64,000 bases of DNA from SAR202 cluster bacterium Casp-Chloro-G4 (GTDB lineage Bacteria; Chloroflexota; Dehalococcoidia; Lucifugimonadales; JADFKI01): positions 1 through 64,000 of the forward strand of contig MUCK01000017.1 in assembly GCA_002816705.1 (NCBI GenBank), read 5' to 3'. The notes under the pieces were generated by a model. That model searched no databases, had not been told where the DNA came from, and saw only the letters and a list, made by a program, of their open reading frames with translations. Within the stretch, counting starts at the first letter, position 1. Each line of letters starts with the position of its first letter. Below are positions 1 through 64,000 of the stretch, piece after piece. Made by a program: the position numbers and the translations under genes.

Positions 1-261
1 GAGACGGACGACGCGTTTACCCTGCTTACCCAGATCAACCAGTAGAGCGTTGATATCGGCTTGACGATTGTCGCTTCTGCCAGGAATCTTGCCGACGTCG
101 ATAATTTCAGCCGCTGGAGAGGCGTGTTGCATGAGACGCCTGTCCACCAGCCGGTCGTGCACGATAACCTCTGCCGATTGGATCAGGCCTAGCCCCTTCA
201 CGGTAATAAGGCCAGGGTCTCCAGGGCCTGCGCCCACAAGATAAACTATTCCCAGTGTCAT
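1..261 (-). CDS. cobA: Uroporphyrinogen-III C-methyltransferase, N-terminal part (cut by window edge)
   Basis: The first 87 codons of a protein whose remainder lies beyond the left edge. Reading from the ATG at 261 gives MTLGIVYLVGAGPGDPGLIT, the SAM-binding signature of tetrapyrrole methylases, followed by VIVHDRLVD, typical of the SUMT family. The enzyme methylates uroporphyrinogen III at C2 and C7 to give precorrin-2, the branch point to siroheme and cobalamin. Its ATG overlaps the hemC stop as ATGA, so translational coupling is likely. Whether a HemD domain is fused at the C-terminus, as in many Gram-positive-type genomes, cannot be seen here. Confidence 0.93.
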   Translation of the reverse strand, partial: MTLGIVYLVGAGPGDPGLITVKGLGLIQSAEVIVHDRLVDRRLMQHASPAAEIIDVGKIPGRSDNRQADINALLVDLGKQGKRVVRL

Positions 262-1178
262 TTTTTCTCTATGATTTCCTTGGCGCCCCGTTCCATTAAT
301 TGGGCCGCCAATACCTCTCCGGCACGTTCCGGGTTTGAGGTCTCGAATGTACCTTCAGTCTGAATCATATCGGTCCCGTCGGGGCTAGAGGCCATTGCAG
401 AAATTTTCAGAGAATCACCGTCGATGATCGCAAATGCCGCTACCGGCACGGTACAGCCGCCGCCCATAGCCTGAAGGAAGGCTCGCTCTGCGCGGACCGC
501 CTGGCTGCTGGGAGTGTGCTCTATAGCTTTCAGTAAAATCATGAGGGCTTCATCGCCTGATCGGGTTTCGATAGCTAGGGCGCCCTGCCCCACGTCGGGT
601 ATGCAGATTTCGGGTGACAGGTAGCCGCTTATCTCAGAAGCCCGGCCCAATCGAATTATGCCCGCGGCGGCCAACACGACACCGTCGTAGCCGTCGGTGC
701 CAGACTTTTCCATGCGAGTGCCAACGTTGCCCCTCACGGGTAGGAACTCTAGATCAGGTCTGCGTGCCTTTAGTTGGGCTACCCTACGTGGACTGCTAGT
801 ACCCAGTGTGGCCCCGGAAGGCAGGTCCTCGAAGGACGCGCCCCAGCGGTTAACGATTACGTCTCGGGCGTCCTGTCTTTCGGTGAACGCGGCAATGATA
901 AGTCCTAGAGGTAGCCCTGCGGGCAAGTCTTTGGCACTGTGCACGGCGAAATCTATCTCGCCAGATAACAGAGCCGCCTCGATATCCTTAACAAACATGC
1001 CCCTGTCCATACTCAATAGGGGATCCGTTTTGTTACGGTCCCCCCTTGTGGACAGGGGCACGATTTCAAACTGGGTATCCGGGTGCACCGCATTGAGCCG
1101 GCCTATGACCTCTTCGGTCTGCGCTAGCGCAAGAGGGCTCGATCTGGAGCCTACAACGACCCGTTTAATAGCTGTCAC
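258..1178 (-). CDS. hemC: Hydroxymethylbilane synthase (porphobilinogen deaminase)
   Basis: Cytosolic enzyme that polymerises four porphobilinogens into hydroxymethylbilane. The 306-aa length is normal. The sequence starts with VVGSRSSPLALAQ and carries the substrate/cofactor-binding arginines (TSSPRR near 128-132, PVRGNVGTR near 147-155). GGGCTVPVAA holds Cys242, the residue that anchors the dipyrromethane cofactor. The start is GTG at 1178, with a weak AAAGAG about 10 bases upstream. The gene sits 16 bp after the precorrin-2 dehydrogenase gene and overlaps cobA by ATGA, in one minus-strand tetrapyrrole operon. Confidence 0.97.
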   Translation of the reverse strand: MTAIKRVVVGSRSSPLALAQTEEVIGRLNAVHPDTQFEIVPLSTRGDRNKTDPLLSMDRGMFVKDIEAALLSGEIDFAVHSAKDLPAGLPLGLIIAAFTERQDARDVIVNRWGASFEDLPSGATLGTSSPRRVAQLKARRPDLEFLPVRGNVGTRMEKSGTDGYDGVVLAAAGIIRLGRASEISGYLSPEICIPDVGQGALAIETRSGDEALMILLKAIEHTPSSQAVRAERAFLQAMGGGCTVPVAAFAIIDGDSLKISAMASSPDGTDMIQTEGTFETSNPERAGEVLAAQLMERGAKEIIEKK

Positions 1179-1194
1179 CAGAAGACTCTTTAAA

Positions 1195-1941
1195 TTAGAC
1201 CGTGGCCTTCTTGTCCGAGCCAGTAGCGGAAAGAACTACTTCCTTCTTCTCTTCCCACATCTTGCAGACTCCGTCGCTGCAGTCGCAGGTGGTGCCTTTC
1301 ATCAAGTCCGCCATCAGGATTGCCCTGGCCTCATCGTACTTGCCGCCCATCACCATATCCACCAGGCTATCGGTGATGCATGACTGCCAGTGGTCGGTAA
1401 GCAAAGTAATGCCCTTGCTCCGAATCTCGGCGCGGGCGTCGGCCAGCAAGGGAGCAAGCTCAGCGTAGTCCATAAGGGGGTGGGTTGACTCAATCTGGCT
1501 ACCGTTTAGCAGTTCTCGGAACTTGCGCGCCAAGGCAGGGCTGGCCCCGCCTGTGGATGCGGCGATAGTCACGTCGCCTCGTCGCGCAATGGCCGGCGCT
1601 ATGAAGGTGCAGAGGTGAGTTACGTCCACAACGTTGAGCAGAACGTTAAGCTCTTGGGCCTCTGCCGCGATTTGTCGATTGACCTCATTGTTGTCAGTGG
1701 ATGCTATGGCGATGAAGGCGCCGGCAAGGTCACCCTTCTGGTACTCGCGTTGATGCCAGACCAGCTTGTCGTTATCTGCCAGTTCCTGAACGCCTTGGTT
1801 GACTTCAGGGCTAATGACTTCGACCTTGGCGTCGCAGTCGAGAAGCTTGTGAACCTTTTCTTCGCCAATATTGCCGCCACCAATAATAATGCAGTTGCGG
1901 CCCTTAACATCAATGAAAACCGGGTAGTACGTAGTAGGCAC
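1195..1941 (-). CDS. Precorrin-2 dehydrogenase (SirC/CysG-B type) with Cys-containing tail
   Basis: NAD-dependent oxidation of precorrin-2 to sirohydrochlorin, the step before iron insertion. Residues 14-30 form the Rossmann motif (CIIIGGGNIGEEKV), and ASTGGASPALARKFRE near 128-143 is the conserved SirC/Met8 segment. At 248 aa it is longer than the usual 200-220 aa. The additional C-terminus carries cysteines 219, 221 and 226 (CDCSDGVC) and a charged end; this tail is not part of the catalytic fold and might bind metal. The start is GTG at 1941, with a good AGAGGAGA ribosome-binding site. It lies between the decarboxylase-like gene and hemC. Whether it also acts as a ferrochelatase, as Met8 does, is open. 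Confidence 0.9.
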   Translation of the reverse strand: MPTTYYPVFIDVKGRNCIIIGGGNIGEEKVHKLLDCDAKVEVISPEVNQGVQELADNDKLVWHQREYQKGDLAGAFIAIASTDNNEVNRQIAAEAQELNVLLNVVDVTHLCTFIAPAIARRGDVTIAASTGGASPALARKFRELLNGSQIESTHPLMDYAELAPLLADARAEIRSKGITLLTDHWQSCITDSLVDMVMGGKYDEARAILMADLMKGTTCDCSDGVCKMWEEKKEVVLSATGSDKKATV

Positions 1942-1962
1942 TATCTCTCCTCTGTGGCTGTT

Positions 1963-2985
1963 CTAAACGAAATATCTTACGCGAGTCTTCTTGTATTCAC
2001 GCGTACTGTAAAGCAACTGGTATTCACTTATTCCAGTGGCCTCGGATATATCCTTGGCAACCTCTTCACACTGGTCCTGTGAGGTTGCGTGAATCATCGT
2101 GAAGTGGGTGTAATCCCAGTCGGGGAATGTGGGCCTCTCATAGCAGTGCGTCACCCAACGGGACTGGGCCATGAGGTTGCCGACCTCGACCGCACGCTCT
2201 GACGGAACCTTCCATACGGCCATGGCATTAGAGCCGAAGCCCGCCCGCCTGTGGTGCAGCACCGCGCTGAAACGGCGCATCATCCCGCGTTTCTGAAAAT
2301 CTTCTGCAGCATCGAAAAGCTCCTGCAACGAAATGCCCAGCTTATCAGCCATAGTATTAAACGGCTGGGGCACAACTTCGATGTCCTCTTGCAGCTCGCG
2401 GACGACGTTGATATCGAAGTCTGAAAGAGTTTCCGCCGTATTCCAGTTATCGCCGACTGTCTTATCGTTGTAACCGTCGGGACTGTAATACACTTTGGCG
2501 TCGCCCTCTTGTTTGACCATGTCGAAATTGACGCCTATCTTGAAGAACTTAATCGTCGGCATCATGCGGACCGACTCTGCGCCGGTCGTCTCGGCCATAC
2601 CGTCGATGGTCTCTTTCAAGTCCTCATAAGGTGGGACCGCCAGTGTGAACCAGAGGTTGAACTGGCCGTTGCGCGCATAGTTGTGACTCACGCCTGGATG
2701 GGCATTAACCACCTGTGCGCCGGAATCCAGCTTGTCTTCAGGTAGACGCATCGCCACTAGCGTCGTCTTGTAGCCCAAACGCCTCGTGTCGAAAATAGCG
2801 CTTATCTGTCGGACCACGTTCTTTTCTTTTAGGTCCTTGATTCGCTCGATGACATCATCTTCCGAGGTGTTCATCTCTTCCGCGATACTCGCGAAGGGTC
2901 TTTCGACCAGCGGGAATTGAGTCTGAATAATGTTCAGAATCTGCCTGTCTGTAAGCTCCATTGTGGATGTCATATCAACACTCAC
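1963..2985 (-). CDS. Fused siroheme decarboxylase (AhbA-AhbB / NirDL-like)
   Basis: A 340-aa protein of two tandem Lrp/AsnC-like halves, about residues 8-165 and 185-340. Each half has an N-terminal winged-helix-like segment followed by an alpha-beta (RAM-like) domain. The second half contains RRFSAVLHHRRAGFGSNAM and YTHFTMIHA, typical of AhbB/NirL; the first has QISAIFDTRRLGYKTT. The family decarboxylates siroheme to didecarboxysiroheme in the alternative haem route, or for haem d1. AhbA and AhbB are often separate genes, so this is a natural fusion. The operon context (SirC, HemC, CobA) supports a tetrapyrrole enzyme rather than a transcription regulator. Start is GTG 2985 or ATG 2973; neither has a strong ribosome-binding site. 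Confidence 0.85.
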   Translation of the reverse strand: MSVDMTSTMELTDRQILNIIQTQFPLVERPFASIAEEMNTSEDDVIERIKDLKEKNVVRQISAIFDTRRLGYKTTLVAMRLPEDKLDSGAQVVNAHPGVSHNYARNGQFNLWFTLAVPPYEDLKETIDGMAETTGAESVRMMPTIKFFKIGVNFDMVKQEGDAKVYYSPDGYNDKTVGDNWNTAETLSDFDINVVRELQEDIEVVPQPFNTMADKLGISLQELFDAAEDFQKRGMMRRFSAVLHHRRAGFGSNAMAVWKVPSERAVEVGNLMAQSRWVTHCYERPTFPDWDYTHFTMIHATSQDQCEEVAKDISEATGISEYQLLYSTREYKKTRVRYFV

Positions 2986-3021
2986 TAATTAGATAATAGC
3001 CAACGGTCATGCCATGAAGTC

Positions 3022-3050
3022 AGGTTAGCATGGCCATATTGAAGGGTCAA
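3022..3050 (-). promoter_or_regulatory. Candidate sigma-70 promoter of the tetrapyrrole operon
   Basis: On the minus strand TTGACC (3050-3045) is followed after exactly 17 bases by TAACCT (3027-3022), about 40 bases before the first gene start. The -35 is near consensus and the -10 is weak. Confidence 0.4.
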
Positions 3051-3094
3051 TGAATCTAGAAGGCACCGGAGCGCCCGCAATTGAGATTCGACCT

Positions 3095-3123
3095 TTGCGG
3101 CGCAACGTGTACCATTATTATAA
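3095..3123 (+). promoter_or_regulatory. Candidate sigma-70 promoter of pcm
   Basis: TTGCGG (3095-3100), a 17-base spacer and TTATAA (3118-3123) lie about 57 bases upstream of the pcm ATG. Together with the minus-strand promoter this makes a divergent promoter region at 2986-3180. Confidence 0.35.
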
Positions 3124-3180
3124 ACGGTTCCAAAGACCGAATATCAACGAATTCGTTGTTTTATAGCAAGAAACGGTGGA

Positions 3181-3837
3181 ATGTTGGAAAAGGCAAGGCA
3201 ACGCCTGCTACGTGACCTGTCTACTCGCGTGGAAGACCAGGGGATCATCCAGGCCATGGGCAGGGTTCCCAGGGAACAATTCGTACCCGCAGAGTTAGCC
3301 CACGAGGCTTACGAGGACGTTCCATTACCCATGGGCGAAGGCCAGACCATATCCCAGCCTACCATGGTCGCCATTATGGTCAGCGCCCTGGAACTTCGGC
3401 GCTCCGACAAGGTGCTGGAGATTGGCACAGGCAGCGGATATCAGACGGCTATTCTCTCAATCCTAGCGCGAGATGTCGTCAGCGTCGAGAGGATTTTCTC
3501 ACTGGCGAGCGCGGCCAGAGAGCGACTATCTGCATTGGGTTACAACAACGTAACGGTGCATGATGCAGAGGAAGAGCTTGGCTATCTTCCGGAAGCGCCC
3601 TACGACGCTATAGTAGTCTCAGCTGGAGCGCCGAGACTGCCCCGAAAGCTAATCATGGAGCAGTTGGCCAATCGGGGACGCCTGGTTGTTCCCGTTGGGT
3701 CCCTGGAAGCTCAGGAGTTGATGAAGGCGGTCAGGACGCCTGAGGGCTTCTCGGTAAAAAGCTTGGGAGGCTGCCGATTCGTGCCGCTCATAGGGGCGGA
3801 CGCCTGGTCGGAGGCAGAGTCAGACCTCGAGGCTTAG
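3181..3837 (+). CDS. pcm: Protein-L-isoaspartate O-methyltransferase
   Basis: SAM-dependent repair methyltransferase acting on isoaspartyl residues in damaged proteins. The 218-aa length is typical. MGEGQTISQPTMVAIM near residues 51-66 is the family's substrate-side signature, and VLEIGTGSGYQTAIL near 79-93 is the SAM-binding motif I. DAIVVSAGAPRLP follows as the post-motif strand. A GGTGG lies directly before the ATG, which is closer than usual. It is the first gene of the plus-strand run and is separated by about 115 bases from gatB, so it is probably transcribed from the divergent region upstream. Confidence 0.95.
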   Translation: MLEKARQRLLRDLSTRVEDQGIIQAMGRVPREQFVPAELAHEAYEDVPLPMGEGQTISQPTMVAIMVSALELRRSDKVLEIGTGSGYQTAILSILARDVVSVERIFSLASAARERLSALGYNNVTVHDAEEELGYLPEAPYDAIVVSAGAPRLPRKLIMEQLANRGRLVVPVGSLEAQELMKAVRTPEGFSVKSLGGCRFVPLIGADAWSEAESDLEA

Positions 3838-3952
3838 TTGAAGCTAAATGCTGAAGCGCGACCCTGTTGTAACATAGTAATGCGTTTCTTATACTACGAT
3901 TTGCAACCTTTGGAGATGCCATTACTGCGCTGCTAGTGCGGCTGCTGGAATT

Positions 3953-5440
3953 GTGAGAACTGATTATATGGATTACGAGATTGTCGTTGGACTAGAGGTC
4001 CACTCTCAGCTTCTGACCCAAAGCAAGATGTTCTGCTCTTGTAGCGCAGGCTACCAGGGCGAGGAGCACAACACGACTGTTTGCCCTGTCTGCATGGGCA
4101 TGCCCGGTGTGCTCCCGGTGATTAATCGACAGGCCATTGAATACATCATCAAGACGGGCCTTGCGTTGGGTTGCACCATAGCCCACCACACCAAGTTCGA
4201 TCGCAAGAATTACCCCTACCCAGACCTCATGAAGGGCTACCAGATTTCTCAGTACGATCTCCCCGTGGCGTCGAATGGTCATCTGACGCTGGAGACAGAC
4301 GAGGGCGAAAAGGTCATTGGCATCACCCGTGTTCACATGGAGGAGGACGTGGCCAAGCTCTTCCACAGGTCGGAGGAGTTCGGGGAGGGTTATAGCCTTC
4401 TCGACATTAACCGGGCGGGCGTGCCGCTTATGGAAATCGTTAGTGAGCCGGACATGCGCAGCCCAGAAGATGCTCGAAATTACCTGACGCGGCTCCAGTC
4501 AATCCTGCGTTACATTGGCGTAAGCAGTGCCAATATGGAGGAGGGCAACTTCCGTTGCGACGCTAACATCAGCGTGCGTCCCGTGGGTGCCGAGAAACTG
4601 GGTTCCAAGGTAGAAATAAAGAACATGAACAGCTTTAGGGCGGTGTTCCGTGCCTTGGAGTACGAAGCGGTACGCCAGGTTAAGGCCGTTAAGGAAGGCG
4701 AGCGCATTGTTCAGGAGACCCGAGGCTGGGACGAGGCCAACGGGCGCACATTTTCACAAAGAATTAAGGAGGAGGAAAACGACTACCGCTATTTCCCTGA
4801 GCCGGACCTTCCACCCCTAGAGATCAGCGACAAGTGGATTGATGAGATCGAGCGCACTCTACCGGAGCTACCCCAGGCCCGACTTCACAGGTTCACCGAC
4901 CAGTTCGGTCTGTCGGCCTACGACGCCAGCCTGCTGACTGGTAACCAGCAGACTGCCGATTACTTTGAGTCCGTGGTTAAGGCGAAGAAACCAGGTGCCG
5001 ATGAGCAGGTAAAATTCGCCAAGTCTGTTAGCAACTGGATACTGGTGGAGTTATGGCGATTGTTGAATCAGTCCGGTGACGATATCCAGTCTGTGAAGAT
5101 TGGGCCAGCCGATATGGTTGCCCTCATCGATATGGTGGACTCGGGGCAATTCAGCAGCAATATGGCCAAGACCGTGTTCGAAGAGATGTTTAACACTGGC
5201 CAGGCCCCTGGTTACATAGCAGAAGAGAAGGGGCTCGTACAGATCAGGGATCATGGAGCCATCAACGAGGCGATCGATGAGGCCATTTCCAGCAATCCCG
5301 ACCCGGTGGCGGAATACCTGGGAGGCAAAGACCAGGCCATTCGATTCCTTCTAGGGCAGGTAATGAAGATTACACGCGGAAACGCCAATCCACAGCTCGC
5401 CAACGAGCTTCTCAAGGAGAAGCTGGATTCGCTAAAATAA
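3953..5440 (+). CDS. gatB: Aspartyl/glutamyl-tRNA(Asn/Gln) amidotransferase subunit B
   Basis: The tRNA-binding kinase-like subunit of the GatCAB complex, which converts Glu-tRNA(Gln) (and Asp-tRNA(Asn)) to the amidated forms. The N-terminus has YEIVVGLEVHSQL, then zinc-site cysteines (MFCSCSAGY and VCPVCMGMPG). DRKNYPYPDLMKGYQISQ near 79-96 is the family signature. The C-terminal part is the YqeY-like tail domain. At 495 aa it is complete. GTG 3953 or ATG 3968 may be the start; GGA six bases before the GTG slightly favours the former. gatA and gatC are not in the window. The YvcK-like gene follows after 4 bases. Confidence 0.97.
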   Translation: MRTDYMDYEIVVGLEVHSQLLTQSKMFCSCSAGYQGEEHNTTVCPVCMGMPGVLPVINRQAIEYIIKTGLALGCTIAHHTKFDRKNYPYPDLMKGYQISQYDLPVASNGHLTLETDEGEKVIGITRVHMEEDVAKLFHRSEEFGEGYSLLDINRAGVPLMEIVSEPDMRSPEDARNYLTRLQSILRYIGVSSANMEEGNFRCDANISVRPVGAEKLGSKVEIKNMNSFRAVFRALEYEAVRQVKAVKEGERIVQETRGWDEANGRTFSQRIKEEENDYRYFPEPDLPPLEISDKWIDEIERTLPELPQARLHRFTDQFGLSAYDASLLTGNQQTADYFESVVKAKKPGADEQVKFAKSVSNWILVELWRLLNQSGDDIQSVKIGPADMVALIDMVDSGQFSSNMAKTVFEEMFNTGQAPGYIAEEKGLVQIRDHGAINEAIDEAISSNPDPVAEYLGGKDQAIRFLLGQVMKITRGNANPQLANELLKEKLDSLK

Positions 5441-5444
5441 CGCG

Positions 5445-6776
5445 ATGAATGGCAATAGGCAGACGCCCAGAGTACCCAATGGTAACGGCAATGGAACCCC
5501 CTCTAGTAGCCTGTCGAATATTCTCAGGCTGTTGGTTCCGGGACTCGGCATCAAACGCTGGATGCTCCTTGGTGCGGCAGGCATATCCATATGCTCCATC
5601 GGCATCGCATACCTGCTGCGAAAATTCCTCGCCTTAGGATTCCCCGATTTTCTTCCAGGTTACTTTGAGGGCGCTCTCCTCATGGGCGGCGGAATAATGA
5701 TAATGTTGCTGGCCGCGTACGGCCTCTACCGGTCCGTAGGTCCACTCATACTTCAGTCTCCGTCCATTCATGGCATCGCCAACACAATCTATACCCGCCG
5801 CTCCCTGGGCAGAGGGCCACGGATTGTAACTATTGGCGGTGGCACCGGCCTTTCGGTTCTCCTGCGCGGCCTCAAAGCCTACACCGACAACATTACGGCA
5901 ATCGTAACTGTGGGCGACGACGGCGGCAGTTCAGGTCGATTACGCAGGGACTTTGGCGTTCTGCCCCCGGGTGACTTCCGCAACTGTCTTGTGGCTTTGG
6001 CAGACGACGAATCCTTAGTTTCGGAGCTGTTCCAGTACAGGTTTGACCAGGGCGACGGCCTAAAAGGACACAGCTTTGGGAACCTGTTCATCGCCGCGCT
6101 GACCAATATTACCGATAGTTTTGAGCAAGCTCTGTTGGAGTCCAGCCGGGTTTTGGCAATACACGGCCGCATCGTTCCGACGACGACGGCCAACCTCCAG
6201 CTATCCGCAAAGCTCACTGACGGCACAATAGTGGAAGGCGAATCAAAAATATCCGAAGCGGGCGGGCAGATAGAGCGTCTTATGATCAACCCCCCGGACG
6301 CTGCTGCACATGAACTGGCCCTGAACGCCGTTCAGAATGCCGATCTGATAGTGATAGGACCTGGAAGTCTTTACACCAGTATATTGCCTAACTTGATGGT
6401 CAAAGGCTTTACGCAAGCCATCAGCAAAGCCGCAGCGCACAAGGTCTATGTATGCAACGTCGCCACCCAGAAGGGTGAGACGGAAGGCTACACGGTCGCC
6501 GATCACCACGAGGCTCTCAAGAGGCATACGTCCGACGACATTGTTGACTACGTGGTCGCTAACAAGCGCCCGGTGGAATTAGGCCCTCAGTTTTTCGGGA
6601 CGCCGGTTGTTCACGACGGCACCCCGCTTGAGCATGCCAGGGTTGTCCTTGCCGAGCTAACTTCCACTGAACATCCGGTGCGGCATGACTCGGATAAGCT
6701 AGCGCAGGCCATTATGGATGTGTATGATAATGGCAGTAGGCTGCAGTCATTAATAAAGGCTGGCCTTTCCATTTAA
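5445..6776 (+). CDS. Membrane-anchored YvcK/CofD-like gluconeogenesis factor
   Basis: A 443-aa protein with two parts. Residues 1-110 hold a low-complexity N-terminus and two transmembrane segments (about 38-60 and 76-95). From about residue 126 the CofD/YvcK fold begins: VTIGGGTGLSVLLRGLK, then VGDDGGSSGRLRRDFG and LPPGDFRNCLVALAD. YvcK proteins bind UDP-sugars and affect cell-wall precursor and carbon balance; they do not make F420. The two-helix anchor, unlike the soluble Bacillus form, would place it at the membrane. It follows gatB by 4 bases and precedes secG, so it is part of one operon. Confidence 0.9.
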   Translation: MNGNRQTPRVPNGNGNGTPSSSLSNILRLLVPGLGIKRWMLLGAAGISICSIGIAYLLRKFLALGFPDFLPGYFEGALLMGGGIMIMLLAAYGLYRSVGPLILQSPSIHGIANTIYTRRSLGRGPRIVTIGGGTGLSVLLRGLKAYTDNITAIVTVGDDGGSSGRLRRDFGVLPPGDFRNCLVALADDESLVSELFQYRFDQGDGLKGHSFGNLFIAALTNITDSFEQALLESSRVLAIHGRIVPTTTANLQLSAKLTDGTIVEGESKISEAGGQIERLMINPPDAAAHELALNAVQNADLIVIGPGSLYTSILPNLMVKGFTQAISKAAAHKVYVCNVATQKGETEGYTVADHHEALKRHTSDDIVDYVVANKRPVELGPQFFGTPVVHDGTPLEHARVVLAELTSTEHPVRHDSDKLAQAIMDVYDNGSRLQSLIKAGLSI

Positions 6777-6803
6777 ATACAGAATTCTCCAAGAGGCTAG
6801 CCG

Positions 6804-7040
6804 ATGGCAGTAGTCAACATAATCCAAATACTTGTATCCGTAATTCTCATCGCCGTCATACTCATTCAGATAAAGGGCCAGGGTTCCGGATTCTTCGGCG
6901 CGGCAGAGAGCTCATACCACACCCGCAGGGGTATGGAAAAAACCCTTTTCCAATTCACGATTTTCATGGTAGTGGTGTTCATCGGCATTTCCATCGTTAG
7001 CGTCAGATTCAACAACTTCCTCACCGGCGCCGGTTCCTAG
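6804..7040 (+). CDS. secG: Preprotein translocase subunit SecG
   Basis: A small (78 aa) two-helix inner-membrane protein that helps the SecYEG channel. Helices lie at about residues 4-22 and 51-69. The conserved linker IKGQGSGFFGAAES is present between them, with GMEK before helix 2. A ribosome-binding site (AAGAGG) precedes the ATG at about 8 bases. It sits between the yvcK-like gene (27-base gap) and the SAM hydrolase (19-base gap) on the same strand. Confidence 0.93.
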   Translation: MAVVNIIQILVSVILIAVILIQIKGQGSGFFGAAESSYHTRRGMEKTLFQFTIFMVVVFIGISIVSVRFNNFLTGAGS

Positions 7041-7059
7041 GACCCGCTAAAATCCGGTT

Positions 7060-7914
7060 ATGTCGCCACCACTAATCACCCTCACCTCTGATTTTGGGAT
7101 GAGCGACGGAAACGTCGCCACTATGAAGGGCGTTATACTCAGCATCTGCCCTGACGTGCGGTTGATTGACATCTCCCACGGCATACCGGCTCAGAACATT
7201 AACCATGCGGCCTTCGTGTTGGGAACGACCTACAAGCACCTTCCTGGTTCGGCAATCCATCTAGCGGTTGTTGACCCAGGCGTTGGGACGTCTCGACATC
7301 CAATCCTCCTGGTAACGCCACACGGCTCATTCATTGGGCCAGACAACGGCCTGTTTTCTTACATACTCGCTGCCAATGGGGCTACCATGGCAGAAGCACC
7401 AAGGCCTGGCGCTCATGTGCTAGACCATGTCCAGGTTAACGTACCACCCGATTGTCAGGCGTTCCTTCTTAACCGCGCCGAGTACTGGATGGAGCCTGTC
7501 AGCGATACGTTTCACGGCAGAGATATCTTTGCTCCTGCTGCGGGACATTTGGCGGCAGGCGTACTGGCGGGCGATCTGGGCTCCGTGTTGACGACGCTGA
7601 GGTCCAATTACTTCCCTCCGAACAGGGTCAGTAACGGTCGAATGGACGGGTACGTCATCCACGTAGATAGGTTCGGAAACCTGGTGACGGATCTTGTCTT
7701 GAAGGAGCCTGTGGATTTGGCCATGCAGGTCGAAATCAGAGGTCAGCGCATCAAGGGCATCAGCCGCACCTACCAGGGTGGGAACGGGCTACTGGCCATC
7801 AATGGCAGTCACGGCTTCCTGGAGATCGCATATAGAAATGATGATGCGTCGAGGCTCGTGGGCGCCGGAGTCGGCACACAGGTCACGGCCTGGTACACCG
7901 ACGACAGTCGTTAG
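7060..7914 (+). CDS. SAM hydroxide adenosyltransferase (DUF62 family)
   Basis: The 284-aa protein belongs to the fluorinase/chlorinase/DUF62 family. ITLTSDFGMSDGNVATMKG at the N-terminus, DPGVGTSRHP near 70, GPDNGLFSYI near 91 and FHGRDIFAPAAGHLA near 148-162 are family motifs. Most chromosomal members hydrolyse S-adenosylmethionine to adenosine and methionine using water or hydroxide instead of halide. The physiological role of that reaction is unclear. It lacks a strong ribosome-binding site and is probably read from the secG transcript. Its stop is only 2 bases from the stop of the convergent FAD oxidase. Confidence 0.88.
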   Translation: MSPPLITLTSDFGMSDGNVATMKGVILSICPDVRLIDISHGIPAQNINHAAFVLGTTYKHLPGSAIHLAVVDPGVGTSRHPILLVTPHGSFIGPDNGLFSYILAANGATMAEAPRPGAHVLDHVQVNVPPDCQAFLLNRAEYWMEPVSDTFHGRDIFAPAAGHLAAGVLAGDLGSVLTTLRSNYFPPNRVSNGRMDGYVIHVDRFGNLVTDLVLKEPVDLAMQVEIRGQRIKGISRTYQGGNGLLAINGSHGFLEIAYRNDDASRLVGAGVGTQVTAWYTDDSR

Positions 7915-7916
7915 TT

Positions 7917-9332
7917 CTAGCCCAGCAGTTTTCCCGGGTTGAGGATAAGGTTCGGGTCCAGCGTCCTCTTGATTGCCTGCGCAACATTCAGGCTATTGCC
8001 CAACTCGTCACCCATCAGATGAGCTAGCTTGACGCCAACGCCGTGGCAATACTCCATGGAACCACCCATTTGCTGCGCAAGATTCAATACCTGATCGACC
8101 ACATCAGCCATTTCAGGCGCGTTTCCATTCGAATGTTCCTCGTTCTCACGGGCAATGAGAAACGAGAAGAACTCTGGCCTAGCCCATAGCGACCACTCCC
8201 GGACGATGACGTTGGTGTCCTGAAAGATGCTTTGGCATTTCTTGCGGTAGGCCAGCACCTGTGAAATTGGCAGCGCAACGTGCAGGTAGTCCATGCGGTA
8301 GGAGGACCGGTCTCGCCTTGCCTTGGCAGGATCGTCACTTAGCAATACCTCTTGCCGATATCGCTCACCCGACGAGTGCCTGGTGTCCCAGAACTCCTGC
8401 GCCTCTTGCTGGTCTCCGGGACTACCGCCGAACCGCCCGCAAATATCCTGGGAGCGCGTCAGGTGGGCATCCACGTCCTCTCGAAATCCTTGGAACGCCA
8501 AGTACAGTGTGGCGCAGTCCTGGCTATCGCTGTTTTCCGGCCAGAACTCCTCACCGTAGTCCACCATGGCAGGCCTAACGCCCTCGGCGTACAACTGAGC
8601 CACAGCGTGGAATCCGGATTCAAAATCAGGGAAGTCTACCCCGAGAATCAGTTGCTTCTCCGGTAGGGGAAAGGCCCTCAGGGTCGCCTCCGTTACGACT
8701 CCTAGTGTTCCCTCCGTTCCTATCAAGAGACTATTCAGTGACGGTCCATAGGACGGCTTAGGTATGCCGTTGGTCCGGACAATTTCCCCATCCGGTAGGA
8801 CTGCTTCAAGCCCTAGAACCTGCTCGCCCATGGAGCCGTACTTGGCAGCGAGATACCCCATGCCGTTCGTGGAGATAGCCCCTCCCACAGTGGCAATTGG
8901 TCTGCTCCACGGGTCGTGCCCCATTAGCAGGCCCTGTTTATTGAAGGCGACGTTAGCGTCCTCCAAAACAACCCCAGGCTGCAACCGGGCAACCATGTCC
9001 TGGCTCCTAACGTCAACTACGACGTTCATGCGTTGCAGGTTAAGGATGATGCACTCGTCCATTGATGTAGCAGCGCCCATAACTCCAGTGCCCCCGCCAT
9101 ATGGCACAACTGGTACCTGGTGGGCCTGAGCGTACTTTAGAATGGCTGATACGTGCTGCGCCGAGGTAGGCCAAGCGACTGCGCCAGGGTTAGCCTCAAG
9201 GCGGTGTGCAGCCCTAAATGCACGGTAAACGCCTAGCGCATCGCCGGAGTATCGGTCGATCTGCCCTCTATCCGTGGAGACGCAGCCAGCCCCGACAAGG
9301 CGTGCAAGGTCTGCTCCGAGGGTACTGTTCAT
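7917..9332 (-). CDS. FAD-linked oxidase, glycolate/D-lactate dehydrogenase (GlcD) family
   Basis: A 471-aa single-chain flavoprotein. The PCMH-type FAD-binding domain covers roughly residues 50-230: VPVVPYGGGTGVMGAATS, then HDPWSRPIATVGGAISTNGMG. The C-terminal domain ends in LDPNLILNPGKLLG, as in GlcD, D-lactate dehydrogenases and alkyl-DHAP synthase relatives. It probably oxidises a 2-hydroxyacid, but the substrate cannot be read from the sequence. No GlcE/GlcF partners are adjacent. It lies 49 bases downstream of cysS on the same strand and could be cotranscribed. Confidence 0.88.
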   Translation of the reverse strand: MNSTLGADLARLVGAGCVSTDRGQIDRYSGDALGVYRAFRAAHRLEANPGAVAWPTSAQHVSAILKYAQAHQVPVVPYGGGTGVMGAATSMDECIILNLQRMNVVVDVRSQDMVARLQPGVVLEDANVAFNKQGLLMGHDPWSRPIATVGGAISTNGMGYLAAKYGSMGEQVLGLEAVLPDGEIVRTNGIPKPSYGPSLNSLLIGTEGTLGVVTEATLRAFPLPEKQLILGVDFPDFESGFHAVAQLYAEGVRPAMVDYGEEFWPENSDSQDCATLYLAFQGFREDVDAHLTRSQDICGRFGGSPGDQQEAQEFWDTRHSSGERYRQEVLLSDDPAKARRDRSSYRMDYLHVALPISQVLAYRKKCQSIFQDTNVIVREWSLWARPEFFSFLIARENEEHSNGNAPEMADVVDQVLNLAQQMGGSMEYCHGVGVKLAHLMGDELGNSLNVAQAIKRTLDPNLILNPGKLLG

Positions 9333-9381
9333 GGTGTGCCTGCAATGAGGGTTCGATTTATGCGGACGTTCGCTACGGCTG

Positions 9382-10746
9382 CTAGCCTATCTTCCATCCA
9401 GTTCCGCCGGCAGAGTCTTCCAGTGTGACGCCCAACGCTGCCAGCTTGTCGCGTATCTGGTCGGAAATCTCAAACTGTTTGGCTGCTCTTAATTGAGATC
9501 GAATTTCAATTAACAAGTCAACAAAGGGAGCCGCGTCGCCGCCTGATTTTGCGTCGGGTTCCGAAAGATCTATGCCCAAGATATCTGCCATTTCGCGAAG
9601 TCCTTTGCGGGCAGGGGAGACGTCTTTGCCTTCTTCCCTGCCACGATTAATGTCGTGCGACAGATCGAACAGCACCGCCAGCGCCCTGGGAGTGTTCAGA
9701 TCGTCGTCCATAGCCTCAGTGAATCGGGTTTGGTAGGACTCAGCGTGAATAGCCTCGCCTTGCGCAGAGTCGCCTTCATCTTTGGCTGCGTAGCGCAGTC
9801 GCTCTATGGCGCGTTCCTGTGCCGCTATGTTCTGCTCGCTGTATACCAGCGGGTTGCGGTAATGAGAGCTGAGGAAGAATAGTCTCAAGGCCGCAGGTGA
9901 GAACTGGTCTAGCGCCTGCCGCACGGAGATGACATTGCCTATAGACTTACTCATCTTATCTTCGCCGATACTCAGAAGGCCGTTGTGCATCCAGAATCGG
10001 GCAAAGGGTTCGCTGGAGGTGAAGGACTCGCTCTGGGCTATTTCGTTTTCATGGTGTGGAAAGATGAGATCCTGTCCGCCGCCGTGAATATCAATGGTCT
10101 CTCCGAGATACTTCATGGACATGGCGCTGCACTCAATGTGCCAGCCCGGCCTGCCGGGGCCCCACGGACTGTCCCACGCAGGCTCGCCAGGCTTCTGTGT
10201 CTTCCAAAGCGCGAAGTCACGAGGGTCCTCTTTTATCTCGCCGAGCTCCACCCTGGCCCCAGCCAGAAGGTCTTCGGCGTTGCGACCACTCAGCTTGCCG
10301 TAGTCCTCGTCGCGGTTGACGCGGAAGTATACGTCGCCGCTGGTGGAATAGGCATAGCCTCCGTCTTCCAGACCCTTAATCATACTGATGATCTTGGGAA
10401 TTTCCTTGGTGGCCCGAGGGTACTGGTGTGCCCTGCGGATGTTCAGCGCGTCCGTCTCCTCCAGATATTGCTGGATGTTTTCCTCCGCCAACTCCTCGAC
10501 AGTAATACCACGGCTATTGGCGGCGGCTATCATCTTGTCATCGATATCGGTGAAGTTTTGGACGTGCTTTATCTTGAAGCCTTTATGCTCCATATAGCGG
10601 CGGACCACGTCGAAAACCACAGAGAACATTGCGTGGCCGATGTGAGAAGAGGAGTAAGGAGTGATGCCGCAAACGTACATCCGTACCTTGCCGTCCGCGG
10701 TGGTGAATTCCTCTTTTTCTCCAGTAAGCGTGTTGTAAAGTTTCAT
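9382..10746 (-). CDS. cysS: Cysteinyl-tRNA synthetase
   Basis: Class I aminoacyl-tRNA synthetase charging tRNA(Cys). The 454-aa length fits CysRS. Zinc-site residues include Cys26 in MYVCGITPY and Cys206 in GWHIECSAMS. The HIGH motif is at 35-38 (SHIGHA) and KMSKS at 264-268. The C-terminal DALR and small tail domains are present (QFEISDQIRDKLAALGV). MshC of mycothiol synthesis is similar but shorter and lacks this tail. Its ATG overlaps the ispF stop by 4 bases. The order yacL-like, ispD, ispF, cysS matches the arrangement known from Firmicutes. Confidence 0.96.
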   Translation of the reverse strand: MKLYNTLTGEKEEFTTADGKVRMYVCGITPYSSSHIGHAMFSVVFDVVRRYMEHKGFKIKHVQNFTDIDDKMIAAANSRGITVEELAEENIQQYLEETDALNIRRAHQYPRATKEIPKIISMIKGLEDGGYAYSTSGDVYFRVNRDEDYGKLSGRNAEDLLAGARVELGEIKEDPRDFALWKTQKPGEPAWDSPWGPGRPGWHIECSAMSMKYLGETIDIHGGGQDLIFPHHENEIAQSESFTSSEPFARFWMHNGLLSIGEDKMSKSIGNVISVRQALDQFSPAALRLFFLSSHYRNPLVYSEQNIAAQERAIERLRYAAKDEGDSAQGEAIHAESYQTRFTEAMDDDLNTPRALAVLFDLSHDINRGREEGKDVSPARKGLREMADILGIDLSEPDAKSGGDAAPFVDLLIEIRSQLRAAKQFEISDQIRDKLAALGVTLEDSAGGTGWKIG

Positions 10747-11225
10747 TCGATTCGCGTAATTGTTGCCACGGCCGTACAGGATATTCCCTCGCCTCTACCG
10801 ATGAAACCGAGGCCGTCTGTGGTCGTGGCCTTTAGATTCAGCGAATCCTCACTCAGACCCAGCAATTTGGCCATAGACAGCTTCATCTGGGGCATAAACG
10901 GCCTGAGTATGGGACGCTCGGCAAGTATTGTAGCATCAACATATTCGACACGCCAGAGAGCCGCCTTCAGCATCTTTTGGGTTTCCGTGAGGAGTACTCC
11001 ACTGGCTATTCCGAGGTAACGCTCGTCACCCGGCGGGAAGTGGGTTCCGATATCGCCCAAAGCGGCCGCGCCCAACATTGCGTCTATAACGGCATGAATC
11101 AGCACGTCGGCGTCGCTGTTGCCATCGAGGCCCTTCTCGAATGGAATGACCACGCCACCGAGCACAAGCTCTCGACCCTCCACCAGCGGATGAACGTCAA
11201 TTCCAATGCCTGTTCGTTGCGTCAC
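10743..11225 (-). CDS. ispF: 2-C-methyl-D-erythritol 2,4-cyclodiphosphate synthase
   Basis: MEP-pathway enzyme making the cyclic diphosphate from CDP-methylerythritol 2-phosphate. The 160-aa protein has GIGIDVHPLVEGRELVLGG with the metal-binding Asp-x-His, SDADVLIHAVIDAMLGAA and DIGTHFPPGD, and ends in the expected EGI-containing strand. The start is GTG at 11225, overlapping the ispD stop as GTGA; the 3' end overlaps cysS by 4 bases. The three genes are therefore translationally coupled. The product feeds the isoprenoids used by the hopanoid genes elsewhere in the window. Confidence 0.97.
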   Translation of the reverse strand: MTQRTGIGIDVHPLVEGRELVLGGVVIPFEKGLDGNSDADVLIHAVIDAMLGAAALGDIGTHFPPGDERYLGIASGVLLTETQKMLKAALWRVEYVDATILAERPILRPFMPQMKLSMAKLLGLSEDSLNLKATTTDGLGFIGRGEGISCTAVATITRIE

Positions 11226-11959
11226 TGGGCGGCCTCTGGGTTTGTTTCTGTGAGCGACCGCAAAATAGCCTCAGCCACAGGGAGGTCTTCTGGCGTTGTA
11301 ATCTTAATATTGCTGTAAGACCCGGCGAAAACCTTCACCTCGCCCCCGATACGCTCCACCATGGCTGCGTCATCAGTAACCTCGTCGATTACCTCATGGT
11401 GCGCCTGTTGCAACAGGTCTCGACGAAACACCTGGGGCGTCTGGATAATCCAAAGCCCGTCCCTTGGGACTGTCGTAAGAACGTATCCCTGAGCGTCGGC
11501 CGTTTTGATAGTGTCCTTGACCGGAACGGCGGCAACGGCTGCCCCAGTGCGTCTCGCCTCAAGCAGTCCAAATTCGACCATATGTCGCTGAATGAACGGC
11601 CTGGCCCCATCCTGAACAATGATCCAATCGCAGTCGCTCAGCGCCTCCAGACCATTCTGGACCGAGTCCTGACGTCTTTTCCCGCCCGCACAGACCGCCC
11701 GCACTTTGGGTAGGCTATGCGAGGCAACAAGGGCCATTGCTTCGGAAAGACGTCCCTGGGAGGTAACAAGAACGATATCGGTAACGCTATGACAGCCCTG
11801 TAGAATATCCAAACTGTGGAGAACGAGAGGCCTGCCGCCTAGCTCTGTAAATATCTTGTCGACGTCGCCCATTCGACGGCTCTCGCCTGCAGCGACAACA
11901 ATGGCCCCCACTCGGGAGCGGGGGGCATTATGAACTATATGGTTTGACGAATTTGTCAA
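11222..11959 (-). CDS. ispD: 2-C-methyl-D-erythritol 4-phosphate cytidylyltransferase
   Basis: MEP-pathway nucleotidyltransferase joining CTP and methylerythritol 4-phosphate. AIVVAAGESRRMGDVDKIF near residues 19-37 is the nucleotide-binding loop; VQDGARPFI near 107 and TPQVFRRDLL near 175 are conserved. The TTG at 11959, with GAGG eight bases upstream, is the best-supported start. A shorter start at the GTG just before AIVVAAG would also give a full enzyme. The gene follows the PIN-TRAM gene after 5 bases and overlaps ispF. Confidence 0.95.
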   Translation of the reverse strand: MTNSSNHIVHNAPRSRVGAIVVAAGESRRMGDVDKIFTELGGRPLVLHSLDILQGCHSVTDIVLVTSQGRLSEAMALVASHSLPKVRAVCAGGKRRQDSVQNGLEALSDCDWIIVQDGARPFIQRHMVEFGLLEARRTGAAVAAVPVKDTIKTADAQGYVLTTVPRDGLWIIQTPQVFRRDLLQQAHHEVIDEVTDDAAMVERIGGEVKVFAGSYSNIKITTPEDLPVAEAILRSLTETNPEAAQ

Positions 11960-11964
11960 ATAAA

Positions 11965-13002
11965 TCAGCCTCGTTTTGGCTGAGCGAAAACAATGCTGCC
12001 CGTGGAGGTCTGGAGCATTCGCGTCACCAGCACCTCCAGGTCGCGATTTACGAACCTGTTGCCGCCCTCGATGACCACCATAGTGCCGTCGTCCAGGAAG
12101 CCCACGCCCTGACCAGGCTCCTTGCCTTCCTGAATAACACGTACGGTCATTCCCTCCCCTGGCAAAACCACAGGCTTAAGAGAATTGGACAGTTCGTTCA
12201 CGTTCAGTACTGGGACGCCGTGAATTTGCGCCACCCGATTCAGGTTATAGTCGGTTGTAACGATGGAGCCGTTCATTTCCTTTGCCACGTCCACCAGCAT
12301 GGCGTCAACCTCCAGCCCATCACGAATGGCGATGTCGAGGACTCTAACGGGAATCTCCGTCTCCTGGCGCAGCCTGTTCAGCATCTCAAGGCCCCTGCGT
12401 CCCCGAGCGCGTCTTAACGAGTCGCTGGAGTCGGCAATGTGCCTTAATTCATCCAGAATGAAGCTGGGAATTACGATGGTGCCTCTCAGGAAGCCGGTTT
12501 GTGTTACGTCGGCGATGCGACCATCAATGATGGCGCTCGTGTCCAGCAATATGTTGCCCCCGCCACTTCCGTTCGTGCTTAAATCGCTGGGCAAAAGGTG
12601 AGCAAAGACATCGCGCTCGCCCCTGGAAAGCAGGAATCCCCCTACATAGGCAAGTAGCACGCTCAGAGCAACCGGTAACCCCAGGCCCAACCAGCCGGGG
12701 ACCCGAGAGAGAGGAATGGAGAGAAGGAGGGCGACTAGAAGCCCCAGCACGCCGCCGAGTATGGTGGACAGCAGCCGCGATGTGGGAATGCTTTCAATCT
12801 GTAAAACAAGGTTGTGGGCGAATCGAACCGACAGGTACGGGGTAGCCAAAAGACCCAGGACCAGGCCAAGAATCGTAAGGCCCAAAACCCAGGGCACGTA
12901 CAACTCAGGTCCCCAGACTTGGCTGATGTATTCACCTAGCCTCCATCCACCGGTGGCCAGGATAGCCCCACCAATAAGACGGGCTATAATTTCCGTAACC
13001 AT
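11965..13002 (-). CDS. Membrane PIN-TRAM domain protein (YacL type)
   Basis: A 345-aa protein with four predicted N-terminal membrane helices (about residues 5-130). A PIN nuclease domain follows with acidic residues (LLDTSAIIDGRIADV near 150, later VTTDYNLNRVA), and then a C-terminal TRAM domain (GEGMTVRVIQEGKEPGQGVG, GTMVVIEGG). This architecture is conserved in Bacillus YacL and mycobacterial PIN/TRAM proteins, where it also stands upstream of ispD. A role in RNA processing at the membrane is suspected but the target is unknown. The ribosome-binding site is GAGG before the ATG. Confidence 0.9.
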   Translation of the reverse strand: MVTEIIARLIGGAILATGGWRLGEYISQVWGPELYVPWVLGLTILGLVLGLLATPYLSVRFAHNLVLQIESIPTSRLLSTILGGVLGLLVALLLSIPLSRVPGWLGLGLPVALSVLLAYVGGFLLSRGERDVFAHLLPSDLSTNGSGGGNILLDTSAIIDGRIADVTQTGFLRGTIVIPSFILDELRHIADSSDSLRRARGRRGLEMLNRLRQETEIPVRVLDIAIRDGLEVDAMLVDVAKEMNGSIVTTDYNLNRVAQIHGVPVLNVNELSNSLKPVVLPGEGMTVRVIQEGKEPGQGVGFLDDGTMVVIEGGNRFVNRDLEVLVTRMLQTSTGSIVFAQPKRG

Positions 13003-13738
13003 TTCAACGCCTCAAAAACCGGCCTGCGAACCAAACGTATTAGGTGTCCGATGAATATCAGGGAAAGGGGGAATTAACCTATCCCTGTGCATTCATATAA
13101 CCTTCTAGATCGGACCTGCCGGTCTTGGTCGGACCAGGGTCAAACAATTCACATGCCCCCATCCAGGGAAATTTGGCATGCCGACCAGTAGTAGCCCACC
13201 CGTTTTTATGTAATCCAAATATGCGCTATCTCACACCTTCACAGTAGCATTGAAATCGAACTAATGTCAACGGCGTATACACCTGCAATCACATGTTTAT
13301 GCGGCGCATGGAAGGTGACTGCTTAGGTGAGGTGACTGCCGACCATACGGGTCGATGTCGATTACGATTGCTGATCTCCCCCGCCATCTAGGCCAATTCG
13401 TCGCATGTTGGCGTCTTGTCGCGGTGTTGCCGTAGTCCATCATGGATTCATATAAAAACGATACATCTCCAACCCCAAGTAACTTGATTTAGCGTTTTTC
13501 TAATTTACTCATCAGCAAGCTTATATACATTACATGTCATCGGTGTTCCTTTACTTTACTGCCCTAACCAGTCTTGGATGAATATGAGATGCTAAGTTGA
13601 AGAACAGGAGTGATTTTTACGCACCCGCCTCGATAGTTCGCAGAGATTGCGTAATAGATGTCGTGCACTAGGGTTCATGACCTTCGATAAGTGGTAAAAT
13701 ATGACATAAAGGCTCTGTTGAAATGGAAAGAGATACAA
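13003..13738. other. 736-bp intergenic region without a recognised gene
   Basis: No reading frame with recognisable protein content, tRNA or strong terminator was found here. Short repeats are visible (GGTGACTGC twice near 13313 and 13331; TCGGACC twice near 13110 and 13128). The stretch near 13440-13560 is A+T rich and may hold the promoter of the EVE-domain gene. It is the longest gene-free stretch in the window. Confidence 0.5.
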
Positions 13739-14533
13739 ATGGGCAAAAACTACTGGATGATGGTTGCATCTCCAGAAGACTTTGAAGTAACCAAGGAACA
13801 TGGCTTTACGGTATACGGCGTTCGAGGAAAGTACCGCCGCCGCGCGCAGCGCATGCAGCCTGACGATCGAATGCTCTTCTACGTCAAAGGTCTTCGTAAG
13901 TGGACCGCTACGGCCACAATAACCTCGCTATTTTTCGAGGACCGCAGCCCTATCTGGAACGTAAATGGTAGGGAAGAAGTATACCCTTTCAGGGTCAAGA
14001 CCAAGCCGGAGATCGTCCTAGATGAAGAAGATTATATAGATGCGCTAATGCTGGCCCCACGCCTGGAATACGTCAAACGGTGGGCGCCGGAAGACTGGCC
14101 TCTGGCTTTTTTCGATAGCCTGCACCTTATTCCACAAAAAGACTTTCGGCTTATCGAAGCGGAGATGAACCGGTTTGTAGGTCCGAAACGGAACAGGCCA
14201 CTTCGTAACGTTCCAGACAGCGGGCGCGGTGGCGATCCAAGGCAGGCCAACAATCGAGGGGGGAATGGTGCCCCAAACACCAATCAGAGAAACGGACTGA
14301 TAGTGCCGCAGTCTGCTCGGAACATCCCGACTGCTCCTATTGCAGCGCCATATGACGAGCGCGAGTTCGTCTCACCAGCAAGTCCGGTTTCGGGGCAGAT
14401 GCATGATAGGCCCGTAGATGAACATGGTGCACGGCCTGTGATCGGACAAACCGAATCTAAAAATGCACAGGATTCAGTAGTCGACGATCACCCGGCTACG
14501 GAAGACTCCTCGACCAGTTCGTCTACGACGTAG
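13739..14533 (+). CDS. EVE-domain protein with long low-complexity C-terminal tail
   Basis: Residues 1-145 are an EVE (PUA-like) domain: GKNYWMMVASPEDFEVT, then RRRAQRMQPDDRMLFYVKG and a closing segment around FFDSLHLIPQKDF. EVE domains are thought to recognise modified bases in DNA or RNA and often serve as readers in defence or RNA-modification proteins. Residues about 155-264 are rich in Asn, Gly, Pro, Ser and Thr and look disordered, which is unusual for stand-alone EVE proteins. The ATG at 13739 is chosen because GGAAAGAGA lies at the correct distance; an in-frame GTG at 13691 lacks this. The last 46 bases overlap the 3' end of the convergent aldo/keto reductase. Confidence 0.8.
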   Translation: MGKNYWMMVASPEDFEVTKEHGFTVYGVRGKYRRRAQRMQPDDRMLFYVKGLRKWTATATITSLFFEDRSPIWNVNGREEVYPFRVKTKPEIVLDEEDYIDALMLAPRLEYVKRWAPEDWPLAFFDSLHLIPQKDFRLIEAEMNRFVGPKRNRPLRNVPDSGRGGDPRQANNRGGNGAPNTNQRNGLIVPQSARNIPTAPIAAPYDEREFVSPASPVSGQMHDRPVDEHGARPVIGQTESKNAQDSVVDDHPATEDSSTSSSTT

Positions 14534-15495
14534 AAATTCTCGTCGTAGAGCTCCACGATTCGGTCCAGGAACTCCTGAGGGATATCGGGCGTTTCGGACA
14601 TCGCAGTGAACTCCTCTAGCTGAGGAATGTTCGTAAAGTTCGGCAGCACCGACGCCACCATCGGGCCGGACAACGCGAATTTGATCGCAAGCTGCCCTAT
14701 TGTGGAATCCATGTTCTGCATTAGGAAATCGAGTTGGCCGATCTTCTTCAACGAGTTATTCAGCCAGACCTGCCTGCGATGACTTCGATGGTCGCTCTGC
14801 TCGAATATCGTGTCCTTGTTGTATGTGCCGTCCAACATGCCTGACGCATGGGGCACCCTGGTTATAAAGCCAGTCTTTTCCCGCTCCGCCGAGGGGAACC
14901 ATTTTCGAGTAGGCTCCTGCTCCAGAATGCTGTAAATGATCTGCATGGCCTTGGCATGCCGACCCGACAAGGCAGCTTCGCCCTCTTCCTCCCAGCCAAT
15001 GTCCGGGCCGATGGCAAAGCCGTAGTTAAGTATCTTGCCTTCTTGAACTAGCTCGTCCAGGGTGCCGAAAAGCTCATCATTTTCGATGGCGTCCATCTTC
15101 GGGTTGTGAAGCTGATAAAGGTCAATGTAATCCGTGTTCAGGCGTCGCAGGCTCTGCTCGCAAGCGAAACGCACAAACTCCGGTGTCCACTTCTGCGGGC
15201 GCTCCGTGTGGCCTTCCCGTTCTACATTAGTGTAAAAGTCATAGCCAAACTTGGTTCCTATAATGACCTCGTGGCGGTGCTTGCCCAATGCCTTGGCCAG
15301 GATCTCCTCGCCGTAGCCTTCGCCGTACGTGTCCCCTGTGTCGAAGAAGTTAACGCCAAGGTCCATTGCCTTGGTAAGAAGGTTTATGCCCTGGTCCTCT
15401 TCAATTTTTCCCCACCAATTGGTGGCGACCGTCCAGACGCCAAAACCGACTTCGGAAACGTTGAGGTCAGTAGTTCCCAGCTGCCTATATTTCAC
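14488..15495 (-). CDS. Aldo/keto reductase
   Basis: A 335-aa NAD(P)H-dependent oxidoreductase of the AKR superfamily. It starts MKYRQLGTTDLNVSEVGFG. It carries the catalytic Asp in FFDTGDTYGEGYGEE (Asp and Tyr), the Lys in IIGTKFGYD, and the His in DLYQLHNP. The C-terminal NADP-binding end is shorter than in YhdN-like relatives. The substrate is unknown. The start is GTG at 15495 with GGCAGGCAAG upstream. The DUF1802 gene lies 46 bases upstream on the same strand. Its 3' end overlaps the EVE gene tail to tail. Confidence 0.9.
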   Translation of the reverse strand: MKYRQLGTTDLNVSEVGFGVWTVATNWWGKIEEDQGINLLTKAMDLGVNFFDTGDTYGEGYGEEILAKALGKHRHEVIIGTKFGYDFYTNVEREGHTERPQKWTPEFVRFACEQSLRRLNTDYIDLYQLHNPKMDAIENDELFGTLDELVQEGKILNYGFAIGPDIGWEEEGEAALSGRHAKAMQIIYSILEQEPTRKWFPSAEREKTGFITRVPHASGMLDGTYNKDTIFEQSDHRSHRRQVWLNNSLKKIGQLDFLMQNMDSTIGQLAIKFALSGPMVASVLPNFTNIPQLEEFTAMSETPDIPQEFLDRIVELYDENFYVVDELVEESSVAG

Positions 15496-15541
15496 ACTTG
15501 CCTGCCTTATACAAAATGAAAGTTAAATCTTAGTGAGAAGA

Positions 15542-16135
15542 CTAGACCGCCATCGGCGCGCCGCCGAGTACCTGTCTTAATACTTCGGCACGATCTTCGT
15601 AGGCCTGGTCCGAGAGCACGGGCACCATGACGCTCAGAGGAACATCCTGGCCCAACTCAACCCAGGACTTGCATCCTCCGTATTCGGCCAGTACCGGTAG
15701 TGCCTGGGGCTGCTGCAGTTCGTACACGCGTAGAAGAGCTATCGTGACGGGCTGCTTTGGCCGCCAGTTCAAACGCTTATTAGCATAGTCCTTGGTCCAA
15801 ATGTGGTACGGGGCCACGTCATCTAGTAAGTCCTGCTCGCTGACCTGGAATTTGTCGGTTACCTGACACCAGTATCCAAGTGTGACCAGACCCGGAACAT
15901 CGTTTTCATCCAACGTCTGCTGCAGATCGGCCTGATATTCCGGCATTATCAGTTCAGCGTTTTGATGTTCGTAAGTCGGGTAGAGCAAGAATTCAGGATG
16001 GACGACTCGAAATTCTTTATCGTCGATGTGTATTCCGCCCTTGCGGAGAATGAGTATCTGCTTACCCTCCGACAGGGCTTTGACAGCAACCGCCCACTCC
16101 TTCAAGGCTAGATCTGAACTAGGTGGCAGCATCAT
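15542..16135 (-). CDS. DUF1802 family protein
   Basis: A 197-aa protein matching the DUF1802/COG4293 pattern: LKEWAVAVKALSEGKQILIL, RKGGIH, then FRVVHPEFLLYPTYEHQNAEL. No enzymatic function is established for this family. The protein has no membrane segment or signal peptide. It is probably cotranscribed with the aldo/keto reductase 46 bases downstream. Upstream (16136-16335) lies a 200-bp gap before LysR in which nothing specific is seen. Confidence 0.8.
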   Translation of the reverse strand: MMLPPSSDLALKEWAVAVKALSEGKQILILRKGGIHIDDKEFRVVHPEFLLYPTYEHQNAELIMPEYQADLQQTLDENDVPGLVTLGYWCQVTDKFQVSEQDLLDDVAPYHIWTKDYANKRLNWRPKQPVTIALLRVYELQQPQALPVLAEYGGCKSWVELGQDVPLSVMVPVLSDQAYEDRAEVLRQVLGGAPMAV

Positions 16136-16335
16136 CTACAACATCTCCCGTAGTACTTTCTAAATTGCCAGTTTCTTACTTTGAACTTGCCCTTATTATA
16201 ACCAACAGGGCTCACAGTAGTCGAATGCGATCCGTCCGATTTTCTGCGATATTCGAAGCATCTCGTATATGTAATATCAACGTATGGGGGACCTATTTAA
16301 CAGTGCGGCTGTACTGTAAACGAACGAAAAAGTTC

Positions 16336-17247
16336 TCAGGAGGCATCCCAAGGCAGGGGTTTTTGTTCTTGGAGAAAGGTAAGAAAGGCCTTTTGCGCGG
16401 GTGGCAAATTTCGGTCGTTGCGATGGAACACGGTCAGAGGTCTTCGGCAATCCCATCCCTTCACATCGACAACTGTCAAAAAGCCAGCCAAGGTATCCGG
16501 CTCTACTGCGAATTTGGAAATAATACCCAGACCAAGCCCGGCGGCCACAGCTCTTTTCACGGCTTCGTTGCTACCTAGTTCCATGTTGACTTTTACCGTA
16601 ATGCCGCCGTCTTTGAGGCATTCCTCGGCAGTACTCCGCGTAGCTGACCCCTCTTCTCTTAAGATGAATTCCTCGCCATCCAGGTCTTGCAAAGAGACCT
16701 CGTCGATCTTGGCTAGGGGATGGTCCGGCGAGGCTATGACGACGATCTCATCTTCGACGTAGGGGAAGGACGCCAACCCTTGCAGGTTAACGGTAGCGCC
16801 GGCCATTCCCAGGTCCAATTCGTGGTTAACGATACGCTCCACGATGGACTGGGTGTTCGTTATTGCCAGAGAAACCTCGACACCAGGATATTGCCTACGA
16901 AACTTACCAATAGCCCAGGGAAGTATGTACTCGCCGGGGGTAGAGGATGAGCCTATGGTCAGCCGTCCCGCCTTCAATCCCTGAATATCCTGTACGGCGC
17001 TGCGCATCTCCTCGGACAAGGCGAATATCCGTTGTGTGTAGCCGAATACTGCTGTACCTGTGTCTGTGAGCTGCAAACCGCGACGCAGCCGGTGGATAAG
17101 CGGCGCTCCCAGCGTTGTTTCCAACTCTCTGACCTGGATAGAAACCGCAGGTTGACTGATAGAGAGCTCGTTGGCAGCTTTCGAGAAGCTTCCCAATCTG
17201 GCGACGGAATGGAAGATAAGTAGCTGGTGAAAATTCGTTTCTGTCAT
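16336..17247 (-). CDS. LysR-family transcriptional regulator
   Basis: A 303-aa regulator. The N-terminal winged helix covers residues 1-65 (FHSVARLGSFSKAANELSIS, then QPAVSIQVRELE). The effector-binding domain follows, with LTIGSSSTPGEYILPWAIGKF near 95-115, most like the CysL/CbbR branch. The ligand is unknown. It faces the Yip1-like gene across 144 bases that contain a perfect 18-bp palindrome and a direct repeat, so that gene or LysR itself is the obvious target. A minus-strand TATAAT at 17294-17289 is a likely -10, and the palindrome covers the place where its -35 should be. Confidence 0.93.
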   Translation of the reverse strand: MTETNFHQLLIFHSVARLGSFSKAANELSISQPAVSIQVRELETTLGAPLIHRLRRGLQLTDTGTAVFGYTQRIFALSEEMRSAVQDIQGLKAGRLTIGSSSTPGEYILPWAIGKFRRQYPGVEVSLAITNTQSIVERIVNHELDLGMAGATVNLQGLASFPYVEDEIVVIASPDHPLAKIDEVSLQDLDGEEFILREEGSATRSTAEECLKDGGITVKVNMELGSNEAVKRAVAAGLGLGIISKFAVEPDTLAGFLTVVDVKGWDCRRPLTVFHRNDRNLPPAQKAFLTFLQEQKPLPWDAS

Positions 17248-17302
17248 AATATGTGGCTTATAGTTTATTCAAATAAAATTTAACTAGCATTATACATATA
17301 TT

Positions 17303-17320
17303 CCAGGTGAATTCACCTGG
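17303..17320. promoter_or_regulatory. Perfect 18-bp palindrome, candidate LysR operator
   Basis: CCAGGTGAATTCACCTGG is its own reverse complement. It lies between the divergent LysR gene and the Yip1-like gene, overlapping the expected -35 of the LysR promoter (TATAAT at 17294-17289 on the minus strand). That position fits autorepression by a dimeric regulator. The LysR assignment is inference from position. Confidence 0.55.
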
Positions 17321-17354
17321 CCACGTTTTAAGGGAGCTTGGCAGCAATCTGGTA

Positions 17355-17379
17355 GAATTCCACAGGTTGAATTCCACAG
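17355..17379. repeat. Tandem 11-bp direct repeat GAATTCCACAG
   Basis: Two exact copies (17355-17365 and 17369-17379) with a 14-bp period stand just upstream of the Yip1-like gene. Both share GAATTC with the centre of the palindrome at 17303-17320. The first copy overlaps a possible -10 (TAGAAT, 17353-17358). They may be half-sites of the same regulator. Confidence 0.5.
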
Positions 17380-17391
17380 TTTTGGGGGAGA

Positions 17392-17931
17392 GTGAAAACG
17401 GTGCTGGCAAGGGCGTTAAGAGCGACAATTCTGGACGGGCGGCTGTACCGCGAAATTGGGGACGATCCGAGGGAGATGTTTTATGCGCTGGGCATCGTAC
17501 TGCTGGCCGCAGTAGCATTTGGTTTGGGGCTAAAAAACGCCAGTATATTATCGTTTCCAGATGCGCCATCTTCCGTGATCATTGCGATGGCGGCGAGCTC
17601 CAAAGTGACCAGCTGGGTCTTGTGGACTGTGCTTGCTTTCTTGCTTGGCCGAATTCTGGGCGGGAAAGCCGGATTCAGACAGCTTCTTAGGAATTTGGGC
17701 TTCACTTTTGGGCCTGGGGTTCTTGGTATTCTATTTGACATACCCTGGGCCGGAGCGTACCTATTTCCGCTTTCCTTTATCTGGTTGTACCCTGCTGGCC
17801 TGGTGGCGATTAAGGAAACGCATGAGATCGATTGGGTCAGGGCCATCATTGTAAACTCTGTGGCATGGACGATCGGAATATTTATAGTTCCCGCACTTCT
17901 TGTTCCCATACAGTCCGTAGGCCGCATGTAA
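17392..17931 (+). CDS. Yip1-like integral membrane protein
   Basis: A 179-aa hydrophobic protein with about five membrane helices. The N-terminal segment (ATILDGRLYREIGDDP) precedes the first helix, which is the layout of Yip1-domain (PF04893) proteins. Bacterial members have no settled function. A strong GGGGGAG at 17384-17390 precedes two possible GTG starts, at 17392 (very close) and 17401 (about 10 bases away, better spaced). The gene is divergent from LysR and convergent with tatD. Confidence 0.7.
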   Translation: MKTVLARALRATILDGRLYREIGDDPREMFYALGIVLLAAVAFGLGLKNASILSFPDAPSSVIIAMAASSKVTSWVLWTVLAFLLGRILGGKAGFRQLLRNLGFTFGPGVLGILFDIPWAGAYLFPLSFIWLYPAGLVAIKETHEIDWVRAIIVNSVAWTIGIFIVPALLVPIQSVGRM

Positions 17932-17985
17932 GCGTCGCTAAGACGAAATGGTAATTCGCTTCATATATGTTCCCAATACTCTGTA

Positions 17986-18795
17986 CTAATCGCCGATTCG
18001 GGCGCCCTGGACGTAAGTCTCCACTGTGGCCCAGCCGTCTCCAAGCAAATTCCTCATGTTGGCGGTAGTGGCTTGCACTACCTCCTCCACGTCCTTGCCT
18101 TGTAGCTCGGCGAGCTTTTCCGCTATGAATCGCGTATACCGGGGCTCCGTCCAGTTCTCACGCTTGGGTTTGAACGGCTGTGGCGCGGAGTCTGTCTCCA
18201 GAACGATGCTATCAAGAGGAAGTTCGGCAGCCACGGCTTGAAGGTGTGGCAATCTCAGAAGTGGTCTTGCCAGAGAAATGTATAACCCCATGTCCAACAC
18301 CTTCCGGGCGTCATCCAAAGTGCCCTGAAAGTAGTGCATCACTCCGCCGACCTCATAGGCCTTCTCCTCTCGCAGCACTCGGAACGCCTCGTCGTGTGAT
18401 TCGCGGCTGTGGAAAATTACAGGCCTACCCAGGTCTCGAGCAAGCCTTATCTGCTGACGAAACGCTTCGTACTGTAACGCTCTGTCTGGCATGCCTTCCA
18501 TGAAGTCCAGGCCAATCTCACTTACGACCAGCACCTTGTCTGTAGATAGGGCCATGTCTCGTAGGCGTTCGTACGTGGAATCGTCGAACGGTTCTTCTAT
18601 ATCCATGGGGTGTATGCCCACGCCCGAAAAGAAGTCCGGGAATGTTTTCGAAAGTTCCAACGAGCGCTGTGTGGACGCTAACGTGGTGCCTGCGGATATA
18701 ACGAATCCCACGCCAACATCGCGGCCTCTCTGGAGAATCTCAAAGACCTCATCGTTCGTATAAGAGTCAAGGTGGACGTGGCAGTCTATGAGCAT
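17986..18795 (-). CDS. TatD family metal-dependent hydrolase/DNase
   Basis: A 269-aa TIM-barrel hydrolase. Metal-binding residues are visible: CHVHLDSY near residue 4-11 (HxH), Glu in VVSEIGLDFMEG near 91, His in VIFHSRESH near 130, His in GVMHYFQG near 157, and Asp in VLETDSAPQ near 198. TatD enzymes are 3'-5' exonucleases involved in DNA repair or quality control. Many genomes have several, and substrate choice is not readable from sequence. It is divergent from the UPF0104 gene. Confidence 0.9.
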   Translation of the reverse strand: MLIDCHVHLDSYTNDEVFEILQRGRDVGVGFVISAGTTLASTQRSLELSKTFPDFFSGVGIHPMDIEEPFDDSTYERLRDMALSTDKVLVVSEIGLDFMEGMPDRALQYEAFRQQIRLARDLGRPVIFHSRESHDEAFRVLREEKAYEVGGVMHYFQGTLDDARKVLDMGLYISLARPLLRLPHLQAVAAELPLDSIVLETDSAPQPFKPKRENWTEPRYTRFIAEKLAELQGKDVEEVVQATTANMRNLLGDGWATVETYVQGARIGD

Positions 18796-18910
18796 AAGTG
18801 TAAGCTGAAGGGTACCTGTTTACGTGGTATTGGTAGGCAGCATTGATTATACTACAGAGACGGTACATCGCCCATGCGGCCCTTGGGCTCCAGGGGTTTT
18901 CCATTCAACC

Positions 18911-19918
18911 ATGCATTCTAATATGACGAAATTCGGCCGTATCTCACTGGGACTGGTCCTCAGCAGTCTTATGGTATGGCTTGTATTCAGAGGGTTGGAC
19001 TGGGACCAGGTGGGCCATTCGTTGAGAGATGTTTCCCCTCCTGTAGTTATGGGCGCCGTCATACTCTTCATGATGGCTGGTTTCCTCCGAGCAGTGCGTT
19101 GGCGCTGTCTCTTCATTAATTTCCCTATATCAAGCTCTCGACTTTTTATTATCCAAAACGAGGGTATAGGGCTGAACAACATGTTGCCCGTGCGCGTCGC
19201 CAGCGACCCGGCCCAGGTAGCAATTCTCACCGTCAGAGATGGCGTGCAGCCCTCTACAGCGATAGCGACGCTTGGCATGGAACGCATAATTGACACCATA
19301 TCGAGCGCTATGATATTGCTGGCTGCGGTCTTCTTCGTTCCCCAGATGCGGCAGTTTAGCGATTACCTTTGGGTGCCGGCGGCGGTGATAATTCTGGCAA
19401 TAGTCGGCGTGAAGACGATTAGCTGGGCAGGACAAAACTTTGAACTCATTAGAAAGGTCCCTTTTCTTAGTTCGCTCTCATGGGCTGTGTCCGAGTTGGA
19501 GAAGCATCCCGACAGGCTTATAGCGTCGCTGCTCCTAAGCATACTGTTTTGGCTGACCGTGGGTGTGGCCTCCTGGTTTGTGGCGGTAGGGGTGGGACTA
19601 CCCATATCACCGATCACGGCAATGGTAACAATAATGGGTACTATATTCATCGCGACGACTATGCCATCCGCGCCAAGCGCCCTCGGCACATTTGAGTACG
19701 CAATGCTGATCATACTGGAGCGCTTCGGCGTTGAGCGTGAAGCAGGACTCGGCTTTGCTCTGATATGCCATGCCGTATTTTTCCTGCCTCCAACTATTAT
19801 TGCAGCGATATTCCTTCCAAGAGAGGGATTGCAGATTGCACAGAGGCTTCGTGGAAGGCTTCCCTGGAAACGTATGCCGGATAGTCCCGAGCCAATGCTG
19901 ACCGGCGACTCGGCATGA
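18911..19918 (+). CDS. UPF0104 / lysylphosphatidylglycerol synthase-type membrane protein
   Basis: A polytopic membrane protein of about 335 aa, with roughly eight helices, resembling the flippase-like domain shared by MprF and the UPF0104/AglD2 proteins. The segment MAGFLRAVRWRCLF and the later LGTFEYAMLIILERFGV fit this family. No lysyltransferase domain is present. The ATG at 18911 (or 18923) is preferred because the upstream extension to 18824 is not hydrophobic and starts with a rare GTG. Its stop overlaps the start of the lipoprotein gene (ATGA). Confidence 0.75.
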   Translation: MHSNMTKFGRISLGLVLSSLMVWLVFRGLDWDQVGHSLRDVSPPVVMGAVILFMMAGFLRAVRWRCLFINFPISSSRLFIIQNEGIGLNNMLPVRVASDPAQVAILTVRDGVQPSTAIATLGMERIIDTISSAMILLAAVFFVPQMRQFSDYLWVPAAVIILAIVGVKTISWAGQNFELIRKVPFLSSLSWAVSELEKHPDRLIASLLLSILFWLTVGVASWFVAVGVGLPISPITAMVTIMGTIFIATTMPSAPSALGTFEYAMLIILERFGVEREAGLGFALICHAVFFLPPTIIAAIFLPREGLQIAQRLRGRLPWKRMPDSPEPMLTGDSA

Positions 19919-21669
19919 ACCTTCGCCCCAGTTCGCTTGTCTTTCAGATAATGGTGCTGGCTGTGTTCGCCCCAATCCTGCTGCTATCCTGCTCGCCAGA
20001 AAGTAACCCGCCAGGCCTGCAACCGACGGCATCCGCGACTTCCGTAGCCGTGACCACAGTCGCACCGCCTGAGCCTACCCGAACGGCGCTCGCAACCATA
20101 ACACCTGCCACGCCCACCGCCTCGGTGCCGACGGCAGGGCCATCCCCAGCCGCGTCCCCAACCGTTCCAGTTAGCGATTCTCTTCGAGGCGGCACCCTTA
20201 ACTTGGCCAGCCGACAGGCCATTACGCATTACGACGTCCAGGAAGATGTTTCACCAGCCCTGTCCACATGGGGTCCCGGTATAGCGTACAGCAGGCTCTT
20301 AAGGTTCCAGTCGGGGCCAGTGGTCGCTCTCCCCAGCCTGCAGGTGGAATGCGACCTCTGCTCTCGCTGGAGCATGCTAGACGATACGACGATCGCATTC
20401 GAATTACGGGAAAACGCCGTGTGGCAGGACATTAATCCGGTCAACAGAAGGCCTGTTTCCGCAGACGATGTGGTCTTCAGCTACCTCAGGCAACAGCGAG
20501 ACGAGTCCCCCAACGCAGCCCTCCTGAACATGCTGGAAAGTGCCGAGGCCATCGGACCGAGAACGTTGCGTCTGAGTCTCAAGGCCCCGGACGCCGACTT
20601 CATGGTGGCATTGGCAGACGGCCATTCCAAGATAGTAGCCCGGGAGGCTGTGGAGCAAACCGGCGATCTGACCAACGGCCCAACAGTGGGCTCCGGTCCG
20701 TGGGTGCTGACAGAAAGCAGGCCGGGGACCAGGCATTTCTTCAGCGCCAACCCTGACTACTACGAAGAGGGTTACCCTCTGCTGGATAGGCTAAACATAC
20801 ACGTGCTGCAAGACGCAGCTACTCGTGATGCGGCCTTTCAGGTGCGCAACATCGACGTGTATCAGATGTCGCCCCCTCAGTGGCAGGAACACCTGAGAGG
20901 AGTACCGGGTGCCCCTGGTCTCTTTTCGCCGGACCAGGGCACTGGGCTTGAGGTTGCCCTGAACGCCAGCTCGGAGCCATTCCAGGACGCACGGTTGCGT
21001 CGAGCGGCTATGCTCTCGATGGACCCGTGGGCGGCCGTGGAAGATATTTGGCTGGGTGCGGCAACAGTAGGGCAGGGCGTTCCATCCCCTGCTGCAGACT
21101 GGTTGCTGCCGCAAGACGTGATGCGCACCTACTTCGGCGACGTTGTGCGGGCACGGATTCTGGTTACCGAATCGAGAGGGGATACGTCTATTCCCGTAAC
21201 CATAAAGGTCGGGGACTTTGGAGAGGCCTACCTCAGGCATGCCGAACGAATCGCGGATGAGATGCGAGTTGTCGGCTTTGAGCCAGCGATTGAGGTCGTT
21301 AACCGACGTTACTTCGGAGAGGATGTTTGGCTGGGTGGAGATTACCAGATGTTCGCCGGTCCTATGGCGCCAGTGTTGTCTCCTAATGCATACATGCTGA
21401 CCGTTCTGCACAGCGGAGGCCACTGGAACACCACTGCGGTGTACGATGCCAATATAGATGCCCTGATCGAGTCGCAAGCCCAAGAACTAGACCCCACGAA
21501 ACGCAAAAAGATATTTCTGGAAGTTCAGCGGCGGGCAATGGAAGATTCGCATCGGTTCGTTGCTGCTGGCGGCGTTTCCGTCTGGACATGGTGGCCAAGG
21601 GTGAAGCAGTTCCATCCTAATTTCGCCGGGTTTGAGTATTCTCACTGGTCAAAGGTCTCGGTAAGGTAA
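19915..21669 (+). CDS. Solute-binding lipoprotein, ABC peptide-transporter family 5 (SBP_bac_5), orphan
   Basis: A 584-aa secreted lipoprotein. Residues 1-26 form a lipoprotein signal peptide ending at LLLSC (Cys26). A Thr/Pro/Ala-rich linker follows (about 30-85), then a family-5 solute-binding domain (SRWSMLDDTTIAFELRENAV, PVSADDVVFSYLRQQ). Family-5 proteins bind oligopeptides, nickel, sugars or opines. No permease or ATPase gene is nearby. Instead the gene overlaps the UPF0104 gene by 4 bases, an unusual pairing. The linker suits a protein tethered to the outer face of a membrane. Confidence 0.88.
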   Translation: MNLRPSSLVFQIMVLAVFAPILLLSCSPESNPPGLQPTASATSVAVTTVAPPEPTRTALATITPATPTASVPTAGPSPAASPTVPVSDSLRGGTLNLASRQAITHYDVQEDVSPALSTWGPGIAYSRLLRFQSGPVVALPSLQVECDLCSRWSMLDDTTIAFELRENAVWQDINPVNRRPVSADDVVFSYLRQQRDESPNAALLNMLESAEAIGPRTLRLSLKAPDADFMVALADGHSKIVAREAVEQTGDLTNGPTVGSGPWVLTESRPGTRHFFSANPDYYEEGYPLLDRLNIHVLQDAATRDAAFQVRNIDVYQMSPPQWQEHLRGVPGAPGLFSPDQGTGLEVALNASSEPFQDARLRRAAMLSMDPWAAVEDIWLGAATVGQGVPSPAADWLLPQDVMRTYFGDVVRARILVTESRGDTSIPVTIKVGDFGEAYLRHAERIADEMRVVGFEPAIEVVNRRYFGEDVWLGGDYQMFAGPMAPVLSPNAYMLTVLHSGGHWNTTAVYDANIDALIESQAQELDPTKRKKIFLEVQRRAMEDSHRFVAAGGVSVWTWWPRVKQFHPNFAGFEYSHWSKVSVR

Positions 21670-21701
21670 CTTCTGGAAGAGGCCCATCGTGGTGAGTGTG
21701 C

Positions 21702-22118
21702 CTATATGGCCTCGAAAAGTATGTCCTGAGCGCCTTCCCAAAGCACCATGTGGCCCAGCGCAGCCAGATTTTCCAAGCCTTCTACTATGGTAAGAAAGTG
21801 GTTGCCTGCCAGAGAACCCATCTTGCTGGCGAACGAAGTAGCCCCGTAAGCGATCAAGATCTCCGTTTCGCTTATTCCGCCGGGGTAGAGCAGAATGTCG
21901 CCACGGGAGGGATAGGTTGTGTGGTTCTCGTATTCAGAGGTTATCTTCGCATCGCCGAGAGGCACCCACACTGCCTCGCCGCTCCAACGGACGTGAATGA
22001 TCTTGTTACGGAACGGCAACTGCCCCAGGAAAGCCGCGCAGGTGTTAGGCGCTGCCTCTTCCTGCTTCGCCACGAAGTTGTACGGCCCTGCCGTAATGCG
22101 GAGGTTTCCAGACATCAT
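21702..22118 (-). CDS. DUF3830 family cyclophilin-like protein
   Basis: A 138-aa protein resembling DUF3830, which has a cyclophilin-like beta-barrel fold: KQEEAAPNTCAAFLGQLPF, then VRWSGEAVWVPLG and HMVLWEGAQDILFE at the end. The family's function is not established; members lie beside amidohydrolase and amidase genes. It is the last gene of a three-gene minus-strand operon, 37 bases after the ureohydrolase. Start is ATG 22118 or the next codon, 22115. Confidence 0.75.
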   Translation of the reverse strand: MMSGNLRITAGPYNFVAKQEEAAPNTCAAFLGQLPFRNKIIHVRWSGEAVWVPLGDAKITSEYENHTTYPSRGDILLYPGGISETEILIAYGATSFASKMGSLAGNHFLTIVEGLENLAALGHMVLWEGAQDILFEAI

Positions 22119-22155
22119 CGACTCCCTGATTGCTTACTGATGGTCATCGTCCACC

Positions 22156-23193
22156 TCACAGATTCACCTCATCGAAAAGCCTCGGGTGCAGCACCCTGAG
22201 CATGCCATCTACCGCGATGCGCTCAGTTTGGCCTGAGGGGTCCCATTCGGGCGACACCTCGCACAGATCGAAGGCCGCCAGCATATCGTAGCGGCTAAGC
22301 ATGTCCATGGCCTCAAAGAATTCGGCAGTGTGAACCCCGTTAAATTCGGGCGAGCCAGTGCCAGTGGACTGGTGGGCGTCGATTACATCGATGTCTATGC
22401 TGACGTACACCGCGTGCACGCCATCCGCGGCCGTGTTCATGGCATCGGTCATAACGTCGGCAATTCCCCGGTCGCGCACGTTCCGGGCCGTCATCATGTT
22501 CAGATTGTGCTCTCGCTTCAGCTCAAACTGGTCCACGGTGACGGGACTGTTCAGGCCAACCCAGGCCAGGTTCTTATATTCAATCGCGGGGTTTTCGCTG
22601 ATGCGACGTACCATGGTTCCGTGGTGGTAGCGCCCGCCCAGCGCGTTGCTTTCGTTGAAGTCAGTGTGGGCGTCGATATGTATGAATCCCAGGCGAAGAT
22701 TCTCATGCCTCTCCGCCATGCCTTTGGCAAAGCCTTCGAACGACGGATACGCTACGTAGTGATCGCCACCCATTACTACCGGGAAGCCGCCTCGCTGAAC
22801 CACCTCCGCAACACCCTGAGTCACGGACTCTGTAGTTTTCATCAGATCCGTAGGGTATATGTTGAAGTCGCCCAGGTCTCCGACATCGGGCGCATCCTTC
22901 AGACGTAGGGCAGTCTCGGAATCCAGGTCCACTCTCGTCTTATCTGGCGCCAACTCGTATCCCGCCCTGAAGAACATAGACGCCTCGCGGATCGCCCTTG
23001 GACCGAAACGCGCGCCGGGTCTCCCTCCGTATATGCCGTTATCGATAGGCACACCGGCGATAACGGTCGTTCCTTCCGCAATATCCTTGAACTCAATCGG
23101 AGGCAACCTGAAGAAAGAGACCAGTCCCCCGTAATAGGGCATTACGTCTCTCTGGTAATCTGAAGAACTCAATAAATAACTCCAATATGCCAC
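22156..23193 (-). CDS. Agmatinase/ureohydrolase family protein
   Basis: A 345-aa arginase-fold enzyme. The binuclear manganese ligands are visible: His in VMGGDHYVAYP, Asp-His-Asp in GFIHIDAHTDFNE, and Asp residues in VYVSIDIDVIDAH. The region GARFGPRAIREASMFF near 61-76 is typical of agmatinases. It should release urea from a guanidino compound such as agmatine or guanidinobutyrate; substrate choice is uncertain. The start is GTG at 23193. It lies between an acyl-CoA dehydrogenase-like gene (48-base gap) and DUF3830 (37-base gap). Confidence 0.9.
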   Translation of the reverse strand: MAYWSYLLSSSDYQRDVMPYYGGLVSFFRLPPIEFKDIAEGTTVIAGVPIDNGIYGGRPGARFGPRAIREASMFFRAGYELAPDKTRVDLDSETALRLKDAPDVGDLGDFNIYPTDLMKTTESVTQGVAEVVQRGGFPVVMGGDHYVAYPSFEGFAKGMAERHENLRLGFIHIDAHTDFNESNALGGRYHHGTMVRRISENPAIEYKNLAWVGLNSPVTVDQFELKREHNLNMMTARNVRDRGIADVMTDAMNTAADGVHAVYVSIDIDVIDAHQSTGTGSPEFNGVHTAEFFEAMDMLSRYDMLAAFDLCEVSPEWDPSGQTERIAVDGMLRVLHPRLFDEVNL

Positions 23194-23241
23194 AATGAAT
23201 CGGTCCCGCCGCCGCGAGGCTCACGAGACATGGGTAGCAGG

Positions 23242-24411
23242 TTAGAAAAGGCCTTCTGGCTCAAGACCCAGGTGATACGCGCCAGCCACGTCGAAATGCA
23301 GCATGCGACCCTGACCCTGCTGGCTCATGACGTTGGCGTCCTGAAAGTAACGTTGGAGAGGGCTGCTCTCGAATACGGCGCTGGACCCTCCAAGGTTATA
23401 GGCAATGCCCACGACCTCGCAGGAGGTACGGATGGCGTGCGTGGCGGCAAGGCGCAAGTCAATGCGCTCTTCGACCGTCAAGGTTCCCCGTACGCTGGCG
23501 CTCTCCCAGACCCTGGCAGTTGCTTCACGCAGGTACGCACGGCAGGACCGCCACATGGCCTCGGTCTGGCCCATCTGGCGCTGCGTAGTAGACATATCTC
23601 GAAGAAGGGTATTGCCATATGCAGGAGTCTTGGTGCTGGCAAGCTTTATGACTGCGTCCAGACTAGCCCGCGCATTGCCCAACGCAGCAGTTGCGAAACC
23701 AGCCCCGAAGGTAAGCACCGTGGGGATGGCATAGGTTGGTCCGGGCTCGCGAGTAGGGTCGGACGTGCTGTAAGTATGGTCGGAAGGCACGAATATGTCA
23801 AGGGCCGAGAAGCTAAAGCTGCCCGTGCCACGAAGACCCCTTACATCCCACGCGTCATGAACCTCGACCTCTTCTTTCGGGACCAGAAAGATTCGGGAAT
23901 CGCGTCGTGAGGTTATGCTGTCCTGCTCGTGGCTGTCCCGAGTAACCGGAGCCAATGCTGCAACCCATGTCGCGTGGCGTATCCCCGTACTGAAGTCCCA
24001 GCGACCGGAGAGCTTATAGCCGCCATCGACTTGCACCGCTTTAGCTTCGTATGTGGGAGGACCGTTCGTCAGCACTGCCCTCTGCTCATTCCATATCTTC
24101 TTTGCGGTTGCCTCAGGCATGCGTACAGCGTTTGTGGCCAAAATGTTGTTTTGGTTAAGGCACCATGCCGTGCTGCTGTCGGCCTGCCCGATGTATTGGA
24201 TTATGCGTAAGAAGTCGAGGAAATTAAGCTCTGCGCCCCCGAGACTCTTGGGCAATAGTAGTCTGAAAAAACCCTCATCAGCCAATTCTTGAGCCAGTGC
24301 GGGCGGTAGCTCCCGATCATTGTGAATCTGTTCAGACGCAGCCGCCACTTTCGGAAACAGTCTTTTGGCGACTTCCAGATAATGTTCGATGTCATCGGAC
24401 GCTACTGTCAT
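23242..24411 (-). CDS. Acyl-CoA dehydrogenase-fold flavoprotein (group D monooxygenase-like)
   Basis: A 389-aa protein of the acyl-CoA dehydrogenase superfamily. The N-terminal helical domain has DEGFFRLLLPKSLGGAEL. The middle has GGYKLSGRWDFSTGIRHATWV, which is closer to HsaA/DszC-type flavin-dependent hydroxylases than to true fatty acyl dehydrogenases. No canonical catalytic Glu context could be identified. A strong AGAGGG ribosome-binding site precedes the ATG. It is first in an operon with the ureohydrolase and DUF3830. Flavin hydroxylation or desulfurisation of a nitrogenous compound is possible, but this is inference. Confidence 0.82.
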   Translation of the reverse strand: MTVASDDIEHYLEVAKRLFPKVAAASEQIHNDRELPPALAQELADEGFFRLLLPKSLGGAELNFLDFLRIIQYIGQADSSTAWCLNQNNILATNAVRMPEATAKKIWNEQRAVLTNGPPTYEAKAVQVDGGYKLSGRWDFSTGIRHATWVAALAPVTRDSHEQDSITSRRDSRIFLVPKEEVEVHDAWDVRGLRGTGSFSFSALDIFVPSDHTYSTSDPTREPGPTYAIPTVLTFGAGFATAALGNARASLDAVIKLASTKTPAYGNTLLRDMSTTQRQMGQTEAMWRSCRAYLREATARVWESASVRGTLTVEERIDLRLAATHAIRTSCEVVGIAYNLGGSSAVFESSPLQRYFQDANVMSQQGQGRMLHFDVAGAYHLGLEPEGLF

Positions 24412-24821
24412 TCCCTCTTGAGCTCCTTACGGTAAATTTTTCTTGATTCCGGCCTGTTCCAGTCAACTGCGAGAATTAAGCCGTCACGGATTCCCCGACC
24501 TTCATGTCGTTCGTCTTGTCAAAGGTGGGACTTCCGTAGCGGATTATAGGCACCAGGGTTGGTTGCGGCAAGTAGCGGAGTCAGGCACCTCAAAATGGGC
24601 CATGCAAACACCTCCCCACGGCGGCCACGCAGGTCTGCTCTGAAAAATCTGACAAATGGGAAATGGCCAAGGCGATTGGCAGGTGGTGCGCCTTTCAGGC
24701 CAATGGGGTAACATTGGTTTGACCGACTTAGGATTCGAGTTTGCACTTGCGCCTATTCGGGCGTTCACGGGGCTTTCGGCCCTGAACAGGCCGGTGAGAG
24801 TAGTCTAGTTTGGAGGATATA
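24412..24821. other. 410-bp divergent intergenic region
   Basis: It separates the acyl-CoA dehydrogenase-like gene (minus) from the FAD-oxidoreductase gene (plus). A short hairpin, CCAAT / ATTGG around GGGGTAAC (24700-24717), and a GGGC-TTTCG-GCCC stem near 24770 are visible. No riboswitch, tRNA or small gene was recognised. Confidence 0.45.
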
Positions 24822-25937
24822 ATGAACGCAGGCAGCAGCGAAGTAGTCATCGTTGGCGGTGGCGTAGTCGGAATCGCGACGGCTTACTTTCTGGGCCTGG
24901 CCGGGGTTCGGAGTACCGTCATTGAACGCGACTCCGTCGGAAGCCACGCATCTGGTTTCGCTTACGGCGGCCTGACGCCTTTGTCTGGAGCAGGCATACC
25001 CGGCCCGGTGTATCCTCTGGCCAAAGAGGGCCTTCGCCTTCACAGTGAGTTCGCCAAGTCGCTTCCGGAAGAAACCGGAGTCGCCACGGAATTTCGCCTG
25101 CGCCCTTCGCTTTCGCTGTCCTTCACAGAGGATGAGGTGGACGAGGCCAAAGGGCCGTTGGCGTGGCAGCAGGAGCAGGACGGCTACCGCGTAGAGTGGG
25201 TAGATGCCGCAAAGGCCATGGAGATTGAGCCCCGAGTTTCTGAGGAGATTCTCGGCGGGGTTTACGTGGAAGGCGTCGCAGAAGTAGAGCCCTACAAATT
25301 CATTCTGGCGCTCACTCAGGCAGCGGAAAAGATGGGAGCTACGGTTCGACACGGCAACGTTAACGGCCTCCGAACTAGCGGCGGCAAGGTGACAGGCGTC
25401 GTCACTGAGACCGGCGAAATACCATGCGGTGCGGTTGTCATTGCGATAGGCCCATGGAGCGCAGACGCGTCTTCCTGGACCGGACTGGACATACCGATCC
25501 GACCATTGAAGGGGCAGATACTTCGCTTGAAGGCTCCGGGCGCTCCCTTCGACTGCTCAATAGGCTGGGCGGGAAACTACGCAAATACCAAGATGGACGG
25601 CCTACTTTGGACCGGCACGACCGAGGAAGAGGCGGGCTTCGACGAGAACCCGACAGCGGCGGCGAGAGATCAGATTATGGCCTCTCTATTGAAGATGATA
25701 CCCTCGCTGTTGGACGCGGAGCTAGTGCAGCACACGGCATGTCTGCGGCCCCTTTCTGTGGACGGCATTCCCATTCTTGGCCCTGTGCCGGGCCTGGAGG
25801 GCGCATACATCGCCACAGGCGCAGGACGCAAGGGCATTCTTCTTGGGCCGGGGATGGCAAAAGCACTCACTGACCAGATACTAAAAGGCGCGGCGGATTT
25901 TCCCATTGAGCCTTTCAGTCCAGCCAGATTTGGGTAA
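24822..25937 (+). CDS. FAD-dependent amino-acid/amine oxidoreductase (DadA/glycine oxidase family)
   Basis: A 371-aa DAO-fold flavoprotein. The N-terminal dinucleotide-binding motif is VVIVGGGVVGIATAYFLG. The fold ends in the second FAD-contacting segment, YIATGAGRKGILLGPGMAK near 332-350. Family members oxidise glycine, sarcosine, D-amino acids or opines. The ATG at 24822 is the start: GGAGG lies at 24812-24816 with a 5-base spacing, whereas a TTG at 24810 would bury that site. An opine-dehydrogenase-like gene follows after 121 bases, suggesting N-substituted amino acid metabolism. Confidence 0.88.
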   Translation: MNAGSSEVVIVGGGVVGIATAYFLGLAGVRSTVIERDSVGSHASGFAYGGLTPLSGAGIPGPVYPLAKEGLRLHSEFAKSLPEETGVATEFRLRPSLSLSFTEDEVDEAKGPLAWQQEQDGYRVEWVDAAKAMEIEPRVSEEILGGVYVEGVAEVEPYKFILALTQAAEKMGATVRHGNVNGLRTSGGKVTGVVTETGEIPCGAVVIAIGPWSADASSWTGLDIPIRPLKGQILRLKAPGAPFDCSIGWAGNYANTKMDGLLWTGTTEEEAGFDENPTAAARDQIMASLLKMIPSLLDAELVQHTACLRPLSVDGIPILGPVPGLEGAYIATGAGRKGILLGPGMAKALTDQILKGAADFPIEPFSPARFG

Positions 25938-26058
25938 AGTCGAATGCTAGTCTAGGCTCCGAGCAAAAGTGCGGAATTAGCCAGACTCAATATGCGAAGA
26001 TACCAACTCACATAAATAGCGCAGGTTGATCAGCGTTACTACATCGTAGAGGGGGAAA

Positions 26059-27153
26059 ATGAGCAACAGATCTGTAACCATCTTGGGAGGCGGTAACACA
26101 GCCTTCGCCGTCGCAGCTAACCTGAGCCTCCAGGGTCACGAGATCACCCTGTACGAGTTACCGGAGTTCGCAGATTCCCTACAGCCGATACGCGAGTCCC
26201 AAATCATCAATCTGGTGGGAGTAGCGGAGCAGGGTGCAGCCAAAATCCAAAAGGTAACTACAGATGCGGAGGAAGCATTGGCCGCATCGGACCTGGTGTT
26301 GCTTATAGTGCCTGCCTACGCCCACAAACGATTCGCTGAGGTGTGCGCCCCTCACATTCGGCAAGGGCAGACGGTGGTGGTCATACCCGGAACGTTTGGC
26401 GCGCTCGAGTGGGCAAAGGTACTGCGCGACGCTGGAACTACAGGCGTGACGCTGGCGGAGGTAGACACTGCTCCCTATGTTTGTCGCAAGACCTCGCCCG
26501 ATACGGCTACGATATGGGGCATCGTGACCAGCCTTGGTATGGGCGTGTTGCCAGCTACGGACGGCGAACGGGTGAGGCAGATCGTCGACCCTCTGTTTCC
26601 CGGCATTTCTCTGTACCCAGACGTGATGGCGGCAGGGCTGTCAGCCATCAATCCGGTGGTCCATCCTGCGGGGGTGCTAATGAACGCCGGGCGCATCGAG
26701 TATTCCCGTGGCGAGTTCTACTTCTACGAGGAGGGCGTCTCGCCCTCTGTAGCGAAGGTCATCATGCAGGTGGACGACGAACGCCGCGCCATAGGCAGTG
26801 CCCTGGGGTACGAGTTATTGCCGGCCAACGAGGGATTCCATAATGCAGGATTTGGGCCGCAAGGGGACCTCTGGGCTACGATTAACGGCAGCATGATGCT
26901 TACTCGGCTAAAGGCCCCCGGCTCCCTGGACAGCCGCTGGCTCACGGAAGACATTCCCTACGGAATTGCCGCATGGAGTCTGGTGGGGAAACAGTTCGGT
27001 GTGGACACGCCCCTCATGAGGTCGTTCGTGGACATTGGTTCCATCGTGATTGGGTTCGACGGCTGGGAAGCGGCACGCACACCCGAAGACCTGGGCATAG
27101 ATGGAATGGACCTCGAGACGCTCAAGACTTTTTTGGCGTCCGGTCAGCGGTAA
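26059..27153 (+). CDS. NAD/NADP octopine/nopaline dehydrogenase family protein
   Basis: A 364-aa enzyme. The Rossmann motif is ILGGGNTAFAVAANLSLQG at the N-terminus. The C-terminal octopine-dehydrogenase domain carries NPVVHPAGVLMNAGRIEYS near 198-216 and AGFGPQGDLWATINGSM near 268-284. This family reductively joins an amino acid and a 2-oxoacid, or the reverse; some bacterial members make metallophores, but no nicotianamine-synthase-like gene is nearby. GAGGGGG at 26050-26056 is a good ribosome-binding site. It ends 52 bases from the convergent sufU1. Confidence 0.88.
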   Translation: MSNRSVTILGGGNTAFAVAANLSLQGHEITLYELPEFADSLQPIRESQIINLVGVAEQGAAKIQKVTTDAEEALAASDLVLLIVPAYAHKRFAEVCAPHIRQGQTVVVIPGTFGALEWAKVLRDAGTTGVTLAEVDTAPYVCRKTSPDTATIWGIVTSLGMGVLPATDGERVRQIVDPLFPGISLYPDVMAAGLSAINPVVHPAGVLMNAGRIEYSRGEFYFYEEGVSPSVAKVIMQVDDERRAIGSALGYELLPANEGFHNAGFGPQGDLWATINGSMMLTRLKAPGSLDSRWLTEDIPYGIAAWSLVGKQFGVDTPLMRSFVDIGSIVIGFDGWEAARTPEDLGIDGMDLETLKTFLASGQR

Positions 27154-27205
27154 GGGTTTAACGGAGGCCAAGGGAAAGCTTACGGGCGGACTCGTTTTTA
27201 TCGCT

Positions 27206-27655
27206 CTAGCCGTCGGAAAGTTTGGAAAGCGCCTCGTCCAGCGCGGACCAGGGAAGCAGCGCACACTTGATGCGGATGGGGTACTCTCGCACGCCGAAAA
27301 GATTTCGAAGGTCACCCTCGGGACTCAATTGGGATTCGGCTTCAGGGTCACCCTGCATTAGCTTTCTTACCCAGTCGGTAAGGGCGCGAATTTCCGTAGG
27401 GGTCTTGCCTTTGGCGGCCTCGGACATCATTGAGCCTGATGCCCGGTTGATAGAACAGCCCTCGCCTTGCAGGCCCACCGCAGTAATACGACCCTTGTCG
27501 TCCTGCTTTAGCTGAAGGTGTATCTCGTCGCCGCAGAAGGGGTTAACGGCGTCACCCGTGGTGTCGAAGTCTTCGAGTTTATCGGCGTTTCTAGGGTTAC
27601 GGCGATGCTCCAATATAGCATCGCGATAAAGATCATCCAGCCGTTCCAGCGCCAT
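27206..27655 (-). CDS. sufU: SufU-type Fe-S assembly / sulfurtransferase protein, copy 1
   Basis: A 149-aa SufU. The zinc ligands are Cys41 and Asp43 (NPFCGDEIHL), Cys67 (GEGCSINRASGSM) and Cys131 (IRIKCALLPW). The long insertion between the second and third cysteine separates SufU from IscU. SufU takes sulfur from the SufS persulfide and passes it to SufBCD. The gene overlaps the 3' end of sufS by 23 bases, so the two are coupled, as expected for a working SufS-SufU pair. A second copy lies 2 kb upstream in the same cluster. Confidence 0.94.
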   Translation of the reverse strand: MALERLDDLYRDAILEHRRNPRNADKLEDFDTTGDAVNPFCGDEIHLQLKQDDKGRITAVGLQGEGCSINRASGSMMSEAAKGKTPTEIRALTDWVRKLMQGDPEAESQLSPEGDLRNLFGVREYPIRIKCALLPWSALDEALSKLSDG

Positions 27656-28883
27656 TCCCGAAATACCTCAGGGCTTCTTTAATCCCGTCCAGCAGTGCAT
27701 CGACCTCTTCGTTGGTATTGTACAGGTAGAAGCTAGCCCTTGCAGTAGCAGGAACACCAAGCGACCTTACCAGTGGCATGGTGCAGTGGTGACCTGTGCG
27801 TATGGCTATGCCTCGTCTGTCCAGCACCGTACCCAGGTCGTGAGGGTGCACATCCGGGTGGTGAAAGGAGACGACCCCAGACCGAAGAGCAGGGTCTTTA
27901 GGCCCGTAAATCTCCAACTCCTCTTCCAGCTCCTTGAAGGAGTCGAGGGCATGTTTGGTCAACTGGATGTCGTGGTCGCGGACGTTTTCCATGCCAAGCC
28001 CGTTCAAATAATCGATGGCAGCGCCCATACCTATGGCCCCCGCCATATTCGGAGTGCCCGCCTCGAAGCGCCAAGGAAGGCTATTCCAAGAGGCATCCTC
28101 ATAGCTAACCTCGAGCACCATATCACCGCCACGCAGGAAGGGCTCCATGCGCTCCAGTATGTCATGCTTCACGTACAGCACACCTATTCCCGTGGGCCCC
28201 AACATCTTGTGGCCCGAGAAGGCCAGAAAATCGCAGTCGATATCCGCCACGTCCACCGGCATGTGCGGGACGCTCTGTGCGCCATCCACCAGCACAGCTG
28301 CGCCGACGGCCCTGGCCTTGGCGGCTAGTTCTTTAACAGGGTTGGTGGTTCCGATGGAGTTGGACTTTTGAACCATGGCAACAAGCTTGGTTCGCGGGTT
28401 AATCAGCGTATCAATCTCGCTCAGGTCCAGTGACTGGTCCTTGGCCAGCGGAATTATACGGAGCGTGGCTTTCTTGTCACGAGCCACCTTCTGCCAGGGC
28501 ACGAGATTGCTGTGGTGCTCCAAAGCCGTAACGAGAATCTCGTCGCCGGCGTGGATATTTTCCTGGGCCCATGTGTGCGCTACGAGATTAATGCTCTCGG
28601 TAGTGTTGCGTGTCCATATAATGCACTCTGAACTCTCGGCGCCAATGAAATCAGCAACCTTCTGTCGGGCGTCTTCAAAGGCCGCGGTGGACTCTATGCT
28701 AAGGGCGTGTACACCACGATGTACGTTGGCATTGAAGCCTTCGTAGTAGTCCACGATGGACTGAATTACGGAACGAGGCTTCTGCGATGTCGCGGCAGAA
28801 TCCAACCAGATCAAAGGCTGGCCATCGTACACTTTTTTGGAGAGGATCGGAAAGTCCTCTCTTATTTTGCTAACGTCGAGCAT
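27633..28883 (-). CDS. sufS: Cysteine desulfurase SufS
   Basis: PLP enzyme releasing sulfur from cysteine as a persulfide. The 416-aa protein has the Schiff-base Lys226 in AFSGHKMLGPTG, the cofactor-binding LEHHSNLVPW near 121-130, and the active-site Cys367 in RTGHHCTMPL. This is the short-loop SufS (group II) type. It stands between the Rieske gene (49-base gap) and sufU1, which overlaps its end. It should supply sulfur for the SufBCD scaffold encoded at the head of the cluster. Confidence 0.96.
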   Translation of the reverse strand: MLDVSKIREDFPILSKKVYDGQPLIWLDSAATSQKPRSVIQSIVDYYEGFNANVHRGVHALSIESTAAFEDARQKVADFIGAESSECIIWTRNTTESINLVAHTWAQENIHAGDEILVTALEHHSNLVPWQKVARDKKATLRIIPLAKDQSLDLSEIDTLINPRTKLVAMVQKSNSIGTTNPVKELAAKARAVGAAVLVDGAQSVPHMPVDVADIDCDFLAFSGHKMLGPTGIGVLYVKHDILERMEPFLRGGDMVLEVSYEDASWNSLPWRFEAGTPNMAGAIGMGAAIDYLNGLGMENVRDHDIQLTKHALDSFKELEEELEIYGPKDPALRSGVVSFHHPDVHPHDLGTVLDRRGIAIRTGHHCTMPLVRSLGVPATARASFYLYNTNEEVDALLDGIKEALRYFGNGAGTAG

Positions 28884-28932
28884 ATTCCACTATCCCTTCG
28901 GAAATAGAGAGTCCACATAATTGCGAGTGGAC

Positions 28933-29238
28933 CTAGACATCAATCTCGATGTCGTCTCCATCGATACGCACTTCAAATGTTTCAACAGGCATAACTGCAG
29001 GAAGGTCCGTGACTTTGCCGTTGGTCACGTCGAAGCGTGCGCCGTGCCGAGGGCATTCGATTTCACAACCGATTAGAGCGCTGGCATTGAATGATGCCCC
29101 GTCGTGGGTACATACGTCCTCAATGCCGTAAAGCTTGCCCTCGAAATTGCAAACTGCGATGGGTCTGTTGCCAACTTCGAATACTTTGGACTTGCCCTCG
29201 GGAACCTCGTCTACTTTCCCTACTTTTTGAAACGCCAT
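28933..29238 (-). CDS. Rieske [2Fe-2S] ferredoxin
   Basis: A 101-aa soluble Rieske protein. The cluster ligands are Cys43 and His45 (DVCTHDGA), and Cys62 and His65 (ECPRHGAR), spaced CxH-16-CxxH as in NDO-type ferredoxins. It has no membrane anchor. Such small Rieske proteins recur in suf clusters and may give electrons during cluster assembly, or be a client; the role is not proven. The ribosome-binding site is GGGGG nine bases before the ATG. It sits between the Rrf2 regulator and sufS. Confidence 0.93.
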   Translation of the reverse strand: MAFQKVGKVDEVPEGKSKVFEVGNRPIAVCNFEGKLYGIEDVCTHDGASFNASALIGCEIECPRHGARFDVTNGKVTDLPAVMPVETFEVRIDGDDIEIDV

Positions 29239-29285
29239 TTCTTTACCCCCTGTGAACGTTATTTAGACTAACCAAAGTCCTGGTG

Positions 29286-29723
29286 CTAAACTACGGCCTC
29301 AATTCGCGCCGGATTTGAACGAGTCCTGTTGACCAGGTCTTCTATAGTTGTAGAGTCTAAGATCTTGAACACAGTTTCTGCAACATTTCGCCAAACTTCT
29401 CTCTGAGCACATGCAGGGACATGGATACATGACGATGCGTCATCCAAACAGGCCACGGGGGTCTCGGTGCCACCCAGGCAGGCCATAACCTTGCTTAGAC
29501 GTATCTCGGAGGGTGGCTTGGCCAGTAAGTGACCACCCAGAGGGCCGCGCACGCTCTTGATGATGCCATTCCTGCTAAGCCCATGCAGCACCTGTGCCAG
29601 GTAAGGCTCCGGTATAGATGTCCGGCCCGCTATCACGCTGGCCCTCACCGGGTTACCATCGCCGTTCATGGCAATATCAACCAGCGCCCGCACCCCGTAG
29701 TCGACTTTAATGGGAATGTTCAT
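29286..29723 (-). CDS. Rrf2-family transcriptional regulator (IscR-like)
   Basis: A 145-aa winged-helix regulator. The DNA-binding region has IPEPYLAQVLHGLSRNGIIK and SVRGPLGGHLLAKPP. Three cysteines, 92, 99 and 105, are spaced like the [2Fe-2S] ligands of IscR (92, 98, 104); Cys82 is additional. It is therefore probably an Fe-S-sensing repressor or activator of its own cluster. The candidate operator is the 23-bp inverted repeat in front of sufB. It lies 20 bases after sufU2. Confidence 0.92.
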   Translation of the reverse strand: MNIPIKVDYGVRALVDIAMNGDGNPVRASVIAGRTSIPEPYLAQVLHGLSRNGIIKSVRGPLGGHLLAKPPSEIRLSKVMACLGGTETPVACLDDASSCIHVPACAQREVWRNVAETVFKILDSTTIEDLVNRTRSNPARIEAVV

Positions 29724-29743
29724 TGGGAAATACCTCTGCCCCG

Positions 29744-30193
29744 TTATTCGGTGGTAATTCGCTGAGTGTCAGCGCCATCTAGCGCAGACTTCAGCGTGTG
29801 CCAAGATAGCACTGCGCATTTGATTCGCGCCGGATATTGCGAGACACCGGATAGTATCTCCGCGTCGCCTAGAATTTCGGCATCGTAGTCTTCCTGGGTT
29901 ATCATCTGACGAAAATTATTGAAAATGTGTTCAGCCTCTTTCACGCTGACGCCTTTGACAACGTCCGTCATCATTGAAGCTGACGCTTTGGATATAGCGC
30001 AACCTCCAGCTTGAAAGCCGATGTCCTTGATCTTATCGTCGTCGTCCACTTCCAAGTACAACGTGATCTGGTCACCGCACAGAGGGTTGAAGCCCTCCGC
30101 CGACCGGTTAGCATTTCCCAATTTACGGAAGTTGCGTGGACTGCGATTATGGTCCATCACAACTTCCTGGTATAGCTCTTGTAAATCGTACAT
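29744..30193 (-). CDS. SufU-type Fe-S assembly protein, copy 2
   Basis: A second 149-aa SufU homologue, clearly diverged from copy 1. The ligands are Cys39 and Asp41 (NPLCGDQITL), Cys65 (GGCAISKASASM) and Cys126 (ARIKCAVLSW). All zinc and sulfur-transfer positions are retained, so it is not a relic. It lies 180 bases downstream of sufD and 20 bases before the Rrf2 gene. Because copy 1 overlaps sufS, copy 2 may serve a different partner or condition; this is inference. Confidence 0.93.
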   Translation of the reverse strand: MYDLQELYQEVVMDHNRSPRNFRKLGNANRSAEGFNPLCGDQITLYLEVDDDDKIKDIGFQAGGCAISKASASMMTDVVKGVSVKEAEHIFNNFRQMITQEDYDAEILGDAEILSGVSQYPARIKCAVLSWHTLKSALDGADTQRITTE

Positions 30194-30242
30194 TTTTCTA
30201 TATTTTCCGGCTCATCTTATGTTCCAATCCAACGACGAGGTA

Positions 30243-30273
30243 CTTTCGCTAGCGGGATACCTCCCATCGAAAG
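30243..30273. repeat. Imperfect stem-loop in the sufD-sufU2 gap
   Basis: CTTTCG (30243-30248) pairs with CGAAAG (30268-30273), and an inner GGGA pairs with TCCC. There is no T-run on either side, so this is not a standard terminator. It may separate the sufBCD and sufU2-to-sufU1 parts of the transcript through RNA processing or attenuation. Confidence 0.3.
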
Positions 30274-30373
30274 CCTCAGAACACACCAGCCAAAATTTAG
30301 CTCCGACCTGAAAATGCCATAACGGGCAATCCGGCTCTGCCAGATAACACTCGCTTGAAAACTCTACTTAAAG

Positions 30374-31708
30374 TTAGAATTCAAACTTGTAGCTGGGAAG
30401 AGATTCCAGGAACAGCTTTTCAAGGTACTGGCGGAGGCCGTCATCTTCCACAGCCTCGATGATCTCATCCGCGAATCCGTAGATCAGTTGACGGCTGGCC
30501 GCTTCAAGATCCAGACCGCGACTCCGCATATAGAACACCGTGTCCTGGTCAATGTTGCCGGCTGTTGCGCCGTGGCCACAAACTACATCGTCGGCGTATA
30601 TGAAAAGAGCCGGTTTGCTATCCACCTCTGCGTCGGGCGAAAGCACCAGGTTCTTGTCCTCTTGACGAGAGTCCGTCTTGATGGCGCCAGGCTGCACGTA
30701 AACCGTCCCGCCAAATACGGCCCTGGATTTCCCGTCCAGAATGCCCTTGTAGTACAGACGGCTAGTGGAGTGCGGTTTCTGATGGTTGATGTTTATGTAA
30801 TTGTCCACGTGCTGCGAGCCCGACGTGTAGTAAAGGCCCTTCAGGTCACAACTGGAGCCCTCGCCATCCATGTTGGTGTAGAGGTCGAACCTACCGAGGC
30901 CGACTTTCCTCTCGAACACCTTGGACCTGTAGACGCTATCCGACTCTTGTTGAACGCGGGCGGACCCAACATGGAAGCTTTTTTCGCTCTCCTGCATTAG
31001 TCGGTAGTGCTGCAGCTCTGCGCCTGAGGCCATCGAAATCTCGGTGATGGCATTGGTGAAGTAGACGTTCTCGTCCAGGCCGACAAAGCTCTCGATTAGT
31101 GTGGCCTTACTGTTGGCCTCGCACACCAGGAGTACCCTGGGATGGGACACTGTGGCCTCATCTGCTCCCGAAGAAACGAAGAGCAGGTGAACGGGCTTAT
31201 CAGCGGTAACACCTTGTTTGATGTGGAGCACCGCGCCGTCCCGCACGAACGCCGTGTTAAGAGAGACGAACCCGTCGGCTTCCTCGAACTGAGGAGCTTG
31301 CCCCAGGTGTTGCTCTACCAATTCGTCGCCGTTAGCAATGGCCTGCGCGAGGCTAGTCACCGTGACGTTGCCAGACGCGCTTCCGGAATATTCAGAGACG
31401 TAATGTCCGTCTACAAAAACCATGTTGAGCCAGCTATCGTCCCAAGGCGCTGTGGCCTTGATCTGATCGAGGGTAACCTGCGCTGGCTTGGTAGCCAAAG
31501 CCAAACTTGCGTCGGCTATAGGCCCCACGTTGGTGTACTTCCAGGGCTCGTTGCCTCGCCGCGCTGTCGGAAAGCCTAGCTCCTGAAAGCGTGACCATGC
31601 ACTTAGCCGCATCGACCGTAGCCACTCGGGCTGGCCGCTGCCAATCGAGTCATCGAAGCTCTTGTAGTCCGTTTCGTACTGTTGGTATTTAGTTAGTGTC
31701 TGTGTCAT
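30374..31708 (-). CDS. sufD: Fe-S cluster assembly protein SufD
   Basis: A 444-aa beta-helix scaffold subunit of the SufBC2D complex. The conserved C-terminal region includes GHGATAGNIDQDTVFYMRSR near 372-391 and RQLIYGFADEIIE near 400-412. Cluster assembly occurs at the SufB-SufD interface. The gene order sufB-sufC-sufD is the usual one; 13 bases separate it from sufC. The assignment to SufD rather than SufB rests on its length and its lack of the SufB N-terminal cysteine region. Confidence 0.95.
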   Translation of the reverse strand: MTQTLTKYQQYETDYKSFDDSIGSGQPEWLRSMRLSAWSRFQELGFPTARRGNEPWKYTNVGPIADASLALATKPAQVTLDQIKATAPWDDSWLNMVFVDGHYVSEYSGSASGNVTVTSLAQAIANGDELVEQHLGQAPQFEEADGFVSLNTAFVRDGAVLHIKQGVTADKPVHLLFVSSGADEATVSHPRVLLVCEANSKATLIESFVGLDENVYFTNAITEISMASGAELQHYRLMQESEKSFHVGSARVQQESDSVYRSKVFERKVGLGRFDLYTNMDGEGSSCDLKGLYYTSGSQHVDNYININHQKPHSTSRLYYKGILDGKSRAVFGGTVYVQPGAIKTDSRQEDKNLVLSPDAEVDSKPALFIYADDVVCGHGATAGNIDQDTVFYMRSRGLDLEAASRQLIYGFADEIIEAVEDDGLRQYLEKLFLESLPSYKFEF

Positions 31709-31721
31709 ATATTGGCTTAAC

Positions 31722-32501
31722 CTACACCGCTACCTGGTCTCGCAGCCATTCGTAGCCCTTGTCTTCAAGTTCCAGGGCTAGCTCACGGCCTCCCGAGCGC
31801 ACGATACTGCCATCTACCAGTACATGTACATAGTCTGGCGTTATGTAGTTCAGAATTCGTTGGTAGTGTGTCACGAGAACGAAGGCGTTCTTGTCGGAAC
31901 GTACCTTATTAACGCCCTCGGAGACAATCCTCAAGGCGTCGATGTCGAGACCCGAGTCCGTCTCGTCTAGCAGCGCCAATGTGGGATCGAGAAGCGCCAT
32001 TTGCATTATCTCGTTCCGCTTCTTCTCTCCGCCGGAGAAACCCTCGTTTACCGAGCGCTTCACCAGATCCGTGTCCATCTCGACGATCTCACGCTTTTCA
32101 TCCAAAAGTTTGTCGAATTCACGGACGCTCAGCACTTTCTCGCCCCTGTGCTGTCGAATGGCGTCTACAGAGGCCTTCAGGAACTGCCACGTGCGAACTC
32201 CCGGCAACTCCACCGGGTACTGGAAGGCAAGGAATATGCCTTCGCGAGCGCGCAATTCCGGCAGCATGCTGAGAAGGTCCATGCCCTTATACAGGACCTG
32301 GCCTCCAGTGACCGTGTATTCAGGTCGCCCCGCCAAAACATTGGCGAGAGTACTCTTACCTGAGCCGTTTGGACCCATGATAGCGTGTACCTCGCCGATG
32401 TTAACGGTCAGGTTAACGCCCTTTAGTATCTCTTTATCTTCGATTGAAACGTGGAGGTCTATGACCTCAAGCACTGGGCTATTCTTGATTTCCTGAGTCA
32501 T
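31722..32501 (-). CDS. sufC: Fe-S cluster assembly ATPase SufC
   Basis: A 259-aa ABC-type ATPase that drives the SufBC2D complex. Walker A is GPNGSGKSTLANVLAG, the signature motif is GFSGGEKKRNEIMQMAL (the SufC-specific form), and Walker B is PTLALLDETDSGLD, followed by the H-loop LVTHYQR. It is not a membrane transporter subunit. It lies 2 bases after sufB and 13 bases before sufD. Confidence 0.98.
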   Translation of the reverse strand: MTQEIKNSPVLEVIDLHVSIEDKEILKGVNLTVNIGEVHAIMGPNGSGKSTLANVLAGRPEYTVTGGQVLYKGMDLLSMLPELRAREGIFLAFQYPVELPGVRTWQFLKASVDAIRQHRGEKVLSVREFDKLLDEKREIVEMDTDLVKRSVNEGFSGGEKKRNEIMQMALLDPTLALLDETDSGLDIDALRIVSEGVNKVRSDKNAFVLVTHYQRILNYITPDYVHVLVDGSIVRSGGRELALELEDKGYEWLRDQVAV

Positions 32502-32503
32502 CT

Positions 32504-33964
32504 TTACCCTACGGTTCCCTCCAGATTTACTCTTAGCAACTGAGAGGCCTCAGCCGCGAACTCGAATGGCAACTCCTTGAAGATGCCACGACAAAAGCCG
32601 TTTATGATCATGTAGTTGGCGTCCTCCAGGCCTATCCCGCGTTGTTGCAGGTAGAACAGTTGACTGTCGTCGACCTTGGAGGTGGTGGCCTCGTGAGCCA
32701 TCTGCGCCGTGGGGTTCCGCACCTCTATATACGGGACTGTGTGTGCGCCACACTTGTCCCCTATGAGGAGCGAATCGCACTGCGTAAAGTTCCGAGCGTT
32801 CGTTGCCGAGGGCATTATTTTAACCTGGCCGCGATACGTGTTTTGCGCCTTACCAGCGGATATGCCCTTGGCGATGATCGTGCTTTTTGTGTTCTTGCCG
32901 ATGTGGATCATCTTCGTGCCGGTATCAGCCTGCTGGTAGTTGTTTACCAACGCGACGGAGTAGAACTCACCCACGGAGTTGTCACCCTGCAAAATGACGC
33001 TGGGGTACTTCCACGTGATGGCCGAGCCTGTCTCCACCTGCGTCCAGGATATCTTCGAGTTCTTGCCCCTTGCGGCGCCACGCTTCGTCACGAAATTGTA
33101 GACTCCGCCGTTGCCTTCCTTATCACCAGGAAACCAGTTCTGCAATGTCGAGTACTTGATTTCCGCATCGTCCAGCGCTATAAGCTCAACAACTGCAGCG
33201 TGGAGTTGATGTGTCTTGCGCATAGGCGCTGTGCAGCCTTCAAGGTAGCTTACGTAGCTGCCCTTGTCCGCGATAATCAGGGTTCGCTCGAACTGTCCCG
33301 TGTTCAGTTCGTTGATGCGGAAGTAGGTCATCAATTCGATGGGGCAACGCACTCCCGGAGGTACGTAGACGAAGGAACCGTCGCTGAAAACCCCAGCGTT
33401 TAGGGCAGCGAAGAAGTTGTCCGTATAGGGAACCACTGAACCAAGGTACTTCTTTACGAGGTCAGGGTGGGTCTTCACGGCCTCGCTGACGGAGCAGAAT
33501 ATAACGCCCACTTCCTCAAGCATCTTGCGATAGGTGGTGGCCACGGATGCGCTGTCCAGCACTGCGTCCACGGCCACGCCGCTCAGGCGTTGCTGCTCAA
33601 TCAAAGGTATGCCCAGCTTGTTGAAGGCCTCCCGTATTTCAGGGTCCACGTCATCCATGCTCTGAGGAGCTTCGGCCGACGACTTGGGTGCCGCGTAGTA
33701 GTACATGTCCTGAAAGTCGATGGGCGGGTAGTCGATGTTGGCCCATTTTGGCTCCTCATTATCGAGGGTCAACCAGTACTTGTAGGCCTTAAGACGCCAT
33801 TCCAACATCCACTCAGGCTCGCCTTTTTTTTGGGATATCAGCCGGACAATGTCCTCGCTGAGTCCTTTGGGAGCTTTGTCCGATTCAATATCGAAGTCGA
33901 AGCCCCATTTATATTCGTTGTCTTCTACTCCGGTTGCACGGGAAATGACCCTTTGTTCGGTCAT
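32504..33964 (-). CDS. sufB: Fe-S cluster assembly protein SufB
   Basis: The 486-aa central scaffold. It is first in the suf cluster. [21 protein letters not shown] and [19 protein letters not shown] are SufB signatures, and the C-terminus has [26 protein letters not shown] eight bases before the ATG is a strong ribosome-binding site. The upstream region carries a TTGACT -35-like element inside a 23-bp inverted repeat, so initiation is probably regulated there. Confidence 0.97.
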
Positions 33965-33993
33965 ATTTTATGTTCTCCTGAGAGTAAAACTCT

Positions 33994-34016
33994 TTGTTGA
34001 TGATTTTAGTCAACAA
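33994..34016. promoter_or_regulatory. Inverted repeat upstream of sufB, candidate Rrf2/IscR-type operator
   Basis: TTGTTGA (33994-34000) and TCAACAA (34010-34016) are perfect 7-bp arms around 9 A+T-rich bases. On the minus strand the repeat contains TTGACT, a possible -35 of sufB. An Rrf2 regulator with IscR-like cysteines is encoded in the same cluster, so it is the likely binder; the link is inferred. The sequence differs from the E. coli IscR consensus. Confidence 0.55.
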
Positions 34017-34092
34017 TCCTACTGGTAATATAGCACCGACGCCAGGGACGGTCAACAGTTAGTCCAGGTTTTCCGGCAACGCCTGTTAGAAC

Positions 34093-34110
34093 GGCAACGG
34101 GGCCGTTGCC
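34093..34110 (-). terminator. Strong hairpin at the end of the hopanoid/carbohydrate run
   Basis: GGCAACGG and CCGTTGCC are perfect 8-bp arms with a 2-base centre. The hairpin starts at the stop codon of the nucleoside hydrolase gene, at the very end of the 12-kb minus-strand run and just before the sufB regulatory region. Only GTTCT follows, so it lacks a real U-tract; it may end transcription with help, or stabilise the 3' end. Confidence 0.45.
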
Positions 34111-34997
34111 TAGCCCAACCCTGCCAGGACGCCATCTTTGGCGGCCGCAACATCGATATCTACGGCCACCCGCACTCGGCCAGAGCCGAACTCTGCGGTG
34201 GTCTCGCCTAGACGTTCCCCCTGGGTTTCGACCTGTACGGAGGCCTGTTTATAGGTGAAAAGCTCTGGCCTGAGGGAAGCTAGCACGGTCAGGGGATCGC
34301 AAAGGTTATACCGGTCGTCATCGGGGCGCATTTTGAACCAGTTTCTTATAATGCGAGCCACCAGCTTTTCGCCCAGGGATTTCCCGCTGAACCATTCGGC
34401 GTCATCGCGCAAAACAGACGGCTCGTGGCATACGTCCAACCCCACCAGCGTTATCTTGGCATCGGACGAAAAGACTACGTTAGCGGCCTCCGCATCGTCA
34501 TAAATGTTGAACTCCGCGTAGGGCGTCACGTTGCCCGGCACGTTAACAGCGCCACCCATGACGTAGATTTCTTTCAGCAATTCCGGCAAAGCTGGCTCGT
34601 CCTGGATTGCCCGGGCAACGTTAGTTAGGGGACCCAATGCAATCAGGGTAAGCTCGCCTGGATAGGCTTTGGCGGAGTCCACAATAGCCTGGCGAGCCGC
34701 GACGGCGGAGGGTTTCGACTTTGGCGTAGGAAGTCGCACCGTCAATCCAGCGGGGCCGTGGTAGTAGTAGGCGTAGGTGAAGTGCCCCTTGAGTGGCCGG
34801 GAGGCTCCCCTGTAAACGGGAATGTCTGGGTGGCCCATATATTCAAGAATACGCAGGGCGTTACGAGTGGTGAGGGCCAGCGAAGCATTACCAGCCACGG
34901 TCGTTAGGCCAAGAATCTCTAATGCAGGCGAATTAAGCGCCAAGATCAAGGCAAGAGCATCGTCGGTGCCAGGGTCCGTGTCGATCAACACTTTCAT
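34110..34997 (-). CDS. Inosine-uridine preferring nucleoside hydrolase family protein
   Basis: A 295-aa nucleoside N-ribohydrolase. The calcium/ribose motif DTDPGTDDALAL is at residues 7-18, with VMGGAVNVPGNVTPYAEFNIY near 147-167. Near the C-terminus the usual His-Asp pair reads Cys-Asp (NLCDPLTV), a variation that may alter base preference. It should cleave the N-glycosidic bond of a nucleoside to ribose and base. It is last in the long minus-strand run and overlaps the epimerase by 4 bases. Confidence 0.9.
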   Translation of the reverse strand: MKVLIDTDPGTDDALALILALNSPALEILGLTTVAGNASLALTTRNALRILEYMGHPDIPVYRGASRPLKGHFTYAYYYHGPAGLTVRLPTPKSKPSAVAARQAIVDSAKAYPGELTLIALGPLTNVARAIQDEPALPELLKEIYVMGGAVNVPGNVTPYAEFNIYDDAEAANVVFSSDAKITLVGLDVCHEPSVLRDDAEWFSGKSLGEKLVARIIRNWFKMRPDDDRYNLCDPLTVLASLRPELFTYKQASVQVETQGERLGETTAEFGSGRVRVAVDIDVAAAKDGVLAGLG

Positions 34998-35950
34998 ATC
35001 TTATTCCTGCTTGCGACGAAGGCCTCCCAAGCGTCACGGGAAGTATACTTTGCCTTCAGTCCGTGCTCTCGTTCAAGCTTCTGTGTGGAGGCCAAGAACG
35101 GGTAGCGAATGAAGTTTAGCCCGGATGCCGGGGAGCTATTTTGCAGTCGAAGCGCCCAGGTGAGACTAGTCAGGCCATAAAGCAGCGGCGCAGGCATTCT
35201 CAACAGGCGCTTTCCAGCCAAACGCGCCATTTCATCCCAAGCAACTGCCCCATCACCGCCAACGTTGTAGATGCCGTTGACTTTGTTCAGCAGGCAATGT
35301 GCCAGAACCGCAACCATGTCATCCTCGTGGATGAACTGCATTGGAGGATCGAAGCCTCTAATACCCACCAACGTGGATCGCGAGAAGGACTGGGCTACGA
35401 AGTTGTCTGCGTTTGGACCAAGTACCGGGCATGACCGCAGTATCGATACGTCGCAAGCAGCGTCTGCCATCAGATCACCTTGTAGGTAGAGGTCCGCACT
35501 CGCCTTGGTCTCACCGTATCGGAAGCCCTTCACAGGACGCACGGGTGATTCTTCGGTTAGCAGGGCAGGGTTATCTGGGTGCGCCCCGTAAACTGTCGTG
35601 CTGCTAAGGTATACCAGATGCCGCACGTAACCTAGAACGCACGATTGCATAACATTCATGGCTCCGTGCACATTGATTCGAAGCGCCGTCTTGTACTGCC
35701 GATCTGGATTAAGCACAAACGCCAGGTGTGCTACCGCTTCCACGCCGTGCTCTCGAAACAGATCATCCATGGGCAATGTGACATCGTGTTGAACAAACAC
35801 AACCTTGCTTGAGTACTGCTGCCGAGGAGGACGGATGTCTGTGGCGAGGATATGGTCGACGCTATCCAGACCGTCCAAGTGCCGGATAAGCTGGCCCCCT
35901 ATGTAGCCGGACGCCCCCGTGATAGCTATCCCTCGAATCCCAGAGGTCAC
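34994..35950 (-). CDS. NAD-dependent epimerase/dehydratase (extended SDR)
   Basis: A 318-aa extended short-chain dehydrogenase. The nucleotide motif is ITGASGYIGGQLIRHL at residues 9-24. The catalytic Tyr and Lys are in FRYGETKASADLY near 144-156, and the preceding YLSSTTVYG supplies the Ser/Thr. Substrates of such proteins range from nucleotide sugars to sterol-like compounds and cannot be chosen from sequence. The start is GTG at 35950, overlapping the stop of the 121-aa gene (TAGTG); the 3' end overlaps the nucleoside hydrolase by 4 bases. Confidence 0.9.
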   Translation of the reverse strand: MTSGIRGIAITGASGYIGGQLIRHLDGLDSVDHILATDIRPPRQQYSSKVVFVQHDVTLPMDDLFREHGVEAVAHLAFVLNPDRQYKTALRINVHGAMNVMQSCVLGYVRHLVYLSSTTVYGAHPDNPALLTEESPVRPVKGFRYGETKASADLYLQGDLMADAACDVSILRSCPVLGPNADNFVAQSFSRSTLVGIRGFDPPMQFIHEDDMVAVLAHCLLNKVNGIYNVGGDGAVAWDEMARLAGKRLLRMPAPLLYGLTSLTWALRLQNSSPASGLNFIRYPFLASTQKLEREHGLKAKYTSRDAWEAFVASRNKI

Positions 35951-36315
35951 TACTCGATCACGTCAGTGAAGTCGAACTTTAGAGTACCAAGACCAGGGAC
36001 ATCAAACCCCATCCCTATCTTCCGGGCGCCCGGTTCCAGCGTCACGCCATCTACCCAAACTGTAATCGCTTTGTTCATGGCCAGAGTGAACGTATTGTCC
36101 CGGGATATCTGATCGAAAGCAGTCTCCTGGTCGTTCAGAATGAAGAATGATCGGCTCAAAACCTGCTCTACGCCATCCACGATGAGAGGTGACATGCCAT
36201 GAGTATATCCGGACCCCAACTTGTTCATGAGCTGGAACTCAAAGCCGTTAGGTGTATTTCTAAGGCTTTCCTTAACGTAGAGCCTACGAAGCAGGAAACC
36301 GGGAACGCTTACCAT
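35950..36315 (-). CDS. Uncharacterised 121-aa protein
   Basis: No family is recognised with confidence. It begins MVSVPGFLLRRLYVKESLRN and ends in LGTLKFDFTDVIE. The sequence is predicted to be beta-rich, with alternating hydrophobic residues and conserved-looking glycines (GSGYTHGMSPLIVDGVEQ, GARKIGMGFDVPG). It has no membrane helix, signal peptide or cysteine pair. A GAGG ribosome-binding site precedes the ATG and the gene is locked between aldolase (22-base gap) and epimerase (1-base overlap), which shows it is a real gene. It may be a small beta-sandwich ligand-binding protein; this is a guess from composition. Confidence 0.7.
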   Translation of the reverse strand: MVSVPGFLLRRLYVKESLRNTPNGFEFQLMNKLGSGYTHGMSPLIVDGVEQVLSRSFFILNDQETAFDQISRDNTFTLAMNKAITVWVDGVTLEPGARKIGMGFDVPGLGTLKFDFTDVIE

Positions 36316-36337
36316 TCTCTATTCCTCACAGTCCTGA

Positions 36338-37024
36338 TTACGATCTATTCAAACGGGCCTGCCGGCGCATTTCGAAAATCGCCACCTCGGCCTCAACAAC
36401 ATCGGCTGGCAAGGTGGTCACCTTCCCCGACATAGAAGCGTAATAATATATCTGAGCCAGACGTTCCAGCATCACGCAGACGTTCAGCGCTTCTCTGAGG
36501 TCTTCGCCCACGCAGACGGCGCCATGGTTACGGATAATGGCGGCGTTACGTCCTTCCAGCGCGGCGCAGACGTTGTCGGCCAACTCCTGCGACCCTGGAA
36601 AGGCGTACTCGGACACCTTGACCGGCCCCCCGATTGATATGATCGCCTCGTCAATTATCGGCGGCATCTCCAGCCCCATTACGGCCGCTACACTGGCAAA
36701 AACCGAGTGGGTGTGGATTACCGCGCCAGCGTCAGCACGCCGCCGGTAAATCTCCGTATGCAGCAGCGTTTCGGAAGAGGGAATGCCTTCACCGTCTACA
36801 GGGTTCACATCGAGGTCAACGACCACGATGTCCTGGGGTGTCATTTCAGCGTAAGACACGCCCGTTGGAGTAATCGCAACCAGTACCCGGTCAGGCTCGC
36901 CCATGTCGTCAGAAGAGACGCGGAGGCTCACGTTACCACTGGTGCCGACGGTAAGCCCCAGCGACGCCATTTCCTGCGCCGCCGTTACTACGGACTGCCT
37001 TTCGTCTTTCCAGCGAATCGTCAT
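36338..37024 (-). CDS. Class II aldolase/adducin family protein (fuculose-phosphate aldolase-like)
   Basis: A 228-aa zinc aldolase. Metal-binding His residues are visible in AVIHTHSVFASVAA near 97-110 and in AIIRNHGAVCVG near 155. SGNVSLRV near 30 and SSETLLHTEIY near 80-90 hold the phosphate-binding and catalytic segments. Family members split L-fuculose-1-P, L-ribulose-type or 5-deoxyribulose-1-P substrates into DHAP and an aldehyde, or epimerise L-ribulose-5-P. It lies 19 bases downstream of the FGGY kinase, consistent with a kinase-then-aldolase path. Confidence 0.9.
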   Translation of the reverse strand: MTIRWKDERQSVVTAAQEMASLGLTVGTSGNVSLRVSSDDMGEPDRVLVAITPTGVSYAEMTPQDIVVVDLDVNPVDGEGIPSSETLLHTEIYRRRADAGAVIHTHSVFASVAAVMGLEMPPIIDEAIISIGGPVKVSEYAFPGSQELADNVCAALEGRNAAIIRNHGAVCVGEDLREALNVCVMLERLAQIYYYASMSGKVTTLPADVVEAEVAIFEMRRQARLNRS

Positions 37025-37043
37025 ATTTCTGGAGTCGCCCTTG

Positions 37044-38552
37044 CTAAAGTTCTATGTTTCGGAGAGATTCAGACAGTCGTATCCAACCCTTGTAATACTC
37101 TTCGTACTGGGCCGCGTTGCGTGCGTCTGGCTGCAGTAGCCGCATGTCTGACCTGGCATGCGCGGCAGCCTCCCTCAGGTCTCGGAAGTCGCCCAAGACT
37201 GTTTTGGCGCACAAGAATGTACCAATCGCCGTTGCGTCCGGAAGAGACGACAGAAGAACATCCCGCCCCAGTACATCAACAAGTATTTTAGGGAAGGCGG
37301 CGGTCCGTGTCATGCCGCCACCCAGCGAGATGGACATCGCACTCTGACCAGTCACGGCCTCCAACTGCTCTATGTTGGCTCTTATGGCGTAGGCGGTGGA
37401 TTCCAACGCAGCCCGCGCCAGGTCTTTCCGCTGAATCTTACCAGTCGCCGCATTAAGAGGCACTGGAAACATGAGCCCGCCGTAGGTCATCCCAACAGAT
37501 CCCATGTCCATTGCTCCGTTTCCCATGAATGCTACTGCTCCGTTCGCCCCCGAACCGCTGAAGGAAGCGTCAATCGCCATATCAGCGAAAGGATCACTCC
37601 TGTCGCCGTAAACCGTGTCCGCCAGCCACTGGTAAGCGTTTCCGGTATCTCCGGCCGAACTTTCCGCCACCCAGCCGTCGTCGAGCACATGGCATCCCGC
37701 CCAAGTGCGCATCTCCGGTGAAAGCTTCGGCTGAGCCGTCACCATCTGTACCGGTGCGCTCCAGCCTGCCACGACGCCAACGTGACCTGTTTCCGCTACG
37801 CCCATGCCTAGAAGTCCACACTGGGTGTCCGCGCCTGCAATCGTGACGGGAACTCCCACTGCAAGGCCAGTCGCGCTGGCAGCGTGACCAGATACGTTGC
37901 CGGCTACAACACCGGACTTCACCAGAGGACCGGTCCGTTCAGGCAGTTCGAGTTCCCGCAGCAGACCGTTGCACCATTGTCGACTGCCGATATCCAGCAG
38001 TCCGGCCTCGCCAGCCAGAGTAACTTCGTTGGCGACGACGCCTGTAAGCCGCCACGCCAACCAGTCGGCCAAAGTCAAAACGGTGGCTATTCTACCATAG
38101 GCTTTCGGCCGCTGTTGCTGGAACCAACGCAGCTTGGCAGGCGTGAAAAAGAATGAGGGCAGATGTCCCGTTACTCCGTAGACATGCTCCCGAAATTCCT
38201 CATCTATGGCCGCGCCTTCAAAGACCGCTCGCAGGTCCATGTTCGGTCCGGCGTAGATTTCGTTACCGGCTGCGTCCAGAAATACGACACCCTGGCGTTG
38301 ACTGGTCACCGCGATGCATGACACGACTCCGAGGCTGGTCGGGGCATCGGCAGCACACTGGCGAATTGCCAGGCAAATACCGTCCCACAACTGTTGTGGG
38401 TCGAATGACCTGGCCATAGATGGAGCGTCTGGCTCTTCCAGATACGCCCATTCCGTGGCAGACGAGGCTACTATTGTGCCCTCACCATCGAAAATGTGGC
38501 AGCGCAGCCTGCTAGAGCCGGCGTCTATTACCAGAACAGGTCCCTTAATCAT
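37044..38552 (-). CDS. FGGY-family carbohydrate kinase
   Basis: A 502-aa sugar kinase of the xylulokinase/gluconokinase group. The N-terminal phosphate loop is VLVIDAGSSRLRCHIFD. VSCIAVTSQRQGVVFLD follows near 80-96, and the C-terminal ATP domain has ISLGGGMTRTAAFPKILVD near 402-420. Typical substrates are ketopentoses and related polyols; AI-2 kinase LsrK also belongs here. It lies 4 bases after the hydroxyacid-dehydrogenase-like gene and 19 bases before the aldolase. Confidence 0.93.
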   Translation of the reverse strand: MIKGPVLVIDAGSSRLRCHIFDGEGTIVASSATEWAYLEEPDAPSMARSFDPQQLWDGICLAIRQCAADAPTSLGVVSCIAVTSQRQGVVFLDAAGNEIYAGPNMDLRAVFEGAAIDEEFREHVYGVTGHLPSFFFTPAKLRWFQQQRPKAYGRIATVLTLADWLAWRLTGVVANEVTLAGEAGLLDIGSRQWCNGLLRELELPERTGPLVKSGVVAGNVSGHAASATGLAVGVPVTIAGADTQCGLLGMGVAETGHVGVVAGWSAPVQMVTAQPKLSPEMRTWAGCHVLDDGWVAESSAGDTGNAYQWLADTVYGDRSDPFADMAIDASFSGSGANGAVAFMGNGAMDMGSVGMTYGGLMFPVPLNAATGKIQRKDLARAALESTAYAIRANIEQLEAVTGQSAMSISLGGGMTRTAAFPKILVDVLGRDVLLSSLPDATAIGTFLCAKTVLGDFRDLREAAAHARSDMRLLQPDARNAAQYEEYYKGWIRLSESLRNIEL

Positions 38553-38556
38553 GCCA

Positions 38557-39552
38557 TCACGTCCTGTTCTGCCAGGCGTCAGGGTTCACGAGGTTAAGGG
38601 GGCTCTGGCCGTTTACGAACCGCAGAATGTCATCGGTCATCATGCGGGAATGACGCTCCACTGTCTCCTCGGTGGCTCCTCCGATGTGGGGGGTGAGGAC
38701 TACGTTATCGAGCGCAAGCAACGGGTTCTGCGGCGAAACAGGGTGCGACTCAAAGACGTCCAGAGCGGCGCCGGCTATGCGCTTTTCAATAAGAGCGTCT
38801 GCCAATGCCTTCCCTTCGAAGACCGCTGCGTCGGAGGCGCTTATTACATATGCTGTCGGCTTCACCAAAGCCAACCGTTCGGCATTCAACGTACCCAGGG
38901 TCTGCGGCGTCAACGGCACATGCACATCGATGAAGTCAGCCTGCTTGAGAAGCTCATCCAACTCCACCTGTTTTATGTAGGAGACATTGGGGTCGGCGTA
39001 GGGGTCGTAGCCCAGCACCTCCATCCCCAGCGCGTGACATATCTCTGCAACCATGAGGCCTATGGCGCCCAGACCAATCACACCGACCGCGCGTCCCTGC
39101 AACTCTATGCCGCGAAGGGTGGTGTAAGGCTCCGTTGGGTCCTGCCACGAGCCTTCTTTGACGTAGTTATGCGATTGAGGAATCTTCCGTGCCAACGCCA
39201 GCATGAGACCTAACGTGTGCTCGGCTACGGCGCGTGCATTGCGTCCCGGTGTGTTAACGACGACTATGCCTTTTTCAGAGGCCGCCTCAAGATCGACATG
39301 ATTTGTTGCCGCCCTACAAATGCCGACGAACTTGAGACCGGGCACCTGTGCGAAGGTCTCCTCGAAGGCAAAGTCCGACTCGATCACGAGAATTGAAGAG
39401 CCGTCCTTCAAAAGGCGTTGCGCCAACTCGTCGGGGTCGTAGAGCTTTCTAGTCTTCATCCAGCTTTCGTGTGCGACGTGAATTTCTTGACGCAATCGGG
39501 CAAGCTGGCTGTCGCTAAAGGGCGCGAGGATCAGGGCGTGGTCGGTGGACAT
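38557..39552 (-). CDS. D-2-hydroxyacid dehydrogenase-like protein with altered active site
   Basis: A 331-aa member of the PGDH-like family. The NAD-binding motif is VGVIGLGAIGLMVAE near 156-170, and TNHVDLEAASEKGIVVVNTPG near 83-103 is typical. Of the Arg-Glu-His catalytic triad only His289 (LTPHIGGAT) is seen. The arginine position is Asp241 (ISASDAAVFEG) and the glutamate position is His270 (DVFESHP). The reading frame continues upstream to 39708, but that part overlaps the squalene-synthase-like gene and has no family similarity, so ATG 39552 is used. It may bind NAD without normal dehydrogenase chemistry, or use a different mechanism. Confidence 0.88.
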   Translation of the reverse strand: MSTDHALILAPFSDSQLARLRQEIHVAHESWMKTRKLYDPDELAQRLLKDGSSILVIESDFAFEETFAQVPGLKFVGICRAATNHVDLEAASEKGIVVVNTPGRNARAVAEHTLGLMLALARKIPQSHNYVKEGSWQDPTEPYTTLRGIELQGRAVGVIGLGAIGLMVAEICHALGMEVLGYDPYADPNVSYIKQVELDELLKQADFIDVHVPLTPQTLGTLNAERLALVKPTAYVISASDAAVFEGKALADALIEKRIAGAALDVFESHPVSPQNPLLALDNVVLTPHIGGATEETVERHSRMMTDDILRFVNGQSPLNLVNPDAWQNRT

Positions 39553-39568
39553 TCGTGTGGCGCGCCGC

Positions 39569-40453
39569 CTACCTCTTGAGCGAAGGTTTTGGCACGGAGG
39601 GAAGTAGCGTGCCTGCCCAGAGTTTCGCCACCAGAAGAAGCTTCGTCGGTTTGCTAAGACCGATGCGCCTCTCGAAAACGTTATAGCCGGAGGACTCAAT
39701 ACGGTCAAGGACCCTACTATACGTGGCGTGCAATAAGCTTGGACACACCCTGGCCTCCGGATGAATCAGCGGGAAGAGCTTCCGAGACTTGTCGTAATAC
39801 GACCTGGCGCGGCCAACCTCGAATTCCATCAGTGCTCGAAAAGAATCATTAACAACGCCGTTCATGAGGTCCTGCTCCGTGTAACCGAAACGGGCCATAT
39901 CGTCCTGCGGCAGGTAAATGCGGTCGCGCTCCGCGTCCTCTTTAACGTCCCGAAGAATGTTGGTGAGCTGCATCGCCAAGCCCATGTCTACCGCATATTC
40001 CCGGGCCTGAGCATCGTCGTAGCCGAAGACCTCGATACAGATGAGACCCACCACAGAGGCGACCTTGTAGCAGTACTCTTTTAGCTCATCGAAATTTGCG
40101 AAGCGGGTCTTGGTCAGGTCCATCTCCACTCCCTCGATAACCTCTTCGTAATAATCGAAGGGGATATGAAAGGCGTGGGAGGCGTCGCTTATGGCGCGGA
40201 AGACGGGTTCGGTGGCGCTGCCATCGCGGGAGTCCGCCAGATGTCGGCGAGTTTCCGCGAATTGGCGGTCCTTTTCACCGGGAGGAAGGTCTTCGTCAGA
40301 GATATCGTCACAAAGCCGACAAAATGCATACGCCGCATAGATAGCCCTACGCTTCCTGGCGGGCAAGGTGCGGAAGGCGTAATAGAAATTGCGAGCGTGT
40401 TCTTTGGCTATTTGCTGGCAGTGGTCGTAGGCCTGTTCTACTTCATTGCCCAT
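39569..40453 (-). CDS. hpnD: Squalene/phytoene synthase family protein (HpnD-like)
   Basis: A 294-aa trans-isoprenyl synthase joining two prenyl diphosphates head to head. The two Asp-rich motifs are FCRLCDDISDED near 47-58 and LTNILRDVKEDAERDRIYLP near 164-183. SARSF-like ARNFYYAFRTLP is at 20-31. Context with squalene-hopene cyclase, HpnG and HpnH indicates hopanoid synthesis. Only this one synthase is present, so it is either the presqualene-diphosphate enzyme HpnD (with HpnC and HpnE elsewhere) or a one-step squalene synthase. It lies 16 bases before the hydroxyacid-dehydrogenase-like gene. Confidence 0.88.
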   Translation of the reverse strand: MGNEVEQAYDHCQQIAKEHARNFYYAFRTLPARKRRAIYAAYAFCRLCDDISDEDLPPGEKDRQFAETRRHLADSRDGSATEPVFRAISDASHAFHIPFDYYEEVIEGVEMDLTKTRFANFDELKEYCYKVASVVGLICIEVFGYDDAQAREYAVDMGLAMQLTNILRDVKEDAERDRIYLPQDDMARFGYTEQDLMNGVVNDSFRALMEFEVGRARSYYDKSRKLFPLIHPEARVCPSLLHATYSRVLDRIESSGYNVFERRIGLSKPTKLLLVAKLWAGTLLPSVPKPSLKR

Positions 40454-40551
40454 ATCGCCCCCCGAGTCTCCCGCATTAGACGGGGACTGCGTTTACAAAG
40501 AATCAACGGGGAATTAACGGGCCCGTAATTACATTTGTTGCCAGGGGCGAA

Positions 40552-41028
40552 TTAGGCGCCCATTACCTGAATCAAGACCTGACGAAATTCCCTCTGATCA
40601 TCCAACTCAACCATGAATATCCGCTGGAACTCGCCAAGCGTGAGTTTGCCATCCACCACGGGCACGTTCTCGCTAGCGCCTAAAATCAGGTGCTGGCAGT
40701 GCGAGTGGCCGTTGGGGCACTCGTCCTCGTGCATGTGCACGGTACGAACCTCGAAGTCGTTGTGCCTGTAGTGCTGGTTTCTTGGGGCGAATCTCTCGAT
40801 TGCGCTGGCCATGTCTTGCAACAGGAGGGGTTCGTTTTCCTGCAACACAATAGCTGCCGTAGTATGTTTCGAGAACACTACCGCAAATCCGTTCTGCACC
40901 TGTGACTGCTTAACGAATTCTTGCACCTCGTCGGTGATATCGAAAAACTCCGGCATGCCCGCAGACCTAACATCCACTTCGAGTGTGAATATACAGGTCT
41001 TGAATGATGCCTCTTGTAGAACCTTCAT
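40552..41028 (-). CDS. YjbQ/UPF0047 family protein
   Basis: A 158-aa member of the UPF0047 family. Signature parts are FSKHTTAAIVLQENEPLLLQD near 52-72, a His/Cys-rich segment EDECPNGHSHCQHLILG, and GEFQRIFMVELD. YjbQ proteins have weak thiamine-phosphate synthase activity; the true role is unknown. It sits between the cyclase (45-base gap) and the synthase (98-base gap) in the hopanoid run, and no thiamin genes are near. The N-terminal 20 residues are longer than usual, so an internal start such as the ATG at the PEFFDIT segment is possible. Confidence 0.88.
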   Translation of the reverse strand: MKVLQEASFKTCIFTLEVDVRSAGMPEFFDITDEVQEFVKQSQVQNGFAVVFSKHTTAAIVLQENEPLLLQDMASAIERFAPRNQHYRHNDFEVRTVHMHEDECPNGHSHCQHLILGASENVPVVDGKLTLGEFQRIFMVELDDQREFRQVLIQVMGA

Positions 41029-41073
41029 TTTGAACCTCTCCCGTCAACCTTTGAAGGACAGTCAACGTGAAAT

Positions 41074-43176
41074 TTACCACATCGGTATAAGTTGTTTCAA
41101 TCTTTTTCGTCTAGGTTTTTCAACCCGGTTTTTCCCCGCAATAGCCACCCCGCGACTACGACTAATGATACGCCTCTCGCCATTCATATGGCTTCTATAT
41201 CGTCCCAACGCCGTCAAAGGCCAGTAGATACGATACATGTGATATTTGATCATGAAGCCCGCCGAGAGTTCTTCACCTTGATATCCAGGGTCCTCCGGGT
41301 TCAAATAGTCGGGCAAACGCTGGCCGATACCATAGCCAGGGAAGCCTGTTCCTGTAAAGTAGGGCTCGTCCCAAGTGCCGTCAGACACTTGTGTTCTCAA
41401 CAGGTAGTCCACTCCATTTAACGTAGACGGATGCTCGCTTTTTCCAGCGGCGATAAGCGCCATTAGCGCCCAGGCCGTTTGAGAAGCAGTGCTGGGACCT
41501 CGTCCTCGTGACGCTGAGTCCACGTAAGAAGAACAGCTTTCTCCCCATCCACCATCTTCGTTCTGGTGTTCGATGACCCAATGGACGGCTTTATGAACGA
41601 AATTCTGTTTCATATCGATGCCCAATGCCTCTAAGGCAGGCAATACTGCCCCAATACCGTATATGTAGTTAACCCCCCACCTACCAAACCAAGCACCATC
41701 AAGCTCCTGATCATTTGTGATAAAAGCCAACGCTTTCTGGACGACAGGTATGTCATCGGAGAAACCCAATTGGCCCAACATTTCCAGGATATGAGCAGTA
41801 ACATCAACGCTGGGCGGGTCGATAGTCTCGCCGAAATCAGAAAACGGAATCTTGGAAATGAGCCCCTTGGAATTGTCCTTGTCGAAGGAGGCCCAGCCGC
41901 CGTTGGAACTCTGCATGCCCATAAGCCACTGTAATGCCCGTTCAATAGCCTCTTGTTTTTCGCCTTCGTAGGCGTCGAGGTTCACCTTATTCAACGCCAT
42001 TACCACTTCCGCCGTGTCGTCAAGGTCCGGGTAGCTATCGTTGGCGAACTCGAAGGCCCATCCTCCGGGAGGCGTACCCTTGGCTCTCACCTGCCAGTCG
42101 CCACCGTTCAAAACCTGCTTTTTCACGAGGAAGCTGCCCGCTTTTGCCAGGGACGGGTGGTCCGGCCTTAAGCCGGAGTCCAGCAGCGCTATCATCGTCA
42201 GGCAAGTGTCCCACAGGGGCGAGACGCATGCCTGCACTCTTAGAGTGTCGTCTTCCTCAATAACAAAGGCCTCGAACCCCTCTAGTCCCTTTTTTATGGC
42301 AGGATGATCCAGGCCGTAGCCCAGCTCGTGAAGGGCCATCAGGGAATATACCCAGGGCGGCTGTATACCCCCCCAACTGCCATCCTCTTCCTGATGATCT
42401 AAGATCCAGCGTTCAGCACGGCGCACCGCCTGGCCGCGAGTCGGTATCCACGGCAGTCGTTCTAACTGTCGAAGCACAACGTCGTTGGCATAGAAAAGCG
42501 ATTCCCACCCGATCAGCTTGGATGGCCGCTTTATGGCGTAGGCGGTATCCTTTCGCGAACGAATGTATAGCTCGTCGACGCAGGCCTCGTCTGGTATCTT
42601 CCGAACAGGCTTCCGGTCCATCAGCACAAGCAGAGGCACAACTGTCGCCCTTGCCCAACTGGAGAAGTCATAAAGATTAAGTGGGAACCAGTCTGGAATC
42701 AGCATCAACTCCGGCGGCATCACCGGAACGCCCTTCCAGTCCCACTGGCCAAACAGAGAGAACCATATCTTCGTAAAGACCCTTGCGTTCGGCATACCAC
42801 CCTTGGACAGAATGAAATCCCTGGCTTTCACCATATTTGGCTCATCGGCGGAAATGCCGGACAGCTTCAGCGCAAAGTAACATTCGGCCGACGTACTTAG
42901 GTCGCCTGGCGAACCGTAGTACTGACCCCACGTCCCATCGTCGCGCTGCTGGCCCAGAATGCGGTTGACCAGTTTCCGGTTGCGCCCCTCGTCCCTGATG
43001 CCCAGAAAATAGTTCAGCAGTATGAACTCGGCTTCCATGGTCGGGTTTGACTCAAGTTCACCCCACCAGTAGCCCTCCGCGTATTGGGCGTTAAGCAAGT
43101 AGTCATGGCTCATCTGGATAGATTTGTCCAGATGAGATGTTTGCTCCACTAAATTACCGGTGGACAAAGTGTCCAT
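41074..43176 (-). CDS. shc: Squalene-hopene cyclase
   Basis: A 700-aa alpha/alpha-barrel terpene cyclase converting squalene to hopene/diploptene at the membrane. The protonating DxDDTA motif is DLDDTA at 384-389. Several QW repeats are visible (HQEEDGSWGG, QSSNGGWASF, HQNEDGGWGES, QVSDGTWDE), and the C-terminal family segment FTGTGFPGYG is present. After the normal end there is an additional basic tail of about 40 residues (RRIISRSRGV...KPRRKRLKQ) with no known counterpart. hpnG and hpnH lie upstream, 8 bases and about 0.8 kb away. Confidence 0.97.
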   Translation of the reverse strand: MDTLSTGNLVEQTSHLDKSIQMSHDYLLNAQYAEGYWWGELESNPTMEAEFILLNYFLGIRDEGRNRKLVNRILGQQRDDGTWGQYYGSPGDLSTSAECYFALKLSGISADEPNMVKARDFILSKGGMPNARVFTKIWFSLFGQWDWKGVPVMPPELMLIPDWFPLNLYDFSSWARATVVPLLVLMDRKPVRKIPDEACVDELYIRSRKDTAYAIKRPSKLIGWESLFYANDVVLRQLERLPWIPTRGQAVRRAERWILDHQEEDGSWGGIQPPWVYSLMALHELGYGLDHPAIKKGLEGFEAFVIEEDDTLRVQACVSPLWDTCLTMIALLDSGLRPDHPSLAKAGSFLVKKQVLNGGDWQVRAKGTPPGGWAFEFANDSYPDLDDTAEVVMALNKVNLDAYEGEKQEAIERALQWLMGMQSSNGGWASFDKDNSKGLISKIPFSDFGETIDPPSVDVTAHILEMLGQLGFSDDIPVVQKALAFITNDQELDGAWFGRWGVNYIYGIGAVLPALEALGIDMKQNFVHKAVHWVIEHQNEDGGWGESCSSYVDSASRGRGPSTASQTAWALMALIAAGKSEHPSTLNGVDYLLRTQVSDGTWDEPYFTGTGFPGYGIGQRLPDYLNPEDPGYQGEELSAGFMIKYHMYRIYWPLTALGRYRSHMNGERRIISRSRGVAIAGKNRVEKPRRKRLKQLIPMW

Positions 43177-43184
43177 GACTTATT

Positions 43185-43964
43185 TCACCTTGCGCCCAAC
43201 GCTAGGTTTAAGGCCTGGGCGCCATCTGGGGTCAGATTCAACAGGAATCGGCTGAGCGACGCTGTTGCCTGCCTGGACTGGGTTAATAGAGCAATGGTGC
43301 GTTTTATCGATGTCGGATGGGAGGCCATATATGATGCAGCCCTTAATGCCGTCTGGACAGCCGAGCCATCAAGCGACTTGGCGACGAACGAAGGCAGCGT
43401 TTGCCCCATGGGGTCAAAAACGGCGCGCAAGATAATATGCGGTATGCCAAGTTCTTCAGCGGCCTCGCTTACCCAGTAGCTTTCCATATCTATAACGTCG
43501 GTCGCGAAGGTTCGACCCAACCACTCCTTCATAGAGCTGCCCGACACCAGGTAGGGCATTGTTAAGCAGGAGCCCCAACGTACCTCAATGTCGTTCCACT
43601 GGTCGTAAGGCAGCACTGATTCCGGAACAGATTTTCCGAGAATCGTATCCACGTTCCAATACGCTGCTTCGCCAGTCAGGCTTTGTAGCCGACTGCAGAC
43701 GACAACCTCGCCCGTGACCATATCCGGCCTTGAGCCAGCGGCATATCCGGCTGACACCAGGAGGTCTGGCGGGTACTTGTCTGCCACTAGTCTTACGGCG
43801 TCCCGCGACATTTGGGGACCAAAGCCGCCTTCCACGACGACCACGTCCCGGCAAACAGGCGACAGGTAAAACCGAAAGGCGTCTTCCTTCTCTACCAACC
43901 TGAACTGCCCTGCACGCAGGTAGTCCTTAATCTCTCGCTCGAACGCTACAAGTATTGCCAGCAT
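43185..43964 (-). CDS. hpnG: Hopanoid-associated nucleoside phosphorylase HpnG
   Basis: A 259-aa protein of the nucleoside phosphorylase family. ILVAFEREIKDYL starts the fold, with VVVVEGGFGPQMSRDAVRL near 47-65, LVSAGYAAGSRPDMVTGEVV near 79-98 and the purine-binding VIDMESYWVSEAAEELG near 155-171. HpnG removes adenine from adenosylhopane to give ribosylhopane in side-chain elongation. The position directly between hpnH (27-base gap) and the cyclase (8-base gap) supports this over a general purine phosphorylase. Confidence 0.9.
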   Translation of the reverse strand: MLAILVAFEREIKDYLRAGQFRLVEKEDAFRFYLSPVCRDVVVVEGGFGPQMSRDAVRLVADKYPPDLLVSAGYAAGSRPDMVTGEVVVCSRLQSLTGEAAYWNVDTILGKSVPESVLPYDQWNDIEVRWGSCLTMPYLVSGSSMKEWLGRTFATDVIDMESYWVSEAAEELGIPHIILRAVFDPMGQTLPSFVAKSLDGSAVQTALRAASYMASHPTSIKRTIALLTQSRQATASLSRFLLNLTPDGAQALNLALGAR

Positions 43965-43991
43965 GCCCCTGTACTCAGTTGATTTCTCGGC

Positions 43992-45020
43992 CTAAGCCGT
44001 TCCGATACCGCTGTTTTGCAACGCGCCCTTTTTCAGAAGACGAAGCGCATCGGCTGGCCTTTCGAAGGTGCCGAAAATCGACGCAGATTCAAATCCGCAG
44101 TGCATGAGGCAGTTGTCGCAGCGAGAGTCGTTACCAACTCCGTAACGCTCCGACCACATCTCCTCGCTGAACAGGTCGTTGATGTCCTGGGTGTGTCGGT
44201 CGCCCAGCAGGTAGCAGGGTTCGCGCCAACCCAATACTGTATACGTAGGATTGGACCAGGCGGTGCACTGATATTCCCGATCCCCTCTCAAGAAATCCAA
44301 ATAAAGAGGGTTGTTGTAGAAGCGGATGTTTCGCGCTGGGTCCAGGATGTTCCTGAAAACCTTACGTGCATTCTGCCTGGAGATGAACAGGTTCTGATTA
44401 GGCACCGTGTCGAACTGGTAACCCGGAGAAACCATGCAGCCCTCTATGCCCATGTCCGTGAGCATCTTGAACATCGTTACGAGGTCTTCTTCGTCAACGC
44501 CGTTGAATACAGTGGTATTCGTGGTCACACGGTAGCCCTCGTCCAGCGCCTTGCGTATTCCGCGCATGGCGATCTGGAAAACGCCTTTACGATATACAGA
44601 CTTATCGTGGGCCTCTTCCATCCCGTCCATGTGAACGACGAAGCAAAAGTACTTGGACGGGGGAATCTTCTTCATCATGCGCTCCATTAAAAGGGCATTG
44701 GTGCACATGAATACAAACTTCTTCTTCGCCGTGATGGCCTTCACGATCTCGTCTATCTGCGGGTGTAGAGACGGCTCTCCGCCGGCGATGGACACGATTG
44801 GCGCGCCTGATTCCTCCACTGCCGCCAGGCAGTGTTCTACGGAGAGCGTTCGGTCTAGCACGCGTTCGTACTCGCGGATACGACCGCAGCCTAGGCAAGC
44901 GAGGTTACACTTCTCCAAAGGCTCAAGCATCGTAACCAGGGGGAAGCGTTTCCTTCCCATCATCTTATTCTTGACAATGTACCAACCGGTTTTAAATGCT
45001 AGTTCCAAAGGTCTACCCAT
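43992..45020 (-). CDS. hpnH: Hopanoid radical SAM protein HpnH
   Basis: Radical SAM enzyme adding the 5'-deoxyadenosyl group to diploptene to form adenosylhopane. The cluster motif CNLACLGC (CxxxCxxC, about residues 38-45) follows FPLVTMLEPLEK, and SIAGGEPSLHPQID is the GGE SAM-binding motif. The C-terminal region carries further cysteines (DSRCDNCLMHCGFESA). Two adjacent starts are possible, GTG 45023 and ATG 45020; GGGAG six bases before the ATG favours 45020. The polyprenyl synthase gene is 31 bases upstream. Confidence 0.95.
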   Translation of the reverse strand: MGRPLELAFKTGWYIVKNKMMGRKRFPLVTMLEPLEKCNLACLGCGRIREYERVLDRTLSVEHCLAAVEESGAPIVSIAGGEPSLHPQIDEIVKAITAKKKFVFMCTNALLMERMMKKIPPSKYFCFVVHMDGMEEAHDKSVYRKGVFQIAMRGIRKALDEGYRVTTNTTVFNGVDEEDLVTMFKMLTDMGIEGCMVSPGYQFDTVPNQNLFISRQNARKVFRNILDPARNIRFYNNPLYLDFLRGDREYQCTAWSNPTYTVLGWREPCYLLGDRHTQDINDLFSEEMWSERYGVGNDSRCDNCLMHCGFESASIFGTFERPADALRLLKKGALQNSGIGTA

Positions 45021-45051
45021 CACGCACTCCCAAATCTTGACCTGATAACCA

Positions 45052-46131
45052 TCAGTGTTCTCTCACCACTAAGAACTGGATTAGCTCCTCAATTTCTGCT
45101 CGGGCACTGGGTTCAAGCTCCACCGACTCCAAAGCATCTGACGCGTCCTGGCCATGCTCCATCGCCATTTCGTGGGCGCATCCGCGAGTTTCCGCTCGAT
45201 CCATTATCTCCAACACCCGGCCAACATCTCCCTCGGCGACCTCGTCTTGCCTGTAGATGTCCAGAAGCGATTGCTTTTCAGCGCCCTTGGCTTGAGACAT
45301 AGCATGGACGACCGGAAAGGAATTTTTCTTTCTTCTGATGTCAGCGCCTACAGGTTTGCCTGTAGTCTTCTCGTCACCCCAGACGCCCAAAACGTCGTCT
45401 CGGACCTGAAAGATGAAGCCCAGAGCCTCTCCGCTGGATCGGAAGGCGTTTGCCGTTGCCTTGTCGCCCGAACCAATGAGGGCGCCCATGGTGAATGCGC
45501 ACCTGATCAGCGCTCCGGTCTTACGAGCGATCATGCCCAGGTAGTCCTGCATGCCCAGGTCGGACTGGCCCTCAAAAGAAAGGTCCAGGTACTGACCTTC
45601 AATCATCTCCAGATACGCCTCGGTGAGGAGACTGGCCACACCCAGGGCGGTCTCTGCGTCCACGCCGCGTCGGATCAGCTCCTCCAAGGAAAAATCGGCG
45701 ACCACTCTAAGGACGTTTCCGGCGACCAGAGCTTTGGGAATGCCCCAGACCGCCCACAGCGTTTTGCGGTGGTGGCGGGTCTCGTCCTGGTCCTGAATGT
45801 CGTCATGAATAAGTGAGAAGTTGTGTATCAACTCGAGCGCCACTGCCGCCGGCATGGCCTGCTCAATCGAACCACCCGTGGCCTGGCATGCGAAAAGACA
45901 AAGGGTCGGGCGCAGGTACTTGCCCTCCGTGGCCACAATGGGATTGCCCTCCGTGTCGGCCCAGCCCATGTAGTAACGCAACATGTCATACACGGCAATG
46001 GCTTCTTTAGAGGAGTTCTGAGGGGTAATAGCCTGACGTAACGCAGTCCCAATCTCCGCCCTATACCTTAGGAACAGGCCTGGGAGGCTGTCAGTCTGCT
46101 TATCAGGTGTATTTAGCAAAGGTTTGGTCAT
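45052..46131 (-). CDS. Polyprenyl diphosphate synthase
   Basis: A 359-aa trans-prenyltransferase that extends allylic diphosphates with IPP. The first Asp-rich motif is LIHDDIQDQDETRHH near 111-125; the second is FQVRDDVLGVWGDEKTTG near 242-259, where the usual fifth-position Asp is Gly. It probably supplies farnesyl or geranylgeranyl diphosphate. It is the first gene of the hopanoid run, so farnesyl diphosphate for squalene is the natural guess. The candidate promoter TTGACA-N17-TAGGAT lies about 90 bases upstream. Confidence 0.9.
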   Translation of the reverse strand: MTKPLLNTPDKQTDSLPGLFLRYRAEIGTALRQAITPQNSSKEAIAVYDMLRYYMGWADTEGNPIVATEGKYLRPTLCLFACQATGGSIEQAMPAAVALELIHNFSLIHDDIQDQDETRHHRKTLWAVWGIPKALVAGNVLRVVADFSLEELIRRGVDAETALGVASLLTEAYLEMIEGQYLDLSFEGQSDLGMQDYLGMIARKTGALIRCAFTMGALIGSGDKATANAFRSSGEALGFIFQVRDDVLGVWGDEKTTGKPVGADIRRKKNSFPVVHAMSQAKGAEKQSLLDIYRQDEVAEGDVGRVLEIMDRAETRGCAHEMAMEHGQDASDALESVELEPSARAEIEELIQFLVVREH

Positions 46132-46219
46132 TCAAGCAACCTGCCGGAATGGTAGCCTGCAGCCGTCACACAAGCCCTGCAAGACGGTTGGACAGGACTA
46201 CATAGTATTACGATGGCAA

Positions 46220-46248
46220 ATCCTAGCATTCCGCTACAGCACTGTCAA
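46220..46248 (-). promoter_or_regulatory. Candidate sigma-70 promoter of the hopanoid run
   Basis: On the minus strand TTGACA (46248-46243), a 17-base spacer and TAGGAT (46225-46220) stand about 90 bases before the polyprenyl synthase start. The -35 is the exact consensus. It is back to back with the nuo promoter region. Confidence 0.55.
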
Positions 46249-46327
46249 CACGGCGTTACCGGAGTTAACGGCTATTCCCGCCCGCTCGTTAAGGCGTTGC
46301 TGGGCTTTTATTTGTGGAATTTTTCAC

Positions 46328-46357
46328 TTGCAATATTTTAACGCACTATGCTATATT
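46328..46357 (+). promoter_or_regulatory. Candidate promoter of the nuo operon
   Basis: TTGCAA (46328-46333), an 18-base spacer and TATATT (46352-46357) lie 37 bases before the nuoA ATG, in an A+T-rich island within a G+C-rich surrounding. Confidence 0.45.
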
Positions 46358-46393
46358 CAGCGCGGTAAATTCGACCTTCCCAAGTGCGGATTA

Positions 46394-46789
46394 ATGATTG
46401 ACGATTACTTCCGGCAGTATGGCCTCATAGCCATATTCGCCGCACTGGCCGTAGCAGTTCCTACAGGGATGCTGATGATGTCGTGGATGTTATCCATGGC
46501 CAACATCCGGCCAAGGGTACCCAGCGCTATTAAATCAAGCATTTACGAATGTGGCTTCGAGACGCTCACGACCAGGTGGAGCCAGTTCAATTTCCGGTTT
46601 TACGGCTTCGCTTTGATTTTCGTGGTTTTCGACGTTGAAGTGGCATTTCTGTTCCCCTGGGCTGCCAGCTTCGGATACATGTCACGGAGCTTCGGCATTT
46701 ACGCCCTGTTGGAAATGGTAGTCTTCATAGGCATTCTCATTGTTGGATGGCTTTATGCCTGGAAAAAGGGGGCCCTGGAGTGGAGTTAA
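46394..46789 (+). CDS. nuoA: NADH-quinone oxidoreductase subunit A
   Basis: A 131-aa three-helix membrane subunit of complex I. The conserved segment between helix 1 and 2 is [20 protein letters not shown], with [12 protein letters not shown] in helix 2. An open frame continues upstream to 46124, but it crosses the promoter and is not hydrophobic, so ATG 46394 is taken as the start. It is the first nuo gene; nuoB starts inside its stop codon (TAATG). Confidence 0.95.
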
Positions 46790-47409
46790 TGCAAAGCGGC
46801 AATCTGCCCCAGAACCCCAGCCTCACAATACCTCTGCACCAGCAGACCTGGGGCGTGGATCAGGACGAAGGTCAGATCATCAACCACCTAAAGGCGACGC
46901 ATCAGGACGCCTTGTCGGAACCGATTATCGAAGTTCCGGACGATCTACAGCGCAACGTCGCAGTGACTTCCATTGATGCGTTGGTTAACTGGGGACGCAA
47001 GTCTGCACTGTGGCCGCTGTCTTTCGGCCTGGCCTGTTGCGCCTTCGAAATGATGGCCAGCGCCATGTCCCGTTTCGACATTTCGCGATTCGGTATGGAG
47101 GCATTCAGGCCATCACCTCGGCAGGCGGACCTTATCATTATCGCGGGGACGGTCACTTGGAAAATGGCCCCTGCCATAATGCGGGTATACGAGCAGATGG
47201 CAGAACCCAAATGGGTTATCTCCATGGGCGTTTGCGCTACCAGCGGCGGCCCCTACTACGGCAGTTACAGTGTGGTGCCTGGTGTAAACCACATCATCCC
47301 GGTAGACGTTTATGTGCCCGGGTGCCCTCCACGACCCGACGCCCTTCTATACGGCATCATGCAGTTGCATGAGAAGATCAAGCGCTACAGCATATCCAGA
47401 AAGCCGTAG
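46789..47409 (+). CDS. nuoB: NADH-quinone oxidoreductase subunit B
   Basis: A 206-aa subunit holding cluster N2, the last Fe-S centre before quinone. Ligands are Cys83-Cys84 (LACCAFEMM), Cys149 (MGVCATSGG) and Cys179 (VPGCPPRPD). The first 55 residues are a polar N-terminal extension before the usual start of the fold. The ATG at 46789 overlaps the nuoA stop and has GGAGTGGAG upstream; the frame's upstream extension to 46747 is not needed. Confidence 0.96.
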
Positions 47410-47423
47410 GTGGCTTTTCAAGT

Positions 47424-47906
47424 ATGACTAGGGCCCTTCAAGGCAGTAGCGTTGCAAGCCGCATTAACGAGTCCATACCCGGAGCGGCTACGGACTCCAA
47501 CCAGACAGATGTTTGGGTGTCGCCGCAGTCCATTCTGGAAGTGGCAACATTCCTCAATGGCGACGATGCTCTCGACTTCTCCTTCCTGACATCGATTACC
47601 TCCATCGACTATATCGAGTACTTCGAACTGGTGTACCGGCTGCTTTCCATGAGAAATAACCATAGCGTAGTGATAAAGTCGCGCTGCTACGGAAGGGAGG
47701 ACTTGTCGGTGTCGTCGGTGACGAGCATTTGGCAGGGTGCCGACTTCCAGGAACGAGAGGTCTGGGACCTCATGGGTATCCGGTTCGATGGCCACCCCAA
47801 CCTCAAGCGAATCCTCTTGTGGGAGGGCTTTCCAGGTCATCCTTTGAGGAAGGACTACCTGGGCCAGGACGGGGAAATGCAAAGGCCTGAGGACCTCGAT
47901 GTCTGA
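47424..47906 (+). CDS. nuoC: NADH-quinone oxidoreductase subunit C
   Basis: A 160-aa peripheral-arm subunit (30-kDa homologue). The signature is WQGADFQEREVWDLMGIRFD near 102-121, followed by KRILLWEGFPGHPLRKDY. It is separate from NuoD, unlike the NuoCD fusion of enterobacteria. It starts 14 bases after nuoB and overlaps nuoD by 8 bases. Confidence 0.95.
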   Translation: MTRALQGSSVASRINESIPGAATDSNQTDVWVSPQSILEVATFLNGDDALDFSFLTSITSIDYIEYFELVYRLLSMRNNHSVVIKSRCYGREDLSVSSVTSIWQGADFQEREVWDLMGIRFDGHPNLKRILLWEGFPGHPLRKDYLGQDGEMQRPEDLDV

Positions 47907-49005
47907 GATGAAGTCTGAACCGGTCATTCTAAACCTTGGCCCTCAGCACCCCAGCACTCACGGCGTGTTCAGGCTAAGGGTAACTTTTGATGGCGAGACC
48001 GTTGTCGATGCGGAGCCGGTAATGGGTTATCTGCACCGAGGGTCTGAAAAGCTGGCCGAGGGACGGAGCTACGTCCAAATCGTCACGCTTACGGACCGCA
48101 TGGACTACACGGCCAGCATGTCCAACAACCTGGCGTACGTCAGCTCGGTGGAAAAATTGGCGGGCATTGATGTGCCTGAACGAGCGCAGTACATTCGCGT
48201 AATCTGCGCCGAGTTGCAGCGCATTGCCAGCCACCTGATGGCTACGGGGTTCTTACTGAACGACCTTGGCGCCTTGGCCACTCCGCTTATGTACTGCTTC
48301 CGAGAGCGCGAACGGATTCTCGATATGTTCGAGATGCTTTGTGGCGCGCGCATAACCTTGACCTACATGCGACCGGGCGGCGTGTTACAGGACGCCCCTG
48401 CCGAGTTCTGGCCGGCACTGAATACCTTTGTTAACGACTTCCCTGGGTATCTCGACGAGATTGAGAGCCTTATTTCCGGCAACGAGATTGTGCTGACACG
48501 CACCCGGGATGTCGGCATTCTCACCGACGCGCAGGCGATCAACGCCTCAATTACCGGGCCCATGCTCAGAGCTGCCGGGGTACAGTGGGACCTTCGTAAG
48601 GCTAACCCATATGAAATTTACGACAGGCTTGATTTCGACATTCCCATCGGCGCGCTAGGCGACACCTTCGACCGCTACATGGTGCGTGTTCTGGAAATGC
48701 GAGAGAGCATCAAGATTGTGGAGCAGTGCATCCGCGACATACCACAGGGCCCTATTCGGACAGGGACGCCTTACTTCATCAGGCCGCCGGCGGGCGATGC
48801 ATACGCTTCCGTGGAGTCTCCAAAGGGTGAGCTTGGCTTTTACCTGGTAAGCGACGGCGGAATATCTCCTTATCGTTGCCACGTGCGTGCGCCGTCATTC
48901 ATTAACATTACGGCGTTACGGGACATGCTGGTGGGCTGGAAGATGAGCGACCTCATCATCATATTCGGCTCCATCGACATCGTTCTGGGGGAGGTCGACC
49001 GGTAA
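47899..49005 (+). CDS. nuoD: NADH-quinone oxidoreductase subunit D
   Basis: A 368-aa (49-kDa homologue) subunit forming the quinone site with NuoB. LNLGPQHPSTHGVFRL near 11-26 is the quinone-site loop with the conserved His residues, followed by GYLHRGSEKLAE. The C-terminus is the usual IFGSIDIVLGEVDR. The next gene is nuoH, starting inside the nuoD stop (TAATG), so the genes for NuoE, F and G are not here. Confidence 0.97.
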   Translation: MSEMKSEPVILNLGPQHPSTHGVFRLRVTFDGETVVDAEPVMGYLHRGSEKLAEGRSYVQIVTLTDRMDYTASMSNNLAYVSSVEKLAGIDVPERAQYIRVICAELQRIASHLMATGFLLNDLGALATPLMYCFRERERILDMFEMLCGARITLTYMRPGGVLQDAPAEFWPALNTFVNDFPGYLDEIESLISGNEIVLTRTRDVGILTDAQAINASITGPMLRAAGVQWDLRKANPYEIYDRLDFDIPIGALGDTFDRYMVRVLEMRESIKIVEQCIRDIPQGPIRTGTPYFIRPPAGDAYASVESPKGELGFYLVSDGGISPYRCHVRAPSFINITALRDMLVGWKMSDLIIIFGSIDIVLGEVDR

Positions 49006-50213
49006 TGGAATCTCTGCAGGCCGGCTTCCTAGATTTTCATAGCGTTTATGGCTTTTTTGATTTCTTCCTACCCGACGGAATGGACTGGCTGGCATTCGTT
49101 CTAGCTGGCGGGCTAGTCTCCTTCATAGTCATCAACGTCATGGTGATGGGCACAGGACTCTACACCTGGTTTGAACGCCGAGTCATAGGCAGAATGCAGG
49201 CCCGCCTAGGTCCCAACCGCTGGGGGCCATTCGGACTGCTGCAGCCTATTGCCGACGTGCTAAAGCTAATGGTCAAAGAGGACACAGTGCCGGCGTTGGC
49301 CGACCGTCTGGTATTCAATATTGCACCCGTTATCTTGCTGGTGCCCGCCTTGCTGGTCATTGCCATCATACCTTTTGGTGATGACACCTTTCTTGGCCGT
49401 CTGAACATAGGCGTGCTATTTATCATCGGCATAACTTCAGTGAACACCATAGCCGTGCTGGCTGGAGGATGGGCCTCACGAAACAAGTACGCCATGATAG
49501 GCGCAATGCGTGGTGTGGCCATGCTCGTGAGCTACGAGGTGCCAATGGCATTGAGCATCACAGGTGTAGTGCTTATAGCCAACTCGTTATCGCTGTTCGA
49601 TGTAGTGGCCGCGCAGGGAGTGCCATTCTGGCTGGTTCAGCCGCTGGGCTTCCTGGTATTCATGGCCGCGGCGTCTGCGGAGATGAGCCGCACGCCCTTT
49701 GACCAAATTGAGGCTGAATCCGAATTAGGGGCCGGTTACCATACCGAGTACAGCGGCATGAAGTTTGCTATCTTCCAGTTGGCGGAGTTCATGGCGCCAC
49801 TGGTAACGAGCATAATCGCCACGGTGCTCTTCTTCAGTGGGACTCGTGGTTGGGACCCGATTCCTGGGCAGATTTGGTTCGTGCTCAAGGTCTTCGTCAT
49901 CATGTTCGCATTGCTTTGGGTTAGAGCCACATGGCCTCGACTACGCATCGACCAGATTATGGCATTCGCCTGGAAGGGCCTTTTCGCGATGGCCCTTCTG
50001 AACATTTTCGTCGTGGCCGTGGAAGTCATGCTGTTGCAGGACCCGAACACAGGGGCGCTGACCACATCCGACCTGTGGCTGATGGCCGCCATAAATTGGG
50101 GCGTCACAGTCGTGACAATCGCATTCATGGCGAAGGTTTTCGGAAGCAAGCAGTGGGAGCGACCTGTACCCACGCCGTCGCCGCTGGCGAACATGTACGC
50201 GGAGGCAGATTAG
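49005..50213 (+). CDS. nuoH: NADH-quinone oxidoreductase subunit H
   Basis: A 402-aa eight-helix membrane subunit that joins the peripheral and membrane arms and lines the quinone channel. The signatures FERRVIGRMQARLGPNRWGP and RTPFDQIEAESELGAGYHTEY are clear. There is a GC-rich extension at the C-terminus ending near SPLANMYAEAD. The ATG overlaps the nuoD stop. Confidence 0.96.
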   Translation: MESLQAGFLDFHSVYGFFDFFLPDGMDWLAFVLAGGLVSFIVINVMVMGTGLYTWFERRVIGRMQARLGPNRWGPFGLLQPIADVLKLMVKEDTVPALADRLVFNIAPVILLVPALLVIAIIPFGDDTFLGRLNIGVLFIIGITSVNTIAVLAGGWASRNKYAMIGAMRGVAMLVSYEVPMALSITGVVLIANSLSLFDVVAAQGVPFWLVQPLGFLVFMAAASAEMSRTPFDQIEAESELGAGYHTEYSGMKFAIFQLAEFMAPLVTSIIATVLFFSGTRGWDPIPGQIWFVLKVFVIMFALLWVRATWPRLRIDQIMAFAWKGLFAMALLNIFVVAVEVMLLQDPNTGALTTSDLWLMAAINWGVTVVTIAFMAKVFGSKQWERPVPTPSPLANMYAEAD

Positions 50214-50214
50214 C

Positions 50215-50886
50215 ATGTACGGATTAGGGCTGGCCAAAGGCCTGACCATTACCATGAAGAACATGCTTATGCCCGGTCGCATGTTCACCTTGCACCAGTA
50301 CCCGGACCGCAAGATAGGACTGTTAGGACTGGCTAAGTTAGAGGGTACAAACCCTATCACTTACAGCATCAAGCGACCGCTTATGACCCTCAAGGCCATG
50401 GTCGGTCTCGCATCGGTAGAAGACCGCATGCCGCAGCACTCGCGTTTCCGTGGCGAGGAATTTAGCTGGTACGAGGACCGATGTACCGGGTGCGCCAGTT
50501 GCGCCAAGTACTGCCCACTGGGCATTATCCGCATCGTAACGCACCCCAGCGAGAAGGCTGTAGACGAAGGGGACAAGTACGTGCTGGACGTGTTCGACAT
50601 CGACATGGGCCGATGCATGTTCTGTGGCCTCTGCGTGGAGGCGTGCCCTTATGACGCGTTACACATGGGTTCTGGATTCGAGGAAGGCAAGTACAGCCGC
50701 CGCGACCTGGTCATCGACAAGCAGCGGCTTAATGACGCACCCAAACGTCCCAGCACCTGGTTCCGCCCGCAAATAGAGGGGCAAGGCTTCGATCCGCAGA
50801 GCGGCGACGAAGTTGACTGGACCAAGGCGGGACGTCACGTGAAACCCAGCAGGGAAGACCAGCAGAAGAAGTGGGCCAAGAGATAA
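50215..50886 (+). CDS. nuoI: NADH-quinone oxidoreductase subunit I
   Basis: A 223-aa subunit with two [4Fe-4S] clusters (N6a and N6b). Ligands are Cys90, 93, 96 and 100 (CTGCASCAKYCPLG) and Cys134, 137, 140 and 144 (CMFCGLCVEACPY). The charged C-terminal 60 residues are longer than in many homologues. The gene follows nuoH after 1 base and overlaps nuoJ as TAATG. Confidence 0.96.
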   Translation: MYGLGLAKGLTITMKNMLMPGRMFTLHQYPDRKIGLLGLAKLEGTNPITYSIKRPLMTLKAMVGLASVEDRMPQHSRFRGEEFSWYEDRCTGCASCAKYCPLGIIRIVTHPSEKAVDEGDKYVLDVFDIDMGRCMFCGLCVEACPYDALHMGSGFEEGKYSRRDLVIDKQRLNDAPKRPSTWFRPQIEGQGFDPQSGDEVDWTKAGRHVKPSREDQQKKWAKR

Positions 50887-51446
50887 TGCTAGGGCAGGGG
50901 ACAGAGTCGACACTCTTCGTAGACGTCATCTTCTGGATGATCGCCGTATCCACTATAGTGGCTGCGTTCGCTGTGGTGCAGCTTCGGGACCTGTTCAGGT
51001 CGGCGCTGTTCCTGATCGTAGCCTTTATTGGCGTGGCGGGTATGTTCGTTCTTCTTAGGGCAGAGTTTCTGGCTATAATCCAGGTCCTGATTTATGTTGG
51101 GGCCATATCAGTCCTGATAATCTTCGCCATATTCATGACCCGCGACGTGGAGGAGGGCAGCCCGGGCAACACGTTGCGTCTACCCATGGGCATAGCTGCC
51201 GTTCTATTCGCTATTGTCGCCATTTTTGTGGTCACGTCCACAAACTGGATCACTATCGATGCAGCGCTTGCCGCCGGGGCTTTCAGCGCAGAGGCGGCCG
51301 ACGGAATCGCCCTGGTATTTTCTAACACGGTGCCTTGGATCGGGCAAATGCTGCTCCGAGATTTCGTCCTCGCGTTCGAGGTAGCGTCCGTAGTGTTGTT
51401 GGCAGCCGTCATAGGAGCGTTGGCGCTCATCAGGGAGAGGGAATAG
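50886..51446 (+). CDS. nuoJ: NADH-quinone oxidoreductase subunit J
   Basis: A 186-aa membrane subunit with five helices. The region ALFLIVAFIGVAGMFVLLRAEF and VLIYVGAISVLIIFAIFM holds the conserved pi-bulge helix used in proton coupling. The ATG at 50886 overlaps the nuoI stop (TAATG); a GTG 15 bases upstream is in frame but within nuoI. Confidence 0.94.
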   Translation: MLGQGTESTLFVDVIFWMIAVSTIVAAFAVVQLRDLFRSALFLIVAFIGVAGMFVLLRAEFLAIIQVLIYVGAISVLIIFAIFMTRDVEEGSPGNTLRLPMGIAAVLFAIVAIFVVTSTNWITIDAALAAGAFSAEAADGIALVFSNTVPWIGQMLLRDFVLAFEVASVVLLAAVIGALALIRERE

Positions 51447-51447
51447 C

Positions 51448-51801
51448 TTGAACCTCGAAAACTTCCTGATAGTAGCAGCCATCATATTTGCCATTGGCCT
51501 TTACGGTGCCATGGCAAAGCGCAACGCCATAACCGTTCTTATGTCCATCGAGTTGATGTTCAACGCAGTGAACATTACGGCCGTGGCATTTTCGCGCTAC
51601 GTTGTGCCTCAGGCTTTGTTGGGCAATCCAGAGACAACTGCCGACACGGCCGCAAGATTCCTGCTGACCGGTCAGATATTTTCAGTGTTCATCATCACAG
51701 TGGCGGCGGCAGAGGTAGCCCTGGGGCTGGCCATCGTACTGGCCATTTTCCGACAACGTTCCAGCATTTACGTAACAGACGTCGCAGAACTAAAGAAGTA
51801 G
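51448..51801 (+). CDS. nuoK: NADH-quinone oxidoreductase subunit K
   Basis: A 117-aa three-helix subunit. The key membrane glutamates are visible in SIELMFNAVNITAVAF near 33-48 and in VAAAEVALGLAIVLAIF. The start is a TTG at 51448 with GGGAGAGGG at good distance, one base after the nuoJ stop. The loop between helices 2 and 3 (PQALLGNPETTADTAARF) is longer than usual. Confidence 0.95.
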   Translation: MNLENFLIVAAIIFAIGLYGAMAKRNAITVLMSIELMFNAVNITAVAFSRYVVPQALLGNPETTADTAARFLLTGQIFSVFIITVAAAEVALGLAIVLAIFRQRSSIYVTDVAELKK

Positions 51802-51815
51802 GTCGCATTTATTAA

Positions 51816-52010
51816 ATGTGGGTTGATTACAGAAAAGCTCCCAACCTGATGATCGCCGAGATGTGGAAAGACGTCTTGGAGGGCGACGGTTTGCCCACCA
51901 AGATAATTCCTGAAGGCGACATCTTGACCTGGGGGGAACGAGTGCCTTTTCGCGTTCTGGTGCCAAAGGGCCGCGAACACGTTGCCGACGAAATATTGAG
52001 GAAGCTGTAA
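51816..52010 (+). CDS. Small DUF2007-like protein inside the nuo operon
   Basis: A 64-aa protein encoded between nuoK (14-base gap) and nuoL (3-base gap). It has no membrane helix. APNLMIAEMWKDVLEGDGLP followed by FRVLVPKGREHVADEIL matches the pattern of DUF2007 (putative signal-transducing protein: a helix that reads AEMWKDVLEG, then a strand with LVP and a terminal AxEIL helix). DUF2007 is a small ferredoxin-like fold often fused to or placed near other domains. It is not a standard complex I subunit. The ribosome-binding site is weak. The tight spacing argues for a true gene. Confidence 0.72.
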   Translation: MWVDYRKAPNLMIAEMWKDVLEGDGLPTKIIPEGDILTWGERVPFRVLVPKGREHVADEILRKL

Positions 52011-52013
52011 AGG

Positions 52014-53993
52014 ATGCCTGAAGCCGCAGCCTGGTTAATTCTGTTCCTGCCGCTGGCGTCGTTCCTCTTGATTTCAATAGTCATCAGGCCGACGCTTGGC
52101 TCAGCGTCGCAGTTGGCTGGGTACGTAACGATTCTGGCCGTAGGCGCGTCCTTCGTGCTGTCGCTAGTTGCGCTGTTCAGTACAGTCGCTAGTGACGGCC
52201 ACATAGCCTATCCGCTGCACGACTGGTTTTCAGCAGGGGAATTCAATTTCGCCGTGGGAATCCTTATGGACCCACTTACGGCGGTGATGCTCGTGGTGGT
52301 CACGGGCGTCAGTCTTATGGTGCAGATCTATTCCATCGGCTACATGCACGGCGACCGCGGCTACACTCGTTATTACGCCAGCATGTCGCTTTTCACCATG
52401 GCCATGCTTGGTCTGGTCCTGGCCAACAACCTGCTACAGATATTCGTATTCTGGGAGCTGGTCGGACTGGGGTCGTACCTGCTAATCGGGTTCTGGTTCG
52501 ACAGGCCGTCGGCGGCTGCGGCAGCAAAGAAGGCGTTCATCATAACGCGGTTCGCGGACTTTGGACTTTTGCTGGCGATACTGTACCTGTTCTTCAACGG
52601 TGATACTTTCCGGGCCGCAGACCTCAACCCCTTCGTGATAACCGACATTTATCATGCGATAGACTTGGGCATCATATCTGTGGGCGTGGCGCAATGGGTG
52701 GCCTTGGGTATATTCGCAGGGGCTATGGGCAAGTCGGCGCAGTTCCCGCTGCACACCTGGCTCCCGGACGCCATGGAGGGCCCTACGCCGGTAAGCGCGC
52801 TGATCCACGCCGCGACGATGGTCACGGCTGGGGTATTCCTGGTGGCAAGGTTCTTCCCTCTCTTCGAGATTTCGCCGGTTGCAATGAACGTGGTGGCGTT
52901 AATCGGTGGCATAACGGCAATATTCGCCGCATCGATGGGCCTGGTGTCCAACGACATAAAGAGGGTGCTGGCCTACTCCACGGTAAGCCAGTTGGGATAC
53001 ATGATGCTCGCCTTAGGCGTAGGGGCATACGGCGCGGCCATATTCCACCTGTTCACCCACGCCTTCTTCAAAGCCTTGCTGTTCCTCGGATCCGGCAATG
53101 TTAATCACGCCACCGGCACCTTTGACATGAGATACATGGGCGGCCTTCGCAAGTTCATGCCCTGGACATACGCGACCTTTCTCATAGGGAGTTTGAGTCT
53201 GTCCGGCATCTTCCCGCTGTCCGGCTTCTGGAGTAAGGACGAAATTCTGGCGCATGCTTTCGACTCAGGAGACCCTGTAGGGGGCCTCGTCTTCTTGCTG
53301 GCGCTCATCGCCGTGTTTATGACGGCCTTCTATATGTTCCGCGCGCTATTCATGACATTTAATGGCGACTTCAAGGGCGGCGCAGAGGCCGACCCGGACG
53401 CACCAACCCACGGAGGAGGCCTGCACCTTGGAGAGTCGCCCGCCGTGATGCTATGGCCGTTGCTCATACTGGCTGTCCCTGCCGTGCTAATCGGCTTCGT
53501 GGCCAATCCGCTAACAGACCTTGGCGTAGTGCCCATTCATTGGATGTCGGAATTCCTGCACTCTAATCCGGCTTTGCACAATCTGCACTCTGGAGCGCCC
53601 GAATTCAACAAATCGCTGGCGGCATTCTCCAGCGCAGTAGCGCTAGCGGGAATACTCTTGGCATACATGATGTACCAGGTCAAGGTTATATCCCCCGAAG
53701 TTGTGGGCCGGATGTTCAGGCCGTTATACGTGCTTCTTTCCAGGAAATATTATTTCGACGAGCTTTATGAGGACATATTGGTCCGTCGAGTGTTTTACGG
53801 CAGCGTGGCCTACGCATTCGACTGGTTCGATAGGTCGGTAGTAGACGCCTTGGCGCGACTAATCGGCTGGTTTGGCGCAAACGCGGGGTCGGCCTTACGT
53901 CAGCTGCAGACGGGCCAGTTGCAGACATACGGCATGGCCATTTCCATAGGTATTCTAATAATATTCGGCGCCTTCCTATTCGTCAGAGGATAA
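52014..53993 (+). CDS. nuoL: NADH-quinone oxidoreductase subunit L
   Basis: A 659-aa antiporter-like subunit at the distal end of the membrane arm. Motifs include FVFWELVGLGSYLLIGFWF with the essential Glu near 146, FPLHTWLPDAMEGPTPVSAL near 244-263 and SHATMVTAG-type AATMVTAGVFLVARF. The C-terminal lateral helix region is present, and a His/Gly-rich periplasmic loop (HGGGLHLGE near 465) precedes it. The gene follows the DUF2007-like gene after 3 bases. Confidence 0.97.
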   Translation: MPEAAAWLILFLPLASFLLISIVIRPTLGSASQLAGYVTILAVGASFVLSLVALFSTVASDGHIAYPLHDWFSAGEFNFAVGILMDPLTAVMLVVVTGVSLMVQIYSIGYMHGDRGYTRYYASMSLFTMAMLGLVLANNLLQIFVFWELVGLGSYLLIGFWFDRPSAAAAAKKAFIITRFADFGLLLAILYLFFNGDTFRAADLNPFVITDIYHAIDLGIISVGVAQWVALGIFAGAMGKSAQFPLHTWLPDAMEGPTPVSALIHAATMVTAGVFLVARFFPLFEISPVAMNVVALIGGITAIFAASMGLVSNDIKRVLAYSTVSQLGYMMLALGVGAYGAAIFHLFTHAFFKALLFLGSGNVNHATGTFDMRYMGGLRKFMPWTYATFLIGSLSLSGIFPLSGFWSKDEILAHAFDSGDPVGGLVFLLALIAVFMTAFYMFRALFMTFNGDFKGGAEADPDAPTHGGGLHLGESPAVMLWPLLILAVPAVLIGFVANPLTDLGVVPIHWMSEFLHSNPALHNLHSGAPEFNKSLAAFSSAVALAGILLAYMMYQVKVISPEVVGRMFRPLYVLLSRKYYFDELYEDILVRRVFYGSVAYAFDWFDRSVVDALARLIGWFGANAGSALRQLQTGQLQTYGMAISIGILIIFGAFLFVRG

Positions 53994-54002
53994 GGACTTA
54001 GC

Positions 54003-55535
54003 TTGGGATTTTCCGGTCTCCTAACCATAACTGTCTTCCTGCCAATTGCAGGAGCGATTGTGATTGCCTTGCTGCTTCGTGGCGATAAGCTTATTCGCAC
54101 CTTCGCTGCGCTGGTCGCCACCGCAGACCTTGTATTGACCGTAATCGTGTTCGCCAGATACGACACGAGCGTTGGCGGCGTCCAGATGGTCGACAAAATC
54201 AGGGACTGGATTCCGGGCATGGGCGACGGCTTCGCCGTGCAATACTTCTTAGGCGTCGATGGACTTAGCGCACCGCTGGTGCTTTTGACCGGCCTGCTTG
54301 GATTTGTGGCGGTGCTGGCGTCTTGGCACATCGGCCATCGAGTGCGCGAGTACTTCATGTGGCTGTTGGCTTTGCAGACCGGCGTCATGGGCGTGTTCCT
54401 CTCCTTGGACTTCCTCATGTTCTTCCTGTTTTGGGAGCTTGAGTTGCTGCCAATGTTCATGCTCATATCCGTATGGGGAAGCGAACCAAGGAACAAGCGC
54501 GAATACTCCGCCATGAAGTTCCTGATATTCACTATCCTGGGCAGCGCATTCATGCTTGTCGGAATCCTGGTACTGTTCTTCTCCACAGGCACCTTCGACA
54601 TGACGGCGTTGCCGGATGCCATTGCGGGCGGTAAGCTTTTGCTCCCAGCGGGCATGGTCTTCACGCTACTGTTCGTGGCGTTCGCAGTGAAACTACCCCT
54701 GTGGCCTTTCCACACTTGGCTGCCCGACGCTCACACGGACGCGCCCACCGCGGGCAGCGTCATGCTGGCGGGAGTCCTACTAAAGATGGGTGGCTACGGC
54801 ATGCTCCGGGTTTCAGTAGGCATGTTCCCCGAAGTGGTTTCCCAATTCGCATGGATTCTTGCAACGGCCGGCGTCATCAACATCGTGTACGGTGGTATCG
54901 TCGTTTTCCGTCAGACGGACCTCAAGCGACTTATCGCCTACAGCAGCGTTAGCCACATGGGCTTTGTGGTGTTGGGAATTGCCTCCGTCGCTGGAGTAGC
55001 AGGCTCCGTATCCCCGCTTGGCCTAACAGGCGCGGCAATGCAGATGTTCACACACGGCACCATCACGGGACTGTTGTTCCTATTGGTTGGCTTCATATAC
55101 GACAAGGCCCATACTCGTTACATCCCGGATCTGGGCGGTCTGGCTAAACGCATGCCATTCGTCACGGTTGCCCTAATGGTCGCGGGGCTGGCCTCTCTGG
55201 GTTTGCCAGGCACCAGCGGTTTCGTGGCAGAGATTATGATCTTCCTGGGGACCTTCACGGTATGGCCGTGGGCTACCGCCATCGGAGCCACCGGCGTTGT
55301 CTTGGCCGCGGGTTACATCTTGTGGACCATGCAGCGTGTGATGTTCGGCCCAATCAAAGAGAGGTTCGCTGACATCACCGATGCCTCAGGTATGCAATTC
55401 GTTCCGATAGCTGTGCTGGTTTTCGCCATCATTGTTGTGGGCGTATTCCCGTCCATCATTTCCGACGTCTTCTCCAGCGGAATCGAGCCAATTACCAGGT
55501 CGCTGGAAAACGTGGCGCAGACGAGGTTGAGATAG
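54003..55535 (+). CDS. nuoM: NADH-quinone oxidoreductase subunit M
   Basis: A 510-aa antiporter-like proton pump subunit. LSLDFLMFFLFWELELLPMF holds the conserved Glu, and FAVKLPLWPFHTWLPDAHTD, with the Lys and His residues, follows near 225-244. The start is TTG at 54003, with TAAGGA about 8 bases upstream. It is separated from nuoL by 9 bases and from nuoN by 4 bases. Confidence 0.97.
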   Translation: MGFSGLLTITVFLPIAGAIVIALLLRGDKLIRTFAALVATADLVLTVIVFARYDTSVGGVQMVDKIRDWIPGMGDGFAVQYFLGVDGLSAPLVLLTGLLGFVAVLASWHIGHRVREYFMWLLALQTGVMGVFLSLDFLMFFLFWELELLPMFMLISVWGSEPRNKREYSAMKFLIFTILGSAFMLVGILVLFFSTGTFDMTALPDAIAGGKLLLPAGMVFTLLFVAFAVKLPLWPFHTWLPDAHTDAPTAGSVMLAGVLLKMGGYGMLRVSVGMFPEVVSQFAWILATAGVINIVYGGIVVFRQTDLKRLIAYSSVSHMGFVVLGIASVAGVAGSVSPLGLTGAAMQMFTHGTITGLLFLLVGFIYDKAHTRYIPDLGGLAKRMPFVTVALMVAGLASLGLPGTSGFVAEIMIFLGTFTVWPWATAIGATGVVLAAGYILWTMQRVMFGPIKERFADITDASGMQFVPIAVLVFAIIVVGVFPSIISDVFSSGIEPITRSLENVAQTRLR

Positions 55536-55539
55536 TTAT

Positions 55540-57036
55540 ATGAGTATCCACGACCTTTACCTGCTATCACCGGAGATAAGCCTAGCCGCGCTGGGCGCAC
55601 TGCTTATCCTGGTGGACCTCGTAGTCAAGCGCAAAGGAATACTTCCAGCGTTGGCTGTGCTAGGGCTTATCGTACCCCTGGCCTTTAGCATTTCCCTGTG
55701 GTCGGACCTCGCTGGCGACAACACGACCCATTTACCGGGACTGTTCAATGCCATGGTGGTGGACCACTTTAGCCTGTTTTTGAAGTTCGTACTGTTGGCG
55801 GCCGTCGTCGTGGTCATACTAGCTTCCACTGAGTACGTAAAGAAAATCCAACGGTTTCAGGCCGAATATTTCGCTCTCATTCTGTTTTCGGCCACCGGGA
55901 TGATGCTTCTGGCCTCCACAACGGAGCTCATCACCATTTACATATCGCTGGAATTGACGGCTCTGCCCATCGCGGCGCTGGCGGCGTTCAGACGGGACAG
56001 CCGTTCCACTGAAGCAGGCTTGAAGTTCCTGATACTAAGCGCCATAAGCTCGGCAGTGCTGCTGTACGGCATGGTAATCGTCTACGGCTTCACCGGAACT
56101 ACTTCCTTGGCGGCCATCGCAAACCAGATATCCCAAATGACCCTTACCAGCGGCACGCCTTTCGGCAGCAACGCGCTGCTTTTCGGCATAGTGCTGATTA
56201 TTGCGGGATTCGGATTCAAGATAGCCAGCGTACCTTTCCAGATGTGGGCGCCGGACGTATACGAGGGCTCACCCACGCCTATAACGGCATTCCTCTCGGT
56301 GGCATCAAAGACCGCTGGATTTGCCGTAATTTTACGGGTCTTTTACGTAGCCTTCCCTCTGGATACATTAAGCCTGGATTGGGGAGCATTATTCGCAGTG
56401 CTCAGCGCCCTCTCAATGACACTGGGGAACCTGGTCGCCATACGGCAGACGAACATCAAGCGCATGATGGGTTACAGTACGGTGGCCCACGCCGGTTACA
56501 TACTGATGGGTCTGGCCGCAGTGTCGGCTAGGGCATCTGGCGGCGAAGCGGCTCTGGGGCCGTCCGGTGTGCTTTTTTACCTGGGCGGATTCGCAGCAAC
56601 GAACCTGGCGGCGTTCACCGTAATCATAGCCGTTTCCAACCGAATCAAAAGCCACGAGATAGACGACTATGCCGGTGTTGGTCGACGAGCGCCTCTGCTG
56701 GCTGCGGTGCTGACGCTATCCATGCTCTCGCTGATAGGCCTGCCGCCCGGCGTGGGGTTTTGGGCGAAGATTTACCTGTTCGGCGCTGCAGTTAATACCG
56801 GCCTGGGGTGGCTGGTGGTGATCGGGGTGGTCAACAGCGTAGTGTCCGCTTACTATTACCTGCGTGTCGTCAAAGCTATGTATCTTTCAGAACCTCAATC
56901 CGATGTCAAAATTAGTTTTGGTTTTCCAATGCGACTGGCTGTGGGAGTATCTTTCGCGGCGACCCTGTTCTTTGGCCTGTACCCAACGCCATTGCTAAAC
57001 CTAGCCAGGACTGCTGCGGGCGCATTGATTTCTTGA
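55540..57036 (+). CDS. nuoN: NADH-quinone oxidoreductase subunit N
   Basis: The third antiporter-like subunit, 498 aa. Key segments are IYISLELTALPIAALAAF near 130-147, GFGFKIASVPFQMWAPDVYE near 226-245 and KRMMGYSTVAHAGYILMG near 306-323. It closes the nuo operon. A 185-base gap with its own promoter follows before nadK. Confidence 0.97.
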   Translation: MSIHDLYLLSPEISLAALGALLILVDLVVKRKGILPALAVLGLIVPLAFSISLWSDLAGDNTTHLPGLFNAMVVDHFSLFLKFVLLAAVVVVILASTEYVKKIQRFQAEYFALILFSATGMMLLASTTELITIYISLELTALPIAALAAFRRDSRSTEAGLKFLILSAISSAVLLYGMVIVYGFTGTTSLAAIANQISQMTLTSGTPFGSNALLFGIVLIIAGFGFKIASVPFQMWAPDVYEGSPTPITAFLSVASKTAGFAVILRVFYVAFPLDTLSLDWGALFAVLSALSMTLGNLVAIRQTNIKRMMGYSTVAHAGYILMGLAAVSARASGGEAALGPSGVLFYLGGFAATNLAAFTVIIAVSNRIKSHEIDDYAGVGRRAPLLAAVLTLSMLSLIGLPPGVGFWAKIYLFGAAVNTGLGWLVVIGVVNSVVSAYYYLRVVKAMYLSEPQSDVKISFGFPMRLAVGVSFAATLFFGLYPTPLLNLARTAAGALIS

Positions 57037-57049
57037 AGCCTTGACTTCG

Positions 57050-57078
57050 TTGACACGCCAATTGCCCGATGCTAGACT
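57050..57078 (+). promoter_or_regulatory. Candidate sigma-70 promoter of nadK
   Basis: TTGACA (57050-57055), a 17-base spacer and TAGACT (57073-57078) begin 13 bases after the nuoN stop. It would give an mRNA leader of about 135 bases before the nadK ATG. Confidence 0.6.
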
Positions 57079-57132
57079 CCCTCTGCGTCGGACACTCACC
57101 CGACCAAACCGATCAATTTAGGCCGGATATTG

Positions 57133-57225
57133 ATGCCGAAAGTTCCTATGATGATCCCCTTCCATAAAGCCATTGCTGATACCTGTCAGGCCATACATCC
57201 CCTGTATGGACCAATTGCAGCATGA
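57133..57225 (+). CDS. Possible 30-aa leader peptide overlapping nadK start
   Basis: An ATG at 57133 opens a 30-codon frame beginning MPKVPMMIPFHK and ending in PLYGPIAA, with its TGA overlapping the nadK ATG as ATGA. nadK itself has no clear ribosome-binding site, so coupling through this peptide would explain its translation. The peptide resembles nothing recognised. It may also be chance; conservation would decide. Confidence 0.35.
   Translation: MPKVPMMIPFHKAIADTCQAIHPLYGPIAA
57191..57209 (+). promoter_or_regulatory. Hairpin 12 bases upstream of the nadK start
   Basis: CCATACA (57191-57197) and TGTATGG (57203-57209) are perfect 7-bp arms around TCCCC. It lies within the possible leader-peptide frame, close enough to hide or replace the ribosome-binding region. 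It can act as RNA hairpin or as a DNA operator. Confidence 0.4.
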
Positions 57226-58052
57226 TAGGGCTCGTCTACAACTCGCAGTCGCCAGCGACCGCAAAGATGGTGGAAACGCTGGAGAAGTCCGTCCATTTCC
57301 CCAGTGACCACTGGAAGTGCGCCGCCGGGGATCTCGAGAAGATGAGCGACGTTCTGCCTGAAACGTCTGTCATCGTGGTGGCCGGGGGCGACGGGACAAT
57401 CCTTCGCATCGTTCGCGTCATCGCTGCACACGGCATACCCATGGTGGGTATCAACATGGGCCGTGTGGGCTTTATGGCCGAAATTCCTGTCGATGAGGCG
57501 GTGGGAAAACTTCCCGACTACCTGGACGGAGCTTCTAGAATAGAGGAGCGTATGATGCTGGAGGCAACGGTTACCGGCTCTTCCGATTCGAAGCCCAGGC
57601 TCGTCCTCCACGCCCTTAACGAAGTCGTCGTTGGACGGGGCGGTGTCAGCGGACTTCTGGACATCGAGACGACTATCGACGGAGTGCCACTGACAAGCTA
57701 CAGGGCGGACGCAGTCATAGTTTCCACGGCCACCGGCAGCACTGGGTACGCGCTATCAGCGGGCGGGCCTATCATGTATCCCGAGACTCGGGCGATGCTC
57801 ATTCAGCCCGTCGCCGCGCATACGGGCCTCAGCAACGGCGTTATTCTTCCCGACTATTCGGTCATTGAACTGCATGCGAGTGCCGCCCACGAGTCCGTAC
57901 TCAGCGTTGATGGATTCGCAGATTTGAAATTGCAACTCGACGATGTGGTTACCATCAAGCGAAGCCCATACACTACGAAGTTCTTGCGGGCTCACGCCCC
58001 CAGCACGTTCTACGCAGCGTTGACCAGACGATTGGGTCTGGAAATCCTCTAG
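57222..58052 (+). CDS. nadK: NAD kinase
   Basis: A 276-aa enzyme phosphorylating NAD to NADP. VVAGGDGTILRIVR holds GGDGT at 55-59, with NMGRVGFMAEI near 80-90 and STATGSTGYALSAGGPI near 168-184. Its position behind the complex I operon joins NAD redox and NADP supply genes. It has no clear ribosome-binding site, but a leader frame overlaps the start. A NUDIX gene of NAD-sugar metabolism follows after 33 bases. Confidence 0.95.
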   Translation: MIGLVYNSQSPATAKMVETLEKSVHFPSDHWKCAAGDLEKMSDVLPETSVIVVAGGDGTILRIVRVIAAHGIPMVGINMGRVGFMAEIPVDEAVGKLPDYLDGASRIEERMMLEATVTGSSDSKPRLVLHALNEVVVGRGGVSGLLDIETTIDGVPLTSYRADAVIVSTATGSTGYALSAGGPIMYPETRAMLIQPVAAHTGLSNGVILPDYSVIELHASAAHESVLSVDGFADLKLQLDDVVTIKRSPYTTKFLRAHAPSTFYAALTRRLGLEIL

Positions 58053-58085
58053 ATAGACTTACACCAAGACCATCGGGAGATGAGC

Positions 58086-58622
58086 ATGGAACCTGAGAAG
58101 CTTGTCAGTTCGCAGTCCGTATTCCAGGGCAAAATCGTGAATGTTCGGTCGGATACCGTCTTGCTTCCTAGTGGACGCCAGACGGTCCGCGAAGTCGTTG
58201 AGCACTCCGCTGCCGTGGTAATCGTCCCCATAGATTCAGACGACAACGTGCTTCTTGTCAGGCAGTACCGATATCCCATTGACCAGTTCATTCTGGAAGC
58301 TCCTGCCGGCGGTTTGGAAGATGGGGAATCGCCCGACGACTGCGCGCAACGGGAGCTCCAAGAAGAGGTGGGATATGCCAGTAGAAATATCCGGCCCATG
58401 GGAGGCTTCTGGTCTGCACCGGGCTTCAGCACAGAGTACCTGTACGCTTACATGGCTCGGGACCTGGTGCCTAGCAAGCTTAACGCCGACGACGACGAGG
58501 CCATAGAGGTGATTCCAACGCCCATGTCCAGCATCAACAAACTCATCCGGCTGGGTGAAATTCAGGATTCCAAAACCATCGCAGCACTGCTGATGGCGAC
58601 CATCATTTTCGAAAAATCCTAA
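58086..58622 (+). CDS. NUDIX hydrolase, ADP-ribose pyrophosphatase type
   Basis: A 178-aa NUDIX enzyme. The box reads GGLEDGESPDDCAQRELQEE (G-x5-E-x7-REUxEE) and continues VGY; the preceding VLLVRQYRYPIDQFILEAPAG is typical of ADP-ribose pyrophosphatases, which split ADP-ribose to AMP and ribose-5-phosphate. The ATG at 58086 is preferred: GGGAGA lies at the proper distance, whereas ATG 58080 is too close. It lies 33 bases after nadK, consistent with a nicotinamide-nucleotide theme. Confidence 0.9.
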   Translation: MEPEKLVSSQSVFQGKIVNVRSDTVLLPSGRQTVREVVEHSAAVVIVPIDSDDNVLLVRQYRYPIDQFILEAPAGGLEDGESPDDCAQRELQEEVGYASRNIRPMGGFWSAPGFSTEYLYAYMARDLVPSKLNADDDEAIEVIPTPMSSINKLIRLGEIQDSKTIAALLMATIIFEKS

Positions 58623-58668
58623 AGAATATTATTGAAGACTTTCCCACCATCGCCCTCAGGAGATTCCA

Positions 58669-60021
58669 ATGCCGAACTTAGATGAACTATTTGCCCAGGT
58701 TGACGCCCAACGAAACGAAATTGTCGCCCTGGAGCAGGAGCTGGTAAAGATTCCGTCGGTGAACACCGGCTTCATGCCCACCGGTAACGAGACGCCCGTG
58801 TGCGAGTACATACGGGATTGGCTGGCCCAGGACGGCATCGAGTCGGAGATCCTTGAGGCCACGCCGAATCGTGGCAACATCATATCCAGCATACCTGGAA
58901 CTTCCGGAGAGACAGGTCTTCTCTTCATGTCGCACACCGACGTTGTGCCTGTTGAGGAGGAGGACAAGTGGACATACCCTCCATTCAGTGCAACGATAGC
59001 CAACGACCGAATCTACGGCCGGGGTGCTTCCGACTGCAAGGGGCTGCTCACAGCGCAGCTATACGCCATGCGTCTTCTAAAGCGCAACGGCATCCAGCTA
59101 AAGGATACCCTTGGCTTTGTTTCCGGCGCGGATGAGGAGCACGGGGGCCGATACGGCTTTGGCTGGCTTGCGGAACATCACCCTGAGAAGCTAAAGGCTC
59201 CTTTCGCCGTCAACGAAGGCGGCGGCACGCCCATTGATTCGCCCAGCGGCCTGACATACATCCTTGGAGTTGGCGAGAAGGGCCGGCTACAGGTTGAGAT
59301 AGAGATTAAGGGCACCAGCGCTCACGCATCGGTGCCGTGGCAGGGCACCAACGCCATGTATAGACTTAGCCAGGTACTGCGTCGCATAGAGGACTACGAA
59401 CCTGAGCGTGACACGTCGACAAGCCTATTTGATTACCTGTCCAGTTTCGCCATCGAGCATAAGCCCTCGGCCTCCAATGTCGACGAGATTATCAGCGAGA
59501 TCGAGCCGGAGAACCCAAGGTTTGCTTCTATGATGCGGGCACTGTCCCGCATGACCTTGACGCCAACAATGATACAGGGCGGTATCAAATCCAACAGCGT
59601 TCCGGAGACCATAAACCTGACCTGCGACGTGCGAACGCTGCCGCACCAGAGCGAAGACTACCTGCGGGAACAGCTGGACGAGATTGTGAAGGACATTCCA
59701 GGGGTAAGCTACCAGATCGACTACATGGCGGTGCCTAACTCGTCTGATTTCCGAACGGATTTGTCGAGAAGCATACAGGAGTCCACGGCCAAGGCTTTGG
59801 GGAGGAACGACATCCAGTGGGTGCCGGCGATCAGCACCGGATTCACGGATTCGAGATTTACTCGACCACTGGGAACCGTGACATATGGCTTCTCTGGAAC
59901 GCATCCGGACGACGATCCAATGCTAAGTCACATCCACGGTACCGATGAGTCGGTGGGAATCTCAAGCCTAATCAGCGGCACCAAAATAATGATGGCGTTG
60001 GCCATTGATCTGCTGACGTAG
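58669..60021 (+). CDS. M20 family metallopeptidase (ArgE/DapE-like)
   Basis: A 450-aa zinc-dependent peptidase or deacylase. The first metal-binding motif is LLFMSHTDVVPVEEEDKW near 83-100, then GRGASDCKGLLTAQLY with the bridging Asp, and SGADEEHGGRYGFGW with the catalytic Glu. The dimerisation domain is in the middle (GTSAHASVPWQGTNAMY), and the final His is in SHIHGTDESV. The substrate could be a dipeptide, N-acyl amino acid or carbamoyl compound. AGGAG lies 8 bases before the ATG. It is convergent with the enolase-superfamily gene. Confidence 0.9.
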   Translation: MPNLDELFAQVDAQRNEIVALEQELVKIPSVNTGFMPTGNETPVCEYIRDWLAQDGIESEILEATPNRGNIISSIPGTSGETGLLFMSHTDVVPVEEEDKWTYPPFSATIANDRIYGRGASDCKGLLTAQLYAMRLLKRNGIQLKDTLGFVSGADEEHGGRYGFGWLAEHHPEKLKAPFAVNEGGGTPIDSPSGLTYILGVGEKGRLQVEIEIKGTSAHASVPWQGTNAMYRLSQVLRRIEDYEPERDTSTSLFDYLSSFAIEHKPSASNVDEIISEIEPENPRFASMMRALSRMTLTPTMIQGGIKSNSVPETINLTCDVRTLPHQSEDYLREQLDEIVKDIPGVSYQIDYMAVPNSSDFRTDLSRSIQESTAKALGRNDIQWVPAISTGFTDSRFTRPLGTVTYGFSGTHPDDDPMLSHIHGTDESVGISSLISGTKIMMALAIDLLT

Positions 60022-60048
60022 GTTTTTGGAAGAGTTGGGTTGTAAAGG

Positions 60049-61212
60049 CTAAGGCTTCCAGCGTTTGCCGCGTTTAGCTATGACGGCGTCGTCCAGCGTT
60101 GCGCCAAGGCCGAAGCCTGAAGGCATCCACAGCCTCCCGTCCTTCACAAGCTCTGCGGGAGACATGACCTCCGACCGCCATGATGCCTCATACACGGCGT
60201 GCTCCAACGGCAACGCTTCAGGCAAAGCCGCAGTCACGTGCCCACCAAGTAACAATGAGACTGGCCCGGATGGACTATGGGGCGATACCTGCGCTCCCAC
60301 TGCCAGTGCTGATTTACCCGCACGATAAGCCTCAGCAATCCCCCCACAGTATTTAACATCCGGCATGATTACACTTACCGCACCCGAACCGATGAGTCCG
60401 TCGAAGAATTGCTGACCATACCCGTTCTCGCCGCCTGCCACGGTGATACCAACCAGGGCCGCGATTTCTACCAGCGCAGCGATATCACTGGTCGGCTCAA
60501 CCGGCTCCTCAAACCATCCGATGTTGGACTTCGCTAGCTCCTCTGCAATTAGGGGCGCCGTGTGCAACTCGAAGCGGCTGTGGCAGTCCACCAGCACCGT
60601 AACATCTGGCCCTACGGCGTCTCGAATGGCAGCCACGCGCCTGATGCCAAGTCCGGCCAGGTCAAGTACGGCCTCGGCAGTTGAAGGCGGTGTGACCTCA
60701 TCAAAGGGCGCGCACTTTATCGTCGTGAAGCCGTTGTTGACGGCCAGCAAGGCCGCATTTGCGAAGGCCTCTGGAGTGCGCTCTCGCGTCAACAGGTGGC
60801 GGTTGATATTCGCATACAGAGGGACGCTCTCATGAGGCGCGCCCCCAAGGAATTCGGTGAGAGATAGGCCCTGCTTTTGCGCCAACAGATCGGATACTGC
60901 GCTACGAATCGCGCTTACCGCGGTGGCCTTAGCCTTATCTTTCTGCAGATCATAGTCCGAGAAAGACAGCCTCGTTTGAACGTCCACATCGCTCGGCAGC
61001 GCACCACCTTTCAATGCGCCCAGCATTTCAGGCAGCAGGCCGACTGCCCTGGCTGTGTCGCTGCCGCTTGTAATTTCAGTGACGGCTTTCAGGCCGTCAA
61101 CGTCTAGAAACTCGGCAAACGTCCATGTCGTTCGCTCCGTCACCTCTACCGACGCGAACTGAACGCGTAAGAGCTTAACACCGTCACTCAATCCGTCCGT
61201 CCTCCAATTCAC
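60049..61212 (-). CDS. Enolase-superfamily protein (mandelate racemase-like), KxK variant
   Basis: A 387-aa member. Metal ligands are Asp (VLVDCHSRF), Glu (GWFEEPVEP) and Glu (GGENGYG), and the base pair Asp-His is in MPDVKYCGG and VSPHSPSGPVS, typical of the mandelate racemase group. Asp-Cys-His resembles the galactonate dehydratase arrangement. At the KxK catalytic strand the sequence is TIKCAPFD, so the second Lys is not seen. Probably an acid-sugar dehydratase or racemase of unknown substrate. The start is GTG 61212, 6 bases after the LLM gene. Confidence 0.85.
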   Translation of the reverse strand: MNWRTDGLSDGVKLLRVQFASVEVTERTTWTFAEFLDVDGLKAVTEITSGSDTARAVGLLPEMLGALKGGALPSDVDVQTRLSFSDYDLQKDKAKATAVSAIRSAVSDLLAQKQGLSLTEFLGGAPHESVPLYANINRHLLTRERTPEAFANAALLAVNNGFTTIKCAPFDEVTPPSTAEAVLDLAGLGIRRVAAIRDAVGPDVTVLVDCHSRFELHTAPLIAEELAKSNIGWFEEPVEPTSDIAALVEIAALVGITVAGGENGYGQQFFDGLIGSGAVSVIMPDVKYCGGIAEAYRAGKSALAVGAQVSPHSPSGPVSLLLGGHVTAALPEALPLEHAVYEASWRSEVMSPAELVKDGRLWMPSGFGLGATLDDAVIAKRGKRWKP

Positions 61213-61218
61213 ACATCG

Positions 61219-62163
61219 TTACGACGCTGACACCTGTGCAATGAGCTTCAAGGTCCGCTCCCGGGAAGCCTCGGCGTCACCTACAGTTATTGCGCTAGCC
61301 AACACCTCAGCGCCACCCCATGCGAATATCTCATTGAGCTTATCGGCCACCTGCTCCTCGCTACCTGCGATAAGAACCGAGTCCAGCATCTCGTCGGTCC
61401 AACCTGTGTCTTCGGACTCCGCGAATCCGGCCCTCTCGAACATACGGGCGTAAAACGGGGTCTTCGGAAAGTAACCCAACTGCTCCCGAACACCGTTGCG
61501 AGCCGCCTCCAAGTCCTCATTGACGCACACAGGGGCGTGCACGACAAGAGGCGGTGCTGGTCGACCAGCTTTCTCCGCGCCGGCCTTGAGCGCAGGCAGA
61601 GCGACGTCCCGAACGTATGAGAGGGGACAGACCCAGCTTATGGCACCGTCGGCTAACTCGCCGCAGACCTCGAATGACGCAGAAAGCAGCGCAGACGCCA
61701 TGATTGGCACATTCGTAGGGGAAGACATGGAGAAATGAGCAGAATAGTGCCGGCCTTCAAAGTCGATTTTGCCCTCGTGGGACAGTCCGCTGAGTATCTG
61801 GATATATTCCTTCAGGTGGCCCAGGGGTTCACGAAAATCCACTCCGAAGGTTTCTGTCATACTGCCTCTGTGGCTGGGACCGATTCCCAATCTTATGCGT
61901 CCCGGCGCAATACCGGCTATCGTCTGCGCCTGACGGGCCGCCACGATGGGGTGCCTGGTCCACGTGCGCATGATCGAAGTACCCAGCATTATGCTTTCGG
62001 TCTGGGCAGCGGCCGCAGCGAAGACTGTCAGCGCATCACCTACATCACCGCCAGAGGTCATCCAGGCCGCCTTTACGCCTAACTTTTCGGCCCTGCGGAT
62101 AGATGCCAGTACTGTTTGCGGATCCGGCGCAGGAATAGCAACTCCAATGATCTTATCTGCCAT
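61219..62163 (-). CDS. LLM-class flavin/F420-dependent oxidoreductase
   Basis: A 314-aa TIM-barrel of the bacterial luciferase-like family. AGIAPGRIRLGIGPSHRGSM near 84-103 is the coenzyme-binding region, and the C-terminal ends in the usual helical cap. Whether it uses F420 or FMN cannot be read from sequence; the closest-looking patterns are F420-dependent (MsnO8/MER-like). GGAGGAG precedes the ATG. It is the first gene of a two-gene minus-strand operon with the enolase-superfamily protein. Confidence 0.88.
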   Translation of the reverse strand: MADKIIGVAIPAPDPQTVLASIRRAEKLGVKAAWMTSGGDVGDALTVFAAAAAQTESIMLGTSIMRTWTRHPIVAARQAQTIAGIAPGRIRLGIGPSHRGSMTETFGVDFREPLGHLKEYIQILSGLSHEGKIDFEGRHYSAHFSMSSPTNVPIMASALLSASFEVCGELADGAISWVCPLSYVRDVALPALKAGAEKAGRPAPPLVVHAPVCVNEDLEAARNGVREQLGYFPKTPFYARMFERAGFAESEDTGWTDEMLDSVLIAGSEEQVADKLNEIFAWGGAEVLASAITVGDAEASRERTLKLIAQVSAS

Positions 62164-62350
62164 ATGGAAACTCCTCCATTATGTTGAGATTAAGCTGATG
62201 CCAGGTGATACAACGGAAGCACGGGCAGTATATCATGGCCCCTAGGCCACTATTTTGGCGTCAAAGCGACAAGAGACAGACACACGGGAAACTTGGCATC
62301 ACGCAGGCCAAATGCTAGAATTTCACATATAAACGTATAGGTGGATACAC

Positions 62351-63250
62351 ATGGATGGCCTGATAGAACACGAGACCCCCGAGCAAAATTTCCCTACCAT
62401 GATTGTGGCCTTCGCTGGCTGGCCTGACGCTGCGGAGGCGGCCACTCGCGCCGTTCGATACCTGGTCCGCAAGCTTCCCGCAAAGAAGTTCGCAGAGATC
62501 GACCCGGAGGAGTTTTACGACTTCACTGTGGTGCGTCCACAGACCCGGACCAATCGACAAGGCGACCGTATCATCCGATGGCCGCAAAACGACCTTTACT
62601 ACTACGCCCCGGAAGAGGAAAGTCGTCGTTTCATACTTTTCGTGGGCACGGAACCGAACCTGAAGTGGCGGGCATACTCTAACATTCTTACCAGCATTGC
62701 CGTAAGGCACGAGGTGAAGCTGATAGTGTCCCTGGGCGCTTTGCTGGACGCTGTTCCTCACACGCGAGAACCACGCATCACCGGGCGGGCTAGCTCACAG
62801 GAGCTTACGCAAAAGGCCGAATGGCTGGGAATCCGAAACTCCGGATACCAGGGGCCGACGGGAATACACACCGCCTTCATGGACGCCTGCACCAATCTGA
62901 ACATTGCCCATGCTAGTGTGTGGGGACACTGCCCGCACTACGTGAACACAACTCCAGACCCTCGCGTTAGTCGCGCTCTATTGACGAGGCTACGCAGTCT
63001 CATAGATGTGGATGTGGACCTTGAAGAGCTTCGTCTTGCGGGCGAGGCGTATCAGGAAGAGGTCAACAAGGTCATCGCCAAGCAGCCGGACGTCTCCTCG
63101 TACGTTACGCGGCTGGAGCAGCGCTACGACGCAGCGGAGTCTAACCAGCCCAACGAAGAAATTCCAAGCCCCGACACGATGGTCCATGAGTTGGAGGAAT
63201 TTCTGCGGAGTCAGCGTCAAGAGCCCGAAGAGGAATTACCCTCCGAGTAA
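62351..63250 (+). CDS. PAC2 (proteasome assembly chaperone 2) family protein
   Basis: A 299-aa protein with the PAC2 pattern: MIVAFAGWPDAAEAATRAV at 17-35, FILFVGTEPNLKWRAYS, then IVSLGALLDAVPHTREP near 129-145. The C-terminal 50 residues are acidic (QRQEPEEELPSE at the end), probably helical. Bacterial PAC2 proteins occur widely in Actinobacteria and Chloroflexota and their function is unknown. No proteasome genes are seen here. The start is preceded by GGTGG. The alpha/beta hydrolase gene follows after 47 bases. Confidence 0.88.
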   Translation: MDGLIEHETPEQNFPTMIVAFAGWPDAAEAATRAVRYLVRKLPAKKFAEIDPEEFYDFTVVRPQTRTNRQGDRIIRWPQNDLYYYAPEEESRRFILFVGTEPNLKWRAYSNILTSIAVRHEVKLIVSLGALLDAVPHTREPRITGRASSQELTQKAEWLGIRNSGYQGPTGIHTAFMDACTNLNIAHASVWGHCPHYVNTTPDPRVSRALLTRLRSLIDVDVDLEELRLAGEAYQEEVNKVIAKQPDVSSYVTRLEQRYDAAESNQPNEEIPSPDTMVHELEEFLRSQRQEPEEELPSE

Positions 63251-63297
63251 CCTTTCCTGTCGCGCAAATGAAACCGCCAAACCACCAGGAGTTACCT

Positions 63298-64000
63298 ATG
63301 CCCCAATCGCCGCAGGATAAATGGGTCACGCTGCACGGCCTGAGTTTCCATTACCGAGACTGGGGTGGTACGGGCCAACCTGTCGTTCTGCTACATGGCC
63401 TGGCGTCAACCTCGCACATATGGAACATGGTTGCGCCCATTCTTGTGGAGAACAATAGGGTCGTGGCTCTGGACCAACGTGGCCACGGGGAGAGCGATAC
63501 GCCCGACCATGGCTATGACTTCTCAACGGTCGTTGGCGACCTTGATGAGTTCATTGGCAGCCTGGGTATTAGACAGCCGATTGTTTTCGGCCACTCGTGG
63601 GGCGGCGATGTTGCGCTAGAGTACGCGGTGACTCATCAGGACAACGTTAAGGGCCTGGGTTTTGTAGACGGTGGCACTATTAACATAGCGGCACGTCCGG
63701 GGAATACATTGGAGCAGGCGAAAGAGGACATGGCGCCTCCTGTGTGGGAAGGCATGACCTTCCAGAAGTTAGAAGAACGAGCCCGCACATGGCGCACGCC
63801 TTCCATGCTGACACCCGCACATATCGAAATTTTGCGTTCCAATTTCCGACAGAACGGCGACGAAACTATAACCGCAAGACTCAGCCGAGAAAACCACATA
63901 CGCATCATCGAGGCGCTATGGGACCACAGCCCACCCGCGCTATATCCACAGGTGCAGTGCCCTGTCCTACTAATGCCTGCCCGCGAGAAGGACAACGAAT
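63298..64000 (+). CDS. Alpha/beta hydrolase, N-terminal part (cut by window edge)
   Basis: The first 234 codons of a hydrolase running beyond the right edge. GQPVVLLHGLASTSHIWN near 23-40 holds the oxyanion loop, VALDQRGHGESDTP follows, and IVFGHSWGGDVALEYA near 95-110 contains the nucleophile elbow Ser. The segment ends at CPVLLMPAREKD, where the acid residue should come. AGGAG precedes the ATG by 7 bases. The substrate is unknown; the fold covers esterases, epoxide and C-C hydrolases. Confidence 0.92.
   Translation, partial: MPQSPQDKWVTLHGLSFHYRDWGGTGQPVVLLHGLASTSHIWNMVAPILVENNRVVALDQRGHGESDTPDHGYDFSTVVGDLDEFIGSLGIRQPIVFGHSWGGDVALEYAVTHQDNVKGLGFVDGGTINIAARPGNTLEQAKEDMAPPVWEGMTFQKLEERARTWRTPSMLTPAHIEILRSNFRQNGDETITARLSRENHIRIIEALWDHSPPALYPQVQCPVLLMPAREKDNE

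Follow-up and report, generated by a model that had tools for sequence, protein, structure and literature searches.

HpnH joins a 5'-deoxyadenosyl group to diploptene, and HpnG then strips the adenine to leave ribosylhopane, a 5-deoxy-5-alkyl ribose that resembles 5-deoxyribose or 5-methylthioribose. We know of no genes behind many of the BHP side chains. C-glycoside deglycosidases (CGD; DgpBC, CarBC) cut the C-C bond between a sugar and its aglycone, and their beta subunit recognizes the substrate. The hpn clusters of alphaproteobacteria comprise hpnC-D-E-shc-hpnG-hpnH plus hpnA, B and I-O; a study of these clusters saw no obvious extra candidate genes alongside them, and the enzyme that acts on ribosylhopane after HpnG to give bacteriohopanetetrol (BHT) is not established (PMC12583986).

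We analyzed a 64,000-nt stretch of DNA (the window) from a metagenome-assembled genome of a SAR202-type member of the Dehalococcoidia (Chloroflexota), in which hopanoid genes are followed directly by genes for sugar enzymes. The block shares ppS, hpnH, hpnG, shc and hpnD with the alphaproteobacterial clusters, while hpnA, hpnC and hpnE are found in sister lineages. Beyond these clusters, it adds yjbQ, a dehydrogenase, an FGGY kinase, a class II aldolase, a 121-residue protein (p121), an SDR and a nucleoside hydrolase (NH).

Organization of the locus

The block comprises the following genes, listed in order from position 46131 downwards, with the suf genes beyond it:

45052..46131, minus strand: ppS, polyprenyl diphosphate synthase of the farnesyl type, which opens the block (PF00348, 207 bits)
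43992..45023, minus strand: hpnH, adenosylhopane synthase, radical SAM enzyme with CNLACLGC (TIGR03470, 429 bits, cut-off 225)
43185..43964, minus strand: hpnG-like nucleosidase/phosphorylase (TIGR03468, 74 bits; DMES motif)
41074..43176, minus strand: shc, squalene-hopene cyclase (SHC) with DLDD motif (TIGR01507, 787 bits, cut-off 431)
40552..41028, minus strand: yjbQ, UPF0047 (TIGR00149, 110 bits, cut-off 67.75)
39569..40453, minus strand: hpnD, presqualene diphosphate synthase (TIGR03465, 295.5 bits, cut-off 278.6)
38557..39552, minus strand: NAD enzyme of the 2-hydroxyacid dehydrogenase fold, lacking the catalytic Arg and Glu (PF02826; motifs, 101 homologues)
37044..38552, minus strand: FGGY sugar kinase, nearest LsrK (PF00370/PF02782; PDB 5ya0; alignment)
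36338..37024, minus strand: class II aldolase, DrdA/FucA type (PF00596, 183 bits; PDB 6btd, 7e-36; motifs)
35950..36315, minus strand: p121, C-glycoside deglycosidase beta-subunit-like (profile 8umc/8qvc, 2e-4; Foldseek; pLDDT 91)
34994..35950, minus strand: extended SDR, sugar-epimerase-like, not HpnA (PF01370, 83 bits; fold)
34110..34997, minus strand: NH, IUNH family, DTDPGTDDA motif (PF01156, 286 bits; motifs)
30374..33964, minus strand: sufB, sufC and sufD (profile matches; sigma-70-like site at 34055-34027)

An ORF check confirmed the twelve minus-strand genes at 34110-46131, at the positions first given and with intergenic gaps of at most 98 nt. In the hopanoid half, the gaps are 28 nt (ppS-hpnH), 27 nt (hpnH-hpnG), 8 nt (hpnG-shc), 45 nt (shc-yjbQ) and 98 nt (yjbQ-hpnD); those of the sugar half are 16 nt (hpnD-dehydrogenase, the latter starting with ATG at 39552), 4 nt (dehydrogenase-kinase), 19 nt (kinase-aldolase) and 22 nt (aldolase-p121). 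The several overlaps reported in the initial annotation are in fact two, of 1 nt (p121/SDR) and 4 nt (SDR/NH).

The hopanoid half

HpnH, SHC, HpnD and YjbQ exceed their curated cut-offs, in agreement with the initial annotation, whereas HpnG falls below its own (74 versus 187.1 bits); the hpnG label is assigned from gene position, a phosphorylase-fold match and the DMES motif. Both SHC and HpnH, as expected of a C35 extended-hopanoid locus, are present above cut-off. The window encodes only HpnD of the HpnCDE squalene route, and neither its own genome (67% complete) nor several relatives with near-complete genomes gave an HpnE above cut-off.

The sugar half

The first protein of the sugar half, initially labelled hydroxyacid-dehydrogenase-like, retains the NAD fold and the catalytic His of D-2-hydroxyacid dehydrogenases (GLGAIG and TPHIGGAT), but the 101-homologue alignment shows the family motif NTARG-x-EP replaced by SASD-x-HP, so that the catalytic Arg and Glu are lost. 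Dehalococcoidia homologues share this loss except for one (L099), and the Arg is also missing from the non-hopanoid Dehalococcoidia subclade, whereas the outgroups retain both residues. Loss of the carboxylate-binding Arg is consistent with a substrate other than an acid.

Among solved structures and curated models, the FGGY kinase is nearest to LsrK, the autoinducer-2 kinase; however, it stays below the LsrK equivalog cut-off (244 bits, cut-off 528), and no lsr genes are present. In the kinase tree, the Dehalococcoidia proteins form one clade, with the non-hopanoid kinases as a single subclade nested inside.

The metal-binding and DHAP-phosphate motifs of the aldolase are intact. Its best PDB match is DrdA, a 5-deoxyribulose-1-phosphate aldolase (PMC6079011), while the window protein reaches none of the curated aldolase subfamily cut-offs; the class II relatives retrieved in the profile search include 4-epimerases.

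The disposal of 5-deoxyribose through the DHAP shunt (DrdK-DrdI-DrdA; MtnK-MtnA-Ald2), a route for 5-deoxypentoses, also brings together a nucleosidase, a kinase and a DrdA-like class II aldolase. The block differs in that its kinase is of the FGGY type rather than MtnK/DrdK, it lacks MtnA/DrdI, and its substrate would be a triterpenoid-linked sugar. Use of an FGGY ketose kinase followed by a class II DHAP aldolase also recalls the L-fucose and L-rhamnose pathways (FucI-FucK-FucA, RhaA-RhaB-RhaD), from which the block is distinguished by the lack of an isomerase and a transporter and by scores under every curated subfamily cut-off. The initial annotation had seen no isomerase, and we likewise found no dedicated one in the block, including the MtnA/DrdI type. 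MtnA is encoded at an unlinked site in 22 of 26 p121 genomes and is missing from some carriers (e.g., G164); it is a possible, though not specific, isomerase in trans.

The 121-residue protein, initially an unknown, can now be placed. Its predicted structure has the CGD beta-subunit fold: the 17 top Foldseek matches of the model are all CGD chains (E-values 2e-6 to 2e-4), at an identity of only 11-20%. No partner corresponding to the CGD alpha subunit, a Mn-dependent TIM barrel, was recognized in the window block. The Pfam label PF25653, which would make p121 an HMG-CoA reductase, is unsupported given this fold.

The SDR is not HpnA, scoring 27 bits against a TIGR03466 cut-off of 367.65, while true HpnA in sister loci reaches 438 bits; a fold search returned the general sugar-epimerase fold only, with no hint of the substrate. 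NH is below the equivalog cut-offs for RihC, RihA and UriH (210/382, 196/433 and 181/450 bits), and many carriers of the block lack it.

Conservation of the block across Chloroflexota

Gene order was compared across Chloroflexota, as the initial annotation had proposed. The aldolase/kinase/SDR block adjoins hopanoid or squalene genes in the same order in about 20 family-level groups, including many marine and soil lineages, with kinases 35-53% identical. This recurrence rejects the earlier alternative that the two halves merged by chance. At most loci, the dehydrogenase starts approximately -13 to +40 nt from the stop codon of the upstream squalene gene, often overlapping it. Most related hopanoid loci have the two halves joined; when they are separated, the genome usually encodes the cyclase at another site. 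Six loci first taken as cassettes persisting without hopanoid genes (L104, L106, L116, L135, L128 and L131) are of this kind, shc and hpnH being located elsewhere.

In a set of 60 relatives, 24 of the 26 genomes with p121 also encode SHC (Fisher p = 8e-9), as do 14 of 16 among 148 genomes of the class (Fisher p = 5e-8). The link between hopanoid genes and the sugar block is strong, but it is not obligate, because four genomes (G156, G182, G051 and G085) retain all or some of the block although they lack the cyclase, and 22 of the 148 class genomes have SHC without this kinase. Nearly all of these 22 possess HpnH; therefore, extended hopanoids do not require the kinase. The G156 block also contains DHDPS and PIG-L genes.

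Asgard archaea, Anaerolineae, Myxococcota and Actinomycetota encode a homologous core, in some cases with an ABC sugar transporter; Asgard archaea and Anaerolineae carry it without SHC. The neighbours of the core outside Dehalococcoidia include an aldehyde oxidoreductase and SCP2 lipid-carrier-like proteins, which is consistent with an aldehyde product. No transporter was seen in the hopanoid-linked blocks examined, and, among the loci compared, p121 and the altered dehydrogenase seem to be confined to the version found in Dehalococcoidia.

Proposed role in side-chain processing

Gene content, motifs, linkage and co-occurrence lead us to favour, at somewhat less than an even chance, the reading that the sugar half has belonged to the hopanoid locus of Dehalococcoidia since ancient times, as a module under selection, and processes the C35 side chain derived from ribose; we infer its substrate, step order and direction. 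Weighing against this reading are the lack of an isomerase in the block, the genomes that retain the block without SHC, those with SHC but no kinase, the core of Asgard archaea and Anaerolineae that lack SHC, and the Arg loss in the non-hopanoid Dehalococcoidia subclade. A DHAP-shunt-like action on the ribosyl group or hopanoid tail, one of the options raised initially, is now the best-supported reading, the aldolase being closest to DrdA. The sugar of ribosylhopane would become a 2-ketose without a dedicated isomerase in the block; the Arg-less dehydrogenase might do this together with the SDR, by reduction and re-oxidation, and perhaps with the help of p121, which by its relation to the CGD subunit may hold the lipid-sugar. 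The FGGY kinase would phosphorylate C1 of the ketose, the DrdA-type aldolase would cleave the ketose phosphate, releasing DHAP and leaving a C32 hopanoid aldehyde, and one of the two NAD enzymes would convert the aldehyde to an alcohol or acid; NH could act as a second N-glycosidase. More speculative, and in itself doubtful, is the full proposal that Dehalococcoidia, including SAR202, shorten the side chain enzymatically: after phosphorylation, C35 ribosylhopane would undergo aldol cleavage, giving DHAP and C32 hopanal, the latter then yielding hopanol or hopanoic acid, with the participation of the Arg-less dehydrogenase and a CGD-like lipid-sugar binder.

The linkage data would equally suit a module that builds or decorates BHT with the chain uncut. 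In that case the Arg-less dehydrogenase or the SDR would supply the reductase that is missing between ribosylhopane and BHT, the kinase would phosphorylate the head of the polyol, and the protein with the aldolase fold would work as an epimerase, so that the BHP head group ends up modified or epimeric. The lack of an established enzyme for this conversion (PMC12583986), the two NAD enzymes accompanying HpnH and HpnG, and the 4-epimerases among the aldolase relatives speak for such a role. However, a kinase together with a DHAP-type aldolase with full metal and phosphate motifs is the signature of a retro-aldol pathway, and genomes with SHC and HpnH but without the kinase, presumably BHT makers too, are common, so we consider this role rather unlikely. 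Also unlikely is a general sugar-catabolic module that became fixed next to the hopanoid genes early in the ancestry of Dehalococcoidia and was kept there by operon inertia: the linkage outlasts great divergence, separated gene sets remain in the same genomes, and neither the absence of a transporter from the hopanoid-linked blocks nor the Dehalococcoidia-specific p121 and dehydrogenase fit it well, even if the wide distribution of the core, the genomes that keep the block without SHC and the mostly vertical kinase tree do.

A salvage pathway for small nucleosides or 5-deoxyribose, released by radical SAM enzymes or with adenine and co-transcribed with the SAM users hpnH and hpnG without acting on the lipid, would explain the DrdA-like aldolase and the pairing of two N-glycosidases, NH and HpnG. 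We regard it as improbable, since the block has no DrdK/DrdI-type kinase or isomerase, many carriers lack NH, and SHC, the co-occurrence partner, does not use SAM. Salvage of 5'-deoxyadenosine, as initially suggested, is not specifically required by HpnH, which uses up the adenosyl group without releasing this product.

Implications for hopanoid biosynthesis

The linked sugar enzymes suggest that hopanoids, sterol-like lipids of geological importance, have their sugar-derived tail altered or trimmed in a step not recognized so far, and the compact, conserved gene set makes the side-chain question testable in bacteria that are abundant in the deep ocean. Were the tail cut by enzymes, short-chain hopanoid biomarkers would have to be interpreted differently, and some C32 geohopanoids would come directly from organisms rather than solely from the breakdown of C35 lipids. 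A literature search gave no match for bishomohopanoic acid together with BHP, and we found no description of hopanoid synthesis in SAR202 or Dehalococcoidia in the open-access literature. Published discussion of SAR202 has concerned the degradation of sterols and hopanoids (PMC5395668), whereas many relatives studied here encode hopanoid making.

Transcription signals and flanking genes

A sigma-70-like site with TG is located just upstream of ppS (46248-46220; consensus match only), and no promoter-like site was found within 39552-40453, between the halves, in a scan that was overall at chance level and not decisive. The hairpin said to close the block is present (34110-34093, GGCAACG-GCCC-CGTTGCC), but it is not a convincing terminator, as no U-run follows it and it is missing from the terminator-scan list. 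NH is separated by 145 nt from sufB, which probably forms a separate transcription unit with sufC and sufD. The suf genes are kept downstream of the block in close relatives.

Organization of the block

The initial annotation described twelve minus-strand genes running from 46131 down to 34110, and the ORF positions bear out their existence, order and strand:

46131 downwards, minus strand, hopanoid half: polyprenyl diphosphate synthase (ppS), HpnH, HpnG-like nucleosidase, squalene-hopene cyclase (SHC), YjbQ (UPF0047, 40552-41028) and HpnD (39569-40453)
after HpnD, minus strand, cassette half: D-2-hydroxyacid-fold dehydrogenase (38557-39552), FGGY kinase, class II aldolase, the 121-aa protein p121 (35950-36315), extended short-chain-dehydrogenase-type protein (SDR) and nucleoside hydrolase (NH)

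The intergenic gaps are, in 5' to 3' order, 28, 27, 8, 45, 98, 16, 4, 19 and 22 nt, followed by overlaps of 1 and 4 nt, and 145 nt separate the block end from sufBCD. A promoter scan, which overall performed at chance level, gave one promoter-like site belonging to sufBCD itself (34055-34027), another well placed site upstream of the first gene of the block (46248-46220), and none at the hpnD/dehydrogenase junction. This pattern is no more than consistent with a single transcription unit. The previously noted hairpin (34110-34093) is present and lacks a following U-tract, and the block indeed encodes no isomerase, MtnA being common among the genomes but unlinked. The window derives from a 1.36-Mb MAG that is 67% complete, and its block contains hpnD without hpnC and hpnE. 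The yjbQ gene is constant in these hopanoid loci, and has no known role in hopanoid synthesis.

A divergent nuo cluster (NADH dehydrogenase subunits) is located upstream of the block, from 46124 onward, and the same layout occurs in loci L104, L106 and L116. Downstream are sufB and sufC, often with sufD (window 30374-33964; L063, L067, L070, L072, L102, L104, L144, L174); since the suf genes trail the block in many close relatives, the conserved neighbourhood reaches past the twelve genes.

Conservation in Dehalococcoidia

Searches for the kinase covered 148 class genomes and those for HpnH 60 relatives; the neighbourhoods were then fetched and mapped. This gene-order comparison, proposed in the initial annotation, placed hopanoid and cassette genes together in nearly all informative loci, on the same strand throughout, in the order ppS-hpnH-hpnG-(hpnA)-shc-yjbQ-(hpnC)-hpnD-(hpnE), followed by dehydrogenase-kinase-aldolase-p121-(SDR)-(NH). 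The linked arrangement spans about 20 family-level groups, whose kinases share 35-53% identity with that of the window, and a scan of named genomes agrees, the named relatives being Dehalococcoidia, SAR202 among them. The distance from the stop of the upstream squalene gene to the dehydrogenase start was measured in 50 loci, a set that includes some duplicates of one genome, and mostly falls between about -13 and +40 nt; 4-nt overlaps with hpnE are found in L084 and L091.

Of the 60 relatives, 26 carry p121, 30 carry SHC and 24 carry both (Fisher test, 8e-9), and p121 occurs together with HpnH in 22 (5e-8); of the 148 class genomes, 16 carry p121, 38 carry SHC (three copies being broken or partial) and 14 carry both (5e-8), all these tests ignoring shared ancestry. 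Genomes G156, G182, G051 and G085 have p121 without SHC. In the complete genome G182 the dehydrogenase, aldolase, p121 and NH genes adjoin squalene genes and the kinase is absent, while the G156 block additionally carries DHDPS-family and PIG-L-family genes. In the other direction, SHC is present and this kinase missing in 22 class genomes. Taken together, a link between the cassette and hopanoids is probable.

Six cassette loci seemingly without a cyclase were rejected as cyclase-free because shc and hpnH lie elsewhere in the same genomes. HpnG-like proteins at the old locus (L106:7878-8654 and L116:8240-9016) lack the Glu of the DMES motif, which suggests decay or a new role once shc and hpnH had moved away. 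In G075 (L096), SHC is interrupted by stops and the dehydrogenase gene is also split, so hopanoid synthesis and the cassette may have decayed jointly. No HpnE above the curated cut-off was detected in the SHC carriers G148, G149, G153, G155, G157, G159, G164 and G175.

Kinase phylogeny and the core outside Dehalococcoidia

In a quick, midpoint-rooted ML tree of 84 kinases, the Dehalococcoidia proteins form a single clade (SH-aLRT 100). Kinases from genomes lacking p121 constitute one subclade of 15 (support 100), next to the hopanoid-linked L082 and L086. With the direction taken from the midpoint root, this topology fits an ancestral kinase-hopanoid link that would have been lost once.

The dehydrogenase-kinase-aldolase core without p121 is found in SHC-less Asgard archaea, Anaerolineae and others. 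Its neighbours often include an aldehyde ferredoxin oxidoreductase together with a lipid-carrier-like protein of the SCP2 type. Asgard and Anaerolineae loci with such a tungsten-type oxidoreductase and SCP2-like carrier are L163, L169, L172 and L175, and L134, L136 and L138. The Anaerolineae locus L173, in which SHC was not found, encodes a true HpnA (8939-9928; 421 bits vs cut-off 368) immediately ahead of the kinase. HpnA likewise directly precedes the kinase-dehydrogenase pair in L149 and L171 (Anaerolineae, no SHC detected), which ties this 'hopanoid-associated' protein to the kinase core independently.

Cassette proteins

By motif alignment, the dehydrogenase retains both its NAD motif and its catalytic His. 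In Dehalococcoidia, other residues occupy the Arg position of NTARG and the Glu position of the EP motif, with the distant L099 (33% identical) as the sole exception; homologues in Asgard archaea, Anaerolineae, Myxococcota, Actinomycetota and Bacillota retain Arg and Glu or Asp. A 2-hydroxyacid substrate therefore appears unlikely. This loss, covering nearly the whole clade, delineates a pseudo-hydroxyacid dehydrogenase subfamily.

The aldolase keeps all three metal His, the catalytic Glu and the phosphate-site motifs. Its top solved relative, 6btd, is DrdA, a 5-deoxyribulose-1-phosphate aldolase (PMC6079011); no curated subfamily model reached its cut-off. Pfam labels p121 HMG-CoA_red_N (PF25653, HMG-CoA reductase N-terminal domain), a name that seems not to suit it: profile searches match DUF6379 chains of C-glycoside deglycosidases (CGD), and the 17 best structural matches of its AlphaFold2 model (pLDDT 91) are CGD beta chains, giving p121 a predicted CGD beta-subunit fold. 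The CGD beta subunit aids recognition of a substrate undergoing sugar-aglycone C-C cleavage (PMC12141560). The SDR, which has the sugar-epimerase fold and keeps YxxxK intact, was rejected as HpnA on its model score; the NH keeps the DTDPGTDDA motif.

Proposed role of the cassette

HpnH and HpnG yield ribosylhopane, which is a 5-deoxy-5-alkyl ribose. We consider it somewhat favoured that the cassette acts on the hopanoid side chain, and put forward more tentatively that the chain is cut: through a ketose kinase and a DrdA-type aldolase, ribosylhopane would yield DHAP and a C32 aldehyde, with the two NAD enzymes providing a reduction and then a re-oxidation in place of the isomerisation step that has no enzyme, as in polyol catabolism. 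The aldehyde oxidoreductase adjoining the aldolase elsewhere supports an aldehyde product.

Alternatively, the cassette may form or decorate bacteriohopanetetrol (BHT); no enzyme has been established for converting ribosylhopane to BHT, and a survey covering 48 alphaproteobacteria that produce bacteriohopanepolyols revealed no obvious new candidate genes adjoining their clusters (PMC12583986). It could also salvage small nucleosides. Finally, it might be a passenger sugar module; some Anaerolineae cores have sugar ABC transporter and GH4 genes alongside. One open-access literature collection contained no account of hopanoids being made by SAR202 or Dehalococcoidia, and the sugar-processing module within a hopanoid locus appears to be unreported.
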